Source: Clostridiales bacterium
Lineage (GTDB): Bacteria; Bacillota; Clostridia; DUOD01
Assembly (NCBI GenBank): GCA_012838995.1
Contig: DUOD01000028.1
Location: 1-53,231 of the forward strand
Length of the DNA: 53,231 nucleotides
Direction: 5' to 3'
Part shown: positions 1 to 53,231 of the stretch, one piece after another
Numbering within the stretch: the first letter of the stretch is position 1
Layout: every line of letters begins with the position of its first letter
Made by a program: the position numbers and the translations under genes
The notes under the pieces: generated by a model
What the model was told of the DNA's origin: nothing
Database searches by the model: none
What the model saw: the letters and a program-made list of their open reading frames with translations, nothing else

Positions 1-2
1 CT

Positions 3-1994
3 GTGTCTTGGTTTCCATGGGGAGACGAGGCTTTTGAGAAAGCAAAAATAGAAGGGAAGCCAATCTTTCTTTCGATTGGGTATTCGTAGTTTTGCTGTTA
101 TTAGCCGACTTGCCACTGGTGCCATGTCATGGAGAGGGAATCCTTTGAAGACAAAGAGGTTGCGGATTTATTGAACAAACATTTCGTGGCCGTTAAGGTG
201 GATAGGGAGGAGCGGCCGGATGTTGACAACATCTATATGACCGTTTGCCAGGCCTTGACCGGGCACGGGGGATGGCCCCTTACCGTTATAATGACCCCCG
301 ACAAAAACCCCTTTTTTGCTGGGACCTATTTTCCCAAAAGGGGACGCATGGGTATGCCGGGGTTAATGGAAATATTAAAGAAGGTGGCCGAGTTATGGGA
401 AACAAAGAAAGATCAACTGATTGAATCGGGCGATAAAATCGTACAGGCAATGCAGACGGATATTACGGCTGGGTTACATGGAAAGGGCAGTGTTACAAAG
501 GAGACCATAAACAAGGGTTACGACCATCTTAGCCATTCCTTTGACCCAATATACGGCGGTTTCGGCAGGGCTCCAAAGTTTCCCATGCCCCACCACCTGC
601 TTTTCCTGTTTAGGTACCGGACGCTAAACGGAACGGATAAAGCCCTGAAAATGGCCGAAAAAACCCTAAAGTGTATGCATCGGGGCGGTATTTACGACCA
701 TATAGGTTTCGGGTTTTCCAGGTACTCCACCGACAATAGGTGGCTGGTTCCCCATTTTGAGAAGATGCTTTATGATAATGCCCTGTTGGCTATGGCATAC
801 CTGGAAGGTTATCAGATAACGGGGGATGAGGAGTACCGCCGGGTGGCCCAAGGGATATTTACCTATGTACTAAGGGATATGACTTCCGATGAAGGGGCAT
901 TTTACTCGGCGGAAGATGCCGACTCTGAAGGGGTGGAAGGGAAGTTCTATGTCTGGGACGCCAAAGAAGTGGTTGATGTTTTGGGCAGGGAAAAAGGGGA
1001 ACGGTTTTGCAGGCTGTATGACATTACCCCCGACGGCAACTTTGAAGGAAAAAGCATCCCAAATTTGATAGACAGGGATGACCGCGAAGTTTATGAGGCC
1101 TTTTCCCTGGAAGAAAAGCGAAGGATGCTTTTTGAATACAGGGATAAAAGGATACATCCCCATAAGGATGATAAGGTGCTGACTTCCTGGAACGGGCTAA
1201 TGATCGCTGCCCTGGCCATGGGCGCAAGGATTTTGGGATTAAAGGAGTATGTTCAGGCCGCCCAAAAGGCGGTGGATTTTATATTAAAGAAGCTTCGCAG
1301 GCAGGACGGTCGTCTGCTGGCCAGGTACCGAGACAAAGAGGCTGCCTATTTGGGCTATGTGGATGATTATGCCTTTTTAATATGGGGACTTATTGAACTG
1401 TATTGGGCTACCTATGATCCGTGTTATCTGGAAAAGGCCCTGGAGCTGAACGATGATTTAATCCGATATTTTTGGGACGAAAAAGGGGGCGGACTGTTTT
1501 TGTACGGAAAGGACGGAGAACGGTTGATAACCCGTCCAAAGGAGATATATGACGGTGCAATGCCGTCGGGCAATTCGGTGGCAACGTTGAATTTTCTCCG
1601 GCTGGCCCGGCTGACGGGGGATGAAAAGCTGGAGGACATGGCCGGGCAGCAGTTTGAATACTTTGGTGCCCAAGTCGATGAAAGTCCGGCAAGCCATACC
1701 TACTTCTTAACGTCGGCCATGTTTTCCATATACCCCACCAAAGAAATCGTACTTGTAGGCCACAGGGAGGGACAGGACACCCAAAGGCTGATTTCCATCC
1801 TGAACGGAGAATACCTCCCCATGAGCGTGTCTTTATTATATTCGGACGGTGACAAAACAATAGAAAAGTTGGCCCCTTTTATAAAGGGTCAAAGGATGGT
1901 GGATGGCAAGGCTGCGGCATATATATGTGAAAATTTTGCCTGTCAAAGCCCTGTTACCCATCCGGATGTGTTTAAAGAGATGCTTAAGAAATAA
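3..1994 (+). pseudogene. YyaL/DUF255 thioredoxin-domain protein, 5'-truncated by window edge and interrupted
   Basis: The protein belongs to the DUF255 (YyaL, SSP411) family: an N-terminal thioredoxin-like domain followed by a large helical domain resembling six-hairpin glycosidases. The cellular role of the family is poorly known. The reading frame enters from the left edge with the typical start of the domain (WFPWGDEAFEKAK, then KPIFLSIGYS). It meets a 21-nt insertion at 87-107 and resumes in the same frame with TCHWCHVMERESFED, which carries the CxxC-type motif. From 129 the frame is open for 621 codons with no further damage, including GGWPLTVIMTPD, GGFGRAPKFP and LTSWNGLMI. The ATG at 129 has no visible ribosome binding site and would give a protein lacking the CHWC motif. 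Two in-frame TAG codons make the full product unlikely unless they are read through or bypassed. An assembly error is possible. Confidence 0.85.
87..107 (+). other. 21-nt in-frame insertion with two TAG codons
   Basis: Read in the gene's frame the segment is TAG TTT TGC TGT TAT TAG CCG. It lies exactly between the Ser of SIGYS and the Thr of TCHWCH, residues that are adjacent in every family member I recall. Removing it restores a perfect family sequence. The length is a multiple of three, so downstream frame is kept. No clear target-site duplication or stable hairpin is visible. Confidence 0.75.
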
Positions 1995-2381
1995 AGTTTT
2001 AACGCAGAGTGTATGTACTTAAACATGCCGACATATTGCACGGACGATGTGTATAAAAATCGAGGTGTAAATAAATCCATCGGAGTGGTTTTTGTGCCCT
2101 GTTAATAATGTTTTGCAGGAGAGAAATAATAACATTAAGCCAACAATATGAAAAAGAAGGTGCAGTAGTAAGTGCCACACGAAGTGCCGGAGCATAAAAA
2201 GAAAGCGCCATGGTAAGTGCTGCCAAAAATGCGCGGTATAAAAAGAAAACTATGCTCGCGGGATATACATTGTTTTATCAAGGACGGTTTTTTTTTGATG
2301 TATGTTGCTTTGCTTATTTTTAGGAGTTTGATAAGGTAATTTTTGTCCACCGGAGGAAATAAACAATTGGAGTGAGTGGCC
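1995..2381. other. Intergenic region with an imperfect 45-nt tandem repeat
   Basis: No convincing gene is seen here. Two imperfect copies of a unit of about 45 nt lie at about 2170-2214 and 2215-2258. Each begins AAGTGC and contains ATAAAAAGAAA. Short minus-strand frames through this stretch have no ribosome binding site and low-complexity translations, so they were not called. The likely ribosome binding site of the next gene (GGAG) is at 2369-2372. Confidence 0.5.
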
Positions 2382-2630
2382 GTGAATATCAGCGATAAAC
2401 TGAGGTGGAGGTTAATTCTGGGTATAGGGCTGGGGCTGGTTGCCTTTGGCCTCTTTCAGGCCGTCTTTAAGGTGGAAGTAAACGAAAGTTTCTCAAGGAA
2501 TTTCAGTTCCATACTAGTGTTGATAGCCATTGTGTTATTATTCGGAAAGACGAAGAAAAGGGCCCCGTCCAGGGATGAAGACCACCGGTATGGAGAAAAC
2601 CGGGAGCAAGACCGGGACGAGGAGGACTAG
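2382..2630 (+). CDS. Small two-helix membrane protein, unknown function
   Basis: I do not recognise a named family. The protein has about 82 residues. It starts with a short basic N-terminus (MNISDKLRWR), followed by two hydrophobic segments at about residues 11-27 and 41-57. A highly charged tail rich in Arg, Asp and Glu (RDEDHRYGENREQDRDEED) ends the protein and is probably cytoplasmic. I chose the GTG at 2382 because GGAG lies 9 nt upstream; an in-frame GTG at 2376 is possible but too close to that site. The gene stands alone between the YyaL-like pseudogene and the convergent DUF2892 gene. It could be a membrane anchor or an envelope stress protein, but nothing shows which. Confidence 0.6.
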   Translation: MNISDKLRWRLILGIGLGLVAFGLFQAVFKVEVNESFSRNFSSILVLIAIVLLFGKTKKRAPSRDEDHRYGENREQDRDEED

Positions 2631-2726
2631 TAGAGGGAGGGGATAAGCAAGAGGATGGGCGGGGTAAATACATTTTATGGAGACAAACCCGGGCGGTGGG
2701 ATGCCCGGGCAGCGGGAAGTTTCATT

Positions 2727-2936
2727 CTATTTAACCCTTTTCAGTCCGGGGTTTGTTGTATTGGTTGAAAGCTTCATTAGATAGAGCATGGGACAGAACC
2801 GGGTTACCCCCTCTGCCACCTTCAAGGAGCCTAAAAACATGGCGATTCTTGATCTTTTCACAATACCCAGGCCGACCAAAAATATGCCGCCGGCGATTCG
2901 GATAAAGGCGTCGGTATCTCCCACATTCTTATTCAT
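2727..2936 (-). CDS. DUF2892 (YgaP-like) membrane protein
   Basis: This 69-residue protein matches the DUF2892 family of small inner-membrane proteins, the helical-hairpin part of the rhodanese YgaP. Its start MNKNVGDTDAFIRIAGGIFL is the family hallmark (usually KNVGxxDRxIRxxxG). Two hydrophobic segments follow at about residues 12-25 and 32-50, the second with a Cys-Pro (RFCPMLYLM) typical of the family. The ribosome binding site AAGGAGATGG lies just upstream of the ATG. It has no rhodanese domain, so it is the stand-alone form. The biochemical role of stand-alone DUF2892 proteins is not established. It is monocistronic and convergent with the preceding small gene. Confidence 0.8.
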   Translation of the reverse strand: MNKNVGDTDAFIRIAGGIFLVGLGIVKRSRIAMFLGSLKVAEGVTRFCPMLYLMKLSTNTTNPGLKRVK

Positions 2937-3198
2937 ATATCCATCTCCTTTTGTAGTTTTATAGCGTTATATCCATAGCATTCCTCATATTGAATTATTT
3001 AATTTATAATCCTTTAACATCGTTGAAATGGGCGGTATTAAGGGATAAAATATTGTTATATCGGAAAAAACTGTTTTTCATTAAAGGATGTTCAATATCG
3101 GGAGGATACTGCACATTGGAGGCTGTGTTACACAAAAACAACTTAGAGCAGTATTGAAATAACAACCTACTTAAAAATATATAGAAAAGGGGTATACC

Positions 3199-5169
3199 AT
3201 GGTTTTAAAAGATTTGGTGCATATTTCCAATTATTTCGGTTCCAAGCCGGAATTTGTGCTGGCGGGGGGAGGCAACACTTCTTATAAAACCGCCGAGCAT
3301 CTATACGTCAAGGGTTCGGGTACGGTCCTGGCCGATATAACGGAAGAGGATTTTGTTAAGATGAACAGAAAACTCCTTGGACAGTTATGGGAAAGGGAGT
3401 ATTCCAAGGATCCTGCCGAAAGGGAGGCCCAGGTACTGGAGGATTTGATGAATGCCCGGGAGAGGAGCGAATATGATAAACGCCCAAGCTTGGAGACGCC
3501 CCTCCATGATATTCTGGATTATAAGTATGTGGTACATACCCATCCCACCCTTGTGAACGGTCTGACCTGTAGCAGGGACGGGCGGCAGGAGGCAGAAGAG
3601 TTGTTCGGCGACAGGGCCATATGGATCCCCGCCGCCAATCCCGGATACGCGCTGGTGTTGGCTGTTAGAAAAGAGCTGGAGAGGTATGTCGCCAAGCACG
3701 GCAGACATCCCCAAATAATACTTCTGCAGAACCATGGTATTTTTATTGGCGCGGATACCGTAGATGAAATAAAGGACATCGCCCATTACGTGGTAAAGGC
3801 CATTGAAGGCAGGATAAAGAGGCGCCCCGACCTGTCCCTGGCGGAGTTTGACAGGCAAAGGGCGGCTGATATATCGCCGGCCATAAGGATGCTTCTAAAG
3901 GGCGAGGGTAATTCCATCGTTACCTTTATATGCAATAAGGAGATATCAAGGTTGGTTGAAAGCGAACAGGCTTTTAAGGGCGTGTCTCTGGCTTTGTCCC
4001 CCGACCACATCGTTTATTGCAAGCACCGGCCCCTTTTCGTGCCGTATCGTCCGGACATGGAGGAGCAGTACGCCCTACTGGCCCAAAGGATTGACGAATA
4101 CAGGCAAAGGAATAATTTCCTTCCCAAGGTGGTGGCCGTGGAGAAACTGGGGGTATTTGCCTGGGGCCATAACAAAAAGGCAGCCGATATTACGGCCGCG
4201 GTTTTCTTAGACGCCGTTAAGATATCGGTTTACGCCCAATCTTTTGGCGGGAGTTTATTCCTCCCCCAGGATAAGATAGATTTTATCAATGACTGGGAGG
4301 CTGAGGCCTACAGGGCAAAGGTTAGCCTGGCCGATACAAGCGGCAAAAGACTGGATGAAAAGGTGGTCGTTGTAACGGGCAGCGCCCAGGGTTTTGGCAA
4401 AGGCATGGCCGAGGAGATGGCAAAGGAAGGGGCCAATGTAGTTATAGCCGATATCAATGACAAACTGGCCCAGCAGAATGCCCGCTCCATGTGCCGGTTG
4501 TACGGCAAGGGCAAGGCCATGGCCGTTAAGGTGGATGTGAGTCAGGAAGCCTCCGTTAGGGACATGATCATCGATACCGTACTGGCCTATGGCGGGCTGG
4601 ACGTGTTTATAAACAATGCCGGTGTTTTAAAGGCCGGCGGTTTGGAAGAAATGGACCTTAAGTCCTTCGAGTTTGTGACCAAGATAAATTATACCGCATA
4701 TTACCTTTGTACCAAGTACGCCAGCCGGCCCATGAAGATCCAGCACAGGTTTAATAAGAACTATTACACCGATATAATACAGATAAATTCCAAGTCCGGC
4801 CTGGCAGGCAGCAATAGAAACTTTGCCTATGCCGGAAGCAAATTCGGCGGTATCGGCCTAACCCAAAGCTTTGCTATGGAGCTGGTGGAATATAACATCA
4901 AAGTAAATGCCATCTGTCCCGGCAACTACTTCGACGGTCCCCTATGGTCCGATCCGGAAAACGGGTTGTTCGTGCAGTATTTGAAAGCCGGTAAGGTACC
5001 CGGAGCAAAAACCTTTGAGGATGTCAAAAGGTTTTACGAGGCAAAGGTACCCATGGGCAGGGGATGTTATCCGGTGGATGTGGCCAGGGCCATCCTTTAT
5101 GCCATAGAACAGCAGTACGAGACCGGCCAGGCCATACCGGTAACCGGCGGCCAGCAAATGCTCAAATGA
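3199..5169 (+). CDS. Fused class II aldolase / short-chain dehydrogenase (RhaEW/YuxG-like)
   Basis: This two-domain cytosolic enzyme joins a zinc-dependent class II aldolase (about residues 1-350) to an NAD(P)-dependent short-chain dehydrogenase (about 385-656). The aldolase half shows GGGNTS near residue 23, the metal-binding HTHP near 113 and QNHGIFIG near 178. The dehydrogenase half shows the nucleotide-binding TGSAQGFG near 393, NNAG near 472, a catalytic Ser in INSKSG and YAGSK near 544. Characterised relatives cleave rhamnulose-1-phosphate and oxidise the lactaldehyde formed. The exact sugar here is not provable from sequence. It has 656 residues against roughly 690 for B. subtilis YuxG. 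It is monocistronic, has the ribosome binding site AAAAGGGG, and ends at a strong terminator. No sugar kinase or isomerase for a deoxy-sugar pathway adjoins it. Confidence 0.85.
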   Translation: MVLKDLVHISNYFGSKPEFVLAGGGNTSYKTAEHLYVKGSGTVLADITEEDFVKMNRKLLGQLWEREYSKDPAEREAQVLEDLMNARERSEYDKRPSLETPLHDILDYKYVVHTHPTLVNGLTCSRDGRQEAEELFGDRAIWIPAANPGYALVLAVRKELERYVAKHGRHPQIILLQNHGIFIGADTVDEIKDIAHYVVKAIEGRIKRRPDLSLAEFDRQRAADISPAIRMLLKGEGNSIVTFICNKEISRLVESEQAFKGVSLALSPDHIVYCKHRPLFVPYRPDMEEQYALLAQRIDEYRQRNNFLPKVVAVEKLGVFAWGHNKKAADITAAVFLDAVKISVYAQSFGGSLFLPQDKIDFINDWEAEAYRAKVSLADTSGKRLDEKVVVVTGSAQGFGKGMAEEMAKEGANVVIADINDKLAQQNARSMCRLYGKGKAMAVKVDVSQEASVRDMIIDTVLAYGGLDVFINNAGVLKAGGLEEMDLKSFEFVTKINYTAYYLCTKYASRPMKIQHRFNKNYYTDIIQINSKSGLAGSNRNFAYAGSKFGGIGLTQSFAMELVEYNIKVNAICPGNYFDGPLWSDPENGLFVQYLKAGKVPGAKTFEDVKRFYEAKVPMGRGCYPVDVARAILYAIEQQYETGQAIPVTGGQQMLK

Positions 5170-5248
5170 TGTAAGGGGACGGCTGCAAAAAGTAGGAGAC
5201 ATAACAGCGAGGGCGTGGCTAAAAGGCATAGGTATAGACGGCGACGGT

Positions 5249-5281
5249 AGGGGAAACTTAAAAAGGTGTTTCCCCTTTTTA
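5249..5281 (+). terminator. Rho-independent terminator after the aldolase/dehydrogenase
   Basis: AGGGGAAAC (5249-5257) pairs with GTTTCCCCT (5268-5276), a 9-bp stem with a 10-nt loop, followed directly by a T-run. Confidence 0.8.
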
Positions 5282-5353
5282 TTTTCTGCCGGGAAATTAG
5301 CGGTGCAGGGTGTAATTTGTATTAAATTAAATATAGAAAAATTTTTATTATGA

Positions 5354-5378
5354 TGAACTTTTCCGGTACTTTTACGTT
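5354..5378 (+). promoter_or_regulatory. Candidate ECF-sigma promoter of the sigY-like operon
   Basis: TGAAC at 5354-5358 and CGTT at 5375-5378 are separated by 16 nt, the arrangement expected of ECF promoters (AAC-type -35, CGT-type -10). It lies just ahead of the sigma gene. B. subtilis SigY autoregulates from a related TGAAC...CGTC promoter, so autoregulation is inferred here too. Confidence 0.55.
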
Positions 5379-5403
5379 TAATTGTTAAAGGAAGGTAAAA
5401 TTT

Positions 5404-5940
5404 ATGGCAGGTGAGACCGAATTAATCAAGAGGGCACAGAGGGGAAACAGGCAGGCCTTAGAGCGACTCCTTAAGGATAATTACAGCATCCTCAGGGGTT
5501 ATCTTGTAAGGCTTACCCTGGATACTGCCCTGGCGGATGATTTGACCCAGGAGGTTATGGTAAGGGCCATAATAAACATTAATAGTTTTAAGCCCAGGGC
5601 CAAGTTTTCCACATGGCTTATTACCATAGGTACCAACCTTTACAGGGATTTAATGAGAAAGGAAAAAAGGCTTGTGCCCATAATGGATCATATGGCAGAT
5701 GATAAAAGGACGGCCATGGACGATTTAATGAGGGACAGGATTCAAATAGAAGAATTAAAGGAGATACTGTCAAAGCTGCCATACGAAAAAAGGGCGGTGG
5801 TGGTTTTGAAGCACTATTATGGCTATAAGTACCGGGAAATAGCCAAAATATTGGGCTGCCCGGTAGGCACCGTACGTTCCAGGCTTTATAACAGCATAAA
5901 TTTTATCAGAAAAGAAATGGAAAGGAGACAATGGCTGTGA
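5404..5940 (+). CDS. sigY: ECF RNA polymerase sigma factor, SigY-like
   Basis: This 178-residue extracytoplasmic-function sigma factor directs RNA polymerase to a small regulon. Region 2 spans about residues 10-85 and includes DDLTQEVMVRAI and KFSTWLITIGTNLYRD. Region 4, a helix-turn-helix, lies at about 120-170 with LPYEKRAVVVLKHYYGYKYR and GCPVGTVRSRLY. There is no region 1 or 3, as expected of an ECF factor. It heads five genes, sigma / zinc-finger anti-sigma / small membrane protein / ABC ATPase / ABC permease, the same arrangement as sigY-yxlCDEFG of B. subtilis. That synteny is the basis for the symbol, which should be read as SigY-like. The ribosome binding site AAGGAAGG precedes the ATG. 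The last codons overlap the start of the anti-sigma gene by 10 nt, suggesting coupled translation. Confidence 0.85.
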   Translation: MAGETELIKRAQRGNRQALERLLKDNYSILRGYLVRLTLDTALADDLTQEVMVRAIININSFKPRAKFSTWLITIGTNLYRDLMRKEKRLVPIMDHMADDKRTAMDDLMRDRIQIEELKEILSKLPYEKRAVVVLKHYYGYKYREIAKILGCPVGTVRSRLYNSINFIRKEMERRQWL

Positions 5941-6383
5941 AAAGGGATTGCAGGTGGTATAAGGAAAGATTGACGGATATAGCCTTTGACGAAGGGACCA
6001 TGGATGATGATACCAAGGCCCATTTAACGGCCTGTCTCCAATGCAGCACATACTTTGAACAACTGTCCGGTGTCCGGCAAAACTTGGATAAATTTTATCT
6101 TGACACCCATATAAACCTCCTGCAAATACAAAGGGCTTTTGTCAAGGCCGATGAAATAAAGGAAAAGGCTTGGTCTTCCAAGGACGGTAAAAAGAGCGGG
6201 GCGGGGGTTTCCCTAAAGGAAGTACTGCTCTTTATACTGTTGGCATTAACCGTACTCGTTACCCCCGCGGTTATACTGGCCCGTTTTAATATAAGGTATC
6301 TGTTGTATGTGCAAATTATCATTTATTTTAGCATGCCTTTGGTTTTACTGCCCCTGCTGAAGATCAGAAGGTACGATATATAG
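5931..6383 (+). CDS. Membrane-bound zinc-finger anti-sigma factor (YxlC-like position)
   Basis: The product probably holds its sigma partner inactive at the membrane. The N-terminal cytoplasmic part contains His31-x3-Cys35-x2-Cys38 (HLTACLQC), the zinc-binding signature of ZAS-type anti-sigma domains. Two transmembrane segments lie near residues 95-117 and 122-143, leaving a very short external loop, so a large sensory domain is absent. Signal perception therefore probably involves partner proteins, perhaps the next membrane protein or the ABC exporter. The ATG at 5931 is preceded by AAAGGAG inside the sigma gene. At 150 residues it is somewhat longer than I would expect for YxlC. The assignment rests on the motif, the topology and the adjacency to the sigma gene. 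Confidence 0.75.
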   Translation: MAVKRDCRWYKERLTDIAFDEGTMDDDTKAHLTACLQCSTYFEQLSGVRQNLDKFYLDTHINLLQIQRAFVKADEIKEKAWSSKDGKKSGAGVSLKEVLLFILLALTVLVTPAVILARFNIRYLLYVQIIIYFSMPLVLLPLLKIRRYDI

Positions 6384-6405
6384 CGACAAAGGAAGGTGCT
6401 GTGAT

Positions 6406-6741
6406 ATGGATTCCGGCAACTATTATTTCATAATTCCTATAGTTATCGCTCTGCTGATAACCCAGGCCGTCTGGATATTTATAGACGCCAAAAAAAGAGG
6501 TGAGAACCACTGGCTGTGGGGGTTATTCGGCCTTTTAAACGTACCCACGTCCCTTATCATTTATTTGATTGTAACCAGATATAAAAGGTCAAAATGTCCG
6601 TTTTGCGGCCAAGGTATCCACAAAGGATATAAATGTTGTCCCCACTGTGGTGAGCAGCTGCAGGGGTTGTGTAGTAAGTGCAACAGCGTTGTCAGGTATG
6701 ATTGGGAGTACTGTCCGGAGTGCGGCAGCAAATTAAAATGA
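6406..6741 (+). CDS. PLDc_N-like two-helix membrane protein with C-terminal double zinc ribbon
   Basis: The N-terminal half (residues 1-60) carries two hydrophobic segments around FIIPIVIALLITQAVWIFID and LWGLFGLLNVPTSLIIYL, joined by a short DAKKRGENHW loop. This is the layout of the phospholipase-D N-terminal (PLDc_N) membrane hairpin, as in YxlE. The C-terminal half is a treble pair of CxxC knuckles: C64/C67 with C78/C81, and C89/C92 with C103/C106, that is, two tandem zinc ribbons. As I recall YxlE it has only the hairpin, so the zinc ribbons look like a fusion or variant. It sits between the anti-sigma and ABC genes and may act with the anti-sigma factor or the exporter. No enzymatic activity is implied. 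Confidence 0.7.
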   Translation: MDSGNYYFIIPIVIALLITQAVWIFIDAKKRGENHWLWGLFGLLNVPTSLIIYLIVTRYKRSKCPFCGQGIHKGYKCCPHCGEQLQGLCSKCNSVVRYDWEYCPECGSKLK

Positions 6742-6843
6742 CGCAGCACTTCCTTTACCGGCAGTTTATATGCCCTTTGGCATGGGTCATGTATACGACA
6801 GGATGGCCGAAAAGAAGAACAAAAACGGATGGGAGGCTGTAGA

Positions 6844-7788
6844 TTGAAAGAGCGGATGATTGTCCTAGCAAATGTGTCCAAGGCCTTTGGCGACATAAAA
6901 GCCGTGGACGGGTTGAACTTCCATGTAAATAAGGGGGAAATACTGGGGTTGTTAGGGCCCAACGGTTCGGGTAAGACCACCACCATAAGGCTGATAAACG
7001 GTGTTATCTTCCCTGATGAGGGCGAAATCAAAGTCTTGGGATTGGACACCGTTAAAGACGGTAATGAAATCAGAAGCACTACCGGTGTGGTTACCGAATC
7101 GGCTGGCCTTTACGAAAACATGACGGCCCAGGCCAACCTGGAGTTTTTCGGCCGTATTTACGGCCTGTCCAACCAGGACCTGTCCGGCCGTATAAACCGT
7201 TTGCTTGGGCAGTTCGGCCTGGAGGATAGGCGCAATAGCAAGGTATCCCGGTTCAGCACCGGCATGAAAAAAAGGTTAAGCATCGCCAGGGCTCTTTTGC
7301 ACAAGCCGGAAATACTGTTTTTGGATGAACCCACCACCGGCCTGGACCCCGAATCGTCAAGGGATGTTTTAACCTACATAAAAAGGCTTAACCGGGAAGA
7401 GGGCATAACCATACTGGTTTGCACCCATAATCTGCCCGAGGCCGAGGGTTTATGTAATAGATATATTTTTCTGGACAGCGGCCGGATAATCGAACAGGGA
7501 AGGCTGGAGGACATGATAGAAAAATATACCACTTCGGTACAAATGGAAATACAATTCAGCGGTACCTTGGGAGATACCCTGTCGGGAGCGTCAAGTTATG
7601 AGCTGAAACCCTCCGGCAGGGTGTTGGTGACGCTGGAGGACAGAAAACAGGTGCCAAAATTTTTAAGAAGGCTGGCCAATAAGGTGGATATATACTCGGT
7701 TAATATGCTGAATAATAACCTGGAACAACTATATTTTGAGGTGAGGAGGGCTTTTTATGAGAAGACGGGCAATGGCGGCCATAATTAA
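6844..7788 (+). CDS. ABC-2 type exporter ATP-binding protein (YxlF/NatA-like)
   Basis: This is the ATPase half of an export-type ABC transporter. Walker A is GPNGSGKTT, the signature is FSTGMKKRLSIARAL (a GMKKR variant common in ABC-2 systems), and Walker B reads ILFLDEPTTGLDP, with a switch His in CTHNLPEAE. About 85 residues follow the core, as in NatA/YxlF. I start at TTG 6844, which has GGGAGG 8 nt upstream; the ATG at 6829 overlaps that ribosome binding site. The end overlaps the permease gene by 32 nt, so the two are translationally coupled and almost certainly form one transporter. The substrate is unknown. In B. subtilis the homologous YxlFG pair belongs to the SigY operon and is linked to control of SigY activity. 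Confidence 0.88.
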   Translation: MKERMIVLANVSKAFGDIKAVDGLNFHVNKGEILGLLGPNGSGKTTTIRLINGVIFPDEGEIKVLGLDTVKDGNEIRSTTGVVTESAGLYENMTAQANLEFFGRIYGLSNQDLSGRINRLLGQFGLEDRRNSKVSRFSTGMKKRLSIARALLHKPEILFLDEPTTGLDPESSRDVLTYIKRLNREEGITILVCTHNLPEAEGLCNRYIFLDSGRIIEQGRLEDMIEKYTTSVQMEIQFSGTLGDTLSGASSYELKPSGRVLVTLEDRKQVPKFLRRLANKVDIYSVNMLNNNLEQLYFEVRRAFYEKTGNGGHN

Positions 7789-8590
7789 AAAGGATATTAG
7801 GGCGGTGTCGGATAATGTACAGATATGGCTGCCTATTATTATTGTACCTTTGGTATTTACCGTGGTGCTGCCCATAGTCATTATCCTTTTGACTAAATAC
7901 CAAAGCCCAGCCGGGTCCAGTGCCTGGGAATTGCCCATGAAGTTGCTGGACAAAATGCCCATGGGATCCATGCAGGACGAAATAAACAGCTTTCCCACCC
8001 TGCAGCAAAAGGTTATTTTTATTGGGCTGAATTATATATTTCTACCCCTGTTTTTGTTAATACCCGCCATGGTTTCCAGTACCGTTGCCGCCAATAGCTT
8101 TGTGGGTGAAAAGGAACGAAAGACCATGGAGACCCTGCTTTATTCACCTATTAGCGAGGTGGATCTGTTTATATCCAAGGTGCTGGCCCCCTTTATTACT
8201 TCCATGGCGGTTACCGTTGTATGTTTTATCATCTACGGTATTGTGGTGAACCTCTTTACTTATGATATATTCCAAGGCGTTATTTTCCCCAGGCCCAACT
8301 GGTACCTGACGGCCTTTTTATTATCCCCCGCGGTATCGGTACTCTCCATTTTTTTCAATGTATATATATCCGCCCGGGTTAAGGGCTTCCAAGAGGCCTA
8401 TCAGTTGGGTGCCATGGTGGTGCTGCCCATACTGGCCATTTTTTACAGCCAGTTGATGGGTGTGTTTTTTCTCAGCAATGTAATGATCGTTTTAATATCC
8501 CTAATCTTCTTTGCGGCCAGCGCTTTGCTCATACTGTCGACGGGCAAATCCTTTAACAGAAACAAGCTTTTTGAAAGCCAAATAAAGTAA
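7757..8590 (+). CDS. ABC-2 type permease (YxlG/NatB-like)
   Basis: This integral membrane protein of 277 residues is the partner of the preceding ATPase. Hydrophobic segments are visible near residues 22-45, 85-112, 137-163, 178-204, 213-238 and 240-262, fitting the usual six-helix ABC-2 fold. Between the second and third lies the family motif NSFVGEKERKTMETLLYSPISEVDL, ahead of ISKVLAP. The ribosome binding site GAGGTGAGGAGG is inside the ATPase gene. It is the last gene of the sigma operon, and about 140 nt of AT-rich DNA separates it from rubrerythrin. Export of a small cationic compound or an antimicrobial is typical of relatives but cannot be inferred here. Confidence 0.82.
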   Translation: MRRRAMAAIIKKDIRAVSDNVQIWLPIIIVPLVFTVVLPIVIILLTKYQSPAGSSAWELPMKLLDKMPMGSMQDEINSFPTLQQKVIFIGLNYIFLPLFLLIPAMVSSTVAANSFVGEKERKTMETLLYSPISEVDLFISKVLAPFITSMAVTVVCFIIYGIVVNLFTYDIFQGVIFPRPNWYLTAFLLSPAVSVLSIFFNVYISARVKGFQEAYQLGAMVVLPILAIFYSQLMGVFFLSNVMIVLISLIFFAASALLILSTGKSFNRNKLFESQIK

Positions 8591-8654
8591 AGGGGAAAAA
8601 TAGATTTGGTTTAAAGTTTTGGTAATAGTTTAGCAAAACAAAGGTAAATTTTTG

Positions 8655-8683
8655 TTTACAATTTATTAAAGGGTTTATAAGAT
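8655..8683 (+). promoter_or_regulatory. Probable promoter of rubrerythrin
   Basis: TTTACA (8655-8660), 17 nt, TAAGAT (8678-8683), about 45 nt ahead of the start codon in AT-rich DNA. No convincing PerR box was found. Confidence 0.4.
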
Positions 8684-8727
8684 ATATATAAAACAGAAAA
8701 ATTAAAATTAATGAGGGGGTATTATAG

Positions 8728-9264
8728 ATGGATTTAAAGGGAAGCAGAACGGAGAAAAACTTATTGCAGGCCTTTGCAGGCGAGTCTCAGGTGAGGAATA
8801 AGTATACGTATTTCGCCAGCCAGGCCAAGAAAGAAGGTTATGAACAGATCAGCAGCATATTTTTGGAGTCGGCGGAGCATGAAAAGGAACACGCCAAAAG
8901 GGCATTCAAATTCTTGCAGGGCATAGGCGACACCAAGGAAAACCTGAAAACCGCCATTGAAGGGGAGCACTACGAATGGACCACCATGTATAAGGAATTT
9001 GAAGAGATTGCAAGGGAAGAAGGTTTTGACGAAATCGCCGAATTTTTCAGCGAAGTTGCCAAGGCGGAAAAAGAACACGAAAAAAGATATAAAGCATTGC
9101 TTGATAATTTAGAAAACGGTACCGTATTCAAAAAGAGCAACCTTGTTAGGTGGAAGTGCAGGAACTGCGGTTATGTAACCCATGCAATGGAAGAAGCACC
9201 CGATGTATGTCCTTGCTGTGTACATCCCAAGGCATTCTTTGAAGTATTCTGCGAAAACTATTAA
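8728..9264 (+). CDS. rbr: Rubrerythrin
   Basis: Rubrerythrin is a cytosolic peroxidase that reduces hydrogen peroxide in anaerobes. The N-terminal four-helix diiron domain (about residues 1-135) shows the expected ligand motifs: AGESQVRNKYTYFA, SAEHEKEHAKRAF, EGEHYEW and VAKAEKEHEKRY. The C-terminal rubredoxin-like domain (about 140-178) has CRNCGYV and CPCCVHPKAFFEV, giving the four cysteines for the single iron; CPCC in place of the usual CPxC keeps the spacing. The full length of 178 residues is typical. The ribosome binding site GAGGGGG precedes the ATG. It is a single-gene unit, flanked downstream by a bidirectional terminator shared with lpdA. Confidence 0.95.
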   Translation: MDLKGSRTEKNLLQAFAGESQVRNKYTYFASQAKKEGYEQISSIFLESAEHEKEHAKRAFKFLQGIGDTKENLKTAIEGEHYEWTTMYKEFEEIAREEGFDEIAEFFSEVAKAEKEHEKRYKALLDNLENGTVFKKSNLVRWKCRNCGYVTHAMEEAPDVCPCCVHPKAFFEVFCENY

Positions 9265-9305
9265 TTGGCACATGCCGGCTTGGCCGGTGGTATTGTACCG
9301 TAAGA

Positions 9306-9329
9306 AAAGGGACGGGTTACCGTCCCTTT
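9306..9329. terminator. Bidirectional terminator between rubrerythrin and lpdA
   Basis: A perfect 10-bp stem: AAAGGGACGG pairs with CCGTCCCTTT around a GTTA loop, followed by a T-rich tract on the plus strand and T residues on the minus strand. It serves two convergent genes. Confidence 0.85.
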
Positions 9330-9349
9330 AAATTTTTTGGATAAACTTT

Positions 9350-10729
9350 TTATGAATGGATGGTCCTACCATAGATACCCTCGGCAGCTTCCCACACCCC
9401 TTCCGCCAGGGTGGGATGGGCGTGGACGGTGGCAATAAGCTGATCAACGGTGCCCTTATTCCGGACCAGCACAGCCGTTTGGGCTATTATGTCGGTAACA
9501 TGGGGTCCGGCCATCTGGGCGCCTATTAACCGGTCGTTAGAGGCATCCACCACCAGCTTGATAAATCCTTCGGGCTGTCCCATGGCCAGGGCCTTACCCA
9601 GGGCGGAGAATTTAAAGACGCTTATTTTTACGTTTATATCCCTTTGCTTTACTTCCTTAGCCGTCAAACCCACGGTGGCCAGTTCCGGTTGGGTAAAGAC
9701 GCAGTTGGGTATGGCCGAGTAGTCCATGGTGCTGTCTTTGCCTGCGATATTTTCAACGGCGACTATGCCTTCCCTGGATGCCGTGTGGGCCAGGTCAAAG
9801 GGAGAATTGCACACGTCCCCGATGGCGTAGACATTGGACAGGCCGGTTTCCATTCTTCCATTTACGGCTATTCTGCCTTTATCCATATTAAGACCCAAAT
9901 ATTCCAGGCCTATATTTTCTACAACCGGTTTTCGGCCTATAGCCACCAGCACCCTATCGGCCTTTAGGGCCTCGCCGTTGGACAGGTTTACCACGGCACC
10001 GCTCAATTGTTTCTCGATGGTCTGTACCGACACACCGGTGTATATATTAACACCTCTTTTTTGGAGGGAGGATGTTGCGGCCTTAGCCAGGTCCTCATCC
10101 AAATTGGATAAAAGACTCGGCAGAAGTTCTACCACTGTAACATCACAGCCCAGGCTACTGTATAGGGTGGCAAACTCGCAGCCTATTACCCCCCCGCCGA
10201 TTATCACAAGTTTCTCCGGCAGTTGCTGCCAGCTCAAGGCTTCATCGCTGGAACACACAATCTCACCGTCATATCCAAAGGCTTCGGGCAGCAGTGGCAC
10301 AGAACCCGTTGCTATTATTATATTATCGGCCGTTATGTATTGTATACCTTCTTGGGTTTTTACCTTAATTTCCTTGCTGCTAAGTAGATTGCCCTTGCCT
10401 TTAATTAACGTTACGCCGTTCTTTTTAAACAGATAGCCTATGCCGCCCGCCAGTTGCTTTACCACGGTATCCTTTCTCCGGACCATGGCGGCCATGTCAA
10501 GGGCCATATTATCCAAGACAATACCATGATGGCTGCCCGACAATACCAAGGTATGGTATATTTCCGCCGATGCCAACAGGGCCTTTGTGGGTATACAGCC
10601 CACATTAAGGCAGGTTCCGCCGAGTTTCCCCTTTTCTATTACGCATACCTTCATACCCAGTTGGGCGGCCCTGATCCCGGCAACATATCCGCCCGGTCCG
10701 CCGCCTAAAACGGCAACTTGATACTCCAT
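9350..10729 (-). CDS. lpdA: Dihydrolipoyl dehydrogenase (E3)
   Basis: This FAD enzyme reoxidises the dihydrolipoyl arm of a 2-oxoacid or acetoin dehydrogenase, passing electrons to NAD+. The N-terminal FAD site is GGGPGGYVAG, the redox-active disulfide lies in GGTCLNVGCIPTKALL, the NAD-binding GGGVIGCEFA is mid-protein, and the C-terminal catalytic His-Glu pair is in HAHPTLAEG. At 459 residues it is full length, with no N-terminal lipoyl domain. It is transcribed away from the E1-E2 genes, with a strong divergent promoter of its own. That separation is less common than a single pdh or aco operon. The ribosome binding site GGGGGAGAGG precedes the ATG. Confidence 0.95.
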   Translation of the reverse strand: MEYQVAVLGGGPGGYVAGIRAAQLGMKVCVIEKGKLGGTCLNVGCIPTKALLASAEIYHTLVLSGSHHGIVLDNMALDMAAMVRRKDTVVKQLAGGIGYLFKKNGVTLIKGKGNLLSSKEIKVKTQEGIQYITADNIIIATGSVPLLPEAFGYDGEIVCSSDEALSWQQLPEKLVIIGGGVIGCEFATLYSSLGCDVTVVELLPSLLSNLDEDLAKAATSSLQKRGVNIYTGVSVQTIEKQLSGAVVNLSNGEALKADRVLVAIGRKPVVENIGLEYLGLNMDKGRIAVNGRMETGLSNVYAIGDVCNSPFDLAHTASREGIVAVENIAGKDSTMDYSAIPNCVFTQPELATVGLTAKEVKQRDINVKISVFKFSALGKALAMGQPEGFIKLVVDASNDRLIGAQMAGPHVTDIIAQTAVLVRNKGTVDQLIATVHAHPTLAEGVWEAAEGIYGRTIHS

Positions 10730-10773
10730 TTCCTCTCCCCCTTTAACATAATTTGGGTGGCTTTATACTTTCA

Positions 10774-10802
10774 ATTCTACTCTTGTTACATAAACATGTC
10801 AA
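10774..10802 (-). promoter_or_regulatory. Promoter of lpdA
   Basis: On the minus strand TTGACA (10802-10797), 17 nt, TAGAAT (10779-10774). This is a near-consensus SigA-type promoter about 45 nt from the lpdA start. Confidence 0.7.
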
Positions 10803-10860
10803 TAAATATATAAAGAATGAAAAAAACAAACACAAAAATGTTAATTATTTTATAAAAGCA

Positions 10861-10889
10861 TTGTTATTTTATTACACCGGTATTATAAT
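10861..10889 (+). promoter_or_regulatory. Promoter of the E1alpha-E1beta-E2 operon
   Basis: TTGTTA (10861-10866), 17 nt, TATAAT (10884-10889), about 90 nt ahead of the E1alpha start. It looks like a housekeeping promoter; no sigma-54 element typical of AcoR-regulated acetoin operons is visible. Confidence 0.7.
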
Positions 10890-10978
10890 ATACATAAAAG
10901 GTTAAAAAATCCTTTTCTATAAACCCCGAGGCAAATCAAAAGGCTTATCTAAAATTTTTTCATTAAGGAGTGATAGGG

Positions 10979-11959
10979 TTGATAAAAGATGCACTGGTGG
11001 CTAAGGAAAAGAAGGAAGATCTTATATTCTGGCTGAAACAAATGCACCATATAAGATACTTCGAAGAAATGGTAATGCAGTTATTGGCGGAGAACTATGT
11101 TAAAGGCGGTTCCCACTGTTATGCAGGTCAGGAGGCCGTTGCGGTAGGTGCCTGTGCCGCCATAAGGAAGGACGATTACATAACCAGCACCCACAGGGGC
11201 CACGGCCACGGTATAGCAAAGGGAGGAAAGCTCAATGAACTGATGGCCGAGATCTGCGGCAAGGCCGCGGGATGTTGTAAGGGTAAAGGCGGAAGCTTGC
11301 ATTTGGCTGACCTGTCAACGGGTAATTTGGGAGCCAACGGTATAGTGGGGGGCAGCTTCGGTATAGCGGCGGGTGCGGCCCTGACGTGCAAGATGAAAAA
11401 ACTGGACAGGGTAGTGCTTTGTTTCTACGGAGACGGTGCGGCCAACCAGGGCATAGCCCACGAATCCATGAACATGGCAGCTACCTGGAAGCTTCCGGTT
11501 ATTTATATATGCGAGAACAATCTATACGGTATGTCGGTTTCGGTAAATAGGGCAGCCTCTGTGGAGGATCTGGCGGTTAGAGCCCTTGCCTACGACATGC
11601 CCTATAAGATAGTGGACGGTATGGACGTACTGGCCGTTAAAGAAGCCGTCGAGCAAGCGGCAGAGAGGGCCAGGAAGGGCGAAGGACCCATGCTCATAGA
11701 ATGTAAGACCTACAGGTACTACGGTCATTCAAGAAGCGATGCCAGGGTTTATAGAACCAAGGAAGAAGAAAAATACTGGAAGGACAGGGATCCAATACCC
11801 AATTTCGCAAAAAGGCTGATAGAAAACGGAATAATAACAGAGGATGAGGCTAAGGAAATAGATGCCCAAGCCAAAAAGGACATAGAGGATGCGACCAAGT
11901 TTGCCAAAGACGCCCCCTATCCTGAGCCGGAAGCCCTGTTTGAAGATTTATACGCCTAA
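10979..11959 (+). CDS. 2-oxoacid/acetoin dehydrogenase E1 alpha subunit (TPP-dependent)
   Basis: This is the thiamine-pyrophosphate-binding half of the E1 decarboxylase. It shows the TPP motif GDGAANQG followed by ENNLYGMSVSVNRAA, and the substrate-site region GSHCYAGQEAVAVG and HRGHGHGIAKGG. At about 326 residues it is the short AcoA/PdhA type. The TTG at 10979 is chosen because AAGGAG ends 8 nt before it; the upstream GTG overlaps that ribosome binding site. It is first in a tight operon with E1beta (30-nt gap) and E2 (15-nt gap). Short E1alpha proteins of this kind are annotated as pyruvate, acetoin or branched-chain dehydrogenases. Acetoin or pyruvate is likeliest here, but sequence alone does not decide. 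Confidence 0.88.
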   Translation: MIKDALVAKEKKEDLIFWLKQMHHIRYFEEMVMQLLAENYVKGGSHCYAGQEAVAVGACAAIRKDDYITSTHRGHGHGIAKGGKLNELMAEICGKAAGCCKGKGGSLHLADLSTGNLGANGIVGGSFGIAAGAALTCKMKKLDRVVLCFYGDGAANQGIAHESMNMAATWKLPVIYICENNLYGMSVSVNRAASVEDLAVRALAYDMPYKIVDGMDVLAVKEAVEQAAERARKGEGPMLIECKTYRYYGHSRSDARVYRTKEEEKYWKDRDPIPNFAKRLIENGIITEDEAKEIDAQAKKDIEDATKFAKDAPYPEPEALFEDLYA

Positions 11960-11989
11960 TAAAAACATTTTGGAAGAAGGTGAAATTGT

Positions 11990-12964
11990 ATGCGTGAGGT
12001 AAGGTATTGGCAGGCATTAAACGAAGCGCTGAGGGAAGAACTCGATCGGGATCCCGATGTTTTTGTAATGGGAGAAGATGTAGGTATATATGGCGGTGCC
12101 TACGGAGTGACCAAAGGGCTGTATGAAGATTACGGCGAAGAACGTATCAGGGACACGGCCATCAGCGAACAGGTCATAGTAGGTGCCGCGGTGGGAGCGG
12201 CCATGACGGGCATGCGTCCCGTGGCCGAAATAATGTATGTGGACTTTTTAGGCGTTGCCATGGACCAGATTTTTAACCAGGCCGCAAAGATTAGGTATAT
12301 GTTCGGTGGCAAGGCAAAGGTACCCATGACGCTTAGGACCCAGGGGGGTACCGGAAGGGGCCTTGCAGCCCAGCATTCCCAAAGTCTGGAATCGTGGTTT
12401 TTACACGTACCCGGCCTAAAGGTGGTTATGCCGTCTACCCCCTATGATGCCAAGGGATTGTTAAAGGCAGCCATAAGGGACGACAACCCGGTATTGTTTA
12501 TAGAACATAAAATGCTATACGGCACCAAGGGTATGATTCCCGACGGCGAGTACATAGTACCCCTGGGCCTGGCCGATGTAAAAAGACCGGGCAGCGATGT
12601 GACGGTGGTAGCCCATTCAAGGATGTTGCTGTATGCCCTCGAAGCCGCCGAGACCTTGGAGAAAGAAGGCATTTCGGTGGAGGTAATTGACCCCAGGACG
12701 CTGGCGCCCTTGGATATGGACACCATCATGACGTCGGTTAAAAAGACCGGCAGGGTGGTGCTGGTGGAAGAGGGCTGCAAGACCGGCGGTGTGGGCGGCG
12801 AGATAGCCACCAGAATAATGGAAGAAGGTTTTTACTACCTGGATGCGCCCATTATCAGGGTGGCGGCCAAAGACGTACCCATACCCATGAGCCCGGCGCT
12901 GGAACCCTTGGCCGTGCCCAGCGTCCAAGAAATCATTGACGCCGTTAAAAAGCTGTATGTGTAA
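11990..12964 (+). CDS. 2-oxoacid/acetoin dehydrogenase E1 beta subunit
   Basis: This is the transketolase-type beta subunit that completes the E1 active site. Family landmarks are in order: [84 protein letters not shown] and the C-terminal transketolase domain with [14 protein letters not shown]. It has 324 residues, which is complete. The ribosome binding site is GAAGAAGGTGA. It lies between E1alpha and E2, so all three make one complex with the divergent E3. A decayed second E1beta copy is found at 20814-21347, which suggests the ancestor had a further complex of this type. Confidence 0.93.
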
Positions 12965-12979
12965 GGATGGTGAAGACAA

Positions 12980-14251
12980 GTGATAAAGGAACTAAAACTG
13001 CCCAAGATGAGCGACACCATGGACACCGGCCAAATAACCAAATGGCTTGTTAAGGAAGGCGATTTCATAAAAAAGGGCGATCCCATCTTTGAGATGCAGA
13101 CCGATAAGGTAAACCTTGAGGTGGAGGCCCTGGAAGAGGGCGTGCTCCTTAAGATAGTGGGTAAGGAAGGGGAGGATATCCCCGTGGGTCAGGTGATTGC
13201 CTATTTGGGCGACGAGGGTGATAAGGTTTCCGACATACCCGCCCAGCCCCAGGAAGGGCAGGAGAAAAAGCAGGAAACAGAGGCCAAAACCGAGGATGTA
13301 CAAATGCCTAAGCCCTCTTCTGCTCCCGATATCCAACCCGAACCTACTCCCGACATACCTTCCATGGAAAAACCCAAGGGAGATAGGATATTTATCTCGC
13401 CCCGGGCAAGGGCGTTGGCCCAAAGGGAAAAGGTGGATTATTCTGCCATTAAAGGAACCGGGCCCATGGGCGAGATCATAGAGCGTGATATTAAGGAATA
13501 CCTGGCCAAATCTGCGCTGCAGCAGCCCGCGCCCTCAAAAGAGCAGGCAGTACCGTCAACGGCGGCACAGGGACAGCGGATTGAAATGACCGGCATGCGG
13601 AAGGTTATCGCCGAGAGGATGCTGGCCAGTGTGGCGGCCGCTCCCCATATTTATTTGACCGCCGACATAGACATGACCCAGTGCAGGGATATGCGTACAA
13701 AGATAAACGACAGCCTTGCCGACAAAGGCATTAAGATATCCTATAACGATATCATAATAAAAGCCTGTGCCCTTGCCCTAAAGGAATATCCTTACATAAA
13801 CAGTACCTTAAAAGACGGAGCCATAATACTCCAGGACAGAATAAATATAGGCGTGGCGGTAAGCCTGGCCGACGGTTTGATAGTTCCTGTTGTGAGGGAT
13901 ACCGATAAGAAAACCATAGTGGAGATATCAAAGGAAATTAAGGAACTGGCCGGCAAGGCCAGGGAAGGTAAGCTCATGCCGGATGAGTTCAGCGGAGGCA
14001 CCTTTACGGTATCCAACCTGGGCATGTTTGACATTACTCAATTCACCGCTATTATAAACCAACCGGAAAGCGCCATACTGGCAGTGGGCGCCATAAAGGA
14101 TACCTTCGTCCCGGTGGACGGCCGGCCCGTTGTAAAGCCCATGATGAAGGTCACCCTATCTTGTGATCACAGGGTGATTGACGGTGCCGTCGGTGCCCAG
14201 TTCCTTAAGTTTGTAAAATCCATGCTGGAAAATCCCCTTTTGATGCTGTAA
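12980..14251 (+). CDS. Dihydrolipoamide acyltransferase (E2)
   Basis: This is the core of the dehydrogenase complex, transferring the acyl group from lipoate to CoA. There is a single N-terminal lipoyl domain, with the lipoylated Lys43 in QTDKVNLEV. A Pro/Glu/Gln-rich linker follows (about residues 85-135), then the E3-binding domain (ISPRARALAQREKVDY ... GTGPMGEIIERDI), a second linker and the catalytic domain ending in SCDHRVIDGAVGAQFL. That last motif carries the catalytic HRVxDG. It has 423 residues, with GTG start and GGATGGTGAAG ribosome binding site. A hairpin follows at 14261. Confidence 0.93.
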   Translation: MIKELKLPKMSDTMDTGQITKWLVKEGDFIKKGDPIFEMQTDKVNLEVEALEEGVLLKIVGKEGEDIPVGQVIAYLGDEGDKVSDIPAQPQEGQEKKQETEAKTEDVQMPKPSSAPDIQPEPTPDIPSMEKPKGDRIFISPRARALAQREKVDYSAIKGTGPMGEIIERDIKEYLAKSALQQPAPSKEQAVPSTAAQGQRIEMTGMRKVIAERMLASVAAAPHIYLTADIDMTQCRDMRTKINDSLADKGIKISYNDIIIKACALALKEYPYINSTLKDGAIILQDRINIGVAVSLADGLIVPVVRDTDKKTIVEISKEIKELAGKAREGKLMPDEFSGGTFTVSNLGMFDITQFTAIINQPESAILAVGAIKDTFVPVDGRPVVKPMMKVTLSCDHRVIDGAVGAQFLKFVKSMLENPLLML

Positions 14252-14260
14252 ACGTGCTGT

Positions 14261-14283
14261 GGCCAAAGGGATGACCTTTGGCC
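14261..14283 (+). terminator. Hairpin after the E2 gene
   Basis: GGCCAAAGG pairs with CCTTTGGCC around GATGA, a perfect 9-bp stem. No T-run follows, so termination may be partial or the hairpin may act as an mRNA 3' stabiliser. Confidence 0.45.
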
Positions 14284-14395
14284 GCTGACCGTAAATAATT
14301 GTCGGTATTTTACAAACAGACGGCACGGGGTGTGTTATAACAAAAGAGTATTGATGGATAAAACAGTTAATAAAAGGAGTGGGATGTGAAGGACA

Positions 14396-15154
14396 TTGAA
14401 TACCGATAGGCGCTCTAAAATAAAGCAATATATAGAGGAAAAAGGCGAAGTACACCTTAGGGACTTGGAAAAGCTCCTGCCGGAGGTATCCACCATGACC
14501 CTTAGACGGGATTTGATTTACTTAGAGGAGAAGGGGCATGTTATACGAACGCGGGGCGGTGCGGTGTCGGTAAAGCGGGTGGCGGCTTCGGCAGAAGACA
14601 TGTACAGCTTAAGGGCAACCGAAAATATGGACGGCAAGACCAAAATTGCCAAAAAGGCCATTGAATTTGTGGAAACCGGACGGTCGATATACATAGACTC
14701 TGGTACCACCATGATGTGTCTGGCCGAACAATTGCCCGATGAAAACTTTTCCATCCTGACAAGCGGACCCAATATAGGACTTGAAATCATTAAAAAAAGC
14801 AAGCCCACCGTGGCTTTAACCGGCGGTGTTATCAGCAGGAATAATCTTTCAACATCGGGCAACAATTGGCTGGAGCTTGTCAGAAACATAAATATAGATA
14901 TAGCCTTCATGGCCACAACGGGTTTTTCTTTGGAAAACGGGTTCACCATAGGTAATTTCGATGAATGCGAACTAAAAAAACTGGTGATACAAAAGGCCAG
15001 GAAAAAAATATTGTTGATGGACATAACCAAGATAGATAAAACCATGCCCTATACCTTTGCTACGTTAAAGGATATAGACGTATTGATATGTGATAAAGAT
15101 CTTCCTGATGCCATAAAAAAGGCCGCACAGCAAAACGGCGTTTTAATTTATTAG
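14396..15154 (+). CDS. DeoR-family transcriptional regulator
   Basis: This is a sugar-phosphate-responsive repressor of the DeoR/GlpR family. The N-terminal winged helix-turn-helix spans about residues 5-60 (VHLRDLEKLLPEVSTMTLRR ... GHVIRTRGGAV), and the effector domain (DeoRC) follows with TKIAKKAIEFVETGRSIYIDSGTT near 80-105. At 252 residues it is full length. It starts with TTG, the first possible start after an in-frame TGA. The next genes encode a mannitol-1-phosphate dehydrogenase-like and a sorbose-1-phosphate reductase-like enzyme, so it most likely controls that polyol segment in response to a phosphorylated intermediate. No operator was identified. Confidence 0.88.
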   Translation: MNTDRRSKIKQYIEEKGEVHLRDLEKLLPEVSTMTLRRDLIYLEEKGHVIRTRGGAVSVKRVAASAEDMYSLRATENMDGKTKIAKKAIEFVETGRSIYIDSGTTMMCLAEQLPDENFSILTSGPNIGLEIIKKSKPTVALTGGVISRNNLSTSGNNWLELVRNINIDIAFMATTGFSLENGFTIGNFDECELKKLVIQKARKKILLMDITKIDKTMPYTFATLKDIDVLICDKDLPDAIKKAAQQNGVLIY

Positions 15155-15254
15155 GCTTAATTCTTTGATGAGAGGTCAGCATTTTACAATATACTACGGT
15201 GAAGCGACAGCCTAGAGGGTATTTTTTAGTTTTTTTATGAGGGGGCAGCGTTCA

Positions 15255-16478
15255 ATGGCGATGGAACAACGACCCGAGGTTGTGATATGGGGTGCCGGTA
15301 AAATAGGCCGGGGATTTCTGGCCGAAATATTCAACGATGCGGGTTATGGGCTGACCTTTGTCGAGCAGCATGAAGGCTTGGTAAAAAAACTGAGGGATGC
15401 CAAAGGCTACACCATAAACAAGGTCATGGGGCAAGACGTTAACGAACGGGTTAGGATAACGGGGTATGAAGTCTACTCCACCAAAGCCGTTGATATTATT
15501 TCCGGAAAAATAATAAAGGAAAATACCATAATAGCCATTGCGGTTTACCATGCCGCTCTGCCCGAGGTGGTTAAAGCCCTGGCACCGGGGATTATAAAAA
15601 AGGCTCGGCTGTTTCCCGACAGCACCCTTAATATAGTATTATGCGTCAATATGCTTCATCCGTCTTCCTACTGCAGGCGGTTGCTGGAGCAAAACCTACC
15701 GGAAGACGTCTACGTTTATCTTGAAAATAATATAGGACTTATAGATAGCGTTGTAATGAGAACGGCGCCGGAGGCCACCCGGGAAATGTTGGAGGAAGAC
15801 CCCCTGGCGTTGTTAAATAACGGGTATCCCGAAATGCCGGTGGATAAGAAGGCTTTCAAACCGCCTATTCCCAACACGAAAATGCTTAGGTTATCCGATA
15901 ATATAAGGGCCGAAGAGGTCAGGAAAATATACACGCTGAACACCGCCCATGCCGTGTTGGCTTATTTGGGTATCCCCAGGGGCTTTGAATATGCCGCCGG
16001 CAGTATACGGCATCCCGACATCCGGTACGTCTTGGAAGGCGCGTTAAGAGAATCGGGCCGGGGGTTGGCCGGGGAATTTGGGTTCAGCAATGAAGAGATG
16101 GACAAATGGAACGGGGAGATAATAAAATCCATAGAAAATCCCGCTCTTAAAGAAAGGCTGGACCGTTTGGGTTTCGATACCAGGCGGAAGCTTAAAAGGG
16201 ACGACCGTTTGACCGGCCCTGCCCTATTGTCCATGAAATATGGAACAACTCCTTTTTTTCTTGCCCAGGTCATCGCTTATGCCTTTATGTTTCACCAGCC
16301 TCGGGACGAGGGTACCCGGCGGGTGCAGCATTATTTAAAGGAAAAGGGCATTAAAAGTGCCATAAAAAAGTTTTGCGGTCTAGGGCGGGAGGAACAACAG
16401 CTCGTTACATTGATTGAGAAAATTTACAATAGGGTAAAGGGGACCGGCGCCATAATTAAAGATATGGACGAAATATGA
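15255..16478 (+). CDS. Mannitol-1-phosphate 5-dehydrogenase-like polyol-phosphate dehydrogenase
   Basis: This NAD-dependent enzyme of the long-chain mannitol dehydrogenase family is most like MtlD, which interconverts mannitol-1-phosphate and fructose-6-phosphate. The N-terminal Rossmann motif is WGAGKIGRGFLAEIF, the middle has YVYLENNIGLIDSVVMR, and the catalytic-domain region has LNTAHAVLAYLG (a usual Asn-x-x-His signature). It has about 407 residues from ATG 15255, which follows GAGGGGG; the ATG at 15237 lies ahead of that site. There is no PTS mannitol transporter nearby, so the substrate may be another polyol phosphate. It stands 100 nt after the DeoR gene and 135 nt before the zinc dehydrogenase, on the same strand. 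Confidence 0.78.
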   Translation: MAMEQRPEVVIWGAGKIGRGFLAEIFNDAGYGLTFVEQHEGLVKKLRDAKGYTINKVMGQDVNERVRITGYEVYSTKAVDIISGKIIKENTIIAIAVYHAALPEVVKALAPGIIKKARLFPDSTLNIVLCVNMLHPSSYCRRLLEQNLPEDVYVYLENNIGLIDSVVMRTAPEATREMLEEDPLALLNNGYPEMPVDKKAFKPPIPNTKMLRLSDNIRAEEVRKIYTLNTAHAVLAYLGIPRGFEYAAGSIRHPDIRYVLEGALRESGRGLAGEFGFSNEEMDKWNGEIIKSIENPALKERLDRLGFDTRRKLKRDDRLTGPALLSMKYGTTPFFLAQVIAYAFMFHQPRDEGTRRVQHYLKEKGIKSAIKKFCGLGREEQQLVTLIEKIYNRVKGTGAIIKDMDEI

Positions 16479-16612
16479 ATACCCGGATTACTGCGTTTTA
16501 AGGAAAGCATTTTACCCGCCCGTAAATTGGCGACTGTGTTTAGCTTTGAAGTATTATCGACATATTTTATACTTGCCCAAAACAATGCGATCTTCGTAAA
16601 GGGAGGATTAAT

Positions 16613-17878
16613 ATGAAAACAAAGGCTGTAAGACTTTACGGCGAAAGGGATTTGCGGCTGGAGGAATTCGAGTTACCCGCAATAAAGGAAGACGAGATAC
16701 TGGCCCGGGTTGTTACCGACAGCGTATGCATGTCGACCCATAAAGCCGTTATCCAGGGCAGCCGTCACAAAAGGGTGCCCAAGGATATCGATAAAAACCC
16801 CACCATTATCGGTCACGAATTTTGCGGGGAGATACTCGAGGTAGGAGATAAATGGAAGGATAAGTTTAAACCCGGGGACAAGTTTACCATTCAACCGGCG
16901 TTAAACTATAAGGGCAGTCTTGCCGCGCCGGGTTATTCCTATAGATATATCGGCGGTAATGCTACCCATGTCATAATACCCAACGAGGTAATGGAAATGG
17001 ACTGTCTGCTCAAGTATAACGGCGATGCCTTTTTCCACGGTTCCCTGGCAGAGCCCATGTCCTGTGTGATAGGTGCCTTCCATGCCAGCTACCACACCGT
17101 CAGCGGCTCCTATGTCCATAACATGGGTATTGTAGAGGGCGGTAATATGGCCATCCTGGCAGGGGCCGGGCCCATGGGCCTGGGTGCCATTGACTATGCC
17201 CTTCACTGCGACAGAAAACCGGACCTACTGGTGGTGACTGATATTGACGACAGCAGGCTGCGAAGGGCAAAGTCCATATTTACCGAGCAAGAGGCGAGAA
17301 AGAACGGCATAACCTTATTATACGTAGATACGAAGGACATGGAAAAGCCGGAGGAATATCTACTGTCATTGACCGACGGTAAAGGATATGACGATGTATT
17401 TGTTTACGCGCCCGTCAGGTCCGTTGTGGAAACGGGCGACAGGATACTGGGCAGGGACGGGTGTCTCAATTTCTTTGCCGGACCCACCGATCCCAACTTC
17501 ACGGCGGAGTTCAATTTCTACAACGTCCATTACGCTTCAACCCATATTGTGGGTACCAGCGGCGGCAACACCGATGATATGATAGAATCTCTGGAAATGA
17601 TGGAAAAGGGGCTTTTAAACCCCGCTGTAATGATAACCCATATTGGCGGTCTAAACAGCGTTATCGACACAATCTTAAACCTACCCAATATTCCAGGCGG
17701 TAAAAAGCTGATATACAACGATATAGACCTGGAGCTGACGGCCATAGAGGATTTTAGGAAAAAGGGAAGAACCAATCCTATGTTTGAAAAATTGGCTGAA
17801 ATAGTGGAGGCCAATAATGGGCTGTGGTGCACGGAGGCAGAGGAGTATCTGCTGGCCAATGCAAAGCCGATAGGATAA
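16613..17878 (+). CDS. Zinc-type alcohol dehydrogenase, L-sorbose-1-phosphate reductase-like
   Basis: This is a medium-chain dehydrogenase of 421 residues. It has the family landmarks VCMSTHKAVIQGSRHKR, IGHEFCGEI (GHE metal site), a GSLAEPMSCVIGAFHASY segment that closes the active site, and the nucleotide-binding AGAGPMGLGAIDYAL. The closest family I recall is SorE, which reduces L-sorbose-1-phosphate to glucitol-6-phosphate. That fits a polyol-phosphate route with the MtlD-like gene upstream. It is not a simple sorbitol dehydrogenase: it is longer, and the typical catalytic-zinc Cys is replaced in a VCMST context. The ribosome binding site GGGAGG precedes the ATG. The segment ends in a strong hairpin at 18131. 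Confidence 0.75.
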   Translation: MKTKAVRLYGERDLRLEEFELPAIKEDEILARVVTDSVCMSTHKAVIQGSRHKRVPKDIDKNPTIIGHEFCGEILEVGDKWKDKFKPGDKFTIQPALNYKGSLAAPGYSYRYIGGNATHVIIPNEVMEMDCLLKYNGDAFFHGSLAEPMSCVIGAFHASYHTVSGSYVHNMGIVEGGNMAILAGAGPMGLGAIDYALHCDRKPDLLVVTDIDDSRLRRAKSIFTEQEARKNGITLLYVDTKDMEKPEEYLLSLTDGKGYDDVFVYAPVRSVVETGDRILGRDGCLNFFAGPTDPNFTAEFNFYNVHYASTHIVGTSGGNTDDMIESLEMMEKGLLNPAVMITHIGGLNSVIDTILNLPNIPGGKKLIYNDIDLELTAIEDFRKKGRTNPMFEKLAEIVEANNGLWCTEAEEYLLANAKPIG

Positions 17879-18130
17879 AGGTTTGTTGTGTGTGGTGGAT
17901 CCAACTGCCCAGTATATGCTTCCGATCGTCAGGATATTTTGGTATGTATTTATACAATGTTCCGTGGCAGTTAGCCGATCTTTAAGAAATCCGCCCGTCA
18001 TTGTTTCGGGTGTGCGGGCTATATTGACAAAGACCTAAAACATGCCAAGGCGGTGAGAGTCTCGCATTTGTTTTCGTCCGGCAAGGCGCGTTAGCATAAA
18101 TCCATAATATACCATGGTAGTGAAATTGCA

Positions 18131-18171
18131 AAAAAATTCTGGATCATTAAAACAAGGATCCAGAATTTTTT
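18131..18171. terminator. Strong rho-independent terminator
   Basis: A perfect 15-bp stem: 18131-18145 (AAAAAATTCTGGATC) pairs with 18157-18171 around an 11-nt loop. The stem ends in a T-run in both directions. Confidence 0.85.
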
Positions 18172-18286
18172 ATATGAAGTTAGGCTCACCCAGAATAAAC
18201 TTACCCCTTTTACCCTCCGCCGTCCGGCCTGCCCGGCCTTTGAAGGGACGGATAAATAGGCGGTCTTTCCGGAAGTAGAGTTTTTG

Positions 18287-18295
18287 TGATATAAT
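18287..18295 (+). promoter_or_regulatory. Extended -10 promoter of the iron-dependent dehydrogenase
   Basis: TGATATAAT gives a perfect extended -10 (TG at 18287-18288, TATAAT at 18290-18295) about 100 nt before the start. The -35 region is weak. Confidence 0.5.
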
Positions 18296-18394
18296 TTGTT
18301 ATGTATGTGGAACAAACTGTATTATTTTATAATGAAAAATACATTATACTTCCCCGGATAGGGGATAATTATAGTTAAAAAAGGAGAATGCAGC

Positions 18395-19576
18395 ATGAAA
18401 CAACGTTTTGACTACTATATGCCCACTGAAATAATTTTCGGACCGGGAAGGCTGAAAGAGCTGGCTCAGCTTGAGCTGCCCGGCAAGAAGGCGTTGATAG
18501 TAATCGGTTCGGGCGGATCCATGAAAAGGCATGGGTATCTGGACAGGGTTATCGAATATTTGGAGGACAACGGTGTGGAGTATGTGGTATATGATAAAAT
18601 ACTGCCCAACCCGATAACCGAACATGTTATGGAAGGGGCAAAAGCAGCCAGGGAGAACAATTGCGATTTCGTGGTCGGCCTGGGGGGCGGAAGTTCCATC
18701 GATTCTGCCAAAAGCATAGCCCTTATGGCTAAAAACCCCGGGGATTACTGGGACTATGTAGTCGGCGGTAGCGGTAAGGGCAAGCCGGTGGAAAAGGGTG
18801 CCCTGCCCATAGTTGCCATTACCACCACCGCAGGAACGGGCACGGAGGCCGATCCCTGGACGGTAATCACTAAATCGGATACCAATGAGAAAATTGGTTT
18901 TGGATCAAAATATACCTTCCCCACGCTATCTATAGTAGATCCCGAACTGATGCTTACCGTTCCTCCCAAGTACACCGCCTATCAGGGCATGGACGCCTTT
19001 TTCCATGCTGCTGAGGGATACCTTGCCCTAGCCCATCAACCGGCCAGCGATTGCCATGCCCTGGAGGCTGTAAAGTTGATAACCCAATATCTGCCCGTGG
19101 CCGTCAGGGAGGGCGAAAACCTCCAAGCCCGTTGTGCCGTGGCCTGGGCCAATACCGCCGCGGGTATAGTGGAATCCCTGTCGTCGTGCATATCCCTTCA
19201 TTCCATGGAGCACGCCTTAAGCGCATTCCATCCGGAACTGCCCCACGGCGCAGGCCTTATAGCCCTGTCCATACCCTATTTTACATATATATCCTCAAAG
19301 ACCGCCGAAAGGTTTTCCGATCTGGCCCGGGCCATGGGCCAGGACTGCAGCGGGCTGTCCGACGAGGAAGGGGCGGAAAAGTTCATAGATGCCCTAAAAA
19401 CCCTTATAAAGGATATCGGTATGGAGGACTTAAAGCTCTCGGATTATGGCGTTAAAAAGGAAGAGGCGGCCGAGCTGGCCCGAAATGCCATGGATACCAT
19501 GGACGGGCTGTTCCATCAGGACCCCTATAAACTGTCTTTTGAGGAAGTGGTTCATATTTATGAAAATTGTTTTTAA
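18395..19576 (+). CDS. Iron-containing alcohol dehydrogenase
   Basis: This group III (iron-dependent) NAD(P)H alcohol dehydrogenase is 393 residues long. The landmarks are in order: YYMPTEIIFGPGRLKEL at the N-terminus, VGLGGGSSIDSAKSIA for cofactor binding, TTTAGTGTEADPWTVIT, then the iron ligands in MDAFFHAAEGY, SLHSMEHALSAFH and ELPHGAGLI. Relatives reduce aldehydes such as butanal or lactaldehyde to alcohols, or act on 1,3-propanediol. An aldehyde-reducing role would fit the neighbouring aldolase and microcompartment genes, but this is inference. There is no N-terminal encapsulation-type extension. The ribosome binding site AAAGGAG precedes the ATG. The gene is transcribed alone, between its own promoter and terminator. 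Confidence 0.92.
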   Translation: MKQRFDYYMPTEIIFGPGRLKELAQLELPGKKALIVIGSGGSMKRHGYLDRVIEYLEDNGVEYVVYDKILPNPITEHVMEGAKAARENNCDFVVGLGGGSSIDSAKSIALMAKNPGDYWDYVVGGSGKGKPVEKGALPIVAITTTAGTGTEADPWTVITKSDTNEKIGFGSKYTFPTLSIVDPELMLTVPPKYTAYQGMDAFFHAAEGYLALAHQPASDCHALEAVKLITQYLPVAVREGENLQARCAVAWANTAAGIVESLSSCISLHSMEHALSAFHPELPHGAGLIALSIPYFTYISSKTAERFSDLARAMGQDCSGLSDEEGAEKFIDALKTLIKDIGMEDLKLSDYGVKKEEAAELARNAMDTMDGLFHQDPYKLSFEEVVHIYENCF

Positions 19577-19924
19577 TAATACTTAAGAATCAAAAGACGA
19601 GCGGGCCTGTTTGGACCCGCTTGTTTTTTGTCTTTTTGCAAAACAAAAATAAACAAAAAAATAAAAAGGATTTTCAAAGGATATGTAGAATATATAGATT
19701 GTGGCAAACAAGCCTTTTCTGGCATAATAACCGGCCTTTGTCGTTATTTAGAAACTTTTGGAAAAACCAAGCAACAGGGAAACATCCCTTTGCCGAATAT
19801 TTCAAAAGACGGACGCCAGTCATAATGCCACTCATATACATCTAAAGCCTGTAGTGCAAAGGACGATGTACCATACTAAGGCGTTTTTTGTACAGTGAAA
19901 AATTAAACCGAGGGGATGGAGACA
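19577..19924. other. Intergenic region upstream of the second DeoR gene
   Basis: This stretch contains the terminator of the iron-dependent dehydrogenase and then AT-rich DNA. Short open frames here (plus strand, 19567-19845) have no ribosome binding site and read as Lys/Asn-rich low complexity, so they are not called. No clear operator for the DeoR protein was found. Confidence 0.45.
19600..19628 (+). terminator. Terminator after the iron-dependent dehydrogenase
   Basis: AGCGGG (19600-19605) pairs with CCCGCT (19616-19621), followed by TTGTTTTTTG. Flanking AAAAGAC and GTCTTTT can extend the base of the structure. Confidence 0.7.
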
Positions 19925-20698
19925 ATGCTCCCAGAAGCAAGGCGCGAGGAAATACTTGCCTACATTAGAAATGTAAAAAATGCAACCAGTGAAGAGCTGA
20001 GCAAAAGATTTAAAGTGACCGAAGAGACCATACGAAAAGACCTGAAGTATCTGGCCAACCGGGGTTTTATAATCAGGACCTTTGGTGGAGCGATGATTAA
20101 GGCCGAAAATAATTCCTCCTTTGATCGGGGAGCTGTAACAAACCACGAAGAAGATGCGATTGCCCAAAAAGCCTCTTCCTTTATCGACGACAGCGAGAGT
20201 ATAATTTTGGACGCAGGTTCCGCCAACGTTCAGCTTGCAAAATATATCCGGGAAAATTCCGATGTGGTGGTGGTTACAAATTCCCTCAGAATAATAAATA
20301 TAATTTCTAAAATGCAGGGAATTACGGTCATATCCACGGGCGGCACCCTTAGGACAAAGTCCATGTCCTTCCAGGGCCAGCTGGCCGAATATACCATTGA
20401 AAAATATAACATCCATAAAGCCTTTATTTCCGCCAAGGGCGTCAGTTTGGATGAGGGTGTTATGGACAGCAATGAATTGGAAGCCGAGATTAAACGGAAG
20501 ATGATAGCTGCGGCCAAAGAAGTTATACTTCTTGTCGACCATACCAAATTCGGGAAGATTACCCACGTGACGGTATGCCCCATTGACAAGGTGACCACCA
20601 TTGTTACCGATGACAAGACCCATCCCGAAATTTTACAGGCTTACAAAGACCGGGGCATAGATATAGCCATAGGCAAGTTGGAAAACAAAAAAGTGTAA
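19925..20698 (+). CDS. DeoR-family regulator of the microcompartment segment
   Basis: This is a 257-residue DeoR/GlpR-type repressor. The winged helix-turn-helix spans residues 1-58 (MLPEARREEILAYI, then TSEELSKRFKVTEETIRKDL and GFIIRTFGGAM), followed by the sugar-phosphate sensing domain with IAQKASSFIDDSESIILDAG. I prefer ATG 19925, which gives the usual DeoR start ML-x-E-x-RR and lies 9 nt after GAGGGG; ATG 19916 touches that ribosome binding site. It is followed by the E1beta pseudogene and the aldolase/BMC-P/kinase genes on the same strand, so it is the natural local regulator. It differs clearly from the DeoR protein at 14396. Confidence 0.88.
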   Translation: MLPEARREEILAYIRNVKNATSEELSKRFKVTEETIRKDLKYLANRGFIIRTFGGAMIKAENNSSFDRGAVTNHEEDAIAQKASSFIDDSESIILDAGSANVQLAKYIRENSDVVVVTNSLRIINIISKMQGITVISTGGTLRTKSMSFQGQLAEYTIEKYNIHKAFISAKGVSLDEGVMDSNELEAEIKRKMIAAAKEVILLVDHTKFGKITHVTVCPIDKVTTIVTDDKTHPEILQAYKDRGIDIAIGKLENKKV

Positions 20699-20813
20699 TT
20701 TAGGTAGGTTGAAAAATTCGAAAACCCAAAAGAGCAGCGAAATTATATCGGGAAACATACCATTACCTTGGGTTTTCCAACAATACCCTATGGAAGGGAG
20801 TGCAATAAACTTT

Positions 20814-21347
20814 ATGGAAAAACAGGAAAATGGAATTTTAACTATTGCAGAAGCCCTGAGAGAGGGTATAATAGAATAGATGGAAAGGGATCCATCGGTA
20901 ATTTGTATTGGCGTAGATATCGGCATCGAAGATGACCGATGCGGAGACCCCATCGCGTCCTTTAACTATTGAAGAAGAACTTCCCCAATGTACTATCAAT
21001 GCGCCTGTATCGGAGATTGCGTTGTTCGGGTCGGCCCTCGGTAGTGCCGTAATGGGCATGACGTTCGTTGTAGACGTACAGTATGGCGATTTTCTGATCC
21101 GGGCAATGGACAAAATGATAAGTCAAATATCCATGATGAGGTATATGTCGGAAGACGGGGTAGAGGTGCCATTGGTGATGCAGATGCCGGTATAGGGGTT
21201 TTCAGCATAGAGGCCCGGCATGTCGGTTTAATGGAATCGAGGTTTACGAGCATTCCGGGAATGAAGATGGCATGCCCGTCCAATGCCTATGATGCCAAGG
21301 GTATGATCAAGATAAAAGATAGTGTTATAAAAACAACTAAGTATTGA
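20814..21347 (+). pseudogene. Decayed E1 beta subunit of a 2-oxoacid dehydrogenase
   Basis: Remnants of an E1beta gene can be followed through three frames. ATG 20814 with GGAAGGGAG upstream reads LTIAEALREGIIE, then TAG at 20877, then MERDPSVICIGVDIGIEDD. A shift leads to TINAPVSEIALFGSALGSAV, DVQYGDFLIRAMDKM and MMRYMSEDGVEVPLVM. A further shift gives GLMESRFTSIPGMKMACPS and NAYDAKGMIK before TGA at 21345. The C-terminal transketolase domain is missing. The order of blocks matches the intact E1beta at 11990, but the residues differ enough that it was a distinct paralogue, not a recent copy. The 87-codon open frame at 20932-21195 is part of this relic. Confidence 0.85.
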
Positions 21348-21361
21348 GAGGTATGGGTTAA

Positions 21362-22219
21362 ATGATTGAGTTCAGAGTTAAGCAAGACATTATAGAAGTA
21401 GGAAAGCGCATGTATGATAAGGGTTTCGTAGCTTCCAATGACGGTAACATCAGCGCCAGGATATCTGAAGACCGGATAATAATAACCCCCACCGGGGTGT
21501 CCAAGGGATATATGTCGGAATACGATTTGATAACCGTGGATATGCAGGGTAACGTGGTGTACGGCGATAAAAAACCGTCATCGGAGATAAAAATGCACCT
21601 GGCGGTATACAGGAAAAGACCGGACGTAAAAGCCATTGTCCATGCCCATCCCCCTGCAGCCACCGCCTTTGCAGTGGCTAACAAGAACTTGGACAAGATT
21701 ACCCTGCCGGAGGTGGTGTTTTCCCTGGGCAATATAGCCATGGCGGAATACGGCACGCCCAGCACCGATAAAATACCCATGGCCGTGGAAAAGTGTATAG
21801 ACAGGTCGGATGCACTGCTTTTGGCCAACCACGGCGCCCTGACGGTAGGCGGAGACGTAATGGACGCATACTATAAAATGGAGACCCTGGAACATTTTGC
21901 TAAGATTTCGCTGTATGCAAGGTTGTTGGGCGGAGAGCGGGTACTGGACGAAGAGGAGACCAGAGAACTTTTTAGGGTGAGGAAGGAAGTGTACGGCAGG
22001 GACAATTTCCTGTACGCCGATAAAGACACCGGTGATACCGAATCGACGGATAACCGCGGGTCAGCATCGGACCAAATTGGCGGCGACGTTGGTGCCGGTG
22101 AGCAAAGCCCGCCGGATAATAAGTCCGAGCCTATGGTACGATCCACGGTGATTGGCCACGTCGAAGATGCCGTAAAAAGGCTGGTGATGGAAGAGATTAA
22201 AAAGTCAAGCCTGTTTTAG
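21362..22219 (+). CDS. Class II sugar-phosphate aldolase with a microcompartment-targeting tail
   Basis: This zinc-dependent aldolase of the fuculose-1-phosphate/ribulose-5-phosphate epimerase family has 285 residues. The catalytic domain (1-215) shows DGNISAR, the Thr-Gly loop TPTGVSKG, metal ligands in HAHPPAATAF (HxH) and ANHGALTVGG. After residue 217 an acidic, Gly/Ser/Asp-rich linker of about 45 residues leads to a short amphipathic helix (STVIGHVEDAVKRLVMEEI) at the extreme C-terminus. Linker plus helix is the signature of encapsulation peptides that bind BMC shell proteins. Three BMC-P genes follow directly, which supports that reading. Relatives in PVM-type microcompartments cleave fuculose- or rhamnulose-phosphate to dihydroxyacetone phosphate and lactaldehyde. 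The sugar used here is not known. Confidence 0.88.
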   Translation: MIEFRVKQDIIEVGKRMYDKGFVASNDGNISARISEDRIIITPTGVSKGYMSEYDLITVDMQGNVVYGDKKPSSEIKMHLAVYRKRPDVKAIVHAHPPAATAFAVANKNLDKITLPEVVFSLGNIAMAEYGTPSTDKIPMAVEKCIDRSDALLLANHGALTVGGDVMDAYYKMETLEHFAKISLYARLLGGERVLDEEETRELFRVRKEVYGRDNFLYADKDTGDTESTDNRGSASDQIGGDVGAGEQSPPDNKSEPMVRSTVIGHVEDAVKRLVMEEIKKSSLF

Positions 22220-22255
22220 GTTATTATTTTATAAAGATTAGGATGGTGATTTGTT

Positions 22256-22552
22256 GTGATAGTTGGGAAGATCGTTGGAAATATAGTATGCACCCAGAAG
22301 GATGAAAATTTGGTGGGCAAGAAAATGCTTCTGGTACAGCCTTTGAATGTTAAATCACTGGAACCCCAGGGCAGCCCTGTGGTGGCCTTGGATGCGGTGG
22401 GTGCCGGTGAAGGCGAAGTGGTTTTGTTGGTAGGCGGCAGTTCCGCCAGACTGGCCGACAACTATTCCACGGTACCGGTTGACCAGGCCATTGTGGGCAT
22501 ACTGGACAGTATAGACATAGAGGGCAAGTTGATATACAAAAAACAAAAATAA
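22256..22552 (+). CDS. BMC-P shell vertex protein (EutN/CcmL family), copy 1
   Basis: This small beta-barrel protein forms pentamers capping the vertices of bacterial microcompartments. It has 98 residues beginning with the family start MIVGKIVGNIVCTQKDENLVGKK, here split around the Lys-Asp-Glu turn. It continues with LLVQPL, then VALDAVGAGEGEVVLLVGGSSAR, and ends AIVGILDSIDIEG, the conserved barrel-closing strand. It starts with GTG and has GGATGGTG upstream. It is 36 nt after the aldolase and first of three consecutive BMC-P genes. It differs from copies 2 and 3 throughout, so the three are old paralogues, not recent duplicates. Confidence 0.93.
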   Translation: MIVGKIVGNIVCTQKDENLVGKKMLLVQPLNVKSLEPQGSPVVALDAVGAGEGEVVLLVGGSSARLADNYSTVPVDQAIVGILDSIDIEGKLIYKKQK

Positions 22553-22613
22553 ATTTGACATTTTTTTTAAAAGACAACCTTGGGAGGATATAACGACAAT
22601 AAGGAGGCTTTTT

Positions 22614-22916
22614 ATGTTTTATGGCAGAGTAATAGGATCGGTTGTATGCACCGCCAAGGATGAAAAATTAATGGGTTTTAAATTGCTTGTGGTACAAAAG
22701 ACCAATTACGACGGCGAGGATGAGGGCGAGGCCATAGTTGCGGTAGACGCCGTCCAGGCCGGAGTGGGGGATTTTGTGTTCATGACCAGGGGAAAGGAAT
22801 CTGCCCTTCCGTTAAGTGATAAATCCATTCCGGTTGAGGAAGTTCTTAGGGACAAGGGCGCACCGGTGGATGCTACCATAGTAGGAATAATAGATAAAAT
22901 ATCGGTAAGACGATAG
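22614..22916 (+). CDS. BMC-P shell vertex protein (EutN/CcmL family), copy 2
   Basis: This 100-residue BMC-P protein begins MFYGRVIGSVVCTAKDEKL and has the core AIVAVDAVQAGVGDFVFMTRG. It ends with the strand ATIVGIIDKISVRR. It differs from its neighbours by an acidic insertion (NYDGEDEGE) after the second strand and by a longer loop before the last strand (LSDKSIPVEEVLRDKGAPVD). Both insertions should lie on the exposed face of the pentamer and may give it a special role. The ribosome binding site AAGGAGG is strong. Confidence 0.93.
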   Translation: MFYGRVIGSVVCTAKDEKLMGFKLLVVQKTNYDGEDEGEAIVAVDAVQAGVGDFVFMTRGKESALPLSDKSIPVEEVLRDKGAPVDATIVGIIDKISVRR

Positions 22917-22936
22917 TTAAAATGTGAGGTATAATT

Positions 22937-23194
22937 ATGATTGTGGGTAAGGTAATAGGTTGTGTTGTATCGACCTGTAAGGATCAGGCCCTTTTGGGCA
23001 AAAAGTTGTTGATAGTCCAACCCAAATCCGAAGTTGGTACCAAAAAAACCTTTATAGCCATCGACTGCGTGGATGCAGGCGTCGGCGATACCGTGGTTTT
23101 TGTGATGGAAGGCGGGTCGGCAAGGCAGGCTGCCGATTGTATTGACGGCCCAGTGGATGCTTCCATCGTAGGGGTGTTGGATTACGATATATAG
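22937..23194 (+). CDS. BMC-P shell vertex protein (EutN/CcmL family), copy 3
   Basis: At 85 residues this is the shortest and most canonical of the three vertex proteins. It starts MIVGKVIGCVVSTCKDQAL, has LLIVQPKSEV, the core FIAIDCVDAGVGDTVVFV, the GGSAR turn, and ends DASIVGVLDYDI. It carries four Cys residues (C9, C14, C49, C70), more than either neighbour; whether they bind anything is unknown. It lies 20 nt after copy 2 with GAGGT upstream. Its stop is followed by about 180 nt before the kinase gene, in which no BMC-H gene is found. Confidence 0.93.
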   Translation: MIVGKVIGCVVSTCKDQALLGKKLLIVQPKSEVGTKKTFIAIDCVDAGVGDTVVFVMEGGSARQAADCIDGPVDASIVGVLDYDI

Positions 23195-23378
23195 ATAAGA
23201 TATTGCGGGAGGATATGGTAAGGCCTGACGGGAGATTGGCTGTCTACTTAGCGCACACCCGAGGTATAAAGCCGCCGGCAAGCAAGAATTTTTACATAAG
23301 AGTTATTGCGGTATGGTGTAAATTACCGGCTCCCGTAATTAAATAAACAACGGTAAAAAACGCCAAAGGGAGGAAGGT

Positions 23379-24578
23379 ATGAAGGTTTTTATACTGAACT
23401 GCGGCGGTTCGTCGGTTAAATTTCAGTTGGTGGACATGCCGGGATATAGGGTATTGGCAAAGGGTTCGGTGGAACGGGTAGGCAAGGAAGACGCCGTGTT
23501 TAAGTTCAAGGCCCGGGACAGGGACGAGTCGGTATCTGTAATTAATATTGCCGATCACCGACAGGGTATCGGGATTATAATAGATACATTGCTGGATTCT
23601 AACAATAATATAGTAAAGGATATTGATGATATAGATGCCATAGGTCATAGGGTGGTTCATGGCGGCGAAAGGTGTAAGGAATCCGTTCTTATCGATGACG
23701 CCGTGATGGAAAACATCAAGGCCTGTGCACAACTGGCGCCCCTCCATAATCCGGCCAGTATAGCGGGTATTCAATCCTGCAGTGCCGTATTTGGGGATAT
23801 ACCCCAGGTGGCCGTTTTTGATAACGGGCTGCACCAGACCCTACCGGATTATATCTATCTGTACGCTCTGCCTTACGAATATTATGAGAAGTACGGTATC
23901 CGTAAGTACGGATTCCATGGCATAGCCTTCAGGAGCATAGTCCAGGGCATAACGCGGCTGTTGGGCAGGCGGTATGAGAACATGCGGATTGTGTCCCTGA
24001 TGCTGGGCAGCGGTACCACCGCCAATGCAATGAAATACGGCCGATCCATTGAGATAAGCACCGGCTTTACTCCTTTGGAAGGCCTTATCCAATCAACCAG
24101 GGCGGGGGATATTGACCCTGCTGCCGTGTTGTATTTAATGAAGAAGGAGGGTTTTTCGCCCTCAAAGATGGAGGACATCTTAAACAAGCAAAGCGGTTGG
24201 CTGGGGTTGTCGGGGATAAGCAATGACATGCGGGAGATATACAATGCCGCCATACAAGGCGATGACCGGGCCAAAACCGCCATAGAGGCGGTGGTCCATA
24301 GGATAAAAAAATATATCGGCGCCTATTGTGCCGTCATGGGCGGCATGGACGTGCTGGCCTTTTCCGGCGGGGTAGGAGAGAATGCATGGTATATAAGGGA
24401 AATGGCCTGCCGGGACATGGAATACCTCGGGCTGGAACTGGACGAAGACGGCAATAGGGGCTTAAAGGGTGAAGGGCTGATAAGTACGCCTCAATCCCGT
24501 GTCAAAATAGCAGTGGTTAATGCCAATGAAGAGCAAATCATTGCCCAGGATACCTACGATATTGTATCTAAAATGTAG
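23379..24578 (+). CDS. Divergent acetate/propionate kinase homologue
   Basis: This 399-residue ASKHA-fold kinase probably makes ATP from an acyl phosphate produced by the microcompartment pathway. Most catalytic residues known from the Methanosarcina enzyme are present: Asn7 (NCGGSSVK), Arg in GHRVVHGG, His in APLHNP, Asp in FDNGLHQ, His in YGFHG, Arg in TRAGDIDP and Glu in NANEEQ. Two conserved loops differ: the first has Gly for Ser10, and the usual HLGNG phosphate/nucleotide loop reads MLGSG, losing the His and Asn. The FHGTSH motif is FHGIAF. These are features of a specialised paralogue, not a housekeeping AckA, and no pta gene adjoins it. The ribosome binding site GGGAGGAAGG is strong. 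Confidence 0.85.
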   Translation: MKVFILNCGGSSVKFQLVDMPGYRVLAKGSVERVGKEDAVFKFKARDRDESVSVINIADHRQGIGIIIDTLLDSNNNIVKDIDDIDAIGHRVVHGGERCKESVLIDDAVMENIKACAQLAPLHNPASIAGIQSCSAVFGDIPQVAVFDNGLHQTLPDYIYLYALPYEYYEKYGIRKYGFHGIAFRSIVQGITRLLGRRYENMRIVSLMLGSGTTANAMKYGRSIEISTGFTPLEGLIQSTRAGDIDPAAVLYLMKKEGFSPSKMEDILNKQSGWLGLSGISNDMREIYNAAIQGDDRAKTAIEAVVHRIKKYIGAYCAVMGGMDVLAFSGGVGENAWYIREMACRDMEYLGLELDEDGNRGLKGEGLISTPQSRVKIAVVNANEEQIIAQDTYDIVSKM

Positions 24579-25071
24579 CTGCGGTTTAGAGCATGGCTAT
24601 AGCAGTGTTAAAATAATGCATATAACAATCGACAAGCCAATTACCGAGAAGAAAATCAAAAGATACTCCTTTTCCTTACGGGTGAGTAAGAATTCATTAG
24701 GAGTATCATATTTTTTTCTTTTTCTGAATAATTTTTTAAGTGCTGATATTAGGTGCATGATTATTATCCCTTCTCCTATCTTGTATAAGCTTTGACCATC
24801 ACAATTTTAACATATTAGATACCATGATTCCATGGTAAATATGGCCCAAAGTCCATGGATTCAAGTACTACCGGGGTTTGTTTGCAGGTGATTGTACCCG
24901 TCAGAATAACTAAACAATATTTTCTGTATTAACGTTCAACTTCCATCGCTATCGAGGTTATCAGCTCAAGTGTCGGTAAAAATACAGCTTCCTAATATAT
25001 TTCATCCGGTAGGTGTGCATATGCAACTTTAGCATGTCACCGCCGGCCGGGGATTATGCGGAGAAGGGCGG
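24579..25071. other. Intergenic region between convergent operons
   Basis: Apart from the terminator at 24662 nothing gene-like is seen. Two short palindromic-looking stretches near 24825-24860 (CCATGATTCCATGG and GTCCATGGATTC) share CCATGG but form no array. Confidence 0.45.
24662..24720 (+). terminator. Terminator of the aldolase/BMC-P/kinase operon
   Basis: GATACTCCT (24662-24670) pairs with AGGAGTATC (24699-24707), with an inner CTTAC/GTAAG hairpin (24675-24679, 24686-24690), followed by ATATTTTTTTCTTTTT. Confidence 0.75.
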
Positions 25072-25116
25072 TATAAAAAAACTTCAGTGAAAATCAATCA
25101 CTGAAGTTTTTTTATA
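25072..25116 (-). terminator. Terminator overlapping the 3' end of aroA
   Basis: A perfect 19-bp stem: 25072-25090 pairs with 25098-25116 around a 7-nt loop. One arm includes the last aroA codons and its TGA. On the minus strand the distal arm ends in a run of seven T, so it terminates the aromatic operon. On the plus strand the distal arm also ends in T residues. Confidence 0.85.
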
Positions 25117-26387
25117 AGTTCAAAAAAATTGGGAAAGGAAATATCGATACAGTCTGTATTCTCTATGACGGTTTGGCTGCCTGCAACAAGGGAGGCTACG
25201 GCCAGCGCCATGGCCATGCGATGGTCGCCGTGGCTGTCCACCCTGGCGGGGGTTAATGGACGGGGTCCTTCTATTATCAGGCCGTCGTCGGTGGTGCGGA
25301 TACCGGTGCCCAGCTTGTTTAATTCCGCTGCCAAGGTATCGATGCGGTTTGTTTCCTTAACCTTTAATTCGGCAGCATCCTTTATGACCGTGGTGCCGTG
25401 GGCGGTACAAGCCGCAACGGTAATGGCCGGTATTTCGTCTATCAACAGGGGTATGGTGTTGCCCTTTATTTCCGTGGCTTTTAGGTTACCGGTATACCTA
25501 ACATGTATATCGGCCACCGGCTCTCCGCCCCAGTATGATTGATTAACCGTCCGGATATCAGCTCCCATTTGCCTGTACACGTCTATAATTCCCCTTCGAG
25601 TGTTGTTGATGCCCACGTCTTTGATTATTACCTCCGAGCCGGGTACTATTAAGGCCGCCGTTATAATAAAGGCCGCCGATGATATATCCCCCGGCACCTT
25701 TACATGCTGGCCCGTCAACTGCGGTCCGGGCTTTAGGGTTATGGAGTTTTCCCGGATGGTAACATCCGCTCCAAAGGACTGCAGCATGAGCTCGGTATGG
25801 TTCCTTGAAGGGACGGGTTCTATCACCCGGGTGGGTCCCCGGGCGAATAATCCGGCCAGCAGCACGGCGGATTTTACCTGGGCGCTGGCCACCGGCAGCC
25901 GGTACTCGATACCCCGGAGGTTACCGCCTTCAATAGTTAACGGCGGGTAACACGAGCCGTCATGTCCATAGATATTTGCGCCCATTTGGGAAAGGGGTTT
26001 GATAATCCTGTCCATTGGCCTTTTGCGCAGCGACCTGTCGCCGGTGATGACGGTTTTAAAACCCTGGCCGGACAGGATGCCCGACAACAGCCTTAGAGTG
26101 GTTCCCGAGTTACCGGCGTCCAGCACACCCAAGGGCGGCCTTAAACCCTTCAGTCCGCTGCCCTTGATTTCAAGGAGATTGTCGTCTTTTATGCTAATAT
26201 GTGCTCCCATGGCCTTTAGGCATGCTATAGTGGACAGGCAGTCCCTGCCCATTAAAAAGTTTTCCACCAGGGTGGTGCCTTGGGATATGGCCCCCAGCAT
26301 TACCGCCCTGTGGCTTATGGACTTGTCACCGGGTACCCGTAGGGTACCCCGCAAGGACCTTCCGTGTTTTATCCAAGACTGTTTCAT
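25098..26387 (-). CDS. aroA: 3-phosphoshikimate 1-carboxyvinyltransferase (EPSP synthase)
   Basis: This enzyme transfers the enolpyruvyl group of PEP to shikimate-3-phosphate, the sixth step of the shikimate pathway. It has 429 residues and two inverted domains. Visible are GTLRVPGDKSISHRAVMLGA at the N-terminus (with the catalytic Lys), the PEP-site loop LDAGNSGTTLRLL, LRKRPMDRI, VPGDISSAAFII, DEIPAITVAA and the C-terminal SHGDHRMAMALAVA. LDAGNSGTT with Gly at the inhibitor-contact position and GDRSLRKRPM put it in the usual bacterial group; I could not decide class I or II. It is last in the operon, 7 nt after tyrA, with GTGAGG upstream, and its final codons form part of the terminator stem. 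Confidence 0.97.
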   Translation of the reverse strand: MKQSWIKHGRSLRGTLRVPGDKSISHRAVMLGAISQGTTLVENFLMGRDCLSTIACLKAMGAHISIKDDNLLEIKGSGLKGLRPPLGVLDAGNSGTTLRLLSGILSGQGFKTVITGDRSLRKRPMDRIIKPLSQMGANIYGHDGSCYPPLTIEGGNLRGIEYRLPVASAQVKSAVLLAGLFARGPTRVIEPVPSRNHTELMLQSFGADVTIRENSITLKPGPQLTGQHVKVPGDISSAAFIITAALIVPGSEVIIKDVGINNTRRGIIDVYRQMGADIRTVNQSYWGGEPVADIHVRYTGNLKATEIKGNTIPLLIDEIPAITVAACTAHGTTVIKDAAELKVKETNRIDTLAAELNKLGTGIRTTDDGLIIEGPRPLTPARVDSHGDHRMAMALAVASLVAGSQTVIENTDCIDISFPNFFELIKKLQ

Positions 26388-26394
26388 TTTTTCC

Positions 26395-27507
26395 TCACTT
26401 GTCGTTACTTTTTGTAAAAATCTTGTATCCGTTGGCCTTTAAAATTTGGATGGCCTTTTGTTGTTGGCGGTGGGAGTCCAGGGATATGGACAGACATCCC
26501 GGTTCGCCTTCCCGGCTGTTTATTATACCGATGTTCTTTATGTTAATACCATGGTTGCCCAGCAGTGTCGATATGGCGCCTATCTGGCCGGGCCGGTCTT
26601 CAACGTCCACTATTATCTCGAAATAGGGGGCTATAAGACCCGTCGGGGTGGAAGCCAGTCTGTTTCTGTACCGGCGGGCGTTGTCAAAATACCTATAGAG
26701 CTTGTCGCTTTGGCCGTCCTTCAACCATGTTTTAAAGGTATCCAATTCCTTTATATAAAGATCTATGATTTCCAGCAGCTGTTCTTTGTTGGATATACAT
26801 ATATCCCGCCATATTTCCGGGGAAGAGGAAGAGATCCTGGTTATATCCTTAAAACCGCCGGCCGCCAGTTTCCTGCCGTGGCCTTCTTGGGTGTCGGTGG
26901 CCATTACCAGGTTTATCAGACCGCCCGATAAAATATGGGGAAGATGGCTGATAAGCCCCGTTACCCTGTCATGGAGCCCTGCATCCATGATAATGGGTAT
27001 GGAGCCTATGGCCTCTATTATTTTCCTCAGCCGGTCAAGGGACGCATTGTCATGGTTAGGTCCCGGTGTAAGGATATAATAGGCGTTTTCAAATATGTGA
27101 TGGCTGCTGAAATGGTAGCCGGAGTTTTCCGAACCGGCCATGGGATGGCCTCCTATGAAACAGACATGGGGAGGCAGTATTTTAGCTACTTTGTCCATCA
27201 ACACGGATTTGGTACTGCCCACGTCGGTTATTATACATCCGGGTTTTACATGAGGCAGTATTTCCTTCACGGTATCGAGGGTTTTCAGCACAGGGGTGCA
27301 TATTATTATTACATCGCTTTGATTTATATGCCCTTTATTCGCTGAAGTAGGGCAGTTAACAACCCCCTGATCATAGGCTGCCTTTATATATTCATCCCTG
27401 ACATCCATGGCCCATATGTTTTTTAAACCCGCCTTGTACTTTAATGCCTTGGCAAGGGAGCCCCCTATTAACCCCAGACCTATTATTAAAGCGCTGTTAA
27501 TGGGCAA
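26395..27507 (-). CDS. tyrA: Prephenate dehydrogenase with C-terminal ACT domain
   Basis: This enzyme oxidatively decarboxylates prephenate to 4-hydroxyphenylpyruvate for tyrosine synthesis. The N-terminal Rossmann motif is IIGLGLIGGSLAKALK, and the catalytic region has GHPMAGSENSGYHFSS and LISHLPHILSGGLI. An ACT domain fills the last 75 residues (VDVEDRPGQIGAISTLLGNH ... NIKNIGI), which in relatives binds tyrosine for feedback control. It has 370 residues. The start is a TTG embedded in the last codons of aroF (11-nt overlap), so its translation depends on that of aroF. Confidence 0.95.
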   Translation of the reverse strand: MPINSALIIGLGLIGGSLAKALKYKAGLKNIWAMDVRDEYIKAAYDQGVVNCPTSANKGHINQSDVIIICTPVLKTLDTVKEILPHVKPGCIITDVGSTKSVLMDKVAKILPPHVCFIGGHPMAGSENSGYHFSSHHIFENAYYILTPGPNHDNASLDRLRKIIEAIGSIPIIMDAGLHDRVTGLISHLPHILSGGLINLVMATDTQEGHGRKLAAGGFKDITRISSSSPEIWRDICISNKEQLLEIIDLYIKELDTFKTWLKDGQSDKLYRYFDNARRYRNRLASTPTGLIAPYFEIIVDVEDRPGQIGAISTLLGNHGINIKNIGIINSREGEPGCLSISLDSHRQQQKAIQILKANGYKIFTKSNDK

Positions 27508-28522
27508 GGTTATACTGCCTATCCACTATAGGTGCCAGTTTGCTGATCCTTTGGACCAGTCGGTCGAAGTTTTCGGGGGTTATGGATTGGGGGCCGTCGG
27601 ACAGGGCGCATTTGGGATCGTGATGAACTTCTATCATTAGCCCGTCGGCACCGGCTGCAATGGCTGCCATGGCCATTGGTTCCACCAGGCTCCACTTACC
27701 GGTACCGTGGCTGGGATCCACTATGATGGGCAGGTGGCTGATTTGTTTGACGACGGGTACGGCGCTGATATCCAGGGTGTTTCTCGTATAGGTTTCGTAG
27801 GTCCTTATACCTCTTTCGCACAAAATAATGTTATAATTGCCTTCCTTCATTATATATTCAGCGGCGTTTATCCATTCTTCGATGGTGGCCGCCAAACCCC
27901 GTTTTAGAACAACCGGACAGCCGGATCTGCCCACTTCCCTGAGCAGCTGGAAGTTTTGCATGTTTCTGGCCCCTATTTGTACCACGTCGACATATTTTAG
28001 GGCCATCTCCACGGAATTTGCACTTATTACCTCCGATACGATTAAAAGTCCGGTTTCTTCCCGGGCCTGGGCCAGTAGCTTGTATCCGTCCTCTTCAAGG
28101 CCCTGGAAGGCGTAGGGCGAGGTGCGGGGTTTGTACGCACCGCCTCTTAAAAACTGGGCCCCGGATTTTTTAACCGCCCGGGCTATTTTAAGCAATTGTT
28201 CTTCGCTTTCCACCGCACAGGGACCGGCTATTATTGCCAGTTCCTTGCCGCCGATGGAAACGTCTCCTACCCGTATTACCGACGGTTCGGGCTTGAAGGT
28301 CCGGCTGGCCAGTTTGTACGATTCCATAATATGGACTATTTTGTCCACTCCGGGCATTAGTTCCAAGGGCGTGCCGGCCAGTATGCTTTTGTTGCCTATT
28401 ACACCGATGATGGTTACATGGGCCCCTTTGGATATGTGCACCCCCAGGCCCAAGCATTTTAATGTTTCGGTAACATTGGCTATGTCTTTTTCCGTTGCCT
28501 TTGGATTCATTACAATTACCAT
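27497..28522 (-). CDS. aroF: 3-deoxy-7-phosphoheptulonate synthase (DAHP synthase, type I beta)
   Basis: This is the first enzyme of the shikimate pathway, joining PEP and erythrose-4-phosphate. The 341-residue protein has an N-terminal ferredoxin-like regulatory domain (residues 1-70, [17 protein letters not shown]), followed by the KDO8P-type barrel. In the barrel [39 protein letters not shown] and [11 protein letters not shown] can be read. The extra domain is typical of the Thermotoga/Clostridia form that is inhibited by tyrosine or phenylalanine. It has ATG with CGGAGGA upstream. A 192-nt gap with a hairpin separates it from hisC, so aroF-tyrA-aroA may have some independent control. Confidence 0.96.
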
Positions 28523-28598
28523 ACTGCTATCCTCCGTTTCAATATTAGTTTAGATCCATTTATAAAATCCATACTTCCGTACTACTAAAAGTTACATA

Positions 28599-28619
28599 CC
28601 GGTTTTTCCTAAAAACCGG
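28599..28619. other. Hairpin in the hisC-aroF gap
   Basis: CCGGTTTTT pairs with AAAAACCGG around a 3-nt loop. No T-run lies outside the stem, so it is a weak terminator, a processing signal or a stabiliser inside the operon. Confidence 0.5.
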
Positions 28620-28714
28620 CATATACTATTCTACCTCAGGAGAATGTTGATAAACCGAACAATACTATTTAAAGTAAAACGCCGGTGTGTGCTTAAGCCA
28701 CTGTTGCTGTTTTG

Positions 28715-29800
28715 CTACCTAAGCACCTTTTGCAAGGCCTCTATGAATTCCCTGTTTTCCTCAGGTGTGCTGATGGTAACCCTGAGCCAGGTATCCATAT
28801 CAAATATGTCGGCCGTTCTTACAATAATACCCATTCTCAGCAGGTCGTGAAATACATCCTTACTATGACGGCCGGTATCTACCATAACGAAGTTACCATG
28901 GGTTTTTATGTATTCCAAACCCATGCTCTCAAAGGCCTTGTATAAATATTCCTTGCCCTGTTCGTTATTCTGCCGGCTCCTTTCTACAAAGTCGGGGTCG
29001 TCCAGGCTGGCCAGGGCAGCCACCTGGGAGGCGGTGTTAACGTTAAAGGGTCCCCTTACCCTATTAATATCGCTTATCATATCGGGATGACCTATGGCGT
29101 AGCCCACCCTCAGGGCGGCCAGCCCGTAAATCTTGGAGAAGGTTCTTAGAATTATGATGTTTGGGTATTCCTCCAAGAGCGCCACGCTTTCCGGGTAATC
29201 GTCGTCGATGACGTATTCGTAATAGGCCTCGTCCAGTACCACCAGAACATTGGGCGGCGTTTTTTCAAGCAGTTCCCTTTGCTGGGCTGCGGTGTATATG
29301 GTACCCGTGGGGTTGTTGGGGTTGCACAGCCATATGACTTTTGTTTTTGGGGTTATGGCCCTGGCCATGCCTTCCAAATCCAAGGTATGGTTCTTAAGGG
29401 GTACCTGCACCGGCTTGCCGTCCATGACCCTCGTTACCGTCTCGTATCGCGGAAAGGAGGGGTAGGCCATAATAGCCTCGTCTTCAGGGTTTATATAGGT
29501 TTGGGCGATTAGGCCCAGTATTTCGTCGGAACCCGCTCCAAATAGGAAGTGTTCGGGGGGTAGCCCAAACAGGTCGCTGATTTTGGCCCTTAGTTCGGTA
29601 CAGTTACCGTCAGGATATATTTCCAGGTGATCCAGCATACCGGCTACCGCCTTTTTAGCGGCCGGGGAACAACCCAAGGGGTTTTCGTTGGATGCCATTT
29701 TTATTACCTTTTGTATACCTAATTCCCTTTTGACTTCTTCAATGGGTTTACCTGGTACGTAAGGGGTTAGGTGGGATATGGTTGGTCTGCGTTTTATCAT
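28715..29800 (-). CDS. hisC: Histidinol-phosphate / aromatic aminotransferase
   Basis: This is a PLP-dependent class I/II aminotransferase of 361 residues. It has the HisC landmarks: KMASNENPLGCSPAA, GAGSDEILGLIAQTY, WLCNPNNPTGT, VLDEAYYEY, and the PLP-lysine in RTFSKIYGLAALRVGYA. The enzyme transaminates histidinol phosphate and, in Bacillus and many Clostridia, also aromatic 2-oxoacids. Its place between aroB and aroF with no his genes near argues that the aromatic reaction is its main task here, making phenylalanine and tyrosine from their oxoacids. The ribosome binding site AAGGAGG is strong. Confidence 0.92.
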   Translation of the reverse strand: MIKRRPTISHLTPYVPGKPIEEVKRELGIQKVIKMASNENPLGCSPAAKKAVAGMLDHLEIYPDGNCTELRAKISDLFGLPPEHFLFGAGSDEILGLIAQTYINPEDEAIMAYPSFPRYETVTRVMDGKPVQVPLKNHTLDLEGMARAITPKTKVIWLCNPNNPTGTIYTAAQQRELLEKTPPNVLVVLDEAYYEYVIDDDYPESVALLEEYPNIIILRTFSKIYGLAALRVGYAIGHPDMISDINRVRGPFNVNTASQVAALASLDDPDFVERSRQNNEQGKEYLYKAFESMGLEYIKTHGNFVMVDTGRHSKDVFHDLLRMGIIVRTADIFDMDTWLRVTISTPEENREFIEALQKVLR

Positions 29801-29857
29801 TATTATTTTACCTCCTTATGTTTCTGGGTATTGAGCGGAGAATTTACTGTGTTACAA

Positions 29858-30928
29858 TTATGCCAGTGCTTTTGTTATTTTTTCCGGGTGTACGTCGTGG
29901 AAGATACCCACCCGGCCGACCGCCGTGGGCAGTATAAAAGTAATTCTACCGTCCACCGCCTTTTTATCCTTCGACATGGCTTGGATAAGGGCTTTGGTGT
30001 CTAAATTTTCAATCTCGGTTGGCAAATGGGCCCGGCGTATAAGATTTTTTATTCTGTGGTAATAGTCCTTGTCTATCATGCCCATATCCAGGGCCATTTT
30101 CGAAGCATACACCATACCAATGGCCACCGCTTCCCCGTGGGTGTATTTTCTATAGCCGGTTGTGCTTTCTACCCCGTGGCCAATGGTATGACCGAAGTTT
30201 AGGATGGCCCTCATACCTGCCTCCCGTTCGTCCTGTTTAACTACCATTGCTTTTATTCGGCAGCACCGCTTAAGACAGTGTAAAACGGAGTCCCGGTCTA
30301 ACATTATTATATCCTCCATACGTTCTTCCAGCCAATTCAAAAATTGTCCGTCGTAAATAATTCCGTACTTTATCACCTCGGCCAGGCCGGAATACAGCTG
30401 CCTGTCCGGAAGGGTGCTTAAGGTTTTGCCGTCAATGTACACCAGCTTGGGTTGATAGAAACTGCCTATGATGTTTTTTGCCTGCGGGTGGTTTACCGCC
30501 ACCTTACCGCCTATGCTGCTGTCCACCTGTGCCAGCAGCGAAGTGGGTACCTGTACGTAGGGGATGCCCCGCATATAGGTAGAGGCCACGAATCCCGCTA
30601 TATCGCCCACCACTCCGCCGCCAAGGGCCATTATGGCCGAGTGCCGGTCAAGGCCGAATTCCAAGGCCTTTGTATACAGCCTTTGGGCCTGTTCCAAGCT
30701 TTTACTCTGCTCTCCCGGGGTGAGGGACACATACCGTACATCGTAATGCGGGTCAATGGCTGCTTTGACGGTTTCCAGGTAAAAATTTGAGACATTGTCG
30801 TCGGTTATCACCATAATTCTCCTGGTGCTTAACACTTTTTTTAGCTCTCCCGCCATATCCCCTAGTTTATCCCAGACAAAGATAATATCGTAGGAGTTTA
30901 TACCAAGGTCAACCCTTATTCTTTCCAT
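29858..30928 (-). CDS. aroB: 3-dehydroquinate synthase
   Basis: This NAD- and metal-dependent enzyme converts DAHP to 3-dehydroquinate, the second step of the pathway. The 356-residue protein shows VITDDNVSNFY, LTPGEQSKSLEQA, ALGGGVVGDIAGFVASTYMR, the PTSLLAQVDSSIGGKVAVNH motif (split at 20 residues), and the metal ligands in LNFGHTIGHGVES and YTHGEAVAIGM. It begins 8 nt after aroC with a modest GAGGTAGA site, suggesting coupling. It precedes hisC by 57 nt. Confidence 0.97.
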   Translation of the reverse strand: MERIRVDLGINSYDIIFVWDKLGDMAGELKKVLSTRRIMVITDDNVSNFYLETVKAAIDPHYDVRYVSLTPGEQSKSLEQAQRLYTKALEFGLDRHSAIMALGGGVVGDIAGFVASTYMRGIPYVQVPTSLLAQVDSSIGGKVAVNHPQAKNIIGSFYQPKLVYIDGKTLSTLPDRQLYSGLAEVIKYGIIYDGQFLNWLEERMEDIIMLDRDSVLHCLKRCCRIKAMVVKQDEREAGMRAILNFGHTIGHGVESTTGYRKYTHGEAVAIGMVYASKMALDMGMIDKDYYHRIKNLIRRAHLPTEIENLDTKALIQAMSKDKKAVDGRITFILPTAVGRVGIFHDVHPEKITKALA

Positions 30929-30936
30929 TATATCTT

Positions 30937-32094
30937 CTACCTCGATGATATCATTTTATTATACATATTATAATTATTCAGCATTTCATCTAAACTGTCA
31001 CCGCCGAATTTTATGCACAGCTCACCGGCCAATATCCAAGCCATAACCCCTTCCCCCACAACGCTGGCGGCGGGTACGGCACAGGTATCCGAACGTTCTA
31101 TGCCGGCCGGTGTCGGTTGTTTGGTAACAATGTCCACGGTGTTAAGGGGCCTGTACAGGGTGGGTATGGGTTTCATGGCCGCCCTTGCTATTATGGGCTG
31201 GCCGTTTGACATGCCTCCCTCTATACCGCCGGCGTTGTTGGTGCTGCGGTAGTACCCCTTATCGGGTGAATAATAAATTTCATCGTGCACTTTGGATCCG
31301 GGATGCCGGGTTGTCTCGAAGCCCCGGCCAAATTCCACGCCTTTAATGGCTTGTATACTCATCAACCCGGCGGCTATCCTGGCATCCAATTTTCTGTCCC
31401 AATGTACATGGCTGCCCAGGCCTATGGGTACCCCCTTTGCAATGACCTCAAAACATCCGCCCAGGGAATCGCCCTCCTGTCGGGCCCTGTCAATGGCGGC
31501 CATCATTTTTCTCTCAGTATCCGGGCATATGCACCTAACCGGAGAGTCGTCCGCCCTTGCCACATCTTCAAGGGTGTATTGGCTGTCGTCTAAAGACACA
31601 TTGCCGATGGATACCACGTGGCTTAATATGGAGATGCCAAAGACGGTCAGCAGTTGCCGGGCCAGGGCACCAACCGCCACCCGAAGGGCGGTCTCCCGGG
31701 CGCTGGACCGTTCCAGGACATTCCTAACATCGTCCAGGTGGTATTTAAGGACACCGGTCAGGTCCGCATGTCCCGGTCGGGGTGCGGTTACCTTCTTGGA
31801 ATCGTCCACAGGCCTTTTTACGGCGTCCATATAGGGAGCCCAGTTTTCCCAGTCCTTGTTTTCTATTACCAGGGTAATGGGCGCGCCGGTGGTTTTTCCC
31901 GAGCGAAGGCCGCTTAATACCTTGACCTTATCCCTTTCTATTTTCATCCTGCCCCCCCGGCCGTAGCCGCCCTGGCGCCTTTTAAGCTGGTGGTTTATGT
32001 AGTCGATGTCTATTTTGACATTTGAAGGCATTCCTTCTACAATAGCGGTTAAACAGGGGCCGTGGGACTCACCCGCCGACAGATAGCGCAGCAT
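30937..32094 (-). CDS. aroC: Chorismate synthase
   Basis: This enzyme converts EPSP to chorismate using reduced FMN, the last shared step. It has 385 residues and opens with MLRYLSAGESHGPCLTAIVEG. It contains RRQGGYGRGGRM, RPGHADLTGVLKY, SSARETALRVAVGA and, near the C-terminus, GGIEGGMSNGQPIIARAAMK. No flavin reductase domain is attached, so FMNH2 must come from elsewhere. It is the first gene of the aromatic operon, behind a SigA-type promoter with a leader of about 120 nt. No T-box is visible in that leader. Confidence 0.97.
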   Translation of the reverse strand: MLRYLSAGESHGPCLTAIVEGMPSNVKIDIDYINHQLKRRQGGYGRGGRMKIERDKVKVLSGLRSGKTTGAPITLVIENKDWENWAPYMDAVKRPVDDSKKVTAPRPGHADLTGVLKYHLDDVRNVLERSSARETALRVAVGALARQLLTVFGISILSHVVSIGNVSLDDSQYTLEDVARADDSPVRCICPDTERKMMAAIDRARQEGDSLGGCFEVIAKGVPIGLGSHVHWDRKLDARIAAGLMSIQAIKGVEFGRGFETTRHPGSKVHDEIYYSPDKGYYRSTNNAGGIEGGMSNGQPIIARAAMKPIPTLYRPLNTVDIVTKQPTPAGIERSDTCAVPAASVVGEGVMAWILAGELCIKFGGDSLDEMLNNYNMYNKMISSR

Positions 32095-32476
32095 AGCATC
32101 ACCTTCTAATAATAAATTTAGTATATCATAATCGGATATGGATAGGACAGGAACGGGTTTATTCTGAATTACGGTTGCCTTTATAACCGTTGATTGTGCT
32201 ACTACTGTAAGGTTTAAAAGATTTTATAATTAAACATTAAAAAAGTCAAGGTATGTACCTAAATTTTATTTTATTTTGCAGGTATTTTTGATACAATATA
32301 AAATATATTATTGTATATCATTCTGGTGTATAATAGAATGACAGGGAAAGAATATTTTCCATGGATGTTGGCTAAACTTTCTGTGATATCGAATATTTAA
32401 CAGAAATGGCTGTCTTTAGGGAGTTTACCATTGGTCAATGTTATAAAAGTCCACAAAAAGTCAAGGGGGAATAGGT
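32095..32476. other. Divergent intergenic region between aroC and the EF-G paralogue
   Basis: This holds the aroC promoter (minus strand) and a strongly AT-rich segment at 32288-32334 where an imperfect inverted repeat (GATACAATA ... TATTGTATATC) and TATAAT at 32329 suggest the promoter of the EF-G-like gene. A hexamer pair ACGGTT/AACCGT in the aroC leader can form a small hairpin. No T-box or leader peptide was recognised. Confidence 0.45.
32221..32249 (-). promoter_or_regulatory. Promoter of the aromatic amino acid operon
   Basis: On the minus strand TTGACT (32249-32244), 17 nt, TAAAAT (32226-32221), about 125 nt upstream of aroC. Confidence 0.6.
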
Positions 32477-34558
32477 ATGAAATCTTATGAAACTAATAAA
32501 ATCAGAAATGTAGCAATAACAGGTCATGGTGGAGAAGGGAAGACCACATTAACCGAAGCTATACTATACAATGCTAAGGCTACCGAACGTTTTGGCAAGG
32601 TGGAGGACGGGACTACTACCACCGATTATGACCAGGAGGAAATAAAAAGACAGATATCCATCAGCACAGCCATTGCACCCTGTGAGTGGAAAGGACATAA
32701 ACTTAATATTATCGATACACCCGGATATTTTGATTTTGTAGGTGAGCTCCTTGAAGGCATGAGGGTCGCAGACAGTGCTGTTATTGTAGTAGGTGCCGTA
32801 TCCGGGGTGATCGTCGGTACGGAAAAGTCATGGGACTATGCAGAAAAATATAATATCCCTAAAGTTATCTTTGTTAACCAGATGGATAAGGAAAACGCTA
32901 ACTTTTCCAAGATACTGGATCAGTTAAAGGAAAAATTCGGGACATCCATCGTGCCGTTTCAGATACCCATAATGGACGATAAGGGTTTCAAGGGTTGTAT
33001 TGATGTGGTGGATATGGTTGCCAAGGAATTTAAGGGTAATGATATCTCGGATACCGACATTCCGTCCAACATGAATGACGAGGTAGAATCCATTAGGGAA
33101 ATGATAGTAGAGGCTGTAGCCGAAAGCGATGAAGAGCTCCTTGAAAAGTATTTTGCCGGTGAAGAGCTAACCGGTGAAGAAATCCATGCCGGCTTGAGAA
33201 AGGGAGTTTTGGACGGTTCTGTAGTACCGGTATTGTGCGGTTCGGCACTGTCTACCCCTTCGGTTGCACTGTTAATGGATACTATTTTGGAATACTGTCC
33301 GTCTCCTGCCGACAGACCGGAGGTTGAAGGGAAAAATCCCAAGACGGGCGAAGTTGAAACCAGAAAATGCGATGTAAACGAACCCTTTAGTGCCTTTGTA
33401 TTCAAAACGGTGGCAGACCCATTTGTGGGTAAGCTTTCGCTCTTTAGAGTTTACTCCGGCACTTTGTCTTCCGATTCCGGCATTTACAACAGCAGTAAGG
33501 AAAAGAACGAAAAGGTAGGCCAAGTCTATTTCATGAGGGGTAAAAAACAGATAAATACCGACAAGGTAGTTGCCGGAGACATAGGAGCGGTGGCCAAGCT
33601 TCAGGTGACAAGCACCGGCGATACCCTTTGCGACGGTGCCCATCCTATTATCCTTGAGGGCATTGATTTCCCCGAACCTTGTATTTCACTGGCCGTGGAA
33701 CCCAAGTCCAAGGGGGACGAAGAAAAAATCTCATCGGGCTTGTCCAAGCTTACCGAGGAGGATCCTACCTTTACCGTTGAGAAGAATGTAGAGATAAACC
33801 AGCTACTCATTTCCGGTGTGGGAGAACTCCACTTGGAGATAATGACAAACAGATTGAAGAACAAGTTCGGCGTCGAAGTGAACTTGAGCGATCCCAAGGT
33901 TGCATATAGGGAAACCATAAGAAAATCCGTAAAGGCCGAAGGCAAGCACAAAAAACAAACCGGTGGTCATGGTCAGTACGGTCATGTATGGATAGAATTT
34001 GAACCTGCAGCGGAAGGCGAAGGGGAATTTGTATTTGTTGACAAGATAGTAGGCGGTGTTGTTCCCAGGCAATACATCCCCGCTGTGGAAAAGGGTCTAA
34101 GGGAATGTATCGAAAAGGGTGTTTTGGCCGGGTATCCGGTGGTAAACCTTAAGTGTACTTTGTACGACGGATCCTACCATACGGTGGACTCGTCGGAAAT
34201 GGCGTTCAAGACGGCCGCTTCTCTGGCATACAAGAAAGGATTGCCCCAGGCTTCACCGGTATTATTGGAACCCATCATGAGGGTGGAGGTACTTACTCCG
34301 GAGGAATACATGGGTGACATAATCGGCGATCTTAACAGAAGAAGGGGTAGGATATTGGGAATGAACCCGGCCGATAAAGGTATGCAGCAGGTTGTTGCCG
34401 AAGTGCCCCAGGCAGAGATGTTTAAGTATGCAACCGATCTTAGATCCATGACCCAGGCAAGGGGAAGCTTTAAACTAACCTTTGAAAGGTACGAAGAAGT
34501 ACCGGAGAACATAAGTGCGAAGATAATCGAACAGGCTCAAAAGGAAGCCGAAGAATAA
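32477..34558 (+). CDS. EF-G-like translational GTPase paralogue (FusA2 type)
   Basis: This 693-residue GTPase is built like elongation factor G but is not the main EF-G. The P-loop reads GHGGEGKTTL, where EF-G has AHIDAGKTT, and the guanine-specificity motif is NQMD, not NKMD; G3 is DTPGYFDF. The loop regions TTTTDYDQEEIKRQISI and the C-terminal domains IV-V (TGGHGQYGHVWIEFEP, EVLTPEEYMGDIIGDLNRRRG) are well kept. Such FusA2 proteins occur beside a normal EF-G in many bacteria; a role in ribosome recycling or stress translation has been proposed for some, and others show little translocase activity. No ribosomal protein genes adjoin it. The ribosome binding site AAGGGGGAA precedes the ATG. 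Confidence 0.88.
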   Translation: MKSYETNKIRNVAITGHGGEGKTTLTEAILYNAKATERFGKVEDGTTTTDYDQEEIKRQISISTAIAPCEWKGHKLNIIDTPGYFDFVGELLEGMRVADSAVIVVGAVSGVIVGTEKSWDYAEKYNIPKVIFVNQMDKENANFSKILDQLKEKFGTSIVPFQIPIMDDKGFKGCIDVVDMVAKEFKGNDISDTDIPSNMNDEVESIREMIVEAVAESDEELLEKYFAGEELTGEEIHAGLRKGVLDGSVVPVLCGSALSTPSVALLMDTILEYCPSPADRPEVEGKNPKTGEVETRKCDVNEPFSAFVFKTVADPFVGKLSLFRVYSGTLSSDSGIYNSSKEKNEKVGQVYFMRGKKQINTDKVVAGDIGAVAKLQVTSTGDTLCDGAHPIILEGIDFPEPCISLAVEPKSKGDEEKISSGLSKLTEEDPTFTVEKNVEINQLLISGVGELHLEIMTNRLKNKFGVEVNLSDPKVAYRETIRKSVKAEGKHKKQTGGHGQYGHVWIEFEPAAEGEGEFVFVDKIVGGVVPRQYIPAVEKGLRECIEKGVLAGYPVVNLKCTLYDGSYHTVDSSEMAFKTAASLAYKKGLPQASPVLLEPIMRVEVLTPEEYMGDIIGDLNRRRGRILGMNPADKGMQQVVAEVPQAEMFKYATDLRSMTQARGSFKLTFERYEEVPENISAKIIEQAQKEAEE

Positions 34559-34560
34559 AC

Positions 34561-34600
34561 AACGGCCCCGGATTAAAAGCCGGGGCTAACGTTTATTTTT
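34561..34600 (+). terminator. Terminator of the EF-G-like gene
   Basis: GCCCCGG (34565-34571) pairs with CCGGGGC (34580-34586), flanked by AACG/CGTT, and is followed by TTTATTTTTT. Confidence 0.75.
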
Positions 34601-34698
34601 TAGCGGCATTAAAAGAATAGAAAATCTTAAAAAGCTAAACATATATCTAATGTATAGAATTTGCCGTGCTCAATGATGATGACAAAGGAGAGATAAAA

Positions 34699-34941
34699 AT
34701 GCAAAATTTCAGTATTATGGCTATAATATTGGATAACAGGAGCAAAAACGCTCCCGAGGTGCAAGAGGTATTAACTAAGTACGGCGACGGTATAATAAGC
34801 CGTTTGGGAATACATGATGCCGACAGCAACAACGGTATCATCTCCCTGAATATAAACAAGGACGATGGATTTGTACGAGACCTTACCAATGATCTATTGC
34901 AATTGGAAGGTGTACAGGTTAAAACCTTAAAGGTTAAATAA
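34699..34941 (+). CDS. TM1266-like ACT-fold protein (putative iron-hydrogenase system regulator)
   Basis: This 80-residue protein resembles the TM1266 family, described as a putative regulator of iron-only hydrogenase systems with an ACT-like fold related to NikR. The match covers the whole length: FSIMAIILDNRSKNAPEVQE, VLTKYGDGIISRLGIHD, NGIISLNINKDD and LLQLEGVQVKTLKVK. I start at ATG 34699, 8 nt after AAAGGAGA; an in-frame GTG at 34666 precedes that site and lacks its own. No hydrogenase or maturase genes are in the window. The gene stands alone between the EF-G terminator and the pheB promoter. Confidence 0.75.
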   Translation: MQNFSIMAIILDNRSKNAPEVQEVLTKYGDGIISRLGIHDADSNNGIISLNINKDDGFVRDLTNDLLQLEGVQVKTLKVK

Positions 34942-35006
34942 ATATACCCTAATAGTTTGTCCATTTTAAAAGCAAATATACTTAAAAAATGAAGAAATAG
35001 ATAGAA

Positions 35007-35070
35007 AACCCCAGGTATACTTAATAGTTCCCTTAATTTCAAGTTATTCAGCCATTGTATACCTGGGGTT
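35007..35070. repeat. 14-bp perfect inverted repeat ahead of pheB-hom-lysC
   Basis: AACCCCAGGTATAC (35007-35020) and its exact complement GTATACCTGGGGTT (35057-35070) are separated by 36 nt. The right arm overlaps the -35 element and spacer of the promoter below. There is no T-run, so a terminator is unlikely. It fits a pair of oppositely oriented repressor sites, or a long-stem RNA if transcription starts further upstream. Confidence 0.8.
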
Positions 35071-35083
35071 AATGTGTTAGAAT
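35056..35083 (+). promoter_or_regulatory. Promoter of pheB-hom-lysC
   Basis: TTGTAT (35056-35061), 16 nt, TAGAAT (35078-35083). Transcription would start near 35090, leaving a leader of about 45 nt before the chosen pheB start. Confidence 0.55.
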
Positions 35084-35134
35084 TCTCTCATGTATGAACA
35101 AATGTCTTCTGTACAAAGACAATGGGGGAGACTT

Positions 35135-35578
35135 ATGCACAATAAAACTACCTTTTATTTAGTGGATGCATCAGTGCTTCCGGAGGTTTTTACCTCGGTG
35201 GTAAAGGCTAAAAGACTTTTAAAGCTGGGTAAAGTAAATACCGTTAATGAAGCCGTCAAAGCAGTGGGCATTAGCAGGAGTGCCTATTATAAGTATAAAG
35301 AGGCGGTATTTCCCTTCACCGAGGGTACACGAGGCAAAATTCTAACCTTGGCTTTGGTACTGGAAGACGTGCCGGGTGTTTTATCCAGCATATTGAATAT
35401 CATTGCCGAGGCCAGGGCCAATATATTAACCATGAATCAAAATATACCCGTCCATGGTTTGGCCAACGTCACTATTTCCATAGACACCAAAGAATTGAGG
35501 GAAGATACCGACTATCTTATAAGTATGTTGGGTGAACAAAAAGGGGTACAAAAAATAGAAATTTTGGCAAAGGAATGA
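35135..35578 (+). CDS. pheB: ACT-domain protein PheB (UPF0735)
   Basis: The product has about 147 residues: an N-terminal segment resembling a helix-turn-helix (KLGKVNTVNEAVKAVGISRS ... AYYKYKEAVFPF) followed by an ACT domain (LALVLEDVPGVLSSILNIIA ... NILTMNQNIPVHG). This matches the PheB/UPF0735 family, often next to pheA or hom in Firmicutes and presumed to bind an amino acid. Its exact role is unproven; it may regulate this operon. I start at ATG 35135, just after GGGGGAGA; the ATG at 35090 coincides with the predicted transcription start and has no ribosome binding site. The stop is 48 nt before hom. Confidence 0.85.
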   Translation: MHNKTTFYLVDASVLPEVFTSVVKAKRLLKLGKVNTVNEAVKAVGISRSAYYKYKEAVFPFTEGTRGKILTLALVLEDVPGVLSSILNIIAEARANILTMNQNIPVHGLANVTISIDTKELREDTDYLISMLGEQKGVQKIEILAKE

Positions 35579-35626
35579 GCAAAGTCTGAAGTCTATTAAT
35601 TGTTAATGATAAGGAAGGGATAAAAA

Positions 35627-36880
35627 ATGGCTAATATAGGCATAATGGGACATGGAGTTGTGGGTTCCGGTGTTGTTGAGGTGCTGACCAAAAACAGCAG
35701 CAGCATAGAAAAAAAGGCGGGTCAGCCCGTAAAAATAAAAAAGATCCTGGACTTGAAAGAGTTTAACGACAGTCCGTACAAGGAGCTGTTCACCAAAAAT
35801 CCGGACGATATACTGGAGGATCCCGATGTTCCCATAGTAGTGGAGGTTATGGGAGGCAAGGAGCCAGCCTATACCTATGTAAAAAAAGCCATTATGTCAG
35901 GCAAGCATGTGGTTACTTCTAATAAGGAATTGGTTGCCCAGTACGGTGCGGAATTATTGAAACTGGCAAAGGAAAAGGATGTAAATTTCCTCTTCGAAGC
36001 CAGTGTGGGTGGCGGTATACCCATTATAAGACCCTTGAGCGAGTGTTTGGCTGCCAATGAAATAACCGAAATAATCGGCATATTAAACGGCACCACAAAT
36101 TATATCCTTACTAAAATGAAAAAGGAAGGAATGCGATTTGAAGAGGCCCTTTCCGACGCCCAACAAAAGGGTTATGCCGAAAGGGATCCGTCCGATGATG
36201 TAGAGGGCTATGATGCGGCCCGTAAGCTTGCAATACTGGCTTCCATTGCCTACGACGAAAGGGTGGACTATCACCGTATCCATACCGAGGGCATTACTTC
36301 CATAACCAAAGAGGATGCCATTTATGCGGATTATATGGGTAAGGCCATAAAGCTTTTGGCCATATGCCGAAGCTTAGGCGACCGACTGATGCTAAGGGTG
36401 TCGCCGGTTATGATAGACAGGCTCAGTCCCCTTGCCAATGTGGACGATGTGTTCAATGCAATAATGGTAAGGGGCAATGCCATAGGAGACGTTATGTTTT
36501 ACGGCAGGGGAGCCGGCAAGTTGCCCACTGCCAGCGCGGTGGTAGGGGATATCATTGACGCGGTAAAACACCTGGAAACCAAGAAGAAAAATGTTTGGTC
36601 CAGAGAAAATGATGACAATGTCATGGATATAATGGAAACCGAAACAAGGTATTTCGTCAGAGTGGAGTACGACGATGAGGACAAAGCGGCCGATGCAGTA
36701 AAATCAATATTCAAAGATTGCCAGCTAATAATGTGCAACGATCAGTCCTTAAAAAATGAACTGGGTTTCGTTACATCAACGGCAAAGGAAAAGGAGCTTG
36801 CGTCTTTATTTGAGATACTGATCGGTCATAAGGATATAAAATCCATAAAAAATAAAATTAGGATAGAGCACAACCTATAG
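35627..36880 (+). CDS. hom: Homoserine dehydrogenase
   Basis: This enzyme reduces aspartate semialdehyde to homoserine with NAD(P)H, on the route to threonine and methionine. It has 417 residues. The N-terminal nucleotide-binding motif is GIMGHGVVGSGVVEVL, followed by VVTSNKELVAQYG, FEASVGGGIPIIRPL, the catalytic-domain signature NGTTNYILTKM, and DPSDDVEGYDAARKLAILAS. A C-terminal ACT domain (about residues 345-417, TRYFVRVEYDDEDKAADAV) should give threonine feedback. The ribosome binding site AAGGAAGGG precedes the ATG. It is followed at 35 nt by lysC, so the first and third steps of the aspartate pathway are co-expressed. thrB, thrC and asd are not in the window. Confidence 0.96.
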   Translation: MANIGIMGHGVVGSGVVEVLTKNSSSIEKKAGQPVKIKKILDLKEFNDSPYKELFTKNPDDILEDPDVPIVVEVMGGKEPAYTYVKKAIMSGKHVVTSNKELVAQYGAELLKLAKEKDVNFLFEASVGGGIPIIRPLSECLAANEITEIIGILNGTTNYILTKMKKEGMRFEEALSDAQQKGYAERDPSDDVEGYDAARKLAILASIAYDERVDYHRIHTEGITSITKEDAIYADYMGKAIKLLAICRSLGDRLMLRVSPVMIDRLSPLANVDDVFNAIMVRGNAIGDVMFYGRGAGKLPTASAVVGDIIDAVKHLETKKKNVWSRENDDNVMDIMETETRYFVRVEYDDEDKAADAVKSIFKDCQLIMCNDQSLKNELGFVTSTAKEKELASLFEILIGHKDIKSIKNKIRIEHNL

Positions 36881-36915
36881 ACAGTAGCATATTCGAGAGT
36901 TAGGGGGAAGGATCT

Positions 36916-38139
36916 TTGGCATTAATTGTACAAAAATACGGAGGCAGTTCGGTTGCAGATGCACAGAAGGTAATGAATGTAGCAAAAAGAATAGTCAGAG
37001 AAAAGGACAAGGGAAATGATGTAGTTACGGTGGTATCTGCCCAGGGCGACACTACCGACCACTTGATCGAAATGGCCAAGGAGATAAACAGTCATCCGTC
37101 CAAGAGGGAAATGGATATGCTTCTTTCCACAGGGGAACAGATATCCATCTCCCTATTGGCGATGGCCGTTGAAAGGTTGGGTTATCCCGTTATTTCCTTA
37201 ACCGGTCCCCAGGTGGGCATCAAAACCAGCAGCGTGCACAGCAACGCCAGGATAATATCAATCGATATTACCCGGATAAAAAAGGAGTTACAAAAGGGAA
37301 AAATCATAATAGTAGCCGGCTTTCAGGGCGTTGATGAAAACAACGACATAACCACCCTGGGCAGGGGTGGGTCGGATACTACAGCCGTTGCCTTGGCGGC
37401 GGCATTAAAGGCAGATTTTTGTGAGATATATACCGACGTGGATGGTGTATACACTGCAGATCCCAGATTAGTACCCCAGGCAAGCAAACTTAAATATATT
37501 TCCTATGATGAGATGTTGGAAATGGCCAGCCTGGGCGCAAGGATACTCCATAACAGGTCGGTGGAACTGGCAAAGAAATACCGGGTACCCCTGGTGGTAA
37601 AATCCAGTTTCGGCGATAACGACGGTACTTATGTCAAGGAGGTAGAAAAAGTGGAAGATAAAATGGTGGTGACGGGCGTTGCCCATGATACTAACGTGGC
37701 GAGGATTGCGGTGTTAGGTATTAAGGATAAACCCGGTATGGCCTATAAACTGTTTGATTTATTGGCAAAGAATAATATAGACGTGGATGTAATCATCCAA
37801 AGTATAGGCAGGGAAGAGGACAAGGACATATCCTTTACCGTAAGCAGTTCAAACCTGGAAAAGGCTTTGGAATTGATAAAAGAAAACCTTGATTACCTGG
37901 AAGCAAGGGGTGTTAAGTACAGGGATAATGTGGCCAAGGTTTCAATAGTAGGTGCCGGTATGGTAAACAACCCCGGTGTGGCTGCTTTAATGTTTGAAGC
38001 CCTTGCCGAGGCCAATATAAATATCGGTATGATTACCACATCGGAAATCAAGGTTTCGTGTTTGATAAACGAGGAGGATGTGGAAAAGGCAGTAAAAGCC
38101 ATACATGATAAATTCCAATTGCATAAGATACATCAATAA
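36916..38139 (+). CDS. lysC: Aspartate kinase
   Basis: This enzyme phosphorylates aspartate, the committing step for lysine, threonine and methionine. It has 407 residues. The kinase domain has VQKYGGSSVADAQKV, LSTGEQISISLLAMA, GFQGVDENNDITTLGRGGSD and TDVDGVYTADPRLVPQA. Two ACT domains fill about residues 265-407 (IKDKPGMAYKLFDLLAKNNI; SIVGAGMVNNPGVAALMFEA). The length and ACT pair resemble the alpha subunit of the lysine/threonine-sensitive type, where an internal start can give a separate beta subunit. The start is TTG with GGGGGAAGG upstream. A terminator follows at the stop codon. Confidence 0.97.
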   Translation: MALIVQKYGGSSVADAQKVMNVAKRIVREKDKGNDVVTVVSAQGDTTDHLIEMAKEINSHPSKREMDMLLSTGEQISISLLAMAVERLGYPVISLTGPQVGIKTSSVHSNARIISIDITRIKKELQKGKIIIVAGFQGVDENNDITTLGRGGSDTTAVALAAALKADFCEIYTDVDGVYTADPRLVPQASKLKYISYDEMLEMASLGARILHNRSVELAKKYRVPLVVKSSFGDNDGTYVKEVEKVEDKMVVTGVAHDTNVARIAVLGIKDKPGMAYKLFDLLAKNNIDVDVIIQSIGREEDKDISFTVSSSNLEKALELIKENLDYLEARGVKYRDNVAKVSIVGAGMVNNPGVAALMFEALAEANINIGMITTSEIKVSCLINEEDVEKAVKAIHDKFQLHKIHQ

Positions 38140-38168
38140 AAAAATACCGGATGTTTCCGGTATTTTTT
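38139..38168 (+). terminator. Terminator of pheB-hom-lysC
   Basis: AAAAAATACCGG (38139-38150) pairs with CCGGTATTTTTT (38157-38168). A12-bp stem with a 6-nt loop and a T-run within the distal arm. Confidence 0.85.
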
Positions 38169-38422
38169 GTTGACGGAAAACCCTATTAAACTGACATAAG
38201 GGTACCGCCCAAAGATCCATCCTTTAAAGGACGGTGGCCGCTTTCCCCGCCCAAAAGTTCAAATGATACTGAATTTTACAATATATTGTTGTATAATAAT
38301 ATAGCAGAACCAGTTACAGGACCTGCTTATGGGTACATATATTACCCACTTTTGCGGCACAGGGGAGTGCCACCACCGGTTGAAAGGTAAATATGGTATA
38401 AAAAAAGAAAGGAGCCACGATT

Positions 38423-40291
38423 ATGAAACCCGGTCAGCCGATAGTGTCAATACCTGATAAGTTGGATTGGGGAGAGAGCTATATTCCCACCGGTAACGAG
38501 TATATTGCTATTCCGTGCATAGATACCGATACGGCGGGTATAAAGAATTTTAATACAATGTTTATGAGGTATAGGGTGCTGTTAGAAGTGGGTTCCGACG
38601 AAAGGCAAAAGGATTGTTATTTGTTTGTTCCATTGTTGGAAATAGAAGGACAGCCCCATAAACTCGATAAAAGCAAATTGGTTTGGAAAAAGCTGGGCAG
38701 CTGGGTGCCTAGCTTTACCTATGAGGACCAACAGGTTGCCCTTACCGGTACCATAGTTGCACCGTTGAAGGAAAAGGGTTTTATGTACATTTTAAATCTT
38801 ACCAATAAAGGACAGGATGCGGATTTCACTTTAGGACTAAAGGGTATGACAAAACATATCCATGAATTGATTTTTTCCCGCCAGTCGGTTTGCGGTGTAA
38901 AAAATGCGCAGCTGGACCAGTGGACCAAAAACTTGGTGCTGGGGTTTAAGTCGTATAACGGCAGTCTGGCTTATGCCATCGGTTCCTCCATGGAAGACGT
39001 CAAATGGGAGTTTTACGGTAAGCCCATCGATATAAACAAACCCGTGCAGTACAAGGCGTATAACAAAATACACTTGGAACAGGGGCAAGGGGCAGAAGTA
39101 TGTTTTTATATCTCGGTTAACCTTGAAGAGGACGGCGCCGCCGCAAATCTCATACACCTCAAAAGACGGGGATATAAACAAATGCTGGAAGAAACGCTAA
39201 ATTGGCTGAGGAGCAAGGAAAAATCCCATGAAGACAAGGACGTTCAAAAGATAGCCAATGAAAACCTGTTCTTTAATTACTTTTTCAGCGTGGGCAAGGC
39301 CATGGACACCGACGAGTATGCACCGCTGACCTCCAGAAGTCCTTTGTATGATGAAAGCGGTGCATTCCGTGAGAGGGATAGCCTGTTATGGTCCATGCCG
39401 GCTTTGACCATGGTGGACAAAACCCGGGCAAGTAAGGTGTTGGAATTTATATTCGAGCATCATTTCGTCAATGCCGGCCAAAATATCCATTATATAGACG
39501 GGAGGGTGCTGTTTCCCGGTTTTGGACTGGATCAAGTGGCGGCGTATTATATAGCCCTGGAAAATTACATAGATGCCACCGAGGATTACGATATATTAAA
39601 CAGGGGTAATATTAGGGAGGCGTTATCCTTCCTGGAGGGGGTAATAGATGAAAGGTACGATGAGGATGTAGGGCTTTATTCCACCTTCCTATTGCCATCC
39701 AACCACCCGGCGGAGCACCCCTTCGTTATATATGACAACGTGCTGGTATGGAAGGCATTTTGTATAATGAACCGGCTTAACAGGATAATGGAGAATTTTT
39801 CCCTTGAGCGGTATTTTGAGGAAAAGGCGGATGCGTTAAAGGATAAAATACTGCAACACGGTATAGTAGAGGTGGGGGGCAAAAAAATATTTGCCTGGTC
39901 AACCGACGGTCGGGGCGGGCACCGAATATACAACGACCCCTCCGGCAGCCTGGTGTTGCTGAGCTATCTTGGCTTTGTAGATGAAGATGACGATGTGTAT
40001 ACCAACACGTTGGAGTATCTATATTCAAAGGACTATAAATATTATATGTCCGATGCCGATTTTGACGAACTGGCGTGCAGTCGGCATCCCAATTCCCTTT
40101 CCACCCTGGGCTTGTGTGCCGGATTGTTATCCCCCAGGCGGAAAAAGGCATTGAAACACATAAAACGGATGCCCATGGACAGCGGCCTGTTTTGCGAAAG
40201 GGTGTATCCGGATACCGGAATAATCAGTTCGGGGGCGGCCTTTGCGGCCGGTGCGGGATTTTTGGCCTGGGCGCTGCTCCAAGGCGAGTAA
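38423..40291 (+). CDS. Cytosolic (alpha/alpha)6-type protein, glycosidase-like, unassigned
   Basis: I do not recognise a named family with certainty. The 622-residue protein has no signal peptide. The N-terminal third (1-270) looks beta-rich and could be a beta-sandwich domain. The rest is helical with the rhythm of an (alpha/alpha)6 toroid: RERDSLLWSMPALTMVDKTR, then FEHHFVNAGQNIHYIDGRV, GFGLDQVAAYYIALENYIDA, DNVLVWKAFCIMNRLNRIM and DPSGSLVLLSYLGFVDEDDD. The RERD and GLDQ segments resemble acidic active-site regions of GH15-, GH63- and GH125-like enzymes. It stands alone, with GAAAGGAG ahead of the ATG and no carbohydrate transporter nearby. A phosphorylase or an intracellular glycosidase are both possible. 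Confidence 0.55.
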   Translation: MKPGQPIVSIPDKLDWGESYIPTGNEYIAIPCIDTDTAGIKNFNTMFMRYRVLLEVGSDERQKDCYLFVPLLEIEGQPHKLDKSKLVWKKLGSWVPSFTYEDQQVALTGTIVAPLKEKGFMYILNLTNKGQDADFTLGLKGMTKHIHELIFSRQSVCGVKNAQLDQWTKNLVLGFKSYNGSLAYAIGSSMEDVKWEFYGKPIDINKPVQYKAYNKIHLEQGQGAEVCFYISVNLEEDGAAANLIHLKRRGYKQMLEETLNWLRSKEKSHEDKDVQKIANENLFFNYFFSVGKAMDTDEYAPLTSRSPLYDESGAFRERDSLLWSMPALTMVDKTRASKVLEFIFEHHFVNAGQNIHYIDGRVLFPGFGLDQVAAYYIALENYIDATEDYDILNRGNIREALSFLEGVIDERYDEDVGLYSTFLLPSNHPAEHPFVIYDNVLVWKAFCIMNRLNRIMENFSLERYFEEKADALKDKILQHGIVEVGGKKIFAWSTDGRGGHRIYNDPSGSLVLLSYLGFVDEDDDVYTNTLEYLYSKDYKYYMSDADFDELACSRHPNSLSTLGLCAGLLSPRRKKALKHIKRMPMDSGLFCERVYPDTGIISSGAAFAAGAGFLAWALLQGE

Positions 40292-40461
40292 TACCCCATG
40301 CAGTCCGGTAGAAATTGATACGGCAACCAAGGGATAGCAATCTCGGGATCAAGGAGACCCATCTAACTACGGTGCGTAAACCCGTGGTTTGTCGAGCAAA
40401 TACATGGAATAACTAATGTAAGCATTACGGTCGTACATTATACAATTTCAGGAGGTAACAT

Positions 40462-41625
40462 ATGTACGGTATAAAAGGAGCAAAGATATACACCATGACC
40501 GGCCGGTTGTACCAGGCCGGGGATATATTGATACAAGGGGACAAGATAATAGACGTTAAGGAGCATATCGATTTTCCCGAGGGCACGGAGGTTATACAGG
40601 CCCATGGGAAGACCGTTATGCCCGGTATTATAGATGCCCACTGCCACGTAGGCATGTGGGAGGACGGAATGGGCTTCGAGGGCAGTGACGGTAATGAGAT
40701 GACCGATCCGGTTACTCCCCATTTAAGGGCGATAGACGGTATAAACCACAGGGATAGGGCCTTTCAAGAAGCATTAAGCCACGGTATTACCACGGTAGTA
40801 ACCGGCCCGGGCAGTGCCAACGTACTGGGAGGACAGTTTGCCGCCTTAAAGACCTTTGGCAAACGGGTAGAAGATATGATAATAAAAGAACCTATAGCCG
40901 TAAAGGCCGCCTTTGGCGAAAATCCCAAAAAAGTGTACCATGACCAGCAAAAGGCGCCTACCACCAGGATGGCTACTGCAGCCATCTTAAGAGAGACCCT
41001 GATAAAGGCAAAGGAGTACGGCCAAAAGCTGGAACAAGCCAAACAAGATGAGGACAAACGTCCGGAGCCTGATCTTAAGATGGATATAATGTTGGAAGTG
41101 CTAAGGGGCAACCTGCCCCTTAAGATACATGCCCATCGGGAAGATGATATTTTGACCGCCCTGCGAGTGGTAAAGGAATTTAATTTAAAGGCCACCATAG
41201 ACCATTGCACCGAAGGGCATATGATCCCAGAATTCCTTGCCGAAGCCGGCGTAGGCGTCATTGTCGGGCCGCTGCTTTCCGACCGTTCAAAAATCGAGCT
41301 TAGGAATATGACCTTTGAAGCACCGGGTATATTAAGCAGAGCGGGTTTAAAAGTGGCTATCATGACCGATCATCCGGTTATACCCGTTCAGTATTTACCG
41401 GTATGTGCTGCCATAGCCGTAAGGGAAGGTATGGACGAAATGGAAGCCCTTAGGGCAATAACCATAAATGCCGCTAATATAGTCGGACTGGGCGATAGGC
41501 TGGGGAGTATAGAACCCGGCAAGGATGCGGATTTAGTAATTATGGACGGCCATCCCCTGGAGTTTATGACTCGGGTGGAGATGGTATTTGTAAACGGACA
41601 GGTGGCCTATAAAAGAACAGCATAA
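40462..41625 (+). CDS. Metal-dependent amidohydrolase (imidazolonepropionase-like)
   Basis: This is a 387-residue cytosolic member of the amidohydrolase superfamily. The beta-barrel metal site is visible as IIDAHCHVGM (HxH), with later ligands likely in LKIHAHREDD, TIDHCTEGH and the Asp in MTDHPVIPV. The N-terminal (KGAKIYTMTGRLYQAGDILI) and C-terminal (LGSIEPGKDADLVIMDGHPL) parts form the small beta-sandwich typical of imidazolonepropionase and related enzymes. The substrate is unknown. No histidine, hydantoin or pyrimidine genes adjoin it, and Clostridia commonly carry this protein as an orphan. The ribosome binding site CAGGAGG precedes the ATG. A weak terminator (GGCGG/CCGCC with TTTT) follows at 41645-41662. 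Confidence 0.85.
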   Translation: MYGIKGAKIYTMTGRLYQAGDILIQGDKIIDVKEHIDFPEGTEVIQAHGKTVMPGIIDAHCHVGMWEDGMGFEGSDGNEMTDPVTPHLRAIDGINHRDRAFQEALSHGITTVVTGPGSANVLGGQFAALKTFGKRVEDMIIKEPIAVKAAFGENPKKVYHDQQKAPTTRMATAAILRETLIKAKEYGQKLEQAKQDEDKRPEPDLKMDIMLEVLRGNLPLKIHAHREDDILTALRVVKEFNLKATIDHCTEGHMIPEFLAEAGVGVIVGPLLSDRSKIELRNMTFEAPGILSRAGLKVAIMTDHPVIPVQYLPVCAAIAVREGMDEMEALRAITINAANIVGLGDRLGSIEPGKDADLVIMDGHPLEFMTRVEMVFVNGQVAYKRTA

Positions 41626-41864
41626 AAGGTAGGCATACCCTTAGGGCGGTTACCGCCTTTTAACTGAGGATGGGATACCACAAGTATGTAGGATTAAGGC
41701 CGGACATGGAAAGCCGTTATACTTTCTGTATTGTCAAATATTATAGACAGAAGATGGAGTGCTTTTAAATAAGATAAACGTTTTTTTGCTCAAACTCGGG
41801 CTTGGGTTAGGTACCTTGGCTCCATAAAAAGATAAAATATAAACATATAAGGTGATAAAATATA

Positions 41865-41892
41865 TTGAAAAATCGTAAAATAGTTGTATAAT
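41865..41892 (+). promoter_or_regulatory. Promoter of the ribU transcript
   Basis: TTGAAA (41865-41870), 16 nt, TATAAT (41887-41892), about 30 nt upstream of the riboswitch. Confidence 0.7.
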
Positions 41893-41921
41893 ATTGATTA
41901 TAAACTTAATAACTGTTATTT

Positions 41922-42033
41922 ATATCTTCGGGAACAGGTGAAATTCCTTACCGGCGGTTAAAGCCCGCGAGCCTCAACGGTTGATTTGGTGAAATTCCAA
42001 AGCCGACAGTAAAGTCTGGACGGGAGAAGATAT
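41922..42033 (+). ncRNA. FMN riboswitch (RFN element)
   Basis: The sequence carries the conserved RFN core: ATATCTTCGGGAACAGGTG at the 5' side, GAAATTCCTTACCGGCGGT, AAGCCCGCGAGC, TGGTGAAATTCCAAAGCCGAC, AGTAAAGTCTGGACGGGAGAA (split at 20) and the P1 closing strand GAAGATAT pairing with ATATCTTC. It senses FMN and controls the riboflavin transporter downstream through the terminator at 42096. Confidence 0.95.
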
Positions 42034-42095
42034 TTTATAATGTGCAGTCCAATGCTGTTATTATGTATGGTGTGATACTGCTCCATTGTAAATAT

Positions 42096-42127
42096 AAAAA
42101 GTTCCCGAAGGATAACGGGAACTTTTT
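42096..42127 (+). terminator. Expression-platform terminator of the FMN riboswitch
   Basis: AAAAAGTTCCCG (42096-42107) pairs with CGGGAACTTTTT (42116-42127), 12 bp with an 8-nt loop and a T-run. The proximal arm can instead pair with the 5' edge of the aptamer (see findings), giving a switch. Confidence 0.85.
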
Positions 42128-42164
42128 TATTGTATTATTTTAAAATTTTAGGGAGGTTTTCAGT

Positions 42165-42752
42165 TTGAACGTAAAAACAAAGTATACCATAAAAATTGCA
42201 TTGCTGGCCGCCATAGCATTTATCCTGATGTTGTTTCAATTTCCCGTACCCGTATTCCCGGGTTTTTTAAAAATCGATTTTAGCGATCTCCCGGCACTGC
42301 TAGGATCCTTTGCCTTGGGACCCATTGCAGGCATGATCATAGAGGCAGTTAAAAACTTGCTCCATGCCCTGATAAGGGGTACTCAAACCGGTGGTGTGGG
42401 GGAACTGTCCAATTTTATAGTGGGCAGTGCCCTGGCGGTACCGGCGGGCCTTGTTTATCTGAGACAGAAGACCAAAAAGGGTGCCGTCAAGGGTTTGGTG
42501 GTTGGCGTGCTGGCCATGGCGGTGGTAGCCAGTTTTTCCAATTACTTTTTGGTGTTGCCCTTGTATCAAAAGGTATTAGGGATGCCCCTGGAAGTAATAG
42601 TGGAATCGTCCTCCAAGGTCAACAGCGCCATTGTAGACTTAAGGTCCCTTATAATTTACGGTATCCTGCCTTTTAACTTGGTCAAGGGTACGGCAGTGTC
42701 AATAGTAACGGCATTGCTATACAAAAGGCTGTCGTGGTTGCTCCGCAAATAG
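42165..42752 (+). CDS. ribU: Riboflavin ECF transporter substrate-binding component
   Basis: This is the S-component of an energy-coupling factor vitamin transporter, embedded in the membrane. It has 195 residues with about five or six hydrophobic helices and the RibU landmarks FPGFLKIDFSDLPALLGSFA (here read at 20), ALGPIAGMIIEAVKNLLHAL and GELSNFIVGSALAVPAG. The start is TTG with GGGAGG upstream. It binds riboflavin and docks with a shared EcfAAT module encoded elsewhere. The FMN riboswitch directly ahead gives independent support for the substrate. Confidence 0.93.
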   Translation: MNVKTKYTIKIALLAAIAFILMLFQFPVPVFPGFLKIDFSDLPALLGSFALGPIAGMIIEAVKNLLHALIRGTQTGGVGELSNFIVGSALAVPAGLVYLRQKTKKGAVKGLVVGVLAMAVVASFSNYFLVLPLYQKVLGMPLEVIVESSSKVNSAIVDLRSLIIYGILPFNLVKGTAVSIVTALLYKRLSWLLRK

Positions 42753-42794
42753 TCTGCAAAAAACAAACGTTTTGCCTAAAACATATTGGAGGGG

Positions 42795-42920
42795 CCTGGC
42801 CTGGTTATTCCAACTTATTAACCAAACCTGCTAAAACACACTGAAGGGATGCGTTCCTTTCCTGGCCTGTTGGTTCCAACTTGTTTATCTGTACCGGCCA
42901 AAACATGCTAAAAGTTGCAT
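42795..42920. repeat. Imperfect 66-nt direct repeat downstream of ribU
   Basis: CCTGGCCTGGTTATTCCAAC at 42795 recurs as CCTGGCCTGTTGGTTCCAAC at 42861, and the similarity extends weakly to CTAAAAC and CCAAAAC. The intergene 42753-43007 holds no gene I can support. Confidence 0.5.
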
Positions 42921-43007
42921 CCCTCCATCATATAGACCATCCCTTTATAAAAGTTATAGAACTTTATAAAAAAAGTATGTTGTCGGCAGGTGTGTTCCCC
43001 TACCTTA

Positions 43008-44510
43008 TCACAATTGGCTTAGGTATTCCTTCATTAGCGGCCACAGCTGTTTGTATTTTTGGAACTTGGCGTCATACAGCTTTTGCTGCCGGGGTGTGGG
43101 TTCAAAAATTTTGTCCGGCTTTACCATGGCATCCACGCCCTCTTTATGGGATTGGAAGATGCCCTGGCCCACGCCTGCTATAATGGCGGCGCCTAAAGCT
43201 CCGGCCTCGGTGATGACCGGGCGGGTAAAGGGTATTCCCAGGATATCCGAACATATTTGAACCCACTCGTCGGACTTGCTGCCTCCGCCCACCACCCGGA
43301 AGTCCGAGATATTAATTCCCGCCTTGGGTGCCTCTTCCACACATTCCCTCATGTAAAAGGTTGTGCACTCCATTATTCCTTTTAGTATATCACCACGGGT
43401 TGTTTCCAGTCTGAGGCCTGCCATTACGCCGGAGGAATTATCAATGAACTCCGGCGGTCCTGTGAGGGTGAAGTGGGGCAGTACCATGACAGGACTGGGG
43501 TGTTGAGGCATTTCCGAGTCGAGTTTTGCATATATATCCTCACCCGTTAGGGCTGCCTGTTTTTTGTCCATGGAGGCAAAGGTATCCCTGAACCACTTAA
43601 CCAGGGAACCGCCTTGGTTATAAATAAAGGATACGTATTTGTCTTCAAGGGCATGGTGTTCGGTATTTAAACCCAACCTCAGCATTATATCGGTGTCTTT
43701 TCTGTCTTTAAATACCGGTACTATACATATAAAGGTGCCCATTCCGTACATGGCCATGCCTTCTTCTATGGCACCGCTGCCCACCGCGTTGGCGCATTGG
43801 TCGTGGGCCCCCGAAATAATGGCCACGTTTTTACCAAGGCCAAGCCGTTCGGCCATTTTTTGGGACACCGTTCCTATAACCTTTCCGGAGGGTAGGGTAT
43901 CCGGTAGTTTTTCCCGGTCCAGACCGGTAATTTTGAGCATTTCCCGGGACCAGGTACGCCTTTCAAGGTCAAACAACAGGGTGCGGTTGGCCAAGGAGTA
44001 ATCCACCACCGGGTCGGCACCCAGCATAAAGGGCACAAAGCTGCCCCACAGCAGAAATTTATAGGTACTGTCATACAATTCCGGTTGGTTGTCCCTTATC
44101 CACAGCAACTTTGTCAGGCTGTAATTATTGCCTAGAATATTTCCGTTTATGTCATATAAACGTTTGCTGCCCACGGCTTCTTTTAATCGGAGGATATATT
44201 CTTCGCCCCTTATATCGAAGTTGAGAATGGAAGGTCCGAGGATTTTCCGGTCTTTGGATACCGGCACCACGGCTTCCCCCAGAGAGGAAACCGATAAAGC
44301 CACAATAGGATCGTCGGTGACGGCGGATGCTGCCTTTGCAATTGTCTGCTCTATTTTGTCCCAAACATGGACAGCGTCTAACTCCGCCCAGCCCGGAGTC
44401 TTTGCTTGGAAGTCGTATTCATTATAGGCCGAGGCCAATACCCTGCCTTCCTTGGAAAATACGACGGCTTTACAGCCTGAGGTTCCAACATCCAATCCTA
44501 ACAAACTCAT
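43008..44510 (-). CDS. FGGY-family carbohydrate kinase (xylulokinase-like)
   Basis: This 500-residue ATP-dependent sugar kinase has the two-domain FGGY fold. The N-terminal phosphate site is LGLDVGTSGCKAVVFS, the substrate region holds GWAELDAVHVWDKIEQ, IISGAHDQCANAVGSGAIEEG is the FGGY signature 1 region, and RVVGGGSKSDEWVQICSDIL is the adenosine-binding signature 2. Xylulose, fuculose or gluconate kinases share this form, and the substrate is not certain. It lies 32 nt after a class II aldolase gene in the same transcript. A sugar phosphorylated here could therefore be split by that aldolase, perhaps after a second phosphorylation by the nearby PfkB protein. The ribosome binding site GGAGGG precedes the ATG. 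Confidence 0.88.
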   Translation of the reverse strand: MSLLGLDVGTSGCKAVVFSKEGRVLASAYNEYDFQAKTPGWAELDAVHVWDKIEQTIAKAASAVTDDPIVALSVSSLGEAVVPVSKDRKILGPSILNFDIRGEEYILRLKEAVGSKRLYDINGNILGNNYSLTKLLWIRDNQPELYDSTYKFLLWGSFVPFMLGADPVVDYSLANRTLLFDLERRTWSREMLKITGLDREKLPDTLPSGKVIGTVSQKMAERLGLGKNVAIISGAHDQCANAVGSGAIEEGMAMYGMGTFICIVPVFKDRKDTDIMLRLGLNTEHHALEDKYVSFIYNQGGSLVKWFRDTFASMDKKQAALTGEDIYAKLDSEMPQHPSPVMVLPHFTLTGPPEFIDNSSGVMAGLRLETTRGDILKGIMECTTFYMRECVEEAPKAGINISDFRVVGGGSKSDEWVQICSDILGIPFTRPVITEAGALGAAIIAGVGQGIFQSHKEGVDAMVKPDKIFEPTPRQQKLYDAKFQKYKQLWPLMKEYLSQL

Positions 44511-44542
44511 TCATAACCCTCCATTAATTTATTTTATAAGGA

Positions 44543-45448
44543 TCAACCAAAGATCTTTTTTTGGATACCGCTGACGTTATAATAACCGCTTATAAGATTT
44601 CGGGTGTGGTTATAAACGGCGTCCTGGGCCTTAGCGATACTGTTGTCCTCCTGTAAAGCCGCCTCATAGGTCTGTCTCAACTCGGTACCCACGTTTACTT
44701 TGCTGATGCCGTTTTTTACGGCCTCAAGGTAGTATTCCCTGGCTATACCCGAGCCGCCGTGTAGTACAAGGGGTATGCGGGTTACTTCGCTAAGGCGGGA
44801 CAGGTGCTTTATGTCCAGTCTTGCTTCAGGCTTTTTTTTGTTTCTTAGGGCACCGGAGATGGCGCCGTGGATGTTTCCTATGGCCACCGACAGCCAATCG
44901 CAATTGGTTTGTGCCACAAAGATTTCCGCTTCTTTAACATCGGTAAATCCCTTGCCCGATGCGAAAATCTCTTCGTAGGGCGGTAAGGGACCGGGTTCAT
45001 GCCCCATGACCGCTCCCAGCTCTGCTTCACAGGCCGCGTCCTTTTTATGGGCCAGCTCCGCCACCCTTCTAGTGGCTTGTATATTAGCTTCTAAATCCAG
45101 GCGGGAACCGTCTACCATTACCGACTCGTAGCCCATTTCCAGTGCTTCTTTTATTATGGGCAGATAATCAACCCTTTTGTTGTCCTCGTCGATTACCGGT
45201 ACGTGATCCAGATGTAGCCGTACATAATTTGGTTTTTCCCATTTTATAAATTCTTCATAAACTTCCCTTGGACCCTTGGCCCCCGTTTTCATCCATTCTA
45301 CCCGGGCCACTTCGATGAGGGAAAAGGAGTCTTCGTCGATAACCGCCTGGATGATGGGTTCAATCATTGGCAGATAGGGAACGTTAAAGGCAGGAATGGC
45401 AATATTCATTTTCCTGGCCTTATTAATAATCTCGCTTACTTTTTCCAT
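44543..45448 (-). CDS. Class II ketose-bisphosphate aldolase (GatY/KbaY/Fba type)
   Basis: This zinc-dependent aldolase has 301 residues. Motifs in order are NIAIPAFNVPYLPMIEPI, LHLDHVPVID (metal His), VMVDGSRLDLEANI, CEAELGAVMGHE, AIGNIHGAISG, LVLHGGSGI and VNVGTELRQTYE. HLDHV in place of HLDHG and NVGTE in place of NVNTD place it outside the main glycolytic Fba and nearer tagatose- or other ketose-bisphosphate aldolases. It is transcribed first, followed by the FGGY kinase. The ribosome binding site AAAGGAGATG is strong. A promoter carrying two GTATAC half-sites precedes it. Confidence 0.88.
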   Translation of the reverse strand: MEKVSEIINKARKMNIAIPAFNVPYLPMIEPIIQAVIDEDSFSLIEVARVEWMKTGAKGPREVYEEFIKWEKPNYVRLHLDHVPVIDEDNKRVDYLPIIKEALEMGYESVMVDGSRLDLEANIQATRRVAELAHKKDAACEAELGAVMGHEPGPLPPYEEIFASGKGFTDVKEAEIFVAQTNCDWLSVAIGNIHGAISGALRNKKKPEARLDIKHLSRLSEVTRIPLVLHGGSGIAREYYLEAVKNGISKVNVGTELRQTYEAALQEDNSIAKAQDAVYNHTRNLISGYYNVSGIQKKIFG

Positions 45449-45493
45449 GGTTTTTTCATCTCCTTTTGATTTAATTTTTTAAATAAAAAAGCT

Positions 45494-45521
45494 TGTATAC
45501 TCTGTTTATTCGTATACACAA
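45494..45521 (-). promoter_or_regulatory. Promoter with twin GTATAC sites, aldolase-kinase operon
   Basis: On the minus strand TTGTGT (45521-45516), 16 nt, TATACA (45499-45494). GTATAC occurs at 45495-45500 and 45512-45517, overlapping the -10 and -35 elements, in the symmetrical context TTGTATAC/GTATACACAA. This looks like an operator; GntR-family repressors often bind such sites. The regulator is not in the window. Confidence 0.5.
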
Positions 45522-45716
45522 ATTCTACCACAAATCGGGCAAGATTCATATGAAATTATATTACGAAAATAATATCTTTTGAAACGGGGATTCTGGTATT
45601 TATCCTTTGATAAAAGGGGTAAAGGCAGCAAAAAAATTCGTAGATTTGGTTTAACGGTGTTTGGATAAAGGTATAAATATAGTTATATAATAATTTAAAA
45701 AGGAGCTGTGTTTGAT

Positions 45717-46907
45717 ATGGGAGCCGTGAAAATATGCGATAACATTTACTGGGTGGGCGTGGTGGATTGGGACATAAGATACTTCCACGGTCCGGCCTAT
45801 TCCGCCCATAGAGGTACCACCTATAATGCATTTCTGATAGTCGATGATAAGATTACTTTGGTGGATACCGTGTATACGCCCTTTGCAGACGAGTTTATTG
45901 AAAACATCAGACAGGTGGTAGACCCCACCAAGATAGATTATGTAGTAGTCAATCATGTTGAAATGGATCATTCCGGAAGCCTGCCCGCCATCATGGAACT
46001 CAACCCCAAGGCCAAGGTGTTTTGCAGCAAGAAGGGGATGGAAGGGCTGAAAAAACACTATTTTGCCCAATGGGATTTTAATGTGGTAAAAACCGGTGAC
46101 AGGATAAGCCTGGGGGAAAACACGTTAACCTTTATAGAGGCACCCATGCTCCACTGGCCGGACAGCATGTTTACATACATTGCCGAGCAGTCCCTATTGA
46201 TGCCCAACGATGCCTTTGGTCAGCACCTGGCCTCATCTTTCATATTTGATGACCAGGTTGATGAAAACATATTGATGGAAGAAGCGGCCAAGTATTATGC
46301 AAATATTTTAACGCCCTTTAGCAGTCTGGTTTTAAAGAAGATAGACCAGATCACAAAAATGGGTATTGACATAAAAATGATCGCCCCCAGCCACGGGATG
46401 ATATGGAGAAAGAACGCTGCAAAGATTATTAACGCATATATCGAATGGGCTTCGGGCCGGGCAGGTAAAAAGGCTATAATAGTCTATGACACCATGTGGG
46501 GAAGCACCGAGAAGATGGCCAGGGCCATAGGCCGAGGCATAGCCGATCAAGGAGTAGAATATAAGATTTTTAAATTATCCAAGTCCGACAGGAACGATAT
46601 TATCAAAGAAATCCAAGATGCCAGGGCCGTAGTCATAGGCTCTCCCGTTATTAATAGAGGAATACTGTCTGTCCTATCGCCTTTGTTAGATGATTTGAAG
46701 GGCCTGAGGCCTGTGAACAAGGTGGGTGTGTCCTTCGGCTCCTATGGTTGGAGCGGCGGGGCCGTTGAAGCCATACAACAAGGGTTGAAGGAGGCAGGCA
46801 TCGAGGTGATGGAGGATGGCCTGGCAATTAATTGGGTGCCCGATGGTCGGGAAATTCAGGCATGCGTTGAACTGGGTAACAGAATAGCTCAAAGGATTAA
46901 GGAATAA
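45717..46907 (+). CDS. fprA: FprA-family flavodiiron protein
   Basis: This cytosolic enzyme reduces oxygen (and often nitric oxide) to water in anaerobes. It has about 396 residues: an N-terminal metallo-beta-lactamase domain with the diiron ligands in NHVEMDHSGSLP, APMLHWPDSM and APSHGMIWR, then a C-terminal flavodoxin domain (from about residue 250) with the FMN-binding IVYDTMWGSTEKMARAIG and SYGWSGGAVEAI. There is no fused rubredoxin or flavin reductase domain, so electrons come from a separate partner. I start at ATG 45717, 11 nt after AAGGAG; the GTG at 45708 is only 2 nt from it. It is monocistronic, with a strong terminator. Confidence 0.93.
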   Translation: MGAVKICDNIYWVGVVDWDIRYFHGPAYSAHRGTTYNAFLIVDDKITLVDTVYTPFADEFIENIRQVVDPTKIDYVVVNHVEMDHSGSLPAIMELNPKAKVFCSKKGMEGLKKHYFAQWDFNVVKTGDRISLGENTLTFIEAPMLHWPDSMFTYIAEQSLLMPNDAFGQHLASSFIFDDQVDENILMEEAAKYYANILTPFSSLVLKKIDQITKMGIDIKMIAPSHGMIWRKNAAKIINAYIEWASGRAGKKAIIVYDTMWGSTEKMARAIGRGIADQGVEYKIFKLSKSDRNDIIKEIQDARAVVIGSPVINRGILSVLSPLLDDLKGLRPVNKVGVSFGSYGWSGGAVEAIQQGLKEAGIEVMEDGLAINWVPDGREIQACVELGNRIAQRIKE

Positions 46908-46987
46908 AAAATTTATCATCCCTCAGATCTTTGGCCCGTTCGGTTGGCAGTTGGAAAAAACCTAGGGACAAAATCGGTGTTGCATGC

Positions 46988-47028
46988 AAAAATATACTCG
47001 GCATACCAATACCGGGTATATTTTTTTG
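46988..47028 (+). terminator. Terminator of fprA
   Basis: AAAAATATAC (46988-46997) pairs with GTATATTTTT (47016-47025), with an inner CGG/CCG pair, and continues into a T-run. Confidence 0.75.
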
Positions 47029-47132
47029 TGTGGAAATTTGAGAAAAGGGTACTTTTCGTGTTTCGGGTAAAGAAATACAGAAAGGATTATCAAAAAAGTA
47101 TCATACACTACTGGGGGAAAGGCGTGGATATA

Positions 47133-47141
47133 TGCTATAAT
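47133..47141 (+). promoter_or_regulatory. Extended -10 promoter of the PfkB kinase
   Basis: TGCTATAAT (TG at 47133-47134, TATAAT at 47136-47141) about 70 nt before the start. It lies in a small inverted repeat GGATAT...ATATCC. No good -35 is seen. Confidence 0.5.
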
Positions 47142-47212
47142 ATCCCCGTACATGTAAGAGTAAAAAAGAAGTCATTTTACCAAATTTATGTATTCAAAGG
47201 AGATGGAATTTC

Positions 47213-48142
47213 ATGCTTACCAGTGTAGCACTAAACCCGTCAATCGATAAAACAATGGTTGTTGAGAATTTTGAATTGAATAAAACCAACCGGGCAATAA
47301 GCGAAAGGACAGACCTTGGGAGCAAAGGAATCAATGTTGCCAATGGTGCCAAAACCTTAGGTGTGGACGTAACATGTATTGGGTTTTTGTTCGAAAAAAA
47401 TGGTGAATTATTTACCGACAATTTCAAAGACAGAGGGATAAAATATGATTTTATAATGTGCGACGGACAGGTCAGGACCAATATAAAGGTGGTTGATCCA
47501 AAAAACAACACCCTAACCGAAATAAACGGTATCATGCCGTCGGTAAATTACCGGCACGTCCAAAGGATTAAAGAACTGGTGGAGAAGTATGCCGCCCAAA
47601 GCAGGGTCATGGTTTTTGCCGGCAGCCTACCTTCAGGTGCAGCCGCTGATCTTTACAGGGAATTGATAGAGATATGCAGCAAATATTCCGTTAAATGCTA
47701 TCTGGATACATCGGGTGATGCCCTAAGGGAGGGCATAAAGGCTCAACCTTTCATGATAAAACCCAATTTGTTTGAGCTGGAGCAGTTATTTTCTACCAAG
47801 ATAGACAGCGATGCCGGGGTGGTGGAGGCCGCCCGACAAATAGCAGACAGCGGTGTTAAATGTGTAGTGGTATCCCTGGGGGAAAGGGGTGCCATAGCGG
47901 TATTCCAAAACAGGGTTTATAGGGTAAAGCCATTAAACATTAAAGCAGTAGGTACGGTGGGGGCGGGGGATTCACTGTTGACGGGAATTGCCGTTACCTT
48001 GGACAGGACGGGCGACTTTGAATACGCCCTTAGGGTGGGCAGTGCCTGTGCCGCTTCCTGTGTTACCAAGGAGGGTACCCAGTTATTCGTTAAAGATGAA
48101 GTATACAGGTATGTCGACCAAATAGAAATTGAGCACCTATAA
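47213..48142 (+). CDS. PfkB-family 1-phosphofructokinase / tagatose-6-phosphate kinase
   Basis: This 309-residue ribokinase-fold enzyme phosphorylates a ketose phosphate using ATP. Family landmarks: SVALNPSIDKTMVVENFELN at the N-terminus, SKGINVANGAKTLG, VFAGSLPSGAAADLYRELIE, IKPNLFELEQLF and the catalytic-base/anion-hole motif TVGAGDSLLTG. It belongs to the FruK/LacC/PfkB group, which makes fructose-1,6- or tagatose-1,6-bisphosphate. There is no PTS fructose system nearby. The class II ketose-bisphosphate aldolase about 2 kb upstream, on the other strand, could use its product. The ribosome binding site AAAGGAGATGG is strong. Confidence 0.9.
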   Translation: MLTSVALNPSIDKTMVVENFELNKTNRAISERTDLGSKGINVANGAKTLGVDVTCIGFLFEKNGELFTDNFKDRGIKYDFIMCDGQVRTNIKVVDPKNNTLTEINGIMPSVNYRHVQRIKELVEKYAAQSRVMVFAGSLPSGAAADLYRELIEICSKYSVKCYLDTSGDALREGIKAQPFMIKPNLFELEQLFSTKIDSDAGVVEAARQIADSGVKCVVVSLGERGAIAVFQNRVYRVKPLNIKAVGTVGAGDSLLTGIAVTLDRTGDFEYALRVGSACAASCVTKEGTQLFVKDEVYRYVDQIEIEHL

Positions 48143-48151
48143 GATATCAAG

Positions 48152-48191
48152 TTGAAGGCGGGTGTTTAACGGGGTAGACACCCGCCTTCAA
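48152..48191. terminator. Hairpin between the PfkB gene and argB
   Basis: A perfect 14-bp stem (48152-48165 with 48178-48191, core GAAGGCGGGTGT) around a 12-nt loop, in the gap between convergent genes. No T-run follows on either strand, so it may be an intrinsic terminator of weak type or a 3' stabiliser. Confidence 0.55.
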
Positions 48192-48202
48192 CGGGCATTC
48201 CT

Positions 48203-49066
48203 TCATTTCTCGACCATGGTTCCTATACCCTTGTCGGTGAAAATTTCCAGTATTATGGCATGGGGGATGGTGCCGTTTAATATATGAGTTCTTTTAACTC
48301 CCATGCTTAAAGCCCTTAAACAGCCCTTAACCTTGGGTATCATGCCTCCGTTTATTATGCCTTTGTTTATCAGGTGGTAGACCTCTTCCTGGGTGATGGT
48401 GGATATTAAAGTTTCGGGTTTATCCATTTCCCGTCTGATGCCGTCTACGTCTGTCAGCAGTACGAGCTTTTCCGCGTGTAAAGAGGCCGCTATTTCCCCG
48501 GCCACTATATCGGCGTTTATATTATAACTTTTCCCGTCCGGTCCCACGCCAATGGGGGATATTACCGGTATGTATTCATCTTTGGACAGTACGTCCAGCA
48601 GTTTACAGTCCACCCTTTTAATTTGGCCTACATAACCCAAATCGACACCGTCCTTGGGTTGTATTTTTTCTACCTGTATTAAGGAAGCATCCTTGCCCGT
48701 AATACCCACTGCCTTTCCACCCAACCTGTTTATGTCCGATACAATATCCTGATTGATTTTACCCACCAGCACCATTTGTACCACATCCATGGTTTCCATG
48801 TCGGTTATGCGAAGTCCCTGGTGAAATTTAGGCTGTATGTTTAGCTTTTCCAGGGTTTTGTTTATCTCCGGACCGCCGCCATGGACTACAATTGGATTTA
48901 TCCCGATGTATTTGAGCAGTGTGATATCCTGCATGATGGTTTCTTTTATATTCTCTGAAATCATGGCATTGCCGCCGTATTTGATTACCACCCGCTTACC
49001 GCTTAGTCTTTGGATATAGGGCAATGCCTCAATTAAAATACTTGCTTTTTGTATTATTCCGTTCAC
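48203..49066 (-). CDS. argB: Acetylglutamate kinase
   Basis: This enzyme phosphorylates N-acetylglutamate in arginine synthesis. It has 287 residues. The N-terminal [11 protein letters not shown] carries the catalytic Lys, [20 protein letters not shown] is the glycine-rich loop, and [11 protein letters not shown] and [14 protein letters not shown] are family-specific. The start is GTG with AAGGGAGGAAAG upstream. It follows argC by 17 nt. argJ, which usually lies between argC and argB in Firmicutes, is absent here. The N-terminal segment before the Lys loop is short, so arginine sensitivity cannot be assumed. Confidence 0.96.
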
Positions 49067-49083
49067 GTCTTTCCTCCCTTAAT

Positions 49084-50121
49084 CTATAAATAATAACCCG
49101 GAAACATAAGCCCCGTGGTTTCATTCCAGCCCAGCATGAGGTTCATGTTTTGAATGGCCTGGCCACCGGCACCCTTTATGATGTTATCGATGGCCGCTAC
49201 GATTACTATCCTGTTTAATCGTTTATCCAATACAAAGCCGATATCACAGAAATTGGAGCCGGCTACATGATTGGTTTCGGGCAGCTTGCCCTCTTCATAC
49301 AGCCTAATAAAGGGAGCGTCTTTATAAAATTGAGCATATGAATGGAAGACCGTGTCCCAATCCGCTTCTTTGTTCATATTCCCATAGGCGGTTACCAGTA
49401 TACCCCTTTTTATCGGTATGAGGTGGGGCGTAAAGGAAACCTTGATCTCCCTTTGGGCCACAAGGCTTAATTCCTGCTCAATTTCCGATGTATGCCTGTG
49501 GACCGCCACCGAATAGGCTTTAATGTTTTGGCTGCATTGGGTGAAATGGAGCCCCGGGGACAGACCTTTACCTGCGCCGGTGGTTCCGGATTTGGCGTCG
49601 ATTATTATATTATTTTGCTCGATGATGTTGTGTTTTAACAGAGGGGCCAAGGCCAGTATAGCACATGTAGTATAACACCCCGGATTACCCACCAGCCTGG
49701 CCTTTTTAATTTCTTCCCTATAGAGCTCAGGCAGACCGTATACTGCCTGTTTTAATACATCGGGGGCCTTGTGTTGCAGACCGTACCAAGTCTCGTAAAC
49801 CTTGGGATTATTATATCTAAAGTCCCCGCTCAGGTCTATGACGGTTTTATCCATGTTATATAGTTTTGGCACTATTTCACTTGACACTCCGTGGGGCAGG
49901 GCGGTAAATATGACGTCGCATTGTTGTATCTTATCAAAGTTAAGTTGCTCGTAGGTTACATCCAGGCATCCTTTGAAATTAGGATACACTTCCCACAGCT
50001 TTCTGCCTGCCATGCTGTTGGATACAATATGGTACAGCTCCACCTTTGGATGCCCGTTGAGAAGCCGTATCAATTCAATACCGGCGTAGCCGCTGCCGCC
50101 AATAACACATACCCTTGTCAT
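49084..50121 (-). CDS. argC: N-acetyl-gamma-glutamyl-phosphate reductase
   Basis: This NADPH-dependent enzyme reduces N-acetylglutamyl phosphate to the semialdehyde. It has 345 residues. It shows the Rossmann start VIGGSGYAGIELIRLLNGH, FTALPHGVSSEIV, LSGDFRYNN, the active-site Cys in GNPGCYTTCAILALAPL, SGTTGAGKG and VHRHTSEIEQEL. The ribosome binding site AGGAGG is strong. It is first in the arg transcript, behind a promoter with an ARG box. Confidence 0.96.
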   Translation of the reverse strand: MTRVCVIGGSGYAGIELIRLLNGHPKVELYHIVSNSMAGRKLWEVYPNFKGCLDVTYEQLNFDKIQQCDVIFTALPHGVSSEIVPKLYNMDKTVIDLSGDFRYNNPKVYETWYGLQHKAPDVLKQAVYGLPELYREEIKKARLVGNPGCYTTCAILALAPLLKHNIIEQNNIIIDAKSGTTGAGKGLSPGLHFTQCSQNIKAYSVAVHRHTSEIEQELSLVAQREIKVSFTPHLIPIKRGILVTAYGNMNKEADWDTVFHSYAQFYKDAPFIRLYEEGKLPETNHVAGSNFCDIGFVLDKRLNRIVIVAAIDNIIKGAGGQAIQNMNLMLGWNETTGLMFPGYYL

Positions 50122-50168
50122 TTTGTCCTCCTGTTTTATGAATTAAAGTTTTTATCCATGCTTTTATA

Positions 50169-50197
50169 ATTATACAATGTTATGCATAAAAATTCAA
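50169..50197 (-). promoter_or_regulatory. argC promoter overlapped by an ARG box
   Basis: On the minus strand TTGAAT (50197-50192), 17 nt, TATAAT (50174-50169). Read on the plus strand, TATGCATAAAAATTCAA (50181-50197) matches the Bacillus ARG box (CATGAATAAAAATTCAA) at all but two positions. It covers the -35 and spacer, so an ArgR/AhrC-type repressor with arginine would block this promoter. Confidence 0.8.
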
Positions 50198-50562
50198 CAA
50201 TCCCGGCAAAGGGTAAGGACGGAGCTATAAACTTCCCATTGCAAAACCCCAAAAAACCAAGGAGGCCAAACTAAAATTAAGTAGATGAAACCATATTGAA
50301 GGTGATGAAATTACATGCAAATGGTAAAGTAGTCGTGATATTTTTTTCCGCTTTATTTATTCAAAAATTTCTATTATACTATTAAATAAATATTACGTTT
50401 TTTACATATTTATTTGTTTTTTTTAATATTGTTTGGCGATGTGTTACAATTTTATGAAGCAAAAGGACTAATTTCAAAAAAAAGTATATAAAGTTGGAAG
50501 GAATAACGCTTGTGCTGTCGAAATATAGTAATGTTATGATGGACTGGGGGATGATGTAGACT
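50198..50562 (+). other. Intergenic region with the probable ftsEX promoter
   Basis: There is no gene in this AT-rich stretch. TTTACA (50401-50406), 17 nt, TAATAT (50424-50429) is the best promoter candidate for ftsE. The likely ribosome binding site GGGGG is at 50546-50550. Confidence 0.45.
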
Positions 50563-51249
50563 TTGATAGAATTTATTAATCTAACCAAGACATATCCAAA
50601 CGGGCTTACCGCTTTGTCTAATATAAATCTCAAAATCGAAAAGGGTGAGTTTGTATTTATAGTCGGTGCCAGCGGTGCGGGGAAATCCACCTTAATAAAA
50701 CTGATATTAAGGGAAATTGTTCCCACATCGGGTACCATACTGGTAAAGGGTAAAAATTTAGCCAAAATGAAGAGAAGGGAAATACCCCTTTTAAGAAGGA
50801 ATATAGGCGTGGTATTCCAGGATTTCAGGCTGCTTAATGAAAGGACGGTTTACGAAAATGTGGCCTTTGCCATGGAGGTGGTGGAGGCCAGCAGAAAGGA
50901 AATAAGGCGTCAGGTACCCATGGTGCTTTCCTTGGTAGGCTTGAGCAGTAAAGCAAAAATGCTGCCTTCTCAATTATCCGGCGGCGAGCAACAAAGGGTT
51001 GCTCTGGCAAGGGCAATTGTGAATAATCCGTCCATATTGATAGCCGATGAGCCCACCGGTAACCTCGATCCCGATACGGCATGGGAAATAATCGGCCTTT
51101 TAAATGAAATAAATTGTCGGGGAACCACCGTCATAATGGCAACCCACGCAAGGGATATAGTAAATTCATTGAGAAAAAGGGTTGTTACCTTTGATAGAGG
51201 TGTAATTGTCAACGACAGGCAAAGGGGTGAGTATCCCGATGAAGCCTAG
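50563..51249 (+). CDS. ftsE: Cell division ATP-binding protein FtsE
   Basis: FtsE is the cytoplasmic ATPase of the FtsEX complex, which uses ATP to activate cell-wall hydrolases at or near the division site. It has 228 residues. Walker A is GASGAGKST, the Q-loop is FQDFRLL, the signature is LSGGEQQRVALARAI, and Walker B is LIADEPTGNLD. It begins with LTKTYPNGLTALSNINLKIE, typical of FtsE. The start is TTG, since the ATG at 50551 runs into a stop; the ribosome binding site is weak. The end overlaps ftsX. Confidence 0.95.
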   Translation: MIEFINLTKTYPNGLTALSNINLKIEKGEFVFIVGASGAGKSTLIKLILREIVPTSGTILVKGKNLAKMKRREIPLLRRNIGVVFQDFRLLNERTVYENVAFAMEVVEASRKEIRRQVPMVLSLVGLSSKAKMLPSQLSGGEQQRVALARAIVNNPSILIADEPTGNLDPDTAWEIIGLLNEINCRGTTVIMATHARDIVNSLRKRVVTFDRGVIVNDRQRGEYPDEA

Positions 51250-52129
51250 GACATTCGGTTACTTATTGAAAGAAGGCTTTAAAAATATAGGACGAAACAA
51301 GGTTATGACCACGGCCGCCGTATTTTCCATAATAGCTTCCTTATTTATATTTGGGGTAGTGCTTCTCATCGTTTTTAATGTGCAAAATACCGCCGATACC
51401 TTAGATTCCCAGGTGGAAATAATAGTGTATTTGAAGGATGAAATAAGCGAAGCCGAGGTTAGAAAGATAGGAAAACAACTGGAGGCCATGAATGGCGTCG
51501 ATGAAGTTTCTTACCAGTCCAAGGCCGATGCCTTACGGGCCATGAAGGAACAGCTGGGCGACAGCGGTGAAATCCTCGAGGGATACACCGAAGAGACCAA
51601 CCCGCTGCCTCGGTCCTTTTCAATAAAAATTCATAATCCGGAATGGGTGAGGGCTGTGGCCTCAAATATTGAGGACAAGCCTTGGGTAGAAACCATCAAG
51701 TATAACAAGGAGGTGGTAGATACCATTGAACGGGTTACCTCGGCCATGAGAAACGGCGGGGTTGTATTGGTTATCATACTTGCAGTGGTAACGATATTCG
51801 TGGTGTCTAACACCATTAAACTGGCAGTGATTTCCCGAAGAAGGGAAATCAGTATTATGAAATATGTGGGCGCCAGTGACTGGTTTATACGGTGGCCCTT
51901 TGTTTTAGAGGGCGCCATATTGGGAATTATAGGAGCGTTTATAGCCACCCTTGCAATCATGTTTTTTTATGATTCACTGCTGAGCAAGGCAGGGGGGTTT
52001 GCATTTTTTGTTACATTGGTGCCTATCGAACAGGTTTTCAAACCCATCATCTTAAGTTTTCTGGCCATAGGAATAGTGGTAGGTATATTGGGCAGTGTTA
52101 TATCCATCAGAAAGTATCTGAAGGTTTAA
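51239..52129 (+). CDS. ftsX: Cell division protein FtsX
   Basis: FtsX is the membrane subunit of FtsEX. It has about 296 residues from ATG 51239, giving the family start MKPRTFGYLLKEGFKNIGRN; longer starts at 51206 and 51227 lie within ftsE and seem less likely. Topology is typical: one transmembrane helix at about 21-47, an extracellular domain at about 50-160 (AEVRKIGKQLEAMNGVDEVS and GYTEETNPLPRSFSIKI), and three helices in the C-terminal half, with the conserved ISRRREISIMKYVGASDWFI between them. The external domain is where hydrolase partners bind. The gene overlaps ftsE by 11 nt. The next gene encodes a likely partner. Confidence 0.94.
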   Translation: MKPRTFGYLLKEGFKNIGRNKVMTTAAVFSIIASLFIFGVVLLIVFNVQNTADTLDSQVEIIVYLKDEISEAEVRKIGKQLEAMNGVDEVSYQSKADALRAMKEQLGDSGEILEGYTEETNPLPRSFSIKIHNPEWVRAVASNIEDKPWVETIKYNKEVVDTIERVTSAMRNGGVVLVIILAVVTIFVVSNTIKLAVISRRREISIMKYVGASDWFIRWPFVLEGAILGIIGAFIATLAIMFFYDSLLSKAGGFAFFVTLVPIEQVFKPIILSFLAIGIVVGILGSVISIRKYLKV

Positions 52130-52191
52130 ATATATTAAAAAGTTTTAAAAATATGCAGCGTAAAACTATGCAGGGTGTGGAGGGTTTCAAT

Positions 52192-53231
52192 GTGGTTTTT
52201 AAAAGGTTGAAAATATGTATTTTAGCAGTATTAATAGCCTTTTGTATGGTGGGCCAGGTCTGGGCCGGTGAGATCGACGATAAGAAAAACGAGCTAAAAA
52301 ATGTAAATGAGCAAAAAAAGTCCACCCAACAGCAGCTGGACAGCATAAAGAGTCAACAAAATGATGTTCTGTCACAGCTGGCGGTCATCGAGGATGATCT
52401 TGAGAAAAAGGAACAGCAATTGGTTGAGGTTCAAAACCAGTTGGAGGAAAACCAAAAGCAACTGGAAATTACCAGAGTAGAACTGAAGGAAGCCATCGAA
52501 AAGGCAGAAGAACAAAAAAAATTAATGGATACCCGTTTAAGGGTTATGTACATGAACGGGCCCCAGGGTATATTGGAATTACTGCTGGGCGCCGACAGCA
52601 TAAATTCCCTGATAGCGAGATTTGAAGCAATAGGGAAGATGCTGGAGTTTGATTCAGAGGTATTACACACCATGCAGGAGCTGCAGCGGCAGGTAGAGGA
52701 TAAAAAGCTGGAGCTTGAACAAAAGCAGCAGGAAATTATAGAGAACAAACAGACCATTTCCAGACAAAAGCAGGAGATAGAGAATAAGAAAAAAGAAAAG
52801 CAGAATCTTCTCAATGAACTACAACAGCAGGAACAAAAACAAAAACAGGCAATTAATGAATTGGAGCAGGAAGCCCTGCGCCTTGAAAATACCATAAAGG
52901 ATCTTCAGGAAAAGGAAAGACAACGGCAGCTTGAGTTAGAAAGGGAAAAACAAAGACAAATTCAGAAACAGAAAGAACAACAGAAGCAGCAACAACAGCA
53001 GCAAGACAATAGCGGCAGTAGCGACAGCGGCGGCAGTGGCGGAAACAGCGGCAGCAGCGGTAGCAGTGGCAGTGGCGGCAGCAGGGGCGGGGATAGGTAT
53101 ACCGGCGGTGCCTTGGGGTGGCCGGTATCCGGGTACTACAACGTTACTTCCGGATACGGTAACAGATACCATCCGGTATTAAATCATTGGAGCTTCCATA
53201 CGGGAATCGATATCGGGTGTCCCACGGGTGC
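52192..53231 (+). CDS. Secreted coiled-coil M23 peptidase (EnvC/PcsB-like), truncated by window edge
   Basis: The gene runs off the right edge. The visible 346 codons start with a signal peptide (VFKRLKICILAVLIAFCMVG, with WA-GE as the likely cleavage site). They continue with about 230 residues of coiled coil (KKNELKNVNEQKKSTQQQLD and a MYMNGPQGILELLLGADSI break), a Gln-rich stretch and a Gly/Ser linker. The M23 domain then opens with LGWPVSGYYNVTSGYGNRYH and HTGIDIGCPTG, containing the zinc-binding HxxxD; the HxH motif lies beyond the window. I start at GTG 52192 with GGAGGG 7 nt upstream. This build matches EnvC and PcsB-type hydrolases or hydrolase activators that FtsX controls through the coiled coil. 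Its position just behind ftsEX supports that. Confidence 0.88.
   Translation, partial: MVFKRLKICILAVLIAFCMVGQVWAGEIDDKKNELKNVNEQKKSTQQQLDSIKSQQNDVLSQLAVIEDDLEKKEQQLVEVQNQLEENQKQLEITRVELKEAIEKAEEQKKLMDTRLRVMYMNGPQGILELLLGADSINSLIARFEAIGKMLEFDSEVLHTMQELQRQVEDKKLELEQKQQEIIENKQTISRQKQEIENKKKEKQNLLNELQQQEQKQKQAINELEQEALRLENTIKDLQEKERQRQLELEREKQRQIQKQKEQQKQQQQQQDNSGSSDSGGSGGNSGSSGSSGSGGSRGGDRYTGGALGWPVSGYYNVTSGYGNRYHPVLNHWSFHTGIDIGCPTG

Follow-up and report, generated by a model that had tools for sequence, protein, structure and literature searches.

The window analysed here is a stretch of 53,231 nucleotides (contig DUOD01000028.1) from a Clostridiales bacterium, the draft genome of which comprises 70 contigs and 1.92 Mb. 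Annotation of open reading frames covered all of the window up to its last 21 kb. An earlier reading, made from the letters alone (the sequence-only reading), had described an incomplete bacterial microcompartment (BMC) locus, with a tailed aldolase, three BMC-P vertex genes and a kinase behind a DeoR regulator. We recovered the same genes in the same order, all of them intact and on the plus strand. The DeoR-family regulator (19916..20698) was recognized with NCBIfam, the best match being of the SrlR/AgaR type (E 1.6e-61, below the equivalog cut-offs). A SigH-type promoter, AGGATTTTCAAAGGATATGTAGAATA (19667..19692, plus strand), which is an exact match to AGGA-N13-TGTAGAATA, lies 224 nt upstream of its start. 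Further upstream, behind the preceding Fe-alcohol-dehydrogenase gene, there is a terminator-like stem with a T-rich tail on either strand (19600..19621); the consensus scan matched the minus strand, and the plus-strand T run was found by eye.

Between the regulator and the aldolase we detected a decayed E1-beta (2-oxoacid dehydrogenase) gene (20814..21350, plus strand), unmentioned in the sequence-only reading. In tblastn with intact E1-beta proteins it was matched over three pieces (E 7e-19 and 5e-22); the remnant runs through three frames, has lost its C-terminal third, and contains a Transket_pyr domain in 20932-21192. It is followed by a class II aldolase of the fuculose/rhamnulose-phosphate type (21362..22219) and by the BMC-P genes P1 (22256..22552, 95.9 bits), P2 (22614..22916, 94.7 bits) and P3 (22937..23194, 79.8 bits), scored with PF03319 (cut-off 25 bits). 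The acyl-phosphate kinase (23379..24578, acetate/propionate kinase family; TIGR00016, 440 bits) is the genome's second copy. It is 45% identical to the other, on contig C31, and 55% identical to the kinase in the BMC locus of genome G036. The single terminator reported behind the locus was found as a probable one, read from the sequence: a GATACTCC ... GGAGTATC stem with a long loop and then a T run (24660..24722, plus strand). The loop exceeds what the terminator scan accepts.

The linker and helix at the aldolase C-terminus were confirmed by AlphaFold, which predicted the core with confidence up to about residue 211, then a disordered stretch ending at residue 264, and a helix at residues 265-283. 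This predicted helix resembles an encapsulation peptide, and helices of that type are also present on PduL, the aldehyde dehydrogenase, DeoC and a EutQ-like protein. The catalytic residues Glu75, His94, His96 and His157 are invariant in 11 homologues. When the aldolase and the three BMC-P genes were compared with their G391 orthologues, third codon positions were 28-43% identical and second positions 78-88%. Since third positions diverge far more than second positions, we conclude that all four genes are under purifying selection.

Shell and core genes elsewhere in the genome

Whole-genome searches confirmed that the window carries neither PF00936 nor PduL, and revealed that P1-P3 are the genome's only BMC-P genes (PF03319). 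The missing tiles are absent locally, but PF00936 proteins are present elsewhere. Contig C68 encodes two EutM-like BMC-H and one PduT-like BMC-T, and no BMC-P; apart from these, the only PF00936 protein is a GrpU-like BMC-H on contig C34. The genome's only PduL is also on C68, together with a CoA-acylating aldehyde dehydrogenase (AldDH; identified among the genes of that contig), PduS/RnfC and, inside the shell locus, a tagged DeoC-type aldolase (pfam01791; L009 17482-18279). The same contig has rhamnose genes (mutarotase, isomerase and rhamnulokinase) and a RhaS-like ABC transporter. These searches, proposed in the sequence-only reading, bear out its idea of a locus that completes an organelle encoded elsewhere.

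The term satellite suits the window only in part. A main BMC locus is defined by one BMC-H and one BMC-P (Axen 2014, PMC4207490; Sutter 2021, PMC8217296). The contiguous shell genes of the window are all PF03319 (three) with no PF00936, as in a satellite, but no other locus combines BMC-H with BMC-P, C68 and C34 carrying PF00936 only. Since C68 has no BMC-P and the window no PF00936, neither locus is a main locus; by the published definition this genome has none, and instead holds two complementary satellites, with each shell class present once. We consider it likely that the window and C68 each encode half of a single metabolosome, the window contributing the vertices and the aldolase.

Nothing supported the second option of the sequence-only reading, an assembly that is rich in vertices, or consists of them alone, and has no hexameric tiles. 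Three BMC-P genes do stand with no adjoining tile, and such triplets have been taken as a hint of additional BMC-P roles (PMC8217296). However, triplets are usual in complete loci (PMC8217296), the orthologous triplet accompanies tiles in G391, and tiles and core enzymes are encoded in the same genome, which makes such an assembly most improbable.

Orthologues in a Ruminiclostridium genome

The Ruminiclostridium sp. MAG MnB_11 (VEPD01000139.1, L013; second contig L080) has one-to-one orthologues of the aldolase (72% identical to that of L013 over the core, and also C-terminally tagged) and of the three BMC-P proteins. P1 pairs with the L013 BMC-P (SH-aLRT 99), and P2 and P3 each pair with a different L080 BMC-P (SH-aLRT 97 and 100, respectively). 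On L013 the aldolase and P1 orthologues are directly joined to BMC-H, AldDH, PduS (RnfC) and PduT (BMC-T), so that parts divided here between the window and C68 form one string there; the P2 and P3 orthologues adjoin PduL. No DeoC or kinase is found on the short contigs of the MAG. A 2-oxoacid dehydrogenase gene adjoins the aldolase in both genomes, E2 in the MAG and the decayed E1-beta in the window, which fits the break-up of a MAG-like ancestral locus. Among the genomes compared, no other belongs to the same GTDB family or order.

The AldDH, RnfC and BMC-T of C68 share small tree groups with the MAG. The two BMC-H of C68 are not closest to the BMC-H of the MAG in a tree that lacks resolution, and the PduL tree is equally without resolution as to placement. 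The shared relative bears on whether C68 was binned from another organism. The assembly is in 70 contigs, and the tetranucleotide correlation of the transporter half of C68 is at the low edge (0.42, against 0.45-0.68 in sampled contigs); but its BMC half is typical (0.62), its GC is within range, the estimated contamination is 0.05%, AldDH, RnfC and BMC-T indicate the same relative as the window aldolase and BMC-P, and without C68 the genome would have BMC-P with GrpU as its lone tile. We therefore regard a binning artefact as very unlikely.

In the trees, the AldDH and RnfC of C68 are also grouped with proteins from the SPU-type loci of a Spirochaete, and C68 shares with SPU and SPU-like BMCs a tagged DeoC, AldDH, PduL and PduS. 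The grouping and the tagged DeoC would suit a merger rather than a fission: an SPU-type (DeoC) core on C68, having lost its own BMC-P, would take its vertices from a reduced locus of the PVM-like kind, and a single shell would hold two aldolases. In the AldDH topology test, however, joining C68 to the SPU clade was worse (p-AU 0.08), while joining it to the MAG clade fitted no worse than the unconstrained tree, and no RpiB (pfam02502) was recognized among the C68 proteins scanned, which represent a part of that contig. SPU-like loci join a class II aldolase with an acetate kinase (PMC4207490); here class II aldolase and DeoC are both present, on different contigs. A merger is possible but the less favoured origin; probably a single ancestral locus broke up to give the present arrangement. 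The choice concerns only the history of the loci, and either way they would now work in much the same manner.

A promoter element common to both loci

The genome (1.92 Mb) contains 12 exact matches to AGGA-N13-TGTAGAATA, five of which are at the two loci (four on C68 and one in the window); the Poisson probability for the C68 copies is 1.4e-5, for a motif that was picked after being seen. Another copy lies upstream of spoVS. The spacing is that of the C. difficile SigH promoter of CD0142, with its AGGA and GAAT boxes, and SigH is encoded in the genome (380 bits). By boxes and spacing, these sites are candidate SigH-dependent promoters. A looser B. subtilis-style SigH regular expression was uninformative, since it had neither the right spacing nor the right bases.

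The strict motif does not mark BMC loci in general: a search through 1.3 Mb from other BMC regions gave one strict match, behind its operon, and none upstream of a BMC operon. No shared catabolite-repression (CRE) sites were found near either operon, and a SorC operator common to both loci was discarded, as C68 alone has the inverted repeat ACAAATG-N15-CATATGT. The local regulators differ, DeoR at the window and a SorC-type protein on C68. In a full-text literature search for SigH and microcompartments we found nothing beyond work on C. difficile cocultures. The differing regulators, the affinity of the C68 BMC-H and the lack of the motif at other BMC operons were counted against a two-locus organelle.

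The promoter also bears on whether the window is an eroded remnant, that is, a relic of an old PVM-like organelle whose aldolase and kinase are now cytosolic, with C68 alone forming an open, vertex-less compartment. The decayed E1-beta gene within the locus would agree with erosion, and ETU loci without BMC-P have been described, an open compartment being discussed for that type (PMC4207490). Yet the three BMC-P genes and the aldolase, including its tail, are intact and under purifying selection, and the operon retains a SigH-type promoter like that of C68; erosion is thus improbable.

Discussion

In a case described by Sutter 2021 (PMC8217296), BMC-P and aldolase genes are likewise set apart from the tile locus, which was explained by fission. 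There two BMC-P genes had moved, whereas all three, and the kinase, are in the window, and C68 retains none. Candidatus Solibacter usitatus has a pair of PVM-like loci, one without BMC-P, for which one organelle from two loci was suggested (Axen 2014, PMC4207490); in our case the vertex locus lacks any BMC-H, which makes the partition complete. FRAG BMCs (Sutter 2021) share the BMC-P triplet and shell genes at several places, but their genes are mostly remote from enzymes, while the window and C68 both carry pathway enzymes. With the fucose/rhamnose type GRM5 there are in common a class II aldolase, PduS, PduT, DeoR and a Zn-alcohol dehydrogenase, and a rhamnulokinase is encoded at the GRM5-like locus L137 as well. 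GRM5, however, has one BMC-P rather than three, and at the window locus and on C68 no open reading frame has the size of a glycyl radical propanediol dehydratase/activase. The label PVM-like given by the sequence-only reading fits the window genes (a class II aldolase with an encapsulation-type C-terminal helix and three distinct BMC-P); BMC-H, AldDH and PduL are on C68, and since that half also carries DeoC, the two halves together depart from the textbook PVM.

The data are best read as showing a single PVM-like organelle for rhamnose, with its vertices encoded at one locus and its tiles at the other; its substrate and the co-expression and co-assembly of its halves are what we infer from the genes. 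C68 would supply the wall (two BMC-H and one BMC-T) and the core chemistry (AldDH, PduL and PduS). From the window would come the vertices, the aldolase that generates the aldehyde and the kinase that yields ATP. L-rhamnose, imported by the RhaS-like ABC transporter, would be converted to rhamnulose-1-phosphate by the mutarotase, isomerase and rhamnulokinase of C68. The tagged aldolase, kept inside by its C-terminal helix, would split this into DHAP and lactaldehyde, from which AldDH would form lactyl-CoA and PduL, in turn, lactyl-phosphate; with this the kinase would make ATP and release lactate. NADH would be rebalanced by alcohol dehydrogenases and PduS/PduT, and the tagged DeoC may add acetaldehyde to the same lumen. 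Both halves would be under a SigH promoter with separate local regulators, and the organelle may be induced in the transition phase. More tentatively, SigH might drive both loci while different sugar regulators gate them, setting vertex supply and shell closure apart from tile supply.

Split organelles and satellites are already known; what appears to be new is that each locus has just one kind of shell part. A cataloguing rule that asks for BMC-H and BMC-P in one locus finds no main locus here, though every part is present. This natural system would allow vertex genes to be deleted or induced independently of tile genes, so that the role of three different BMC-P proteins is directly testable. 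If a SigH promoter serves both halves, a sugar organelle would be linked to the shift from growth into sporulation. Finally, in two other genomes (L014 and L015) tagged class II aldolases lie far from detected shell genes, which suggests that unlinked cargo is overlooked more widely.

The vertex genes and the shell tiles lie on different contigs

Gene calls and PF03319 scores agree with the sequence-only reading of the locus as an aldolase, a vertex trio and a kinase behind a DeoR gene. On the forward strand, the DeoR regulator (19916-20698) is followed by a class II aldolase (21362-22219), three EutN/CcmL vertex proteins, termed P1, P2 and P3 (22256-22552, 22614-22916 and 22937-23194; 80-96 bits against PF03319, cut-off 25), and an acetate-kinase-family gene (23379-24578). 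Between DeoR and the aldolase lies a decayed E1-beta gene (20814-21350), broken into three frames and missing its C-terminal third; an intact E1-alpha/E1-beta/E2 set is present at 10970-14251. In the aldolase and in every BMC-P gene, divergence is much greater at third than at second codon positions, so these genes are in use despite the decayed neighbor. The feature is real.

The genome (1.92 Mb in 70 contigs, 98% complete, estimated contamination 0.05%) was searched in full for shell proteins and PduL. No BMC-P (PF03319) was found beyond the three in the window. PF00936 domains were detected on contig C68 (two BMC-H and one two-domain BMC-T) and on contig C34 (one), and the sole PduL is on C68. 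Hence the proposal that the locus is a satellite completing an organelle encoded elsewhere is supported and sharpened, the tiles and PduL of C68 facing a window that holds all BMC-P. Every shell class is present in the genome, with vertices and tiles on different contigs; were the contigs adjacent, the two gene strings would still be ~22 kb apart by their coordinates.

C68 carries, in order, two TIM-barrel isomerase-like genes, a YiiL-like mutarotase, a sugar ABC transporter with a RhaS-like binding protein, a SorC-type regulator, PduL, a TIGR02536/EutQ-like protein, a CoA-acylating aldehyde dehydrogenase (AldDH), RnfC/PduS, a PduT-like BMC-T, two BMC-H, DeoC, two Zn-alcohol dehydrogenases and a rhamnulokinase-like gene, several of these assignments scoring under the NCBIfam equivalog cut-offs. 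Its BMC half has a composition normal for the genome; the transporter half sits at the lower margin.

The C34 tile is an orphan GrpU-like, Fe-S-type BMC-H adjoining a GltD-like oxidoreductase (5171-6844 of stretch L010). It matches solved GrpU-type structures (E 2e-19) and carries the pore motif given for GrpU, G-X-C-P-Q-N/H (PMC6325248). The literature places grpU almost exclusively in glycyl-radical BMC loci; no glycyl-radical genes were seen at the BMC loci of this genome.

The aldolase and the targeting tags

The window aldolase matches fuculose-phosphate aldolase structures and retains four FucA residues of well-known role, one Glu and three His (Glu75, His94, His96 and His157). Prediction gives it a folded core, joined through a linker of ~50 disordered residues to a helix at the C-terminal end (265-283). 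Amphipathic tags are found at the C-terminus of the aldolase and at the N-termini of AldDH, the EutQ-like protein and DeoC. In helical moment these four exceed the 98th percentile; that of PduL is weaker (93rd percentile). The helices of the aldolase, VEDAVKRLVMEEIKK, and PduL, IKDAIKRIITNEILK, are alike by eye only. A bifunctional aldolase/short-chain dehydrogenase is encoded at 3199-5169 (best match the RhaD type TIGR02632, under the cut-off), which may offer the same sugar phosphate another route, in the cytosol.

Class II aldolases with C-terminal, encapsulation-type tails were also found in a Spirochaete (L014, 9893-10816) and in stretch L015 (9815-10768). No shell genes were detected within 10 kb on either side; both source genomes have DeoC-carrying BMC loci at other places.

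A SigH-type promoter on both halves

Comparison of intergenic DNA revealed AGGA-N13-TGTAGAATA, by its sequence a SigH-type promoter, at 19667 in the window and in four copies on C68, one pair preceding the transporter and the other the SorC-PduL string. The SigH-dependent CD0142 promoter of C. difficile contains AGGATTATGAGAGTTCGTGTAGAATA (PMC7438776, Table 3), and the spacing is the same. The genome encodes a SigH protein (380 bits, cut-off 295). A further copy precedes a gene taken as spoVS-like from its sequence and its position following ymdB; in C. difficile, spoVS is among the SigH genes. The motif occurs 12 times in the genome and its reverse not at all. The Poisson probability of four of the 12 copies falling on the 22-kb C68 is 1.4e-5, and for the 339 bases upstream of the window operon the expectation is 0.0007 copies. 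Because the motif was picked after looking, these values make the case look somewhat stronger than it is. The SorC operator-like repeat is confined to C68: ACAAATG-N15-CATATGT lies just after SigH-type promoters (4282-4310 and 10372-10400 of stretch L009) and may serve the SorC-type regulator as its operator. In the simplest picture, the two halves would have one sigma factor in common and separate regulators.

Origin of the split

BMC-P is present in 106 of 391 genomes of the class, and three adjacent BMC-P genes only here and in G154, where the triplet shares one string with PduL, BMC-H, AldDH and DeoC. The closest aldolase found among 84,980 species genomes scanned (72% identity over the core) is from the Ruminiclostridium MAG MnB_11, in the order E2, aldolase, BMC-H, BMC-H, a short PDU-like gene, BMC-P, AldDH, RnfC and BMC-T. 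A second contig of this MAG (L080) ends with BMC-P, BMC-P and PduL; the third BMC-P frame of the MAG (L080, 6457-6702) contains one TAG, and may be broken or mis-sequenced.

Several comparisons together favor break-up of a single locus. The three BMC-P of the MAG pair one to one with P1, P2 and P3 of the window (SH-aLRT 99, 97 and 100). AldDH, RnfC and BMC-T of C68 share small tree groups with the MAG, with moderate support, and a tree with the two AldDHs as sisters was not rejected and had a slightly better fit than the unconstrained tree. In the window a decayed E1-beta precedes the aldolase, and its counterpart in the MAG is the 2-oxoacid dehydrogenase gene immediately upstream of the aldolase there. 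A Spirochaete genome's SPU-type loci also fall in these small groups, as do some others in the case of BMC-T. As a less likely origin, a PVM-like locus may have merged with an SPU-like one. The best match found to the window kinase is one of two acetate-kinase-family genes in L133 of genome G036 (5918-16514), which, together with two aldehyde dehydrogenases, flank one shell set.

Comparison with known BMC types

Judged by its parts, the two-locus system would work like the PVM metabolosome, but those parts do not lie in one locus as that type demands. The SPU definition includes RpiB, and none was recognized among the C68 genes identified. Satellite loci have been defined (PMC4207490; PMC8217296). 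HO BMCs have a BMC-P-plus-aldolase satellite explained by fission (PMC8217296), a PVM-like locus of Solibacter lacks BMC-P and may be complemented by another locus (PMC4207490), and FRAG types have scattered shell genes (PMC8217296). The split described here belongs with these cases and is a variant of known satellite and fission arrangements; it differs from them in the complete partition of vertices and tiles, with all BMC-P on one side and all BMC-H and BMC-T on others. Further differences are that each half has a share of the pathway enzymes, that one shell could be served by two different tagged aldolases, and that the same alternative-sigma promoter is found at both.
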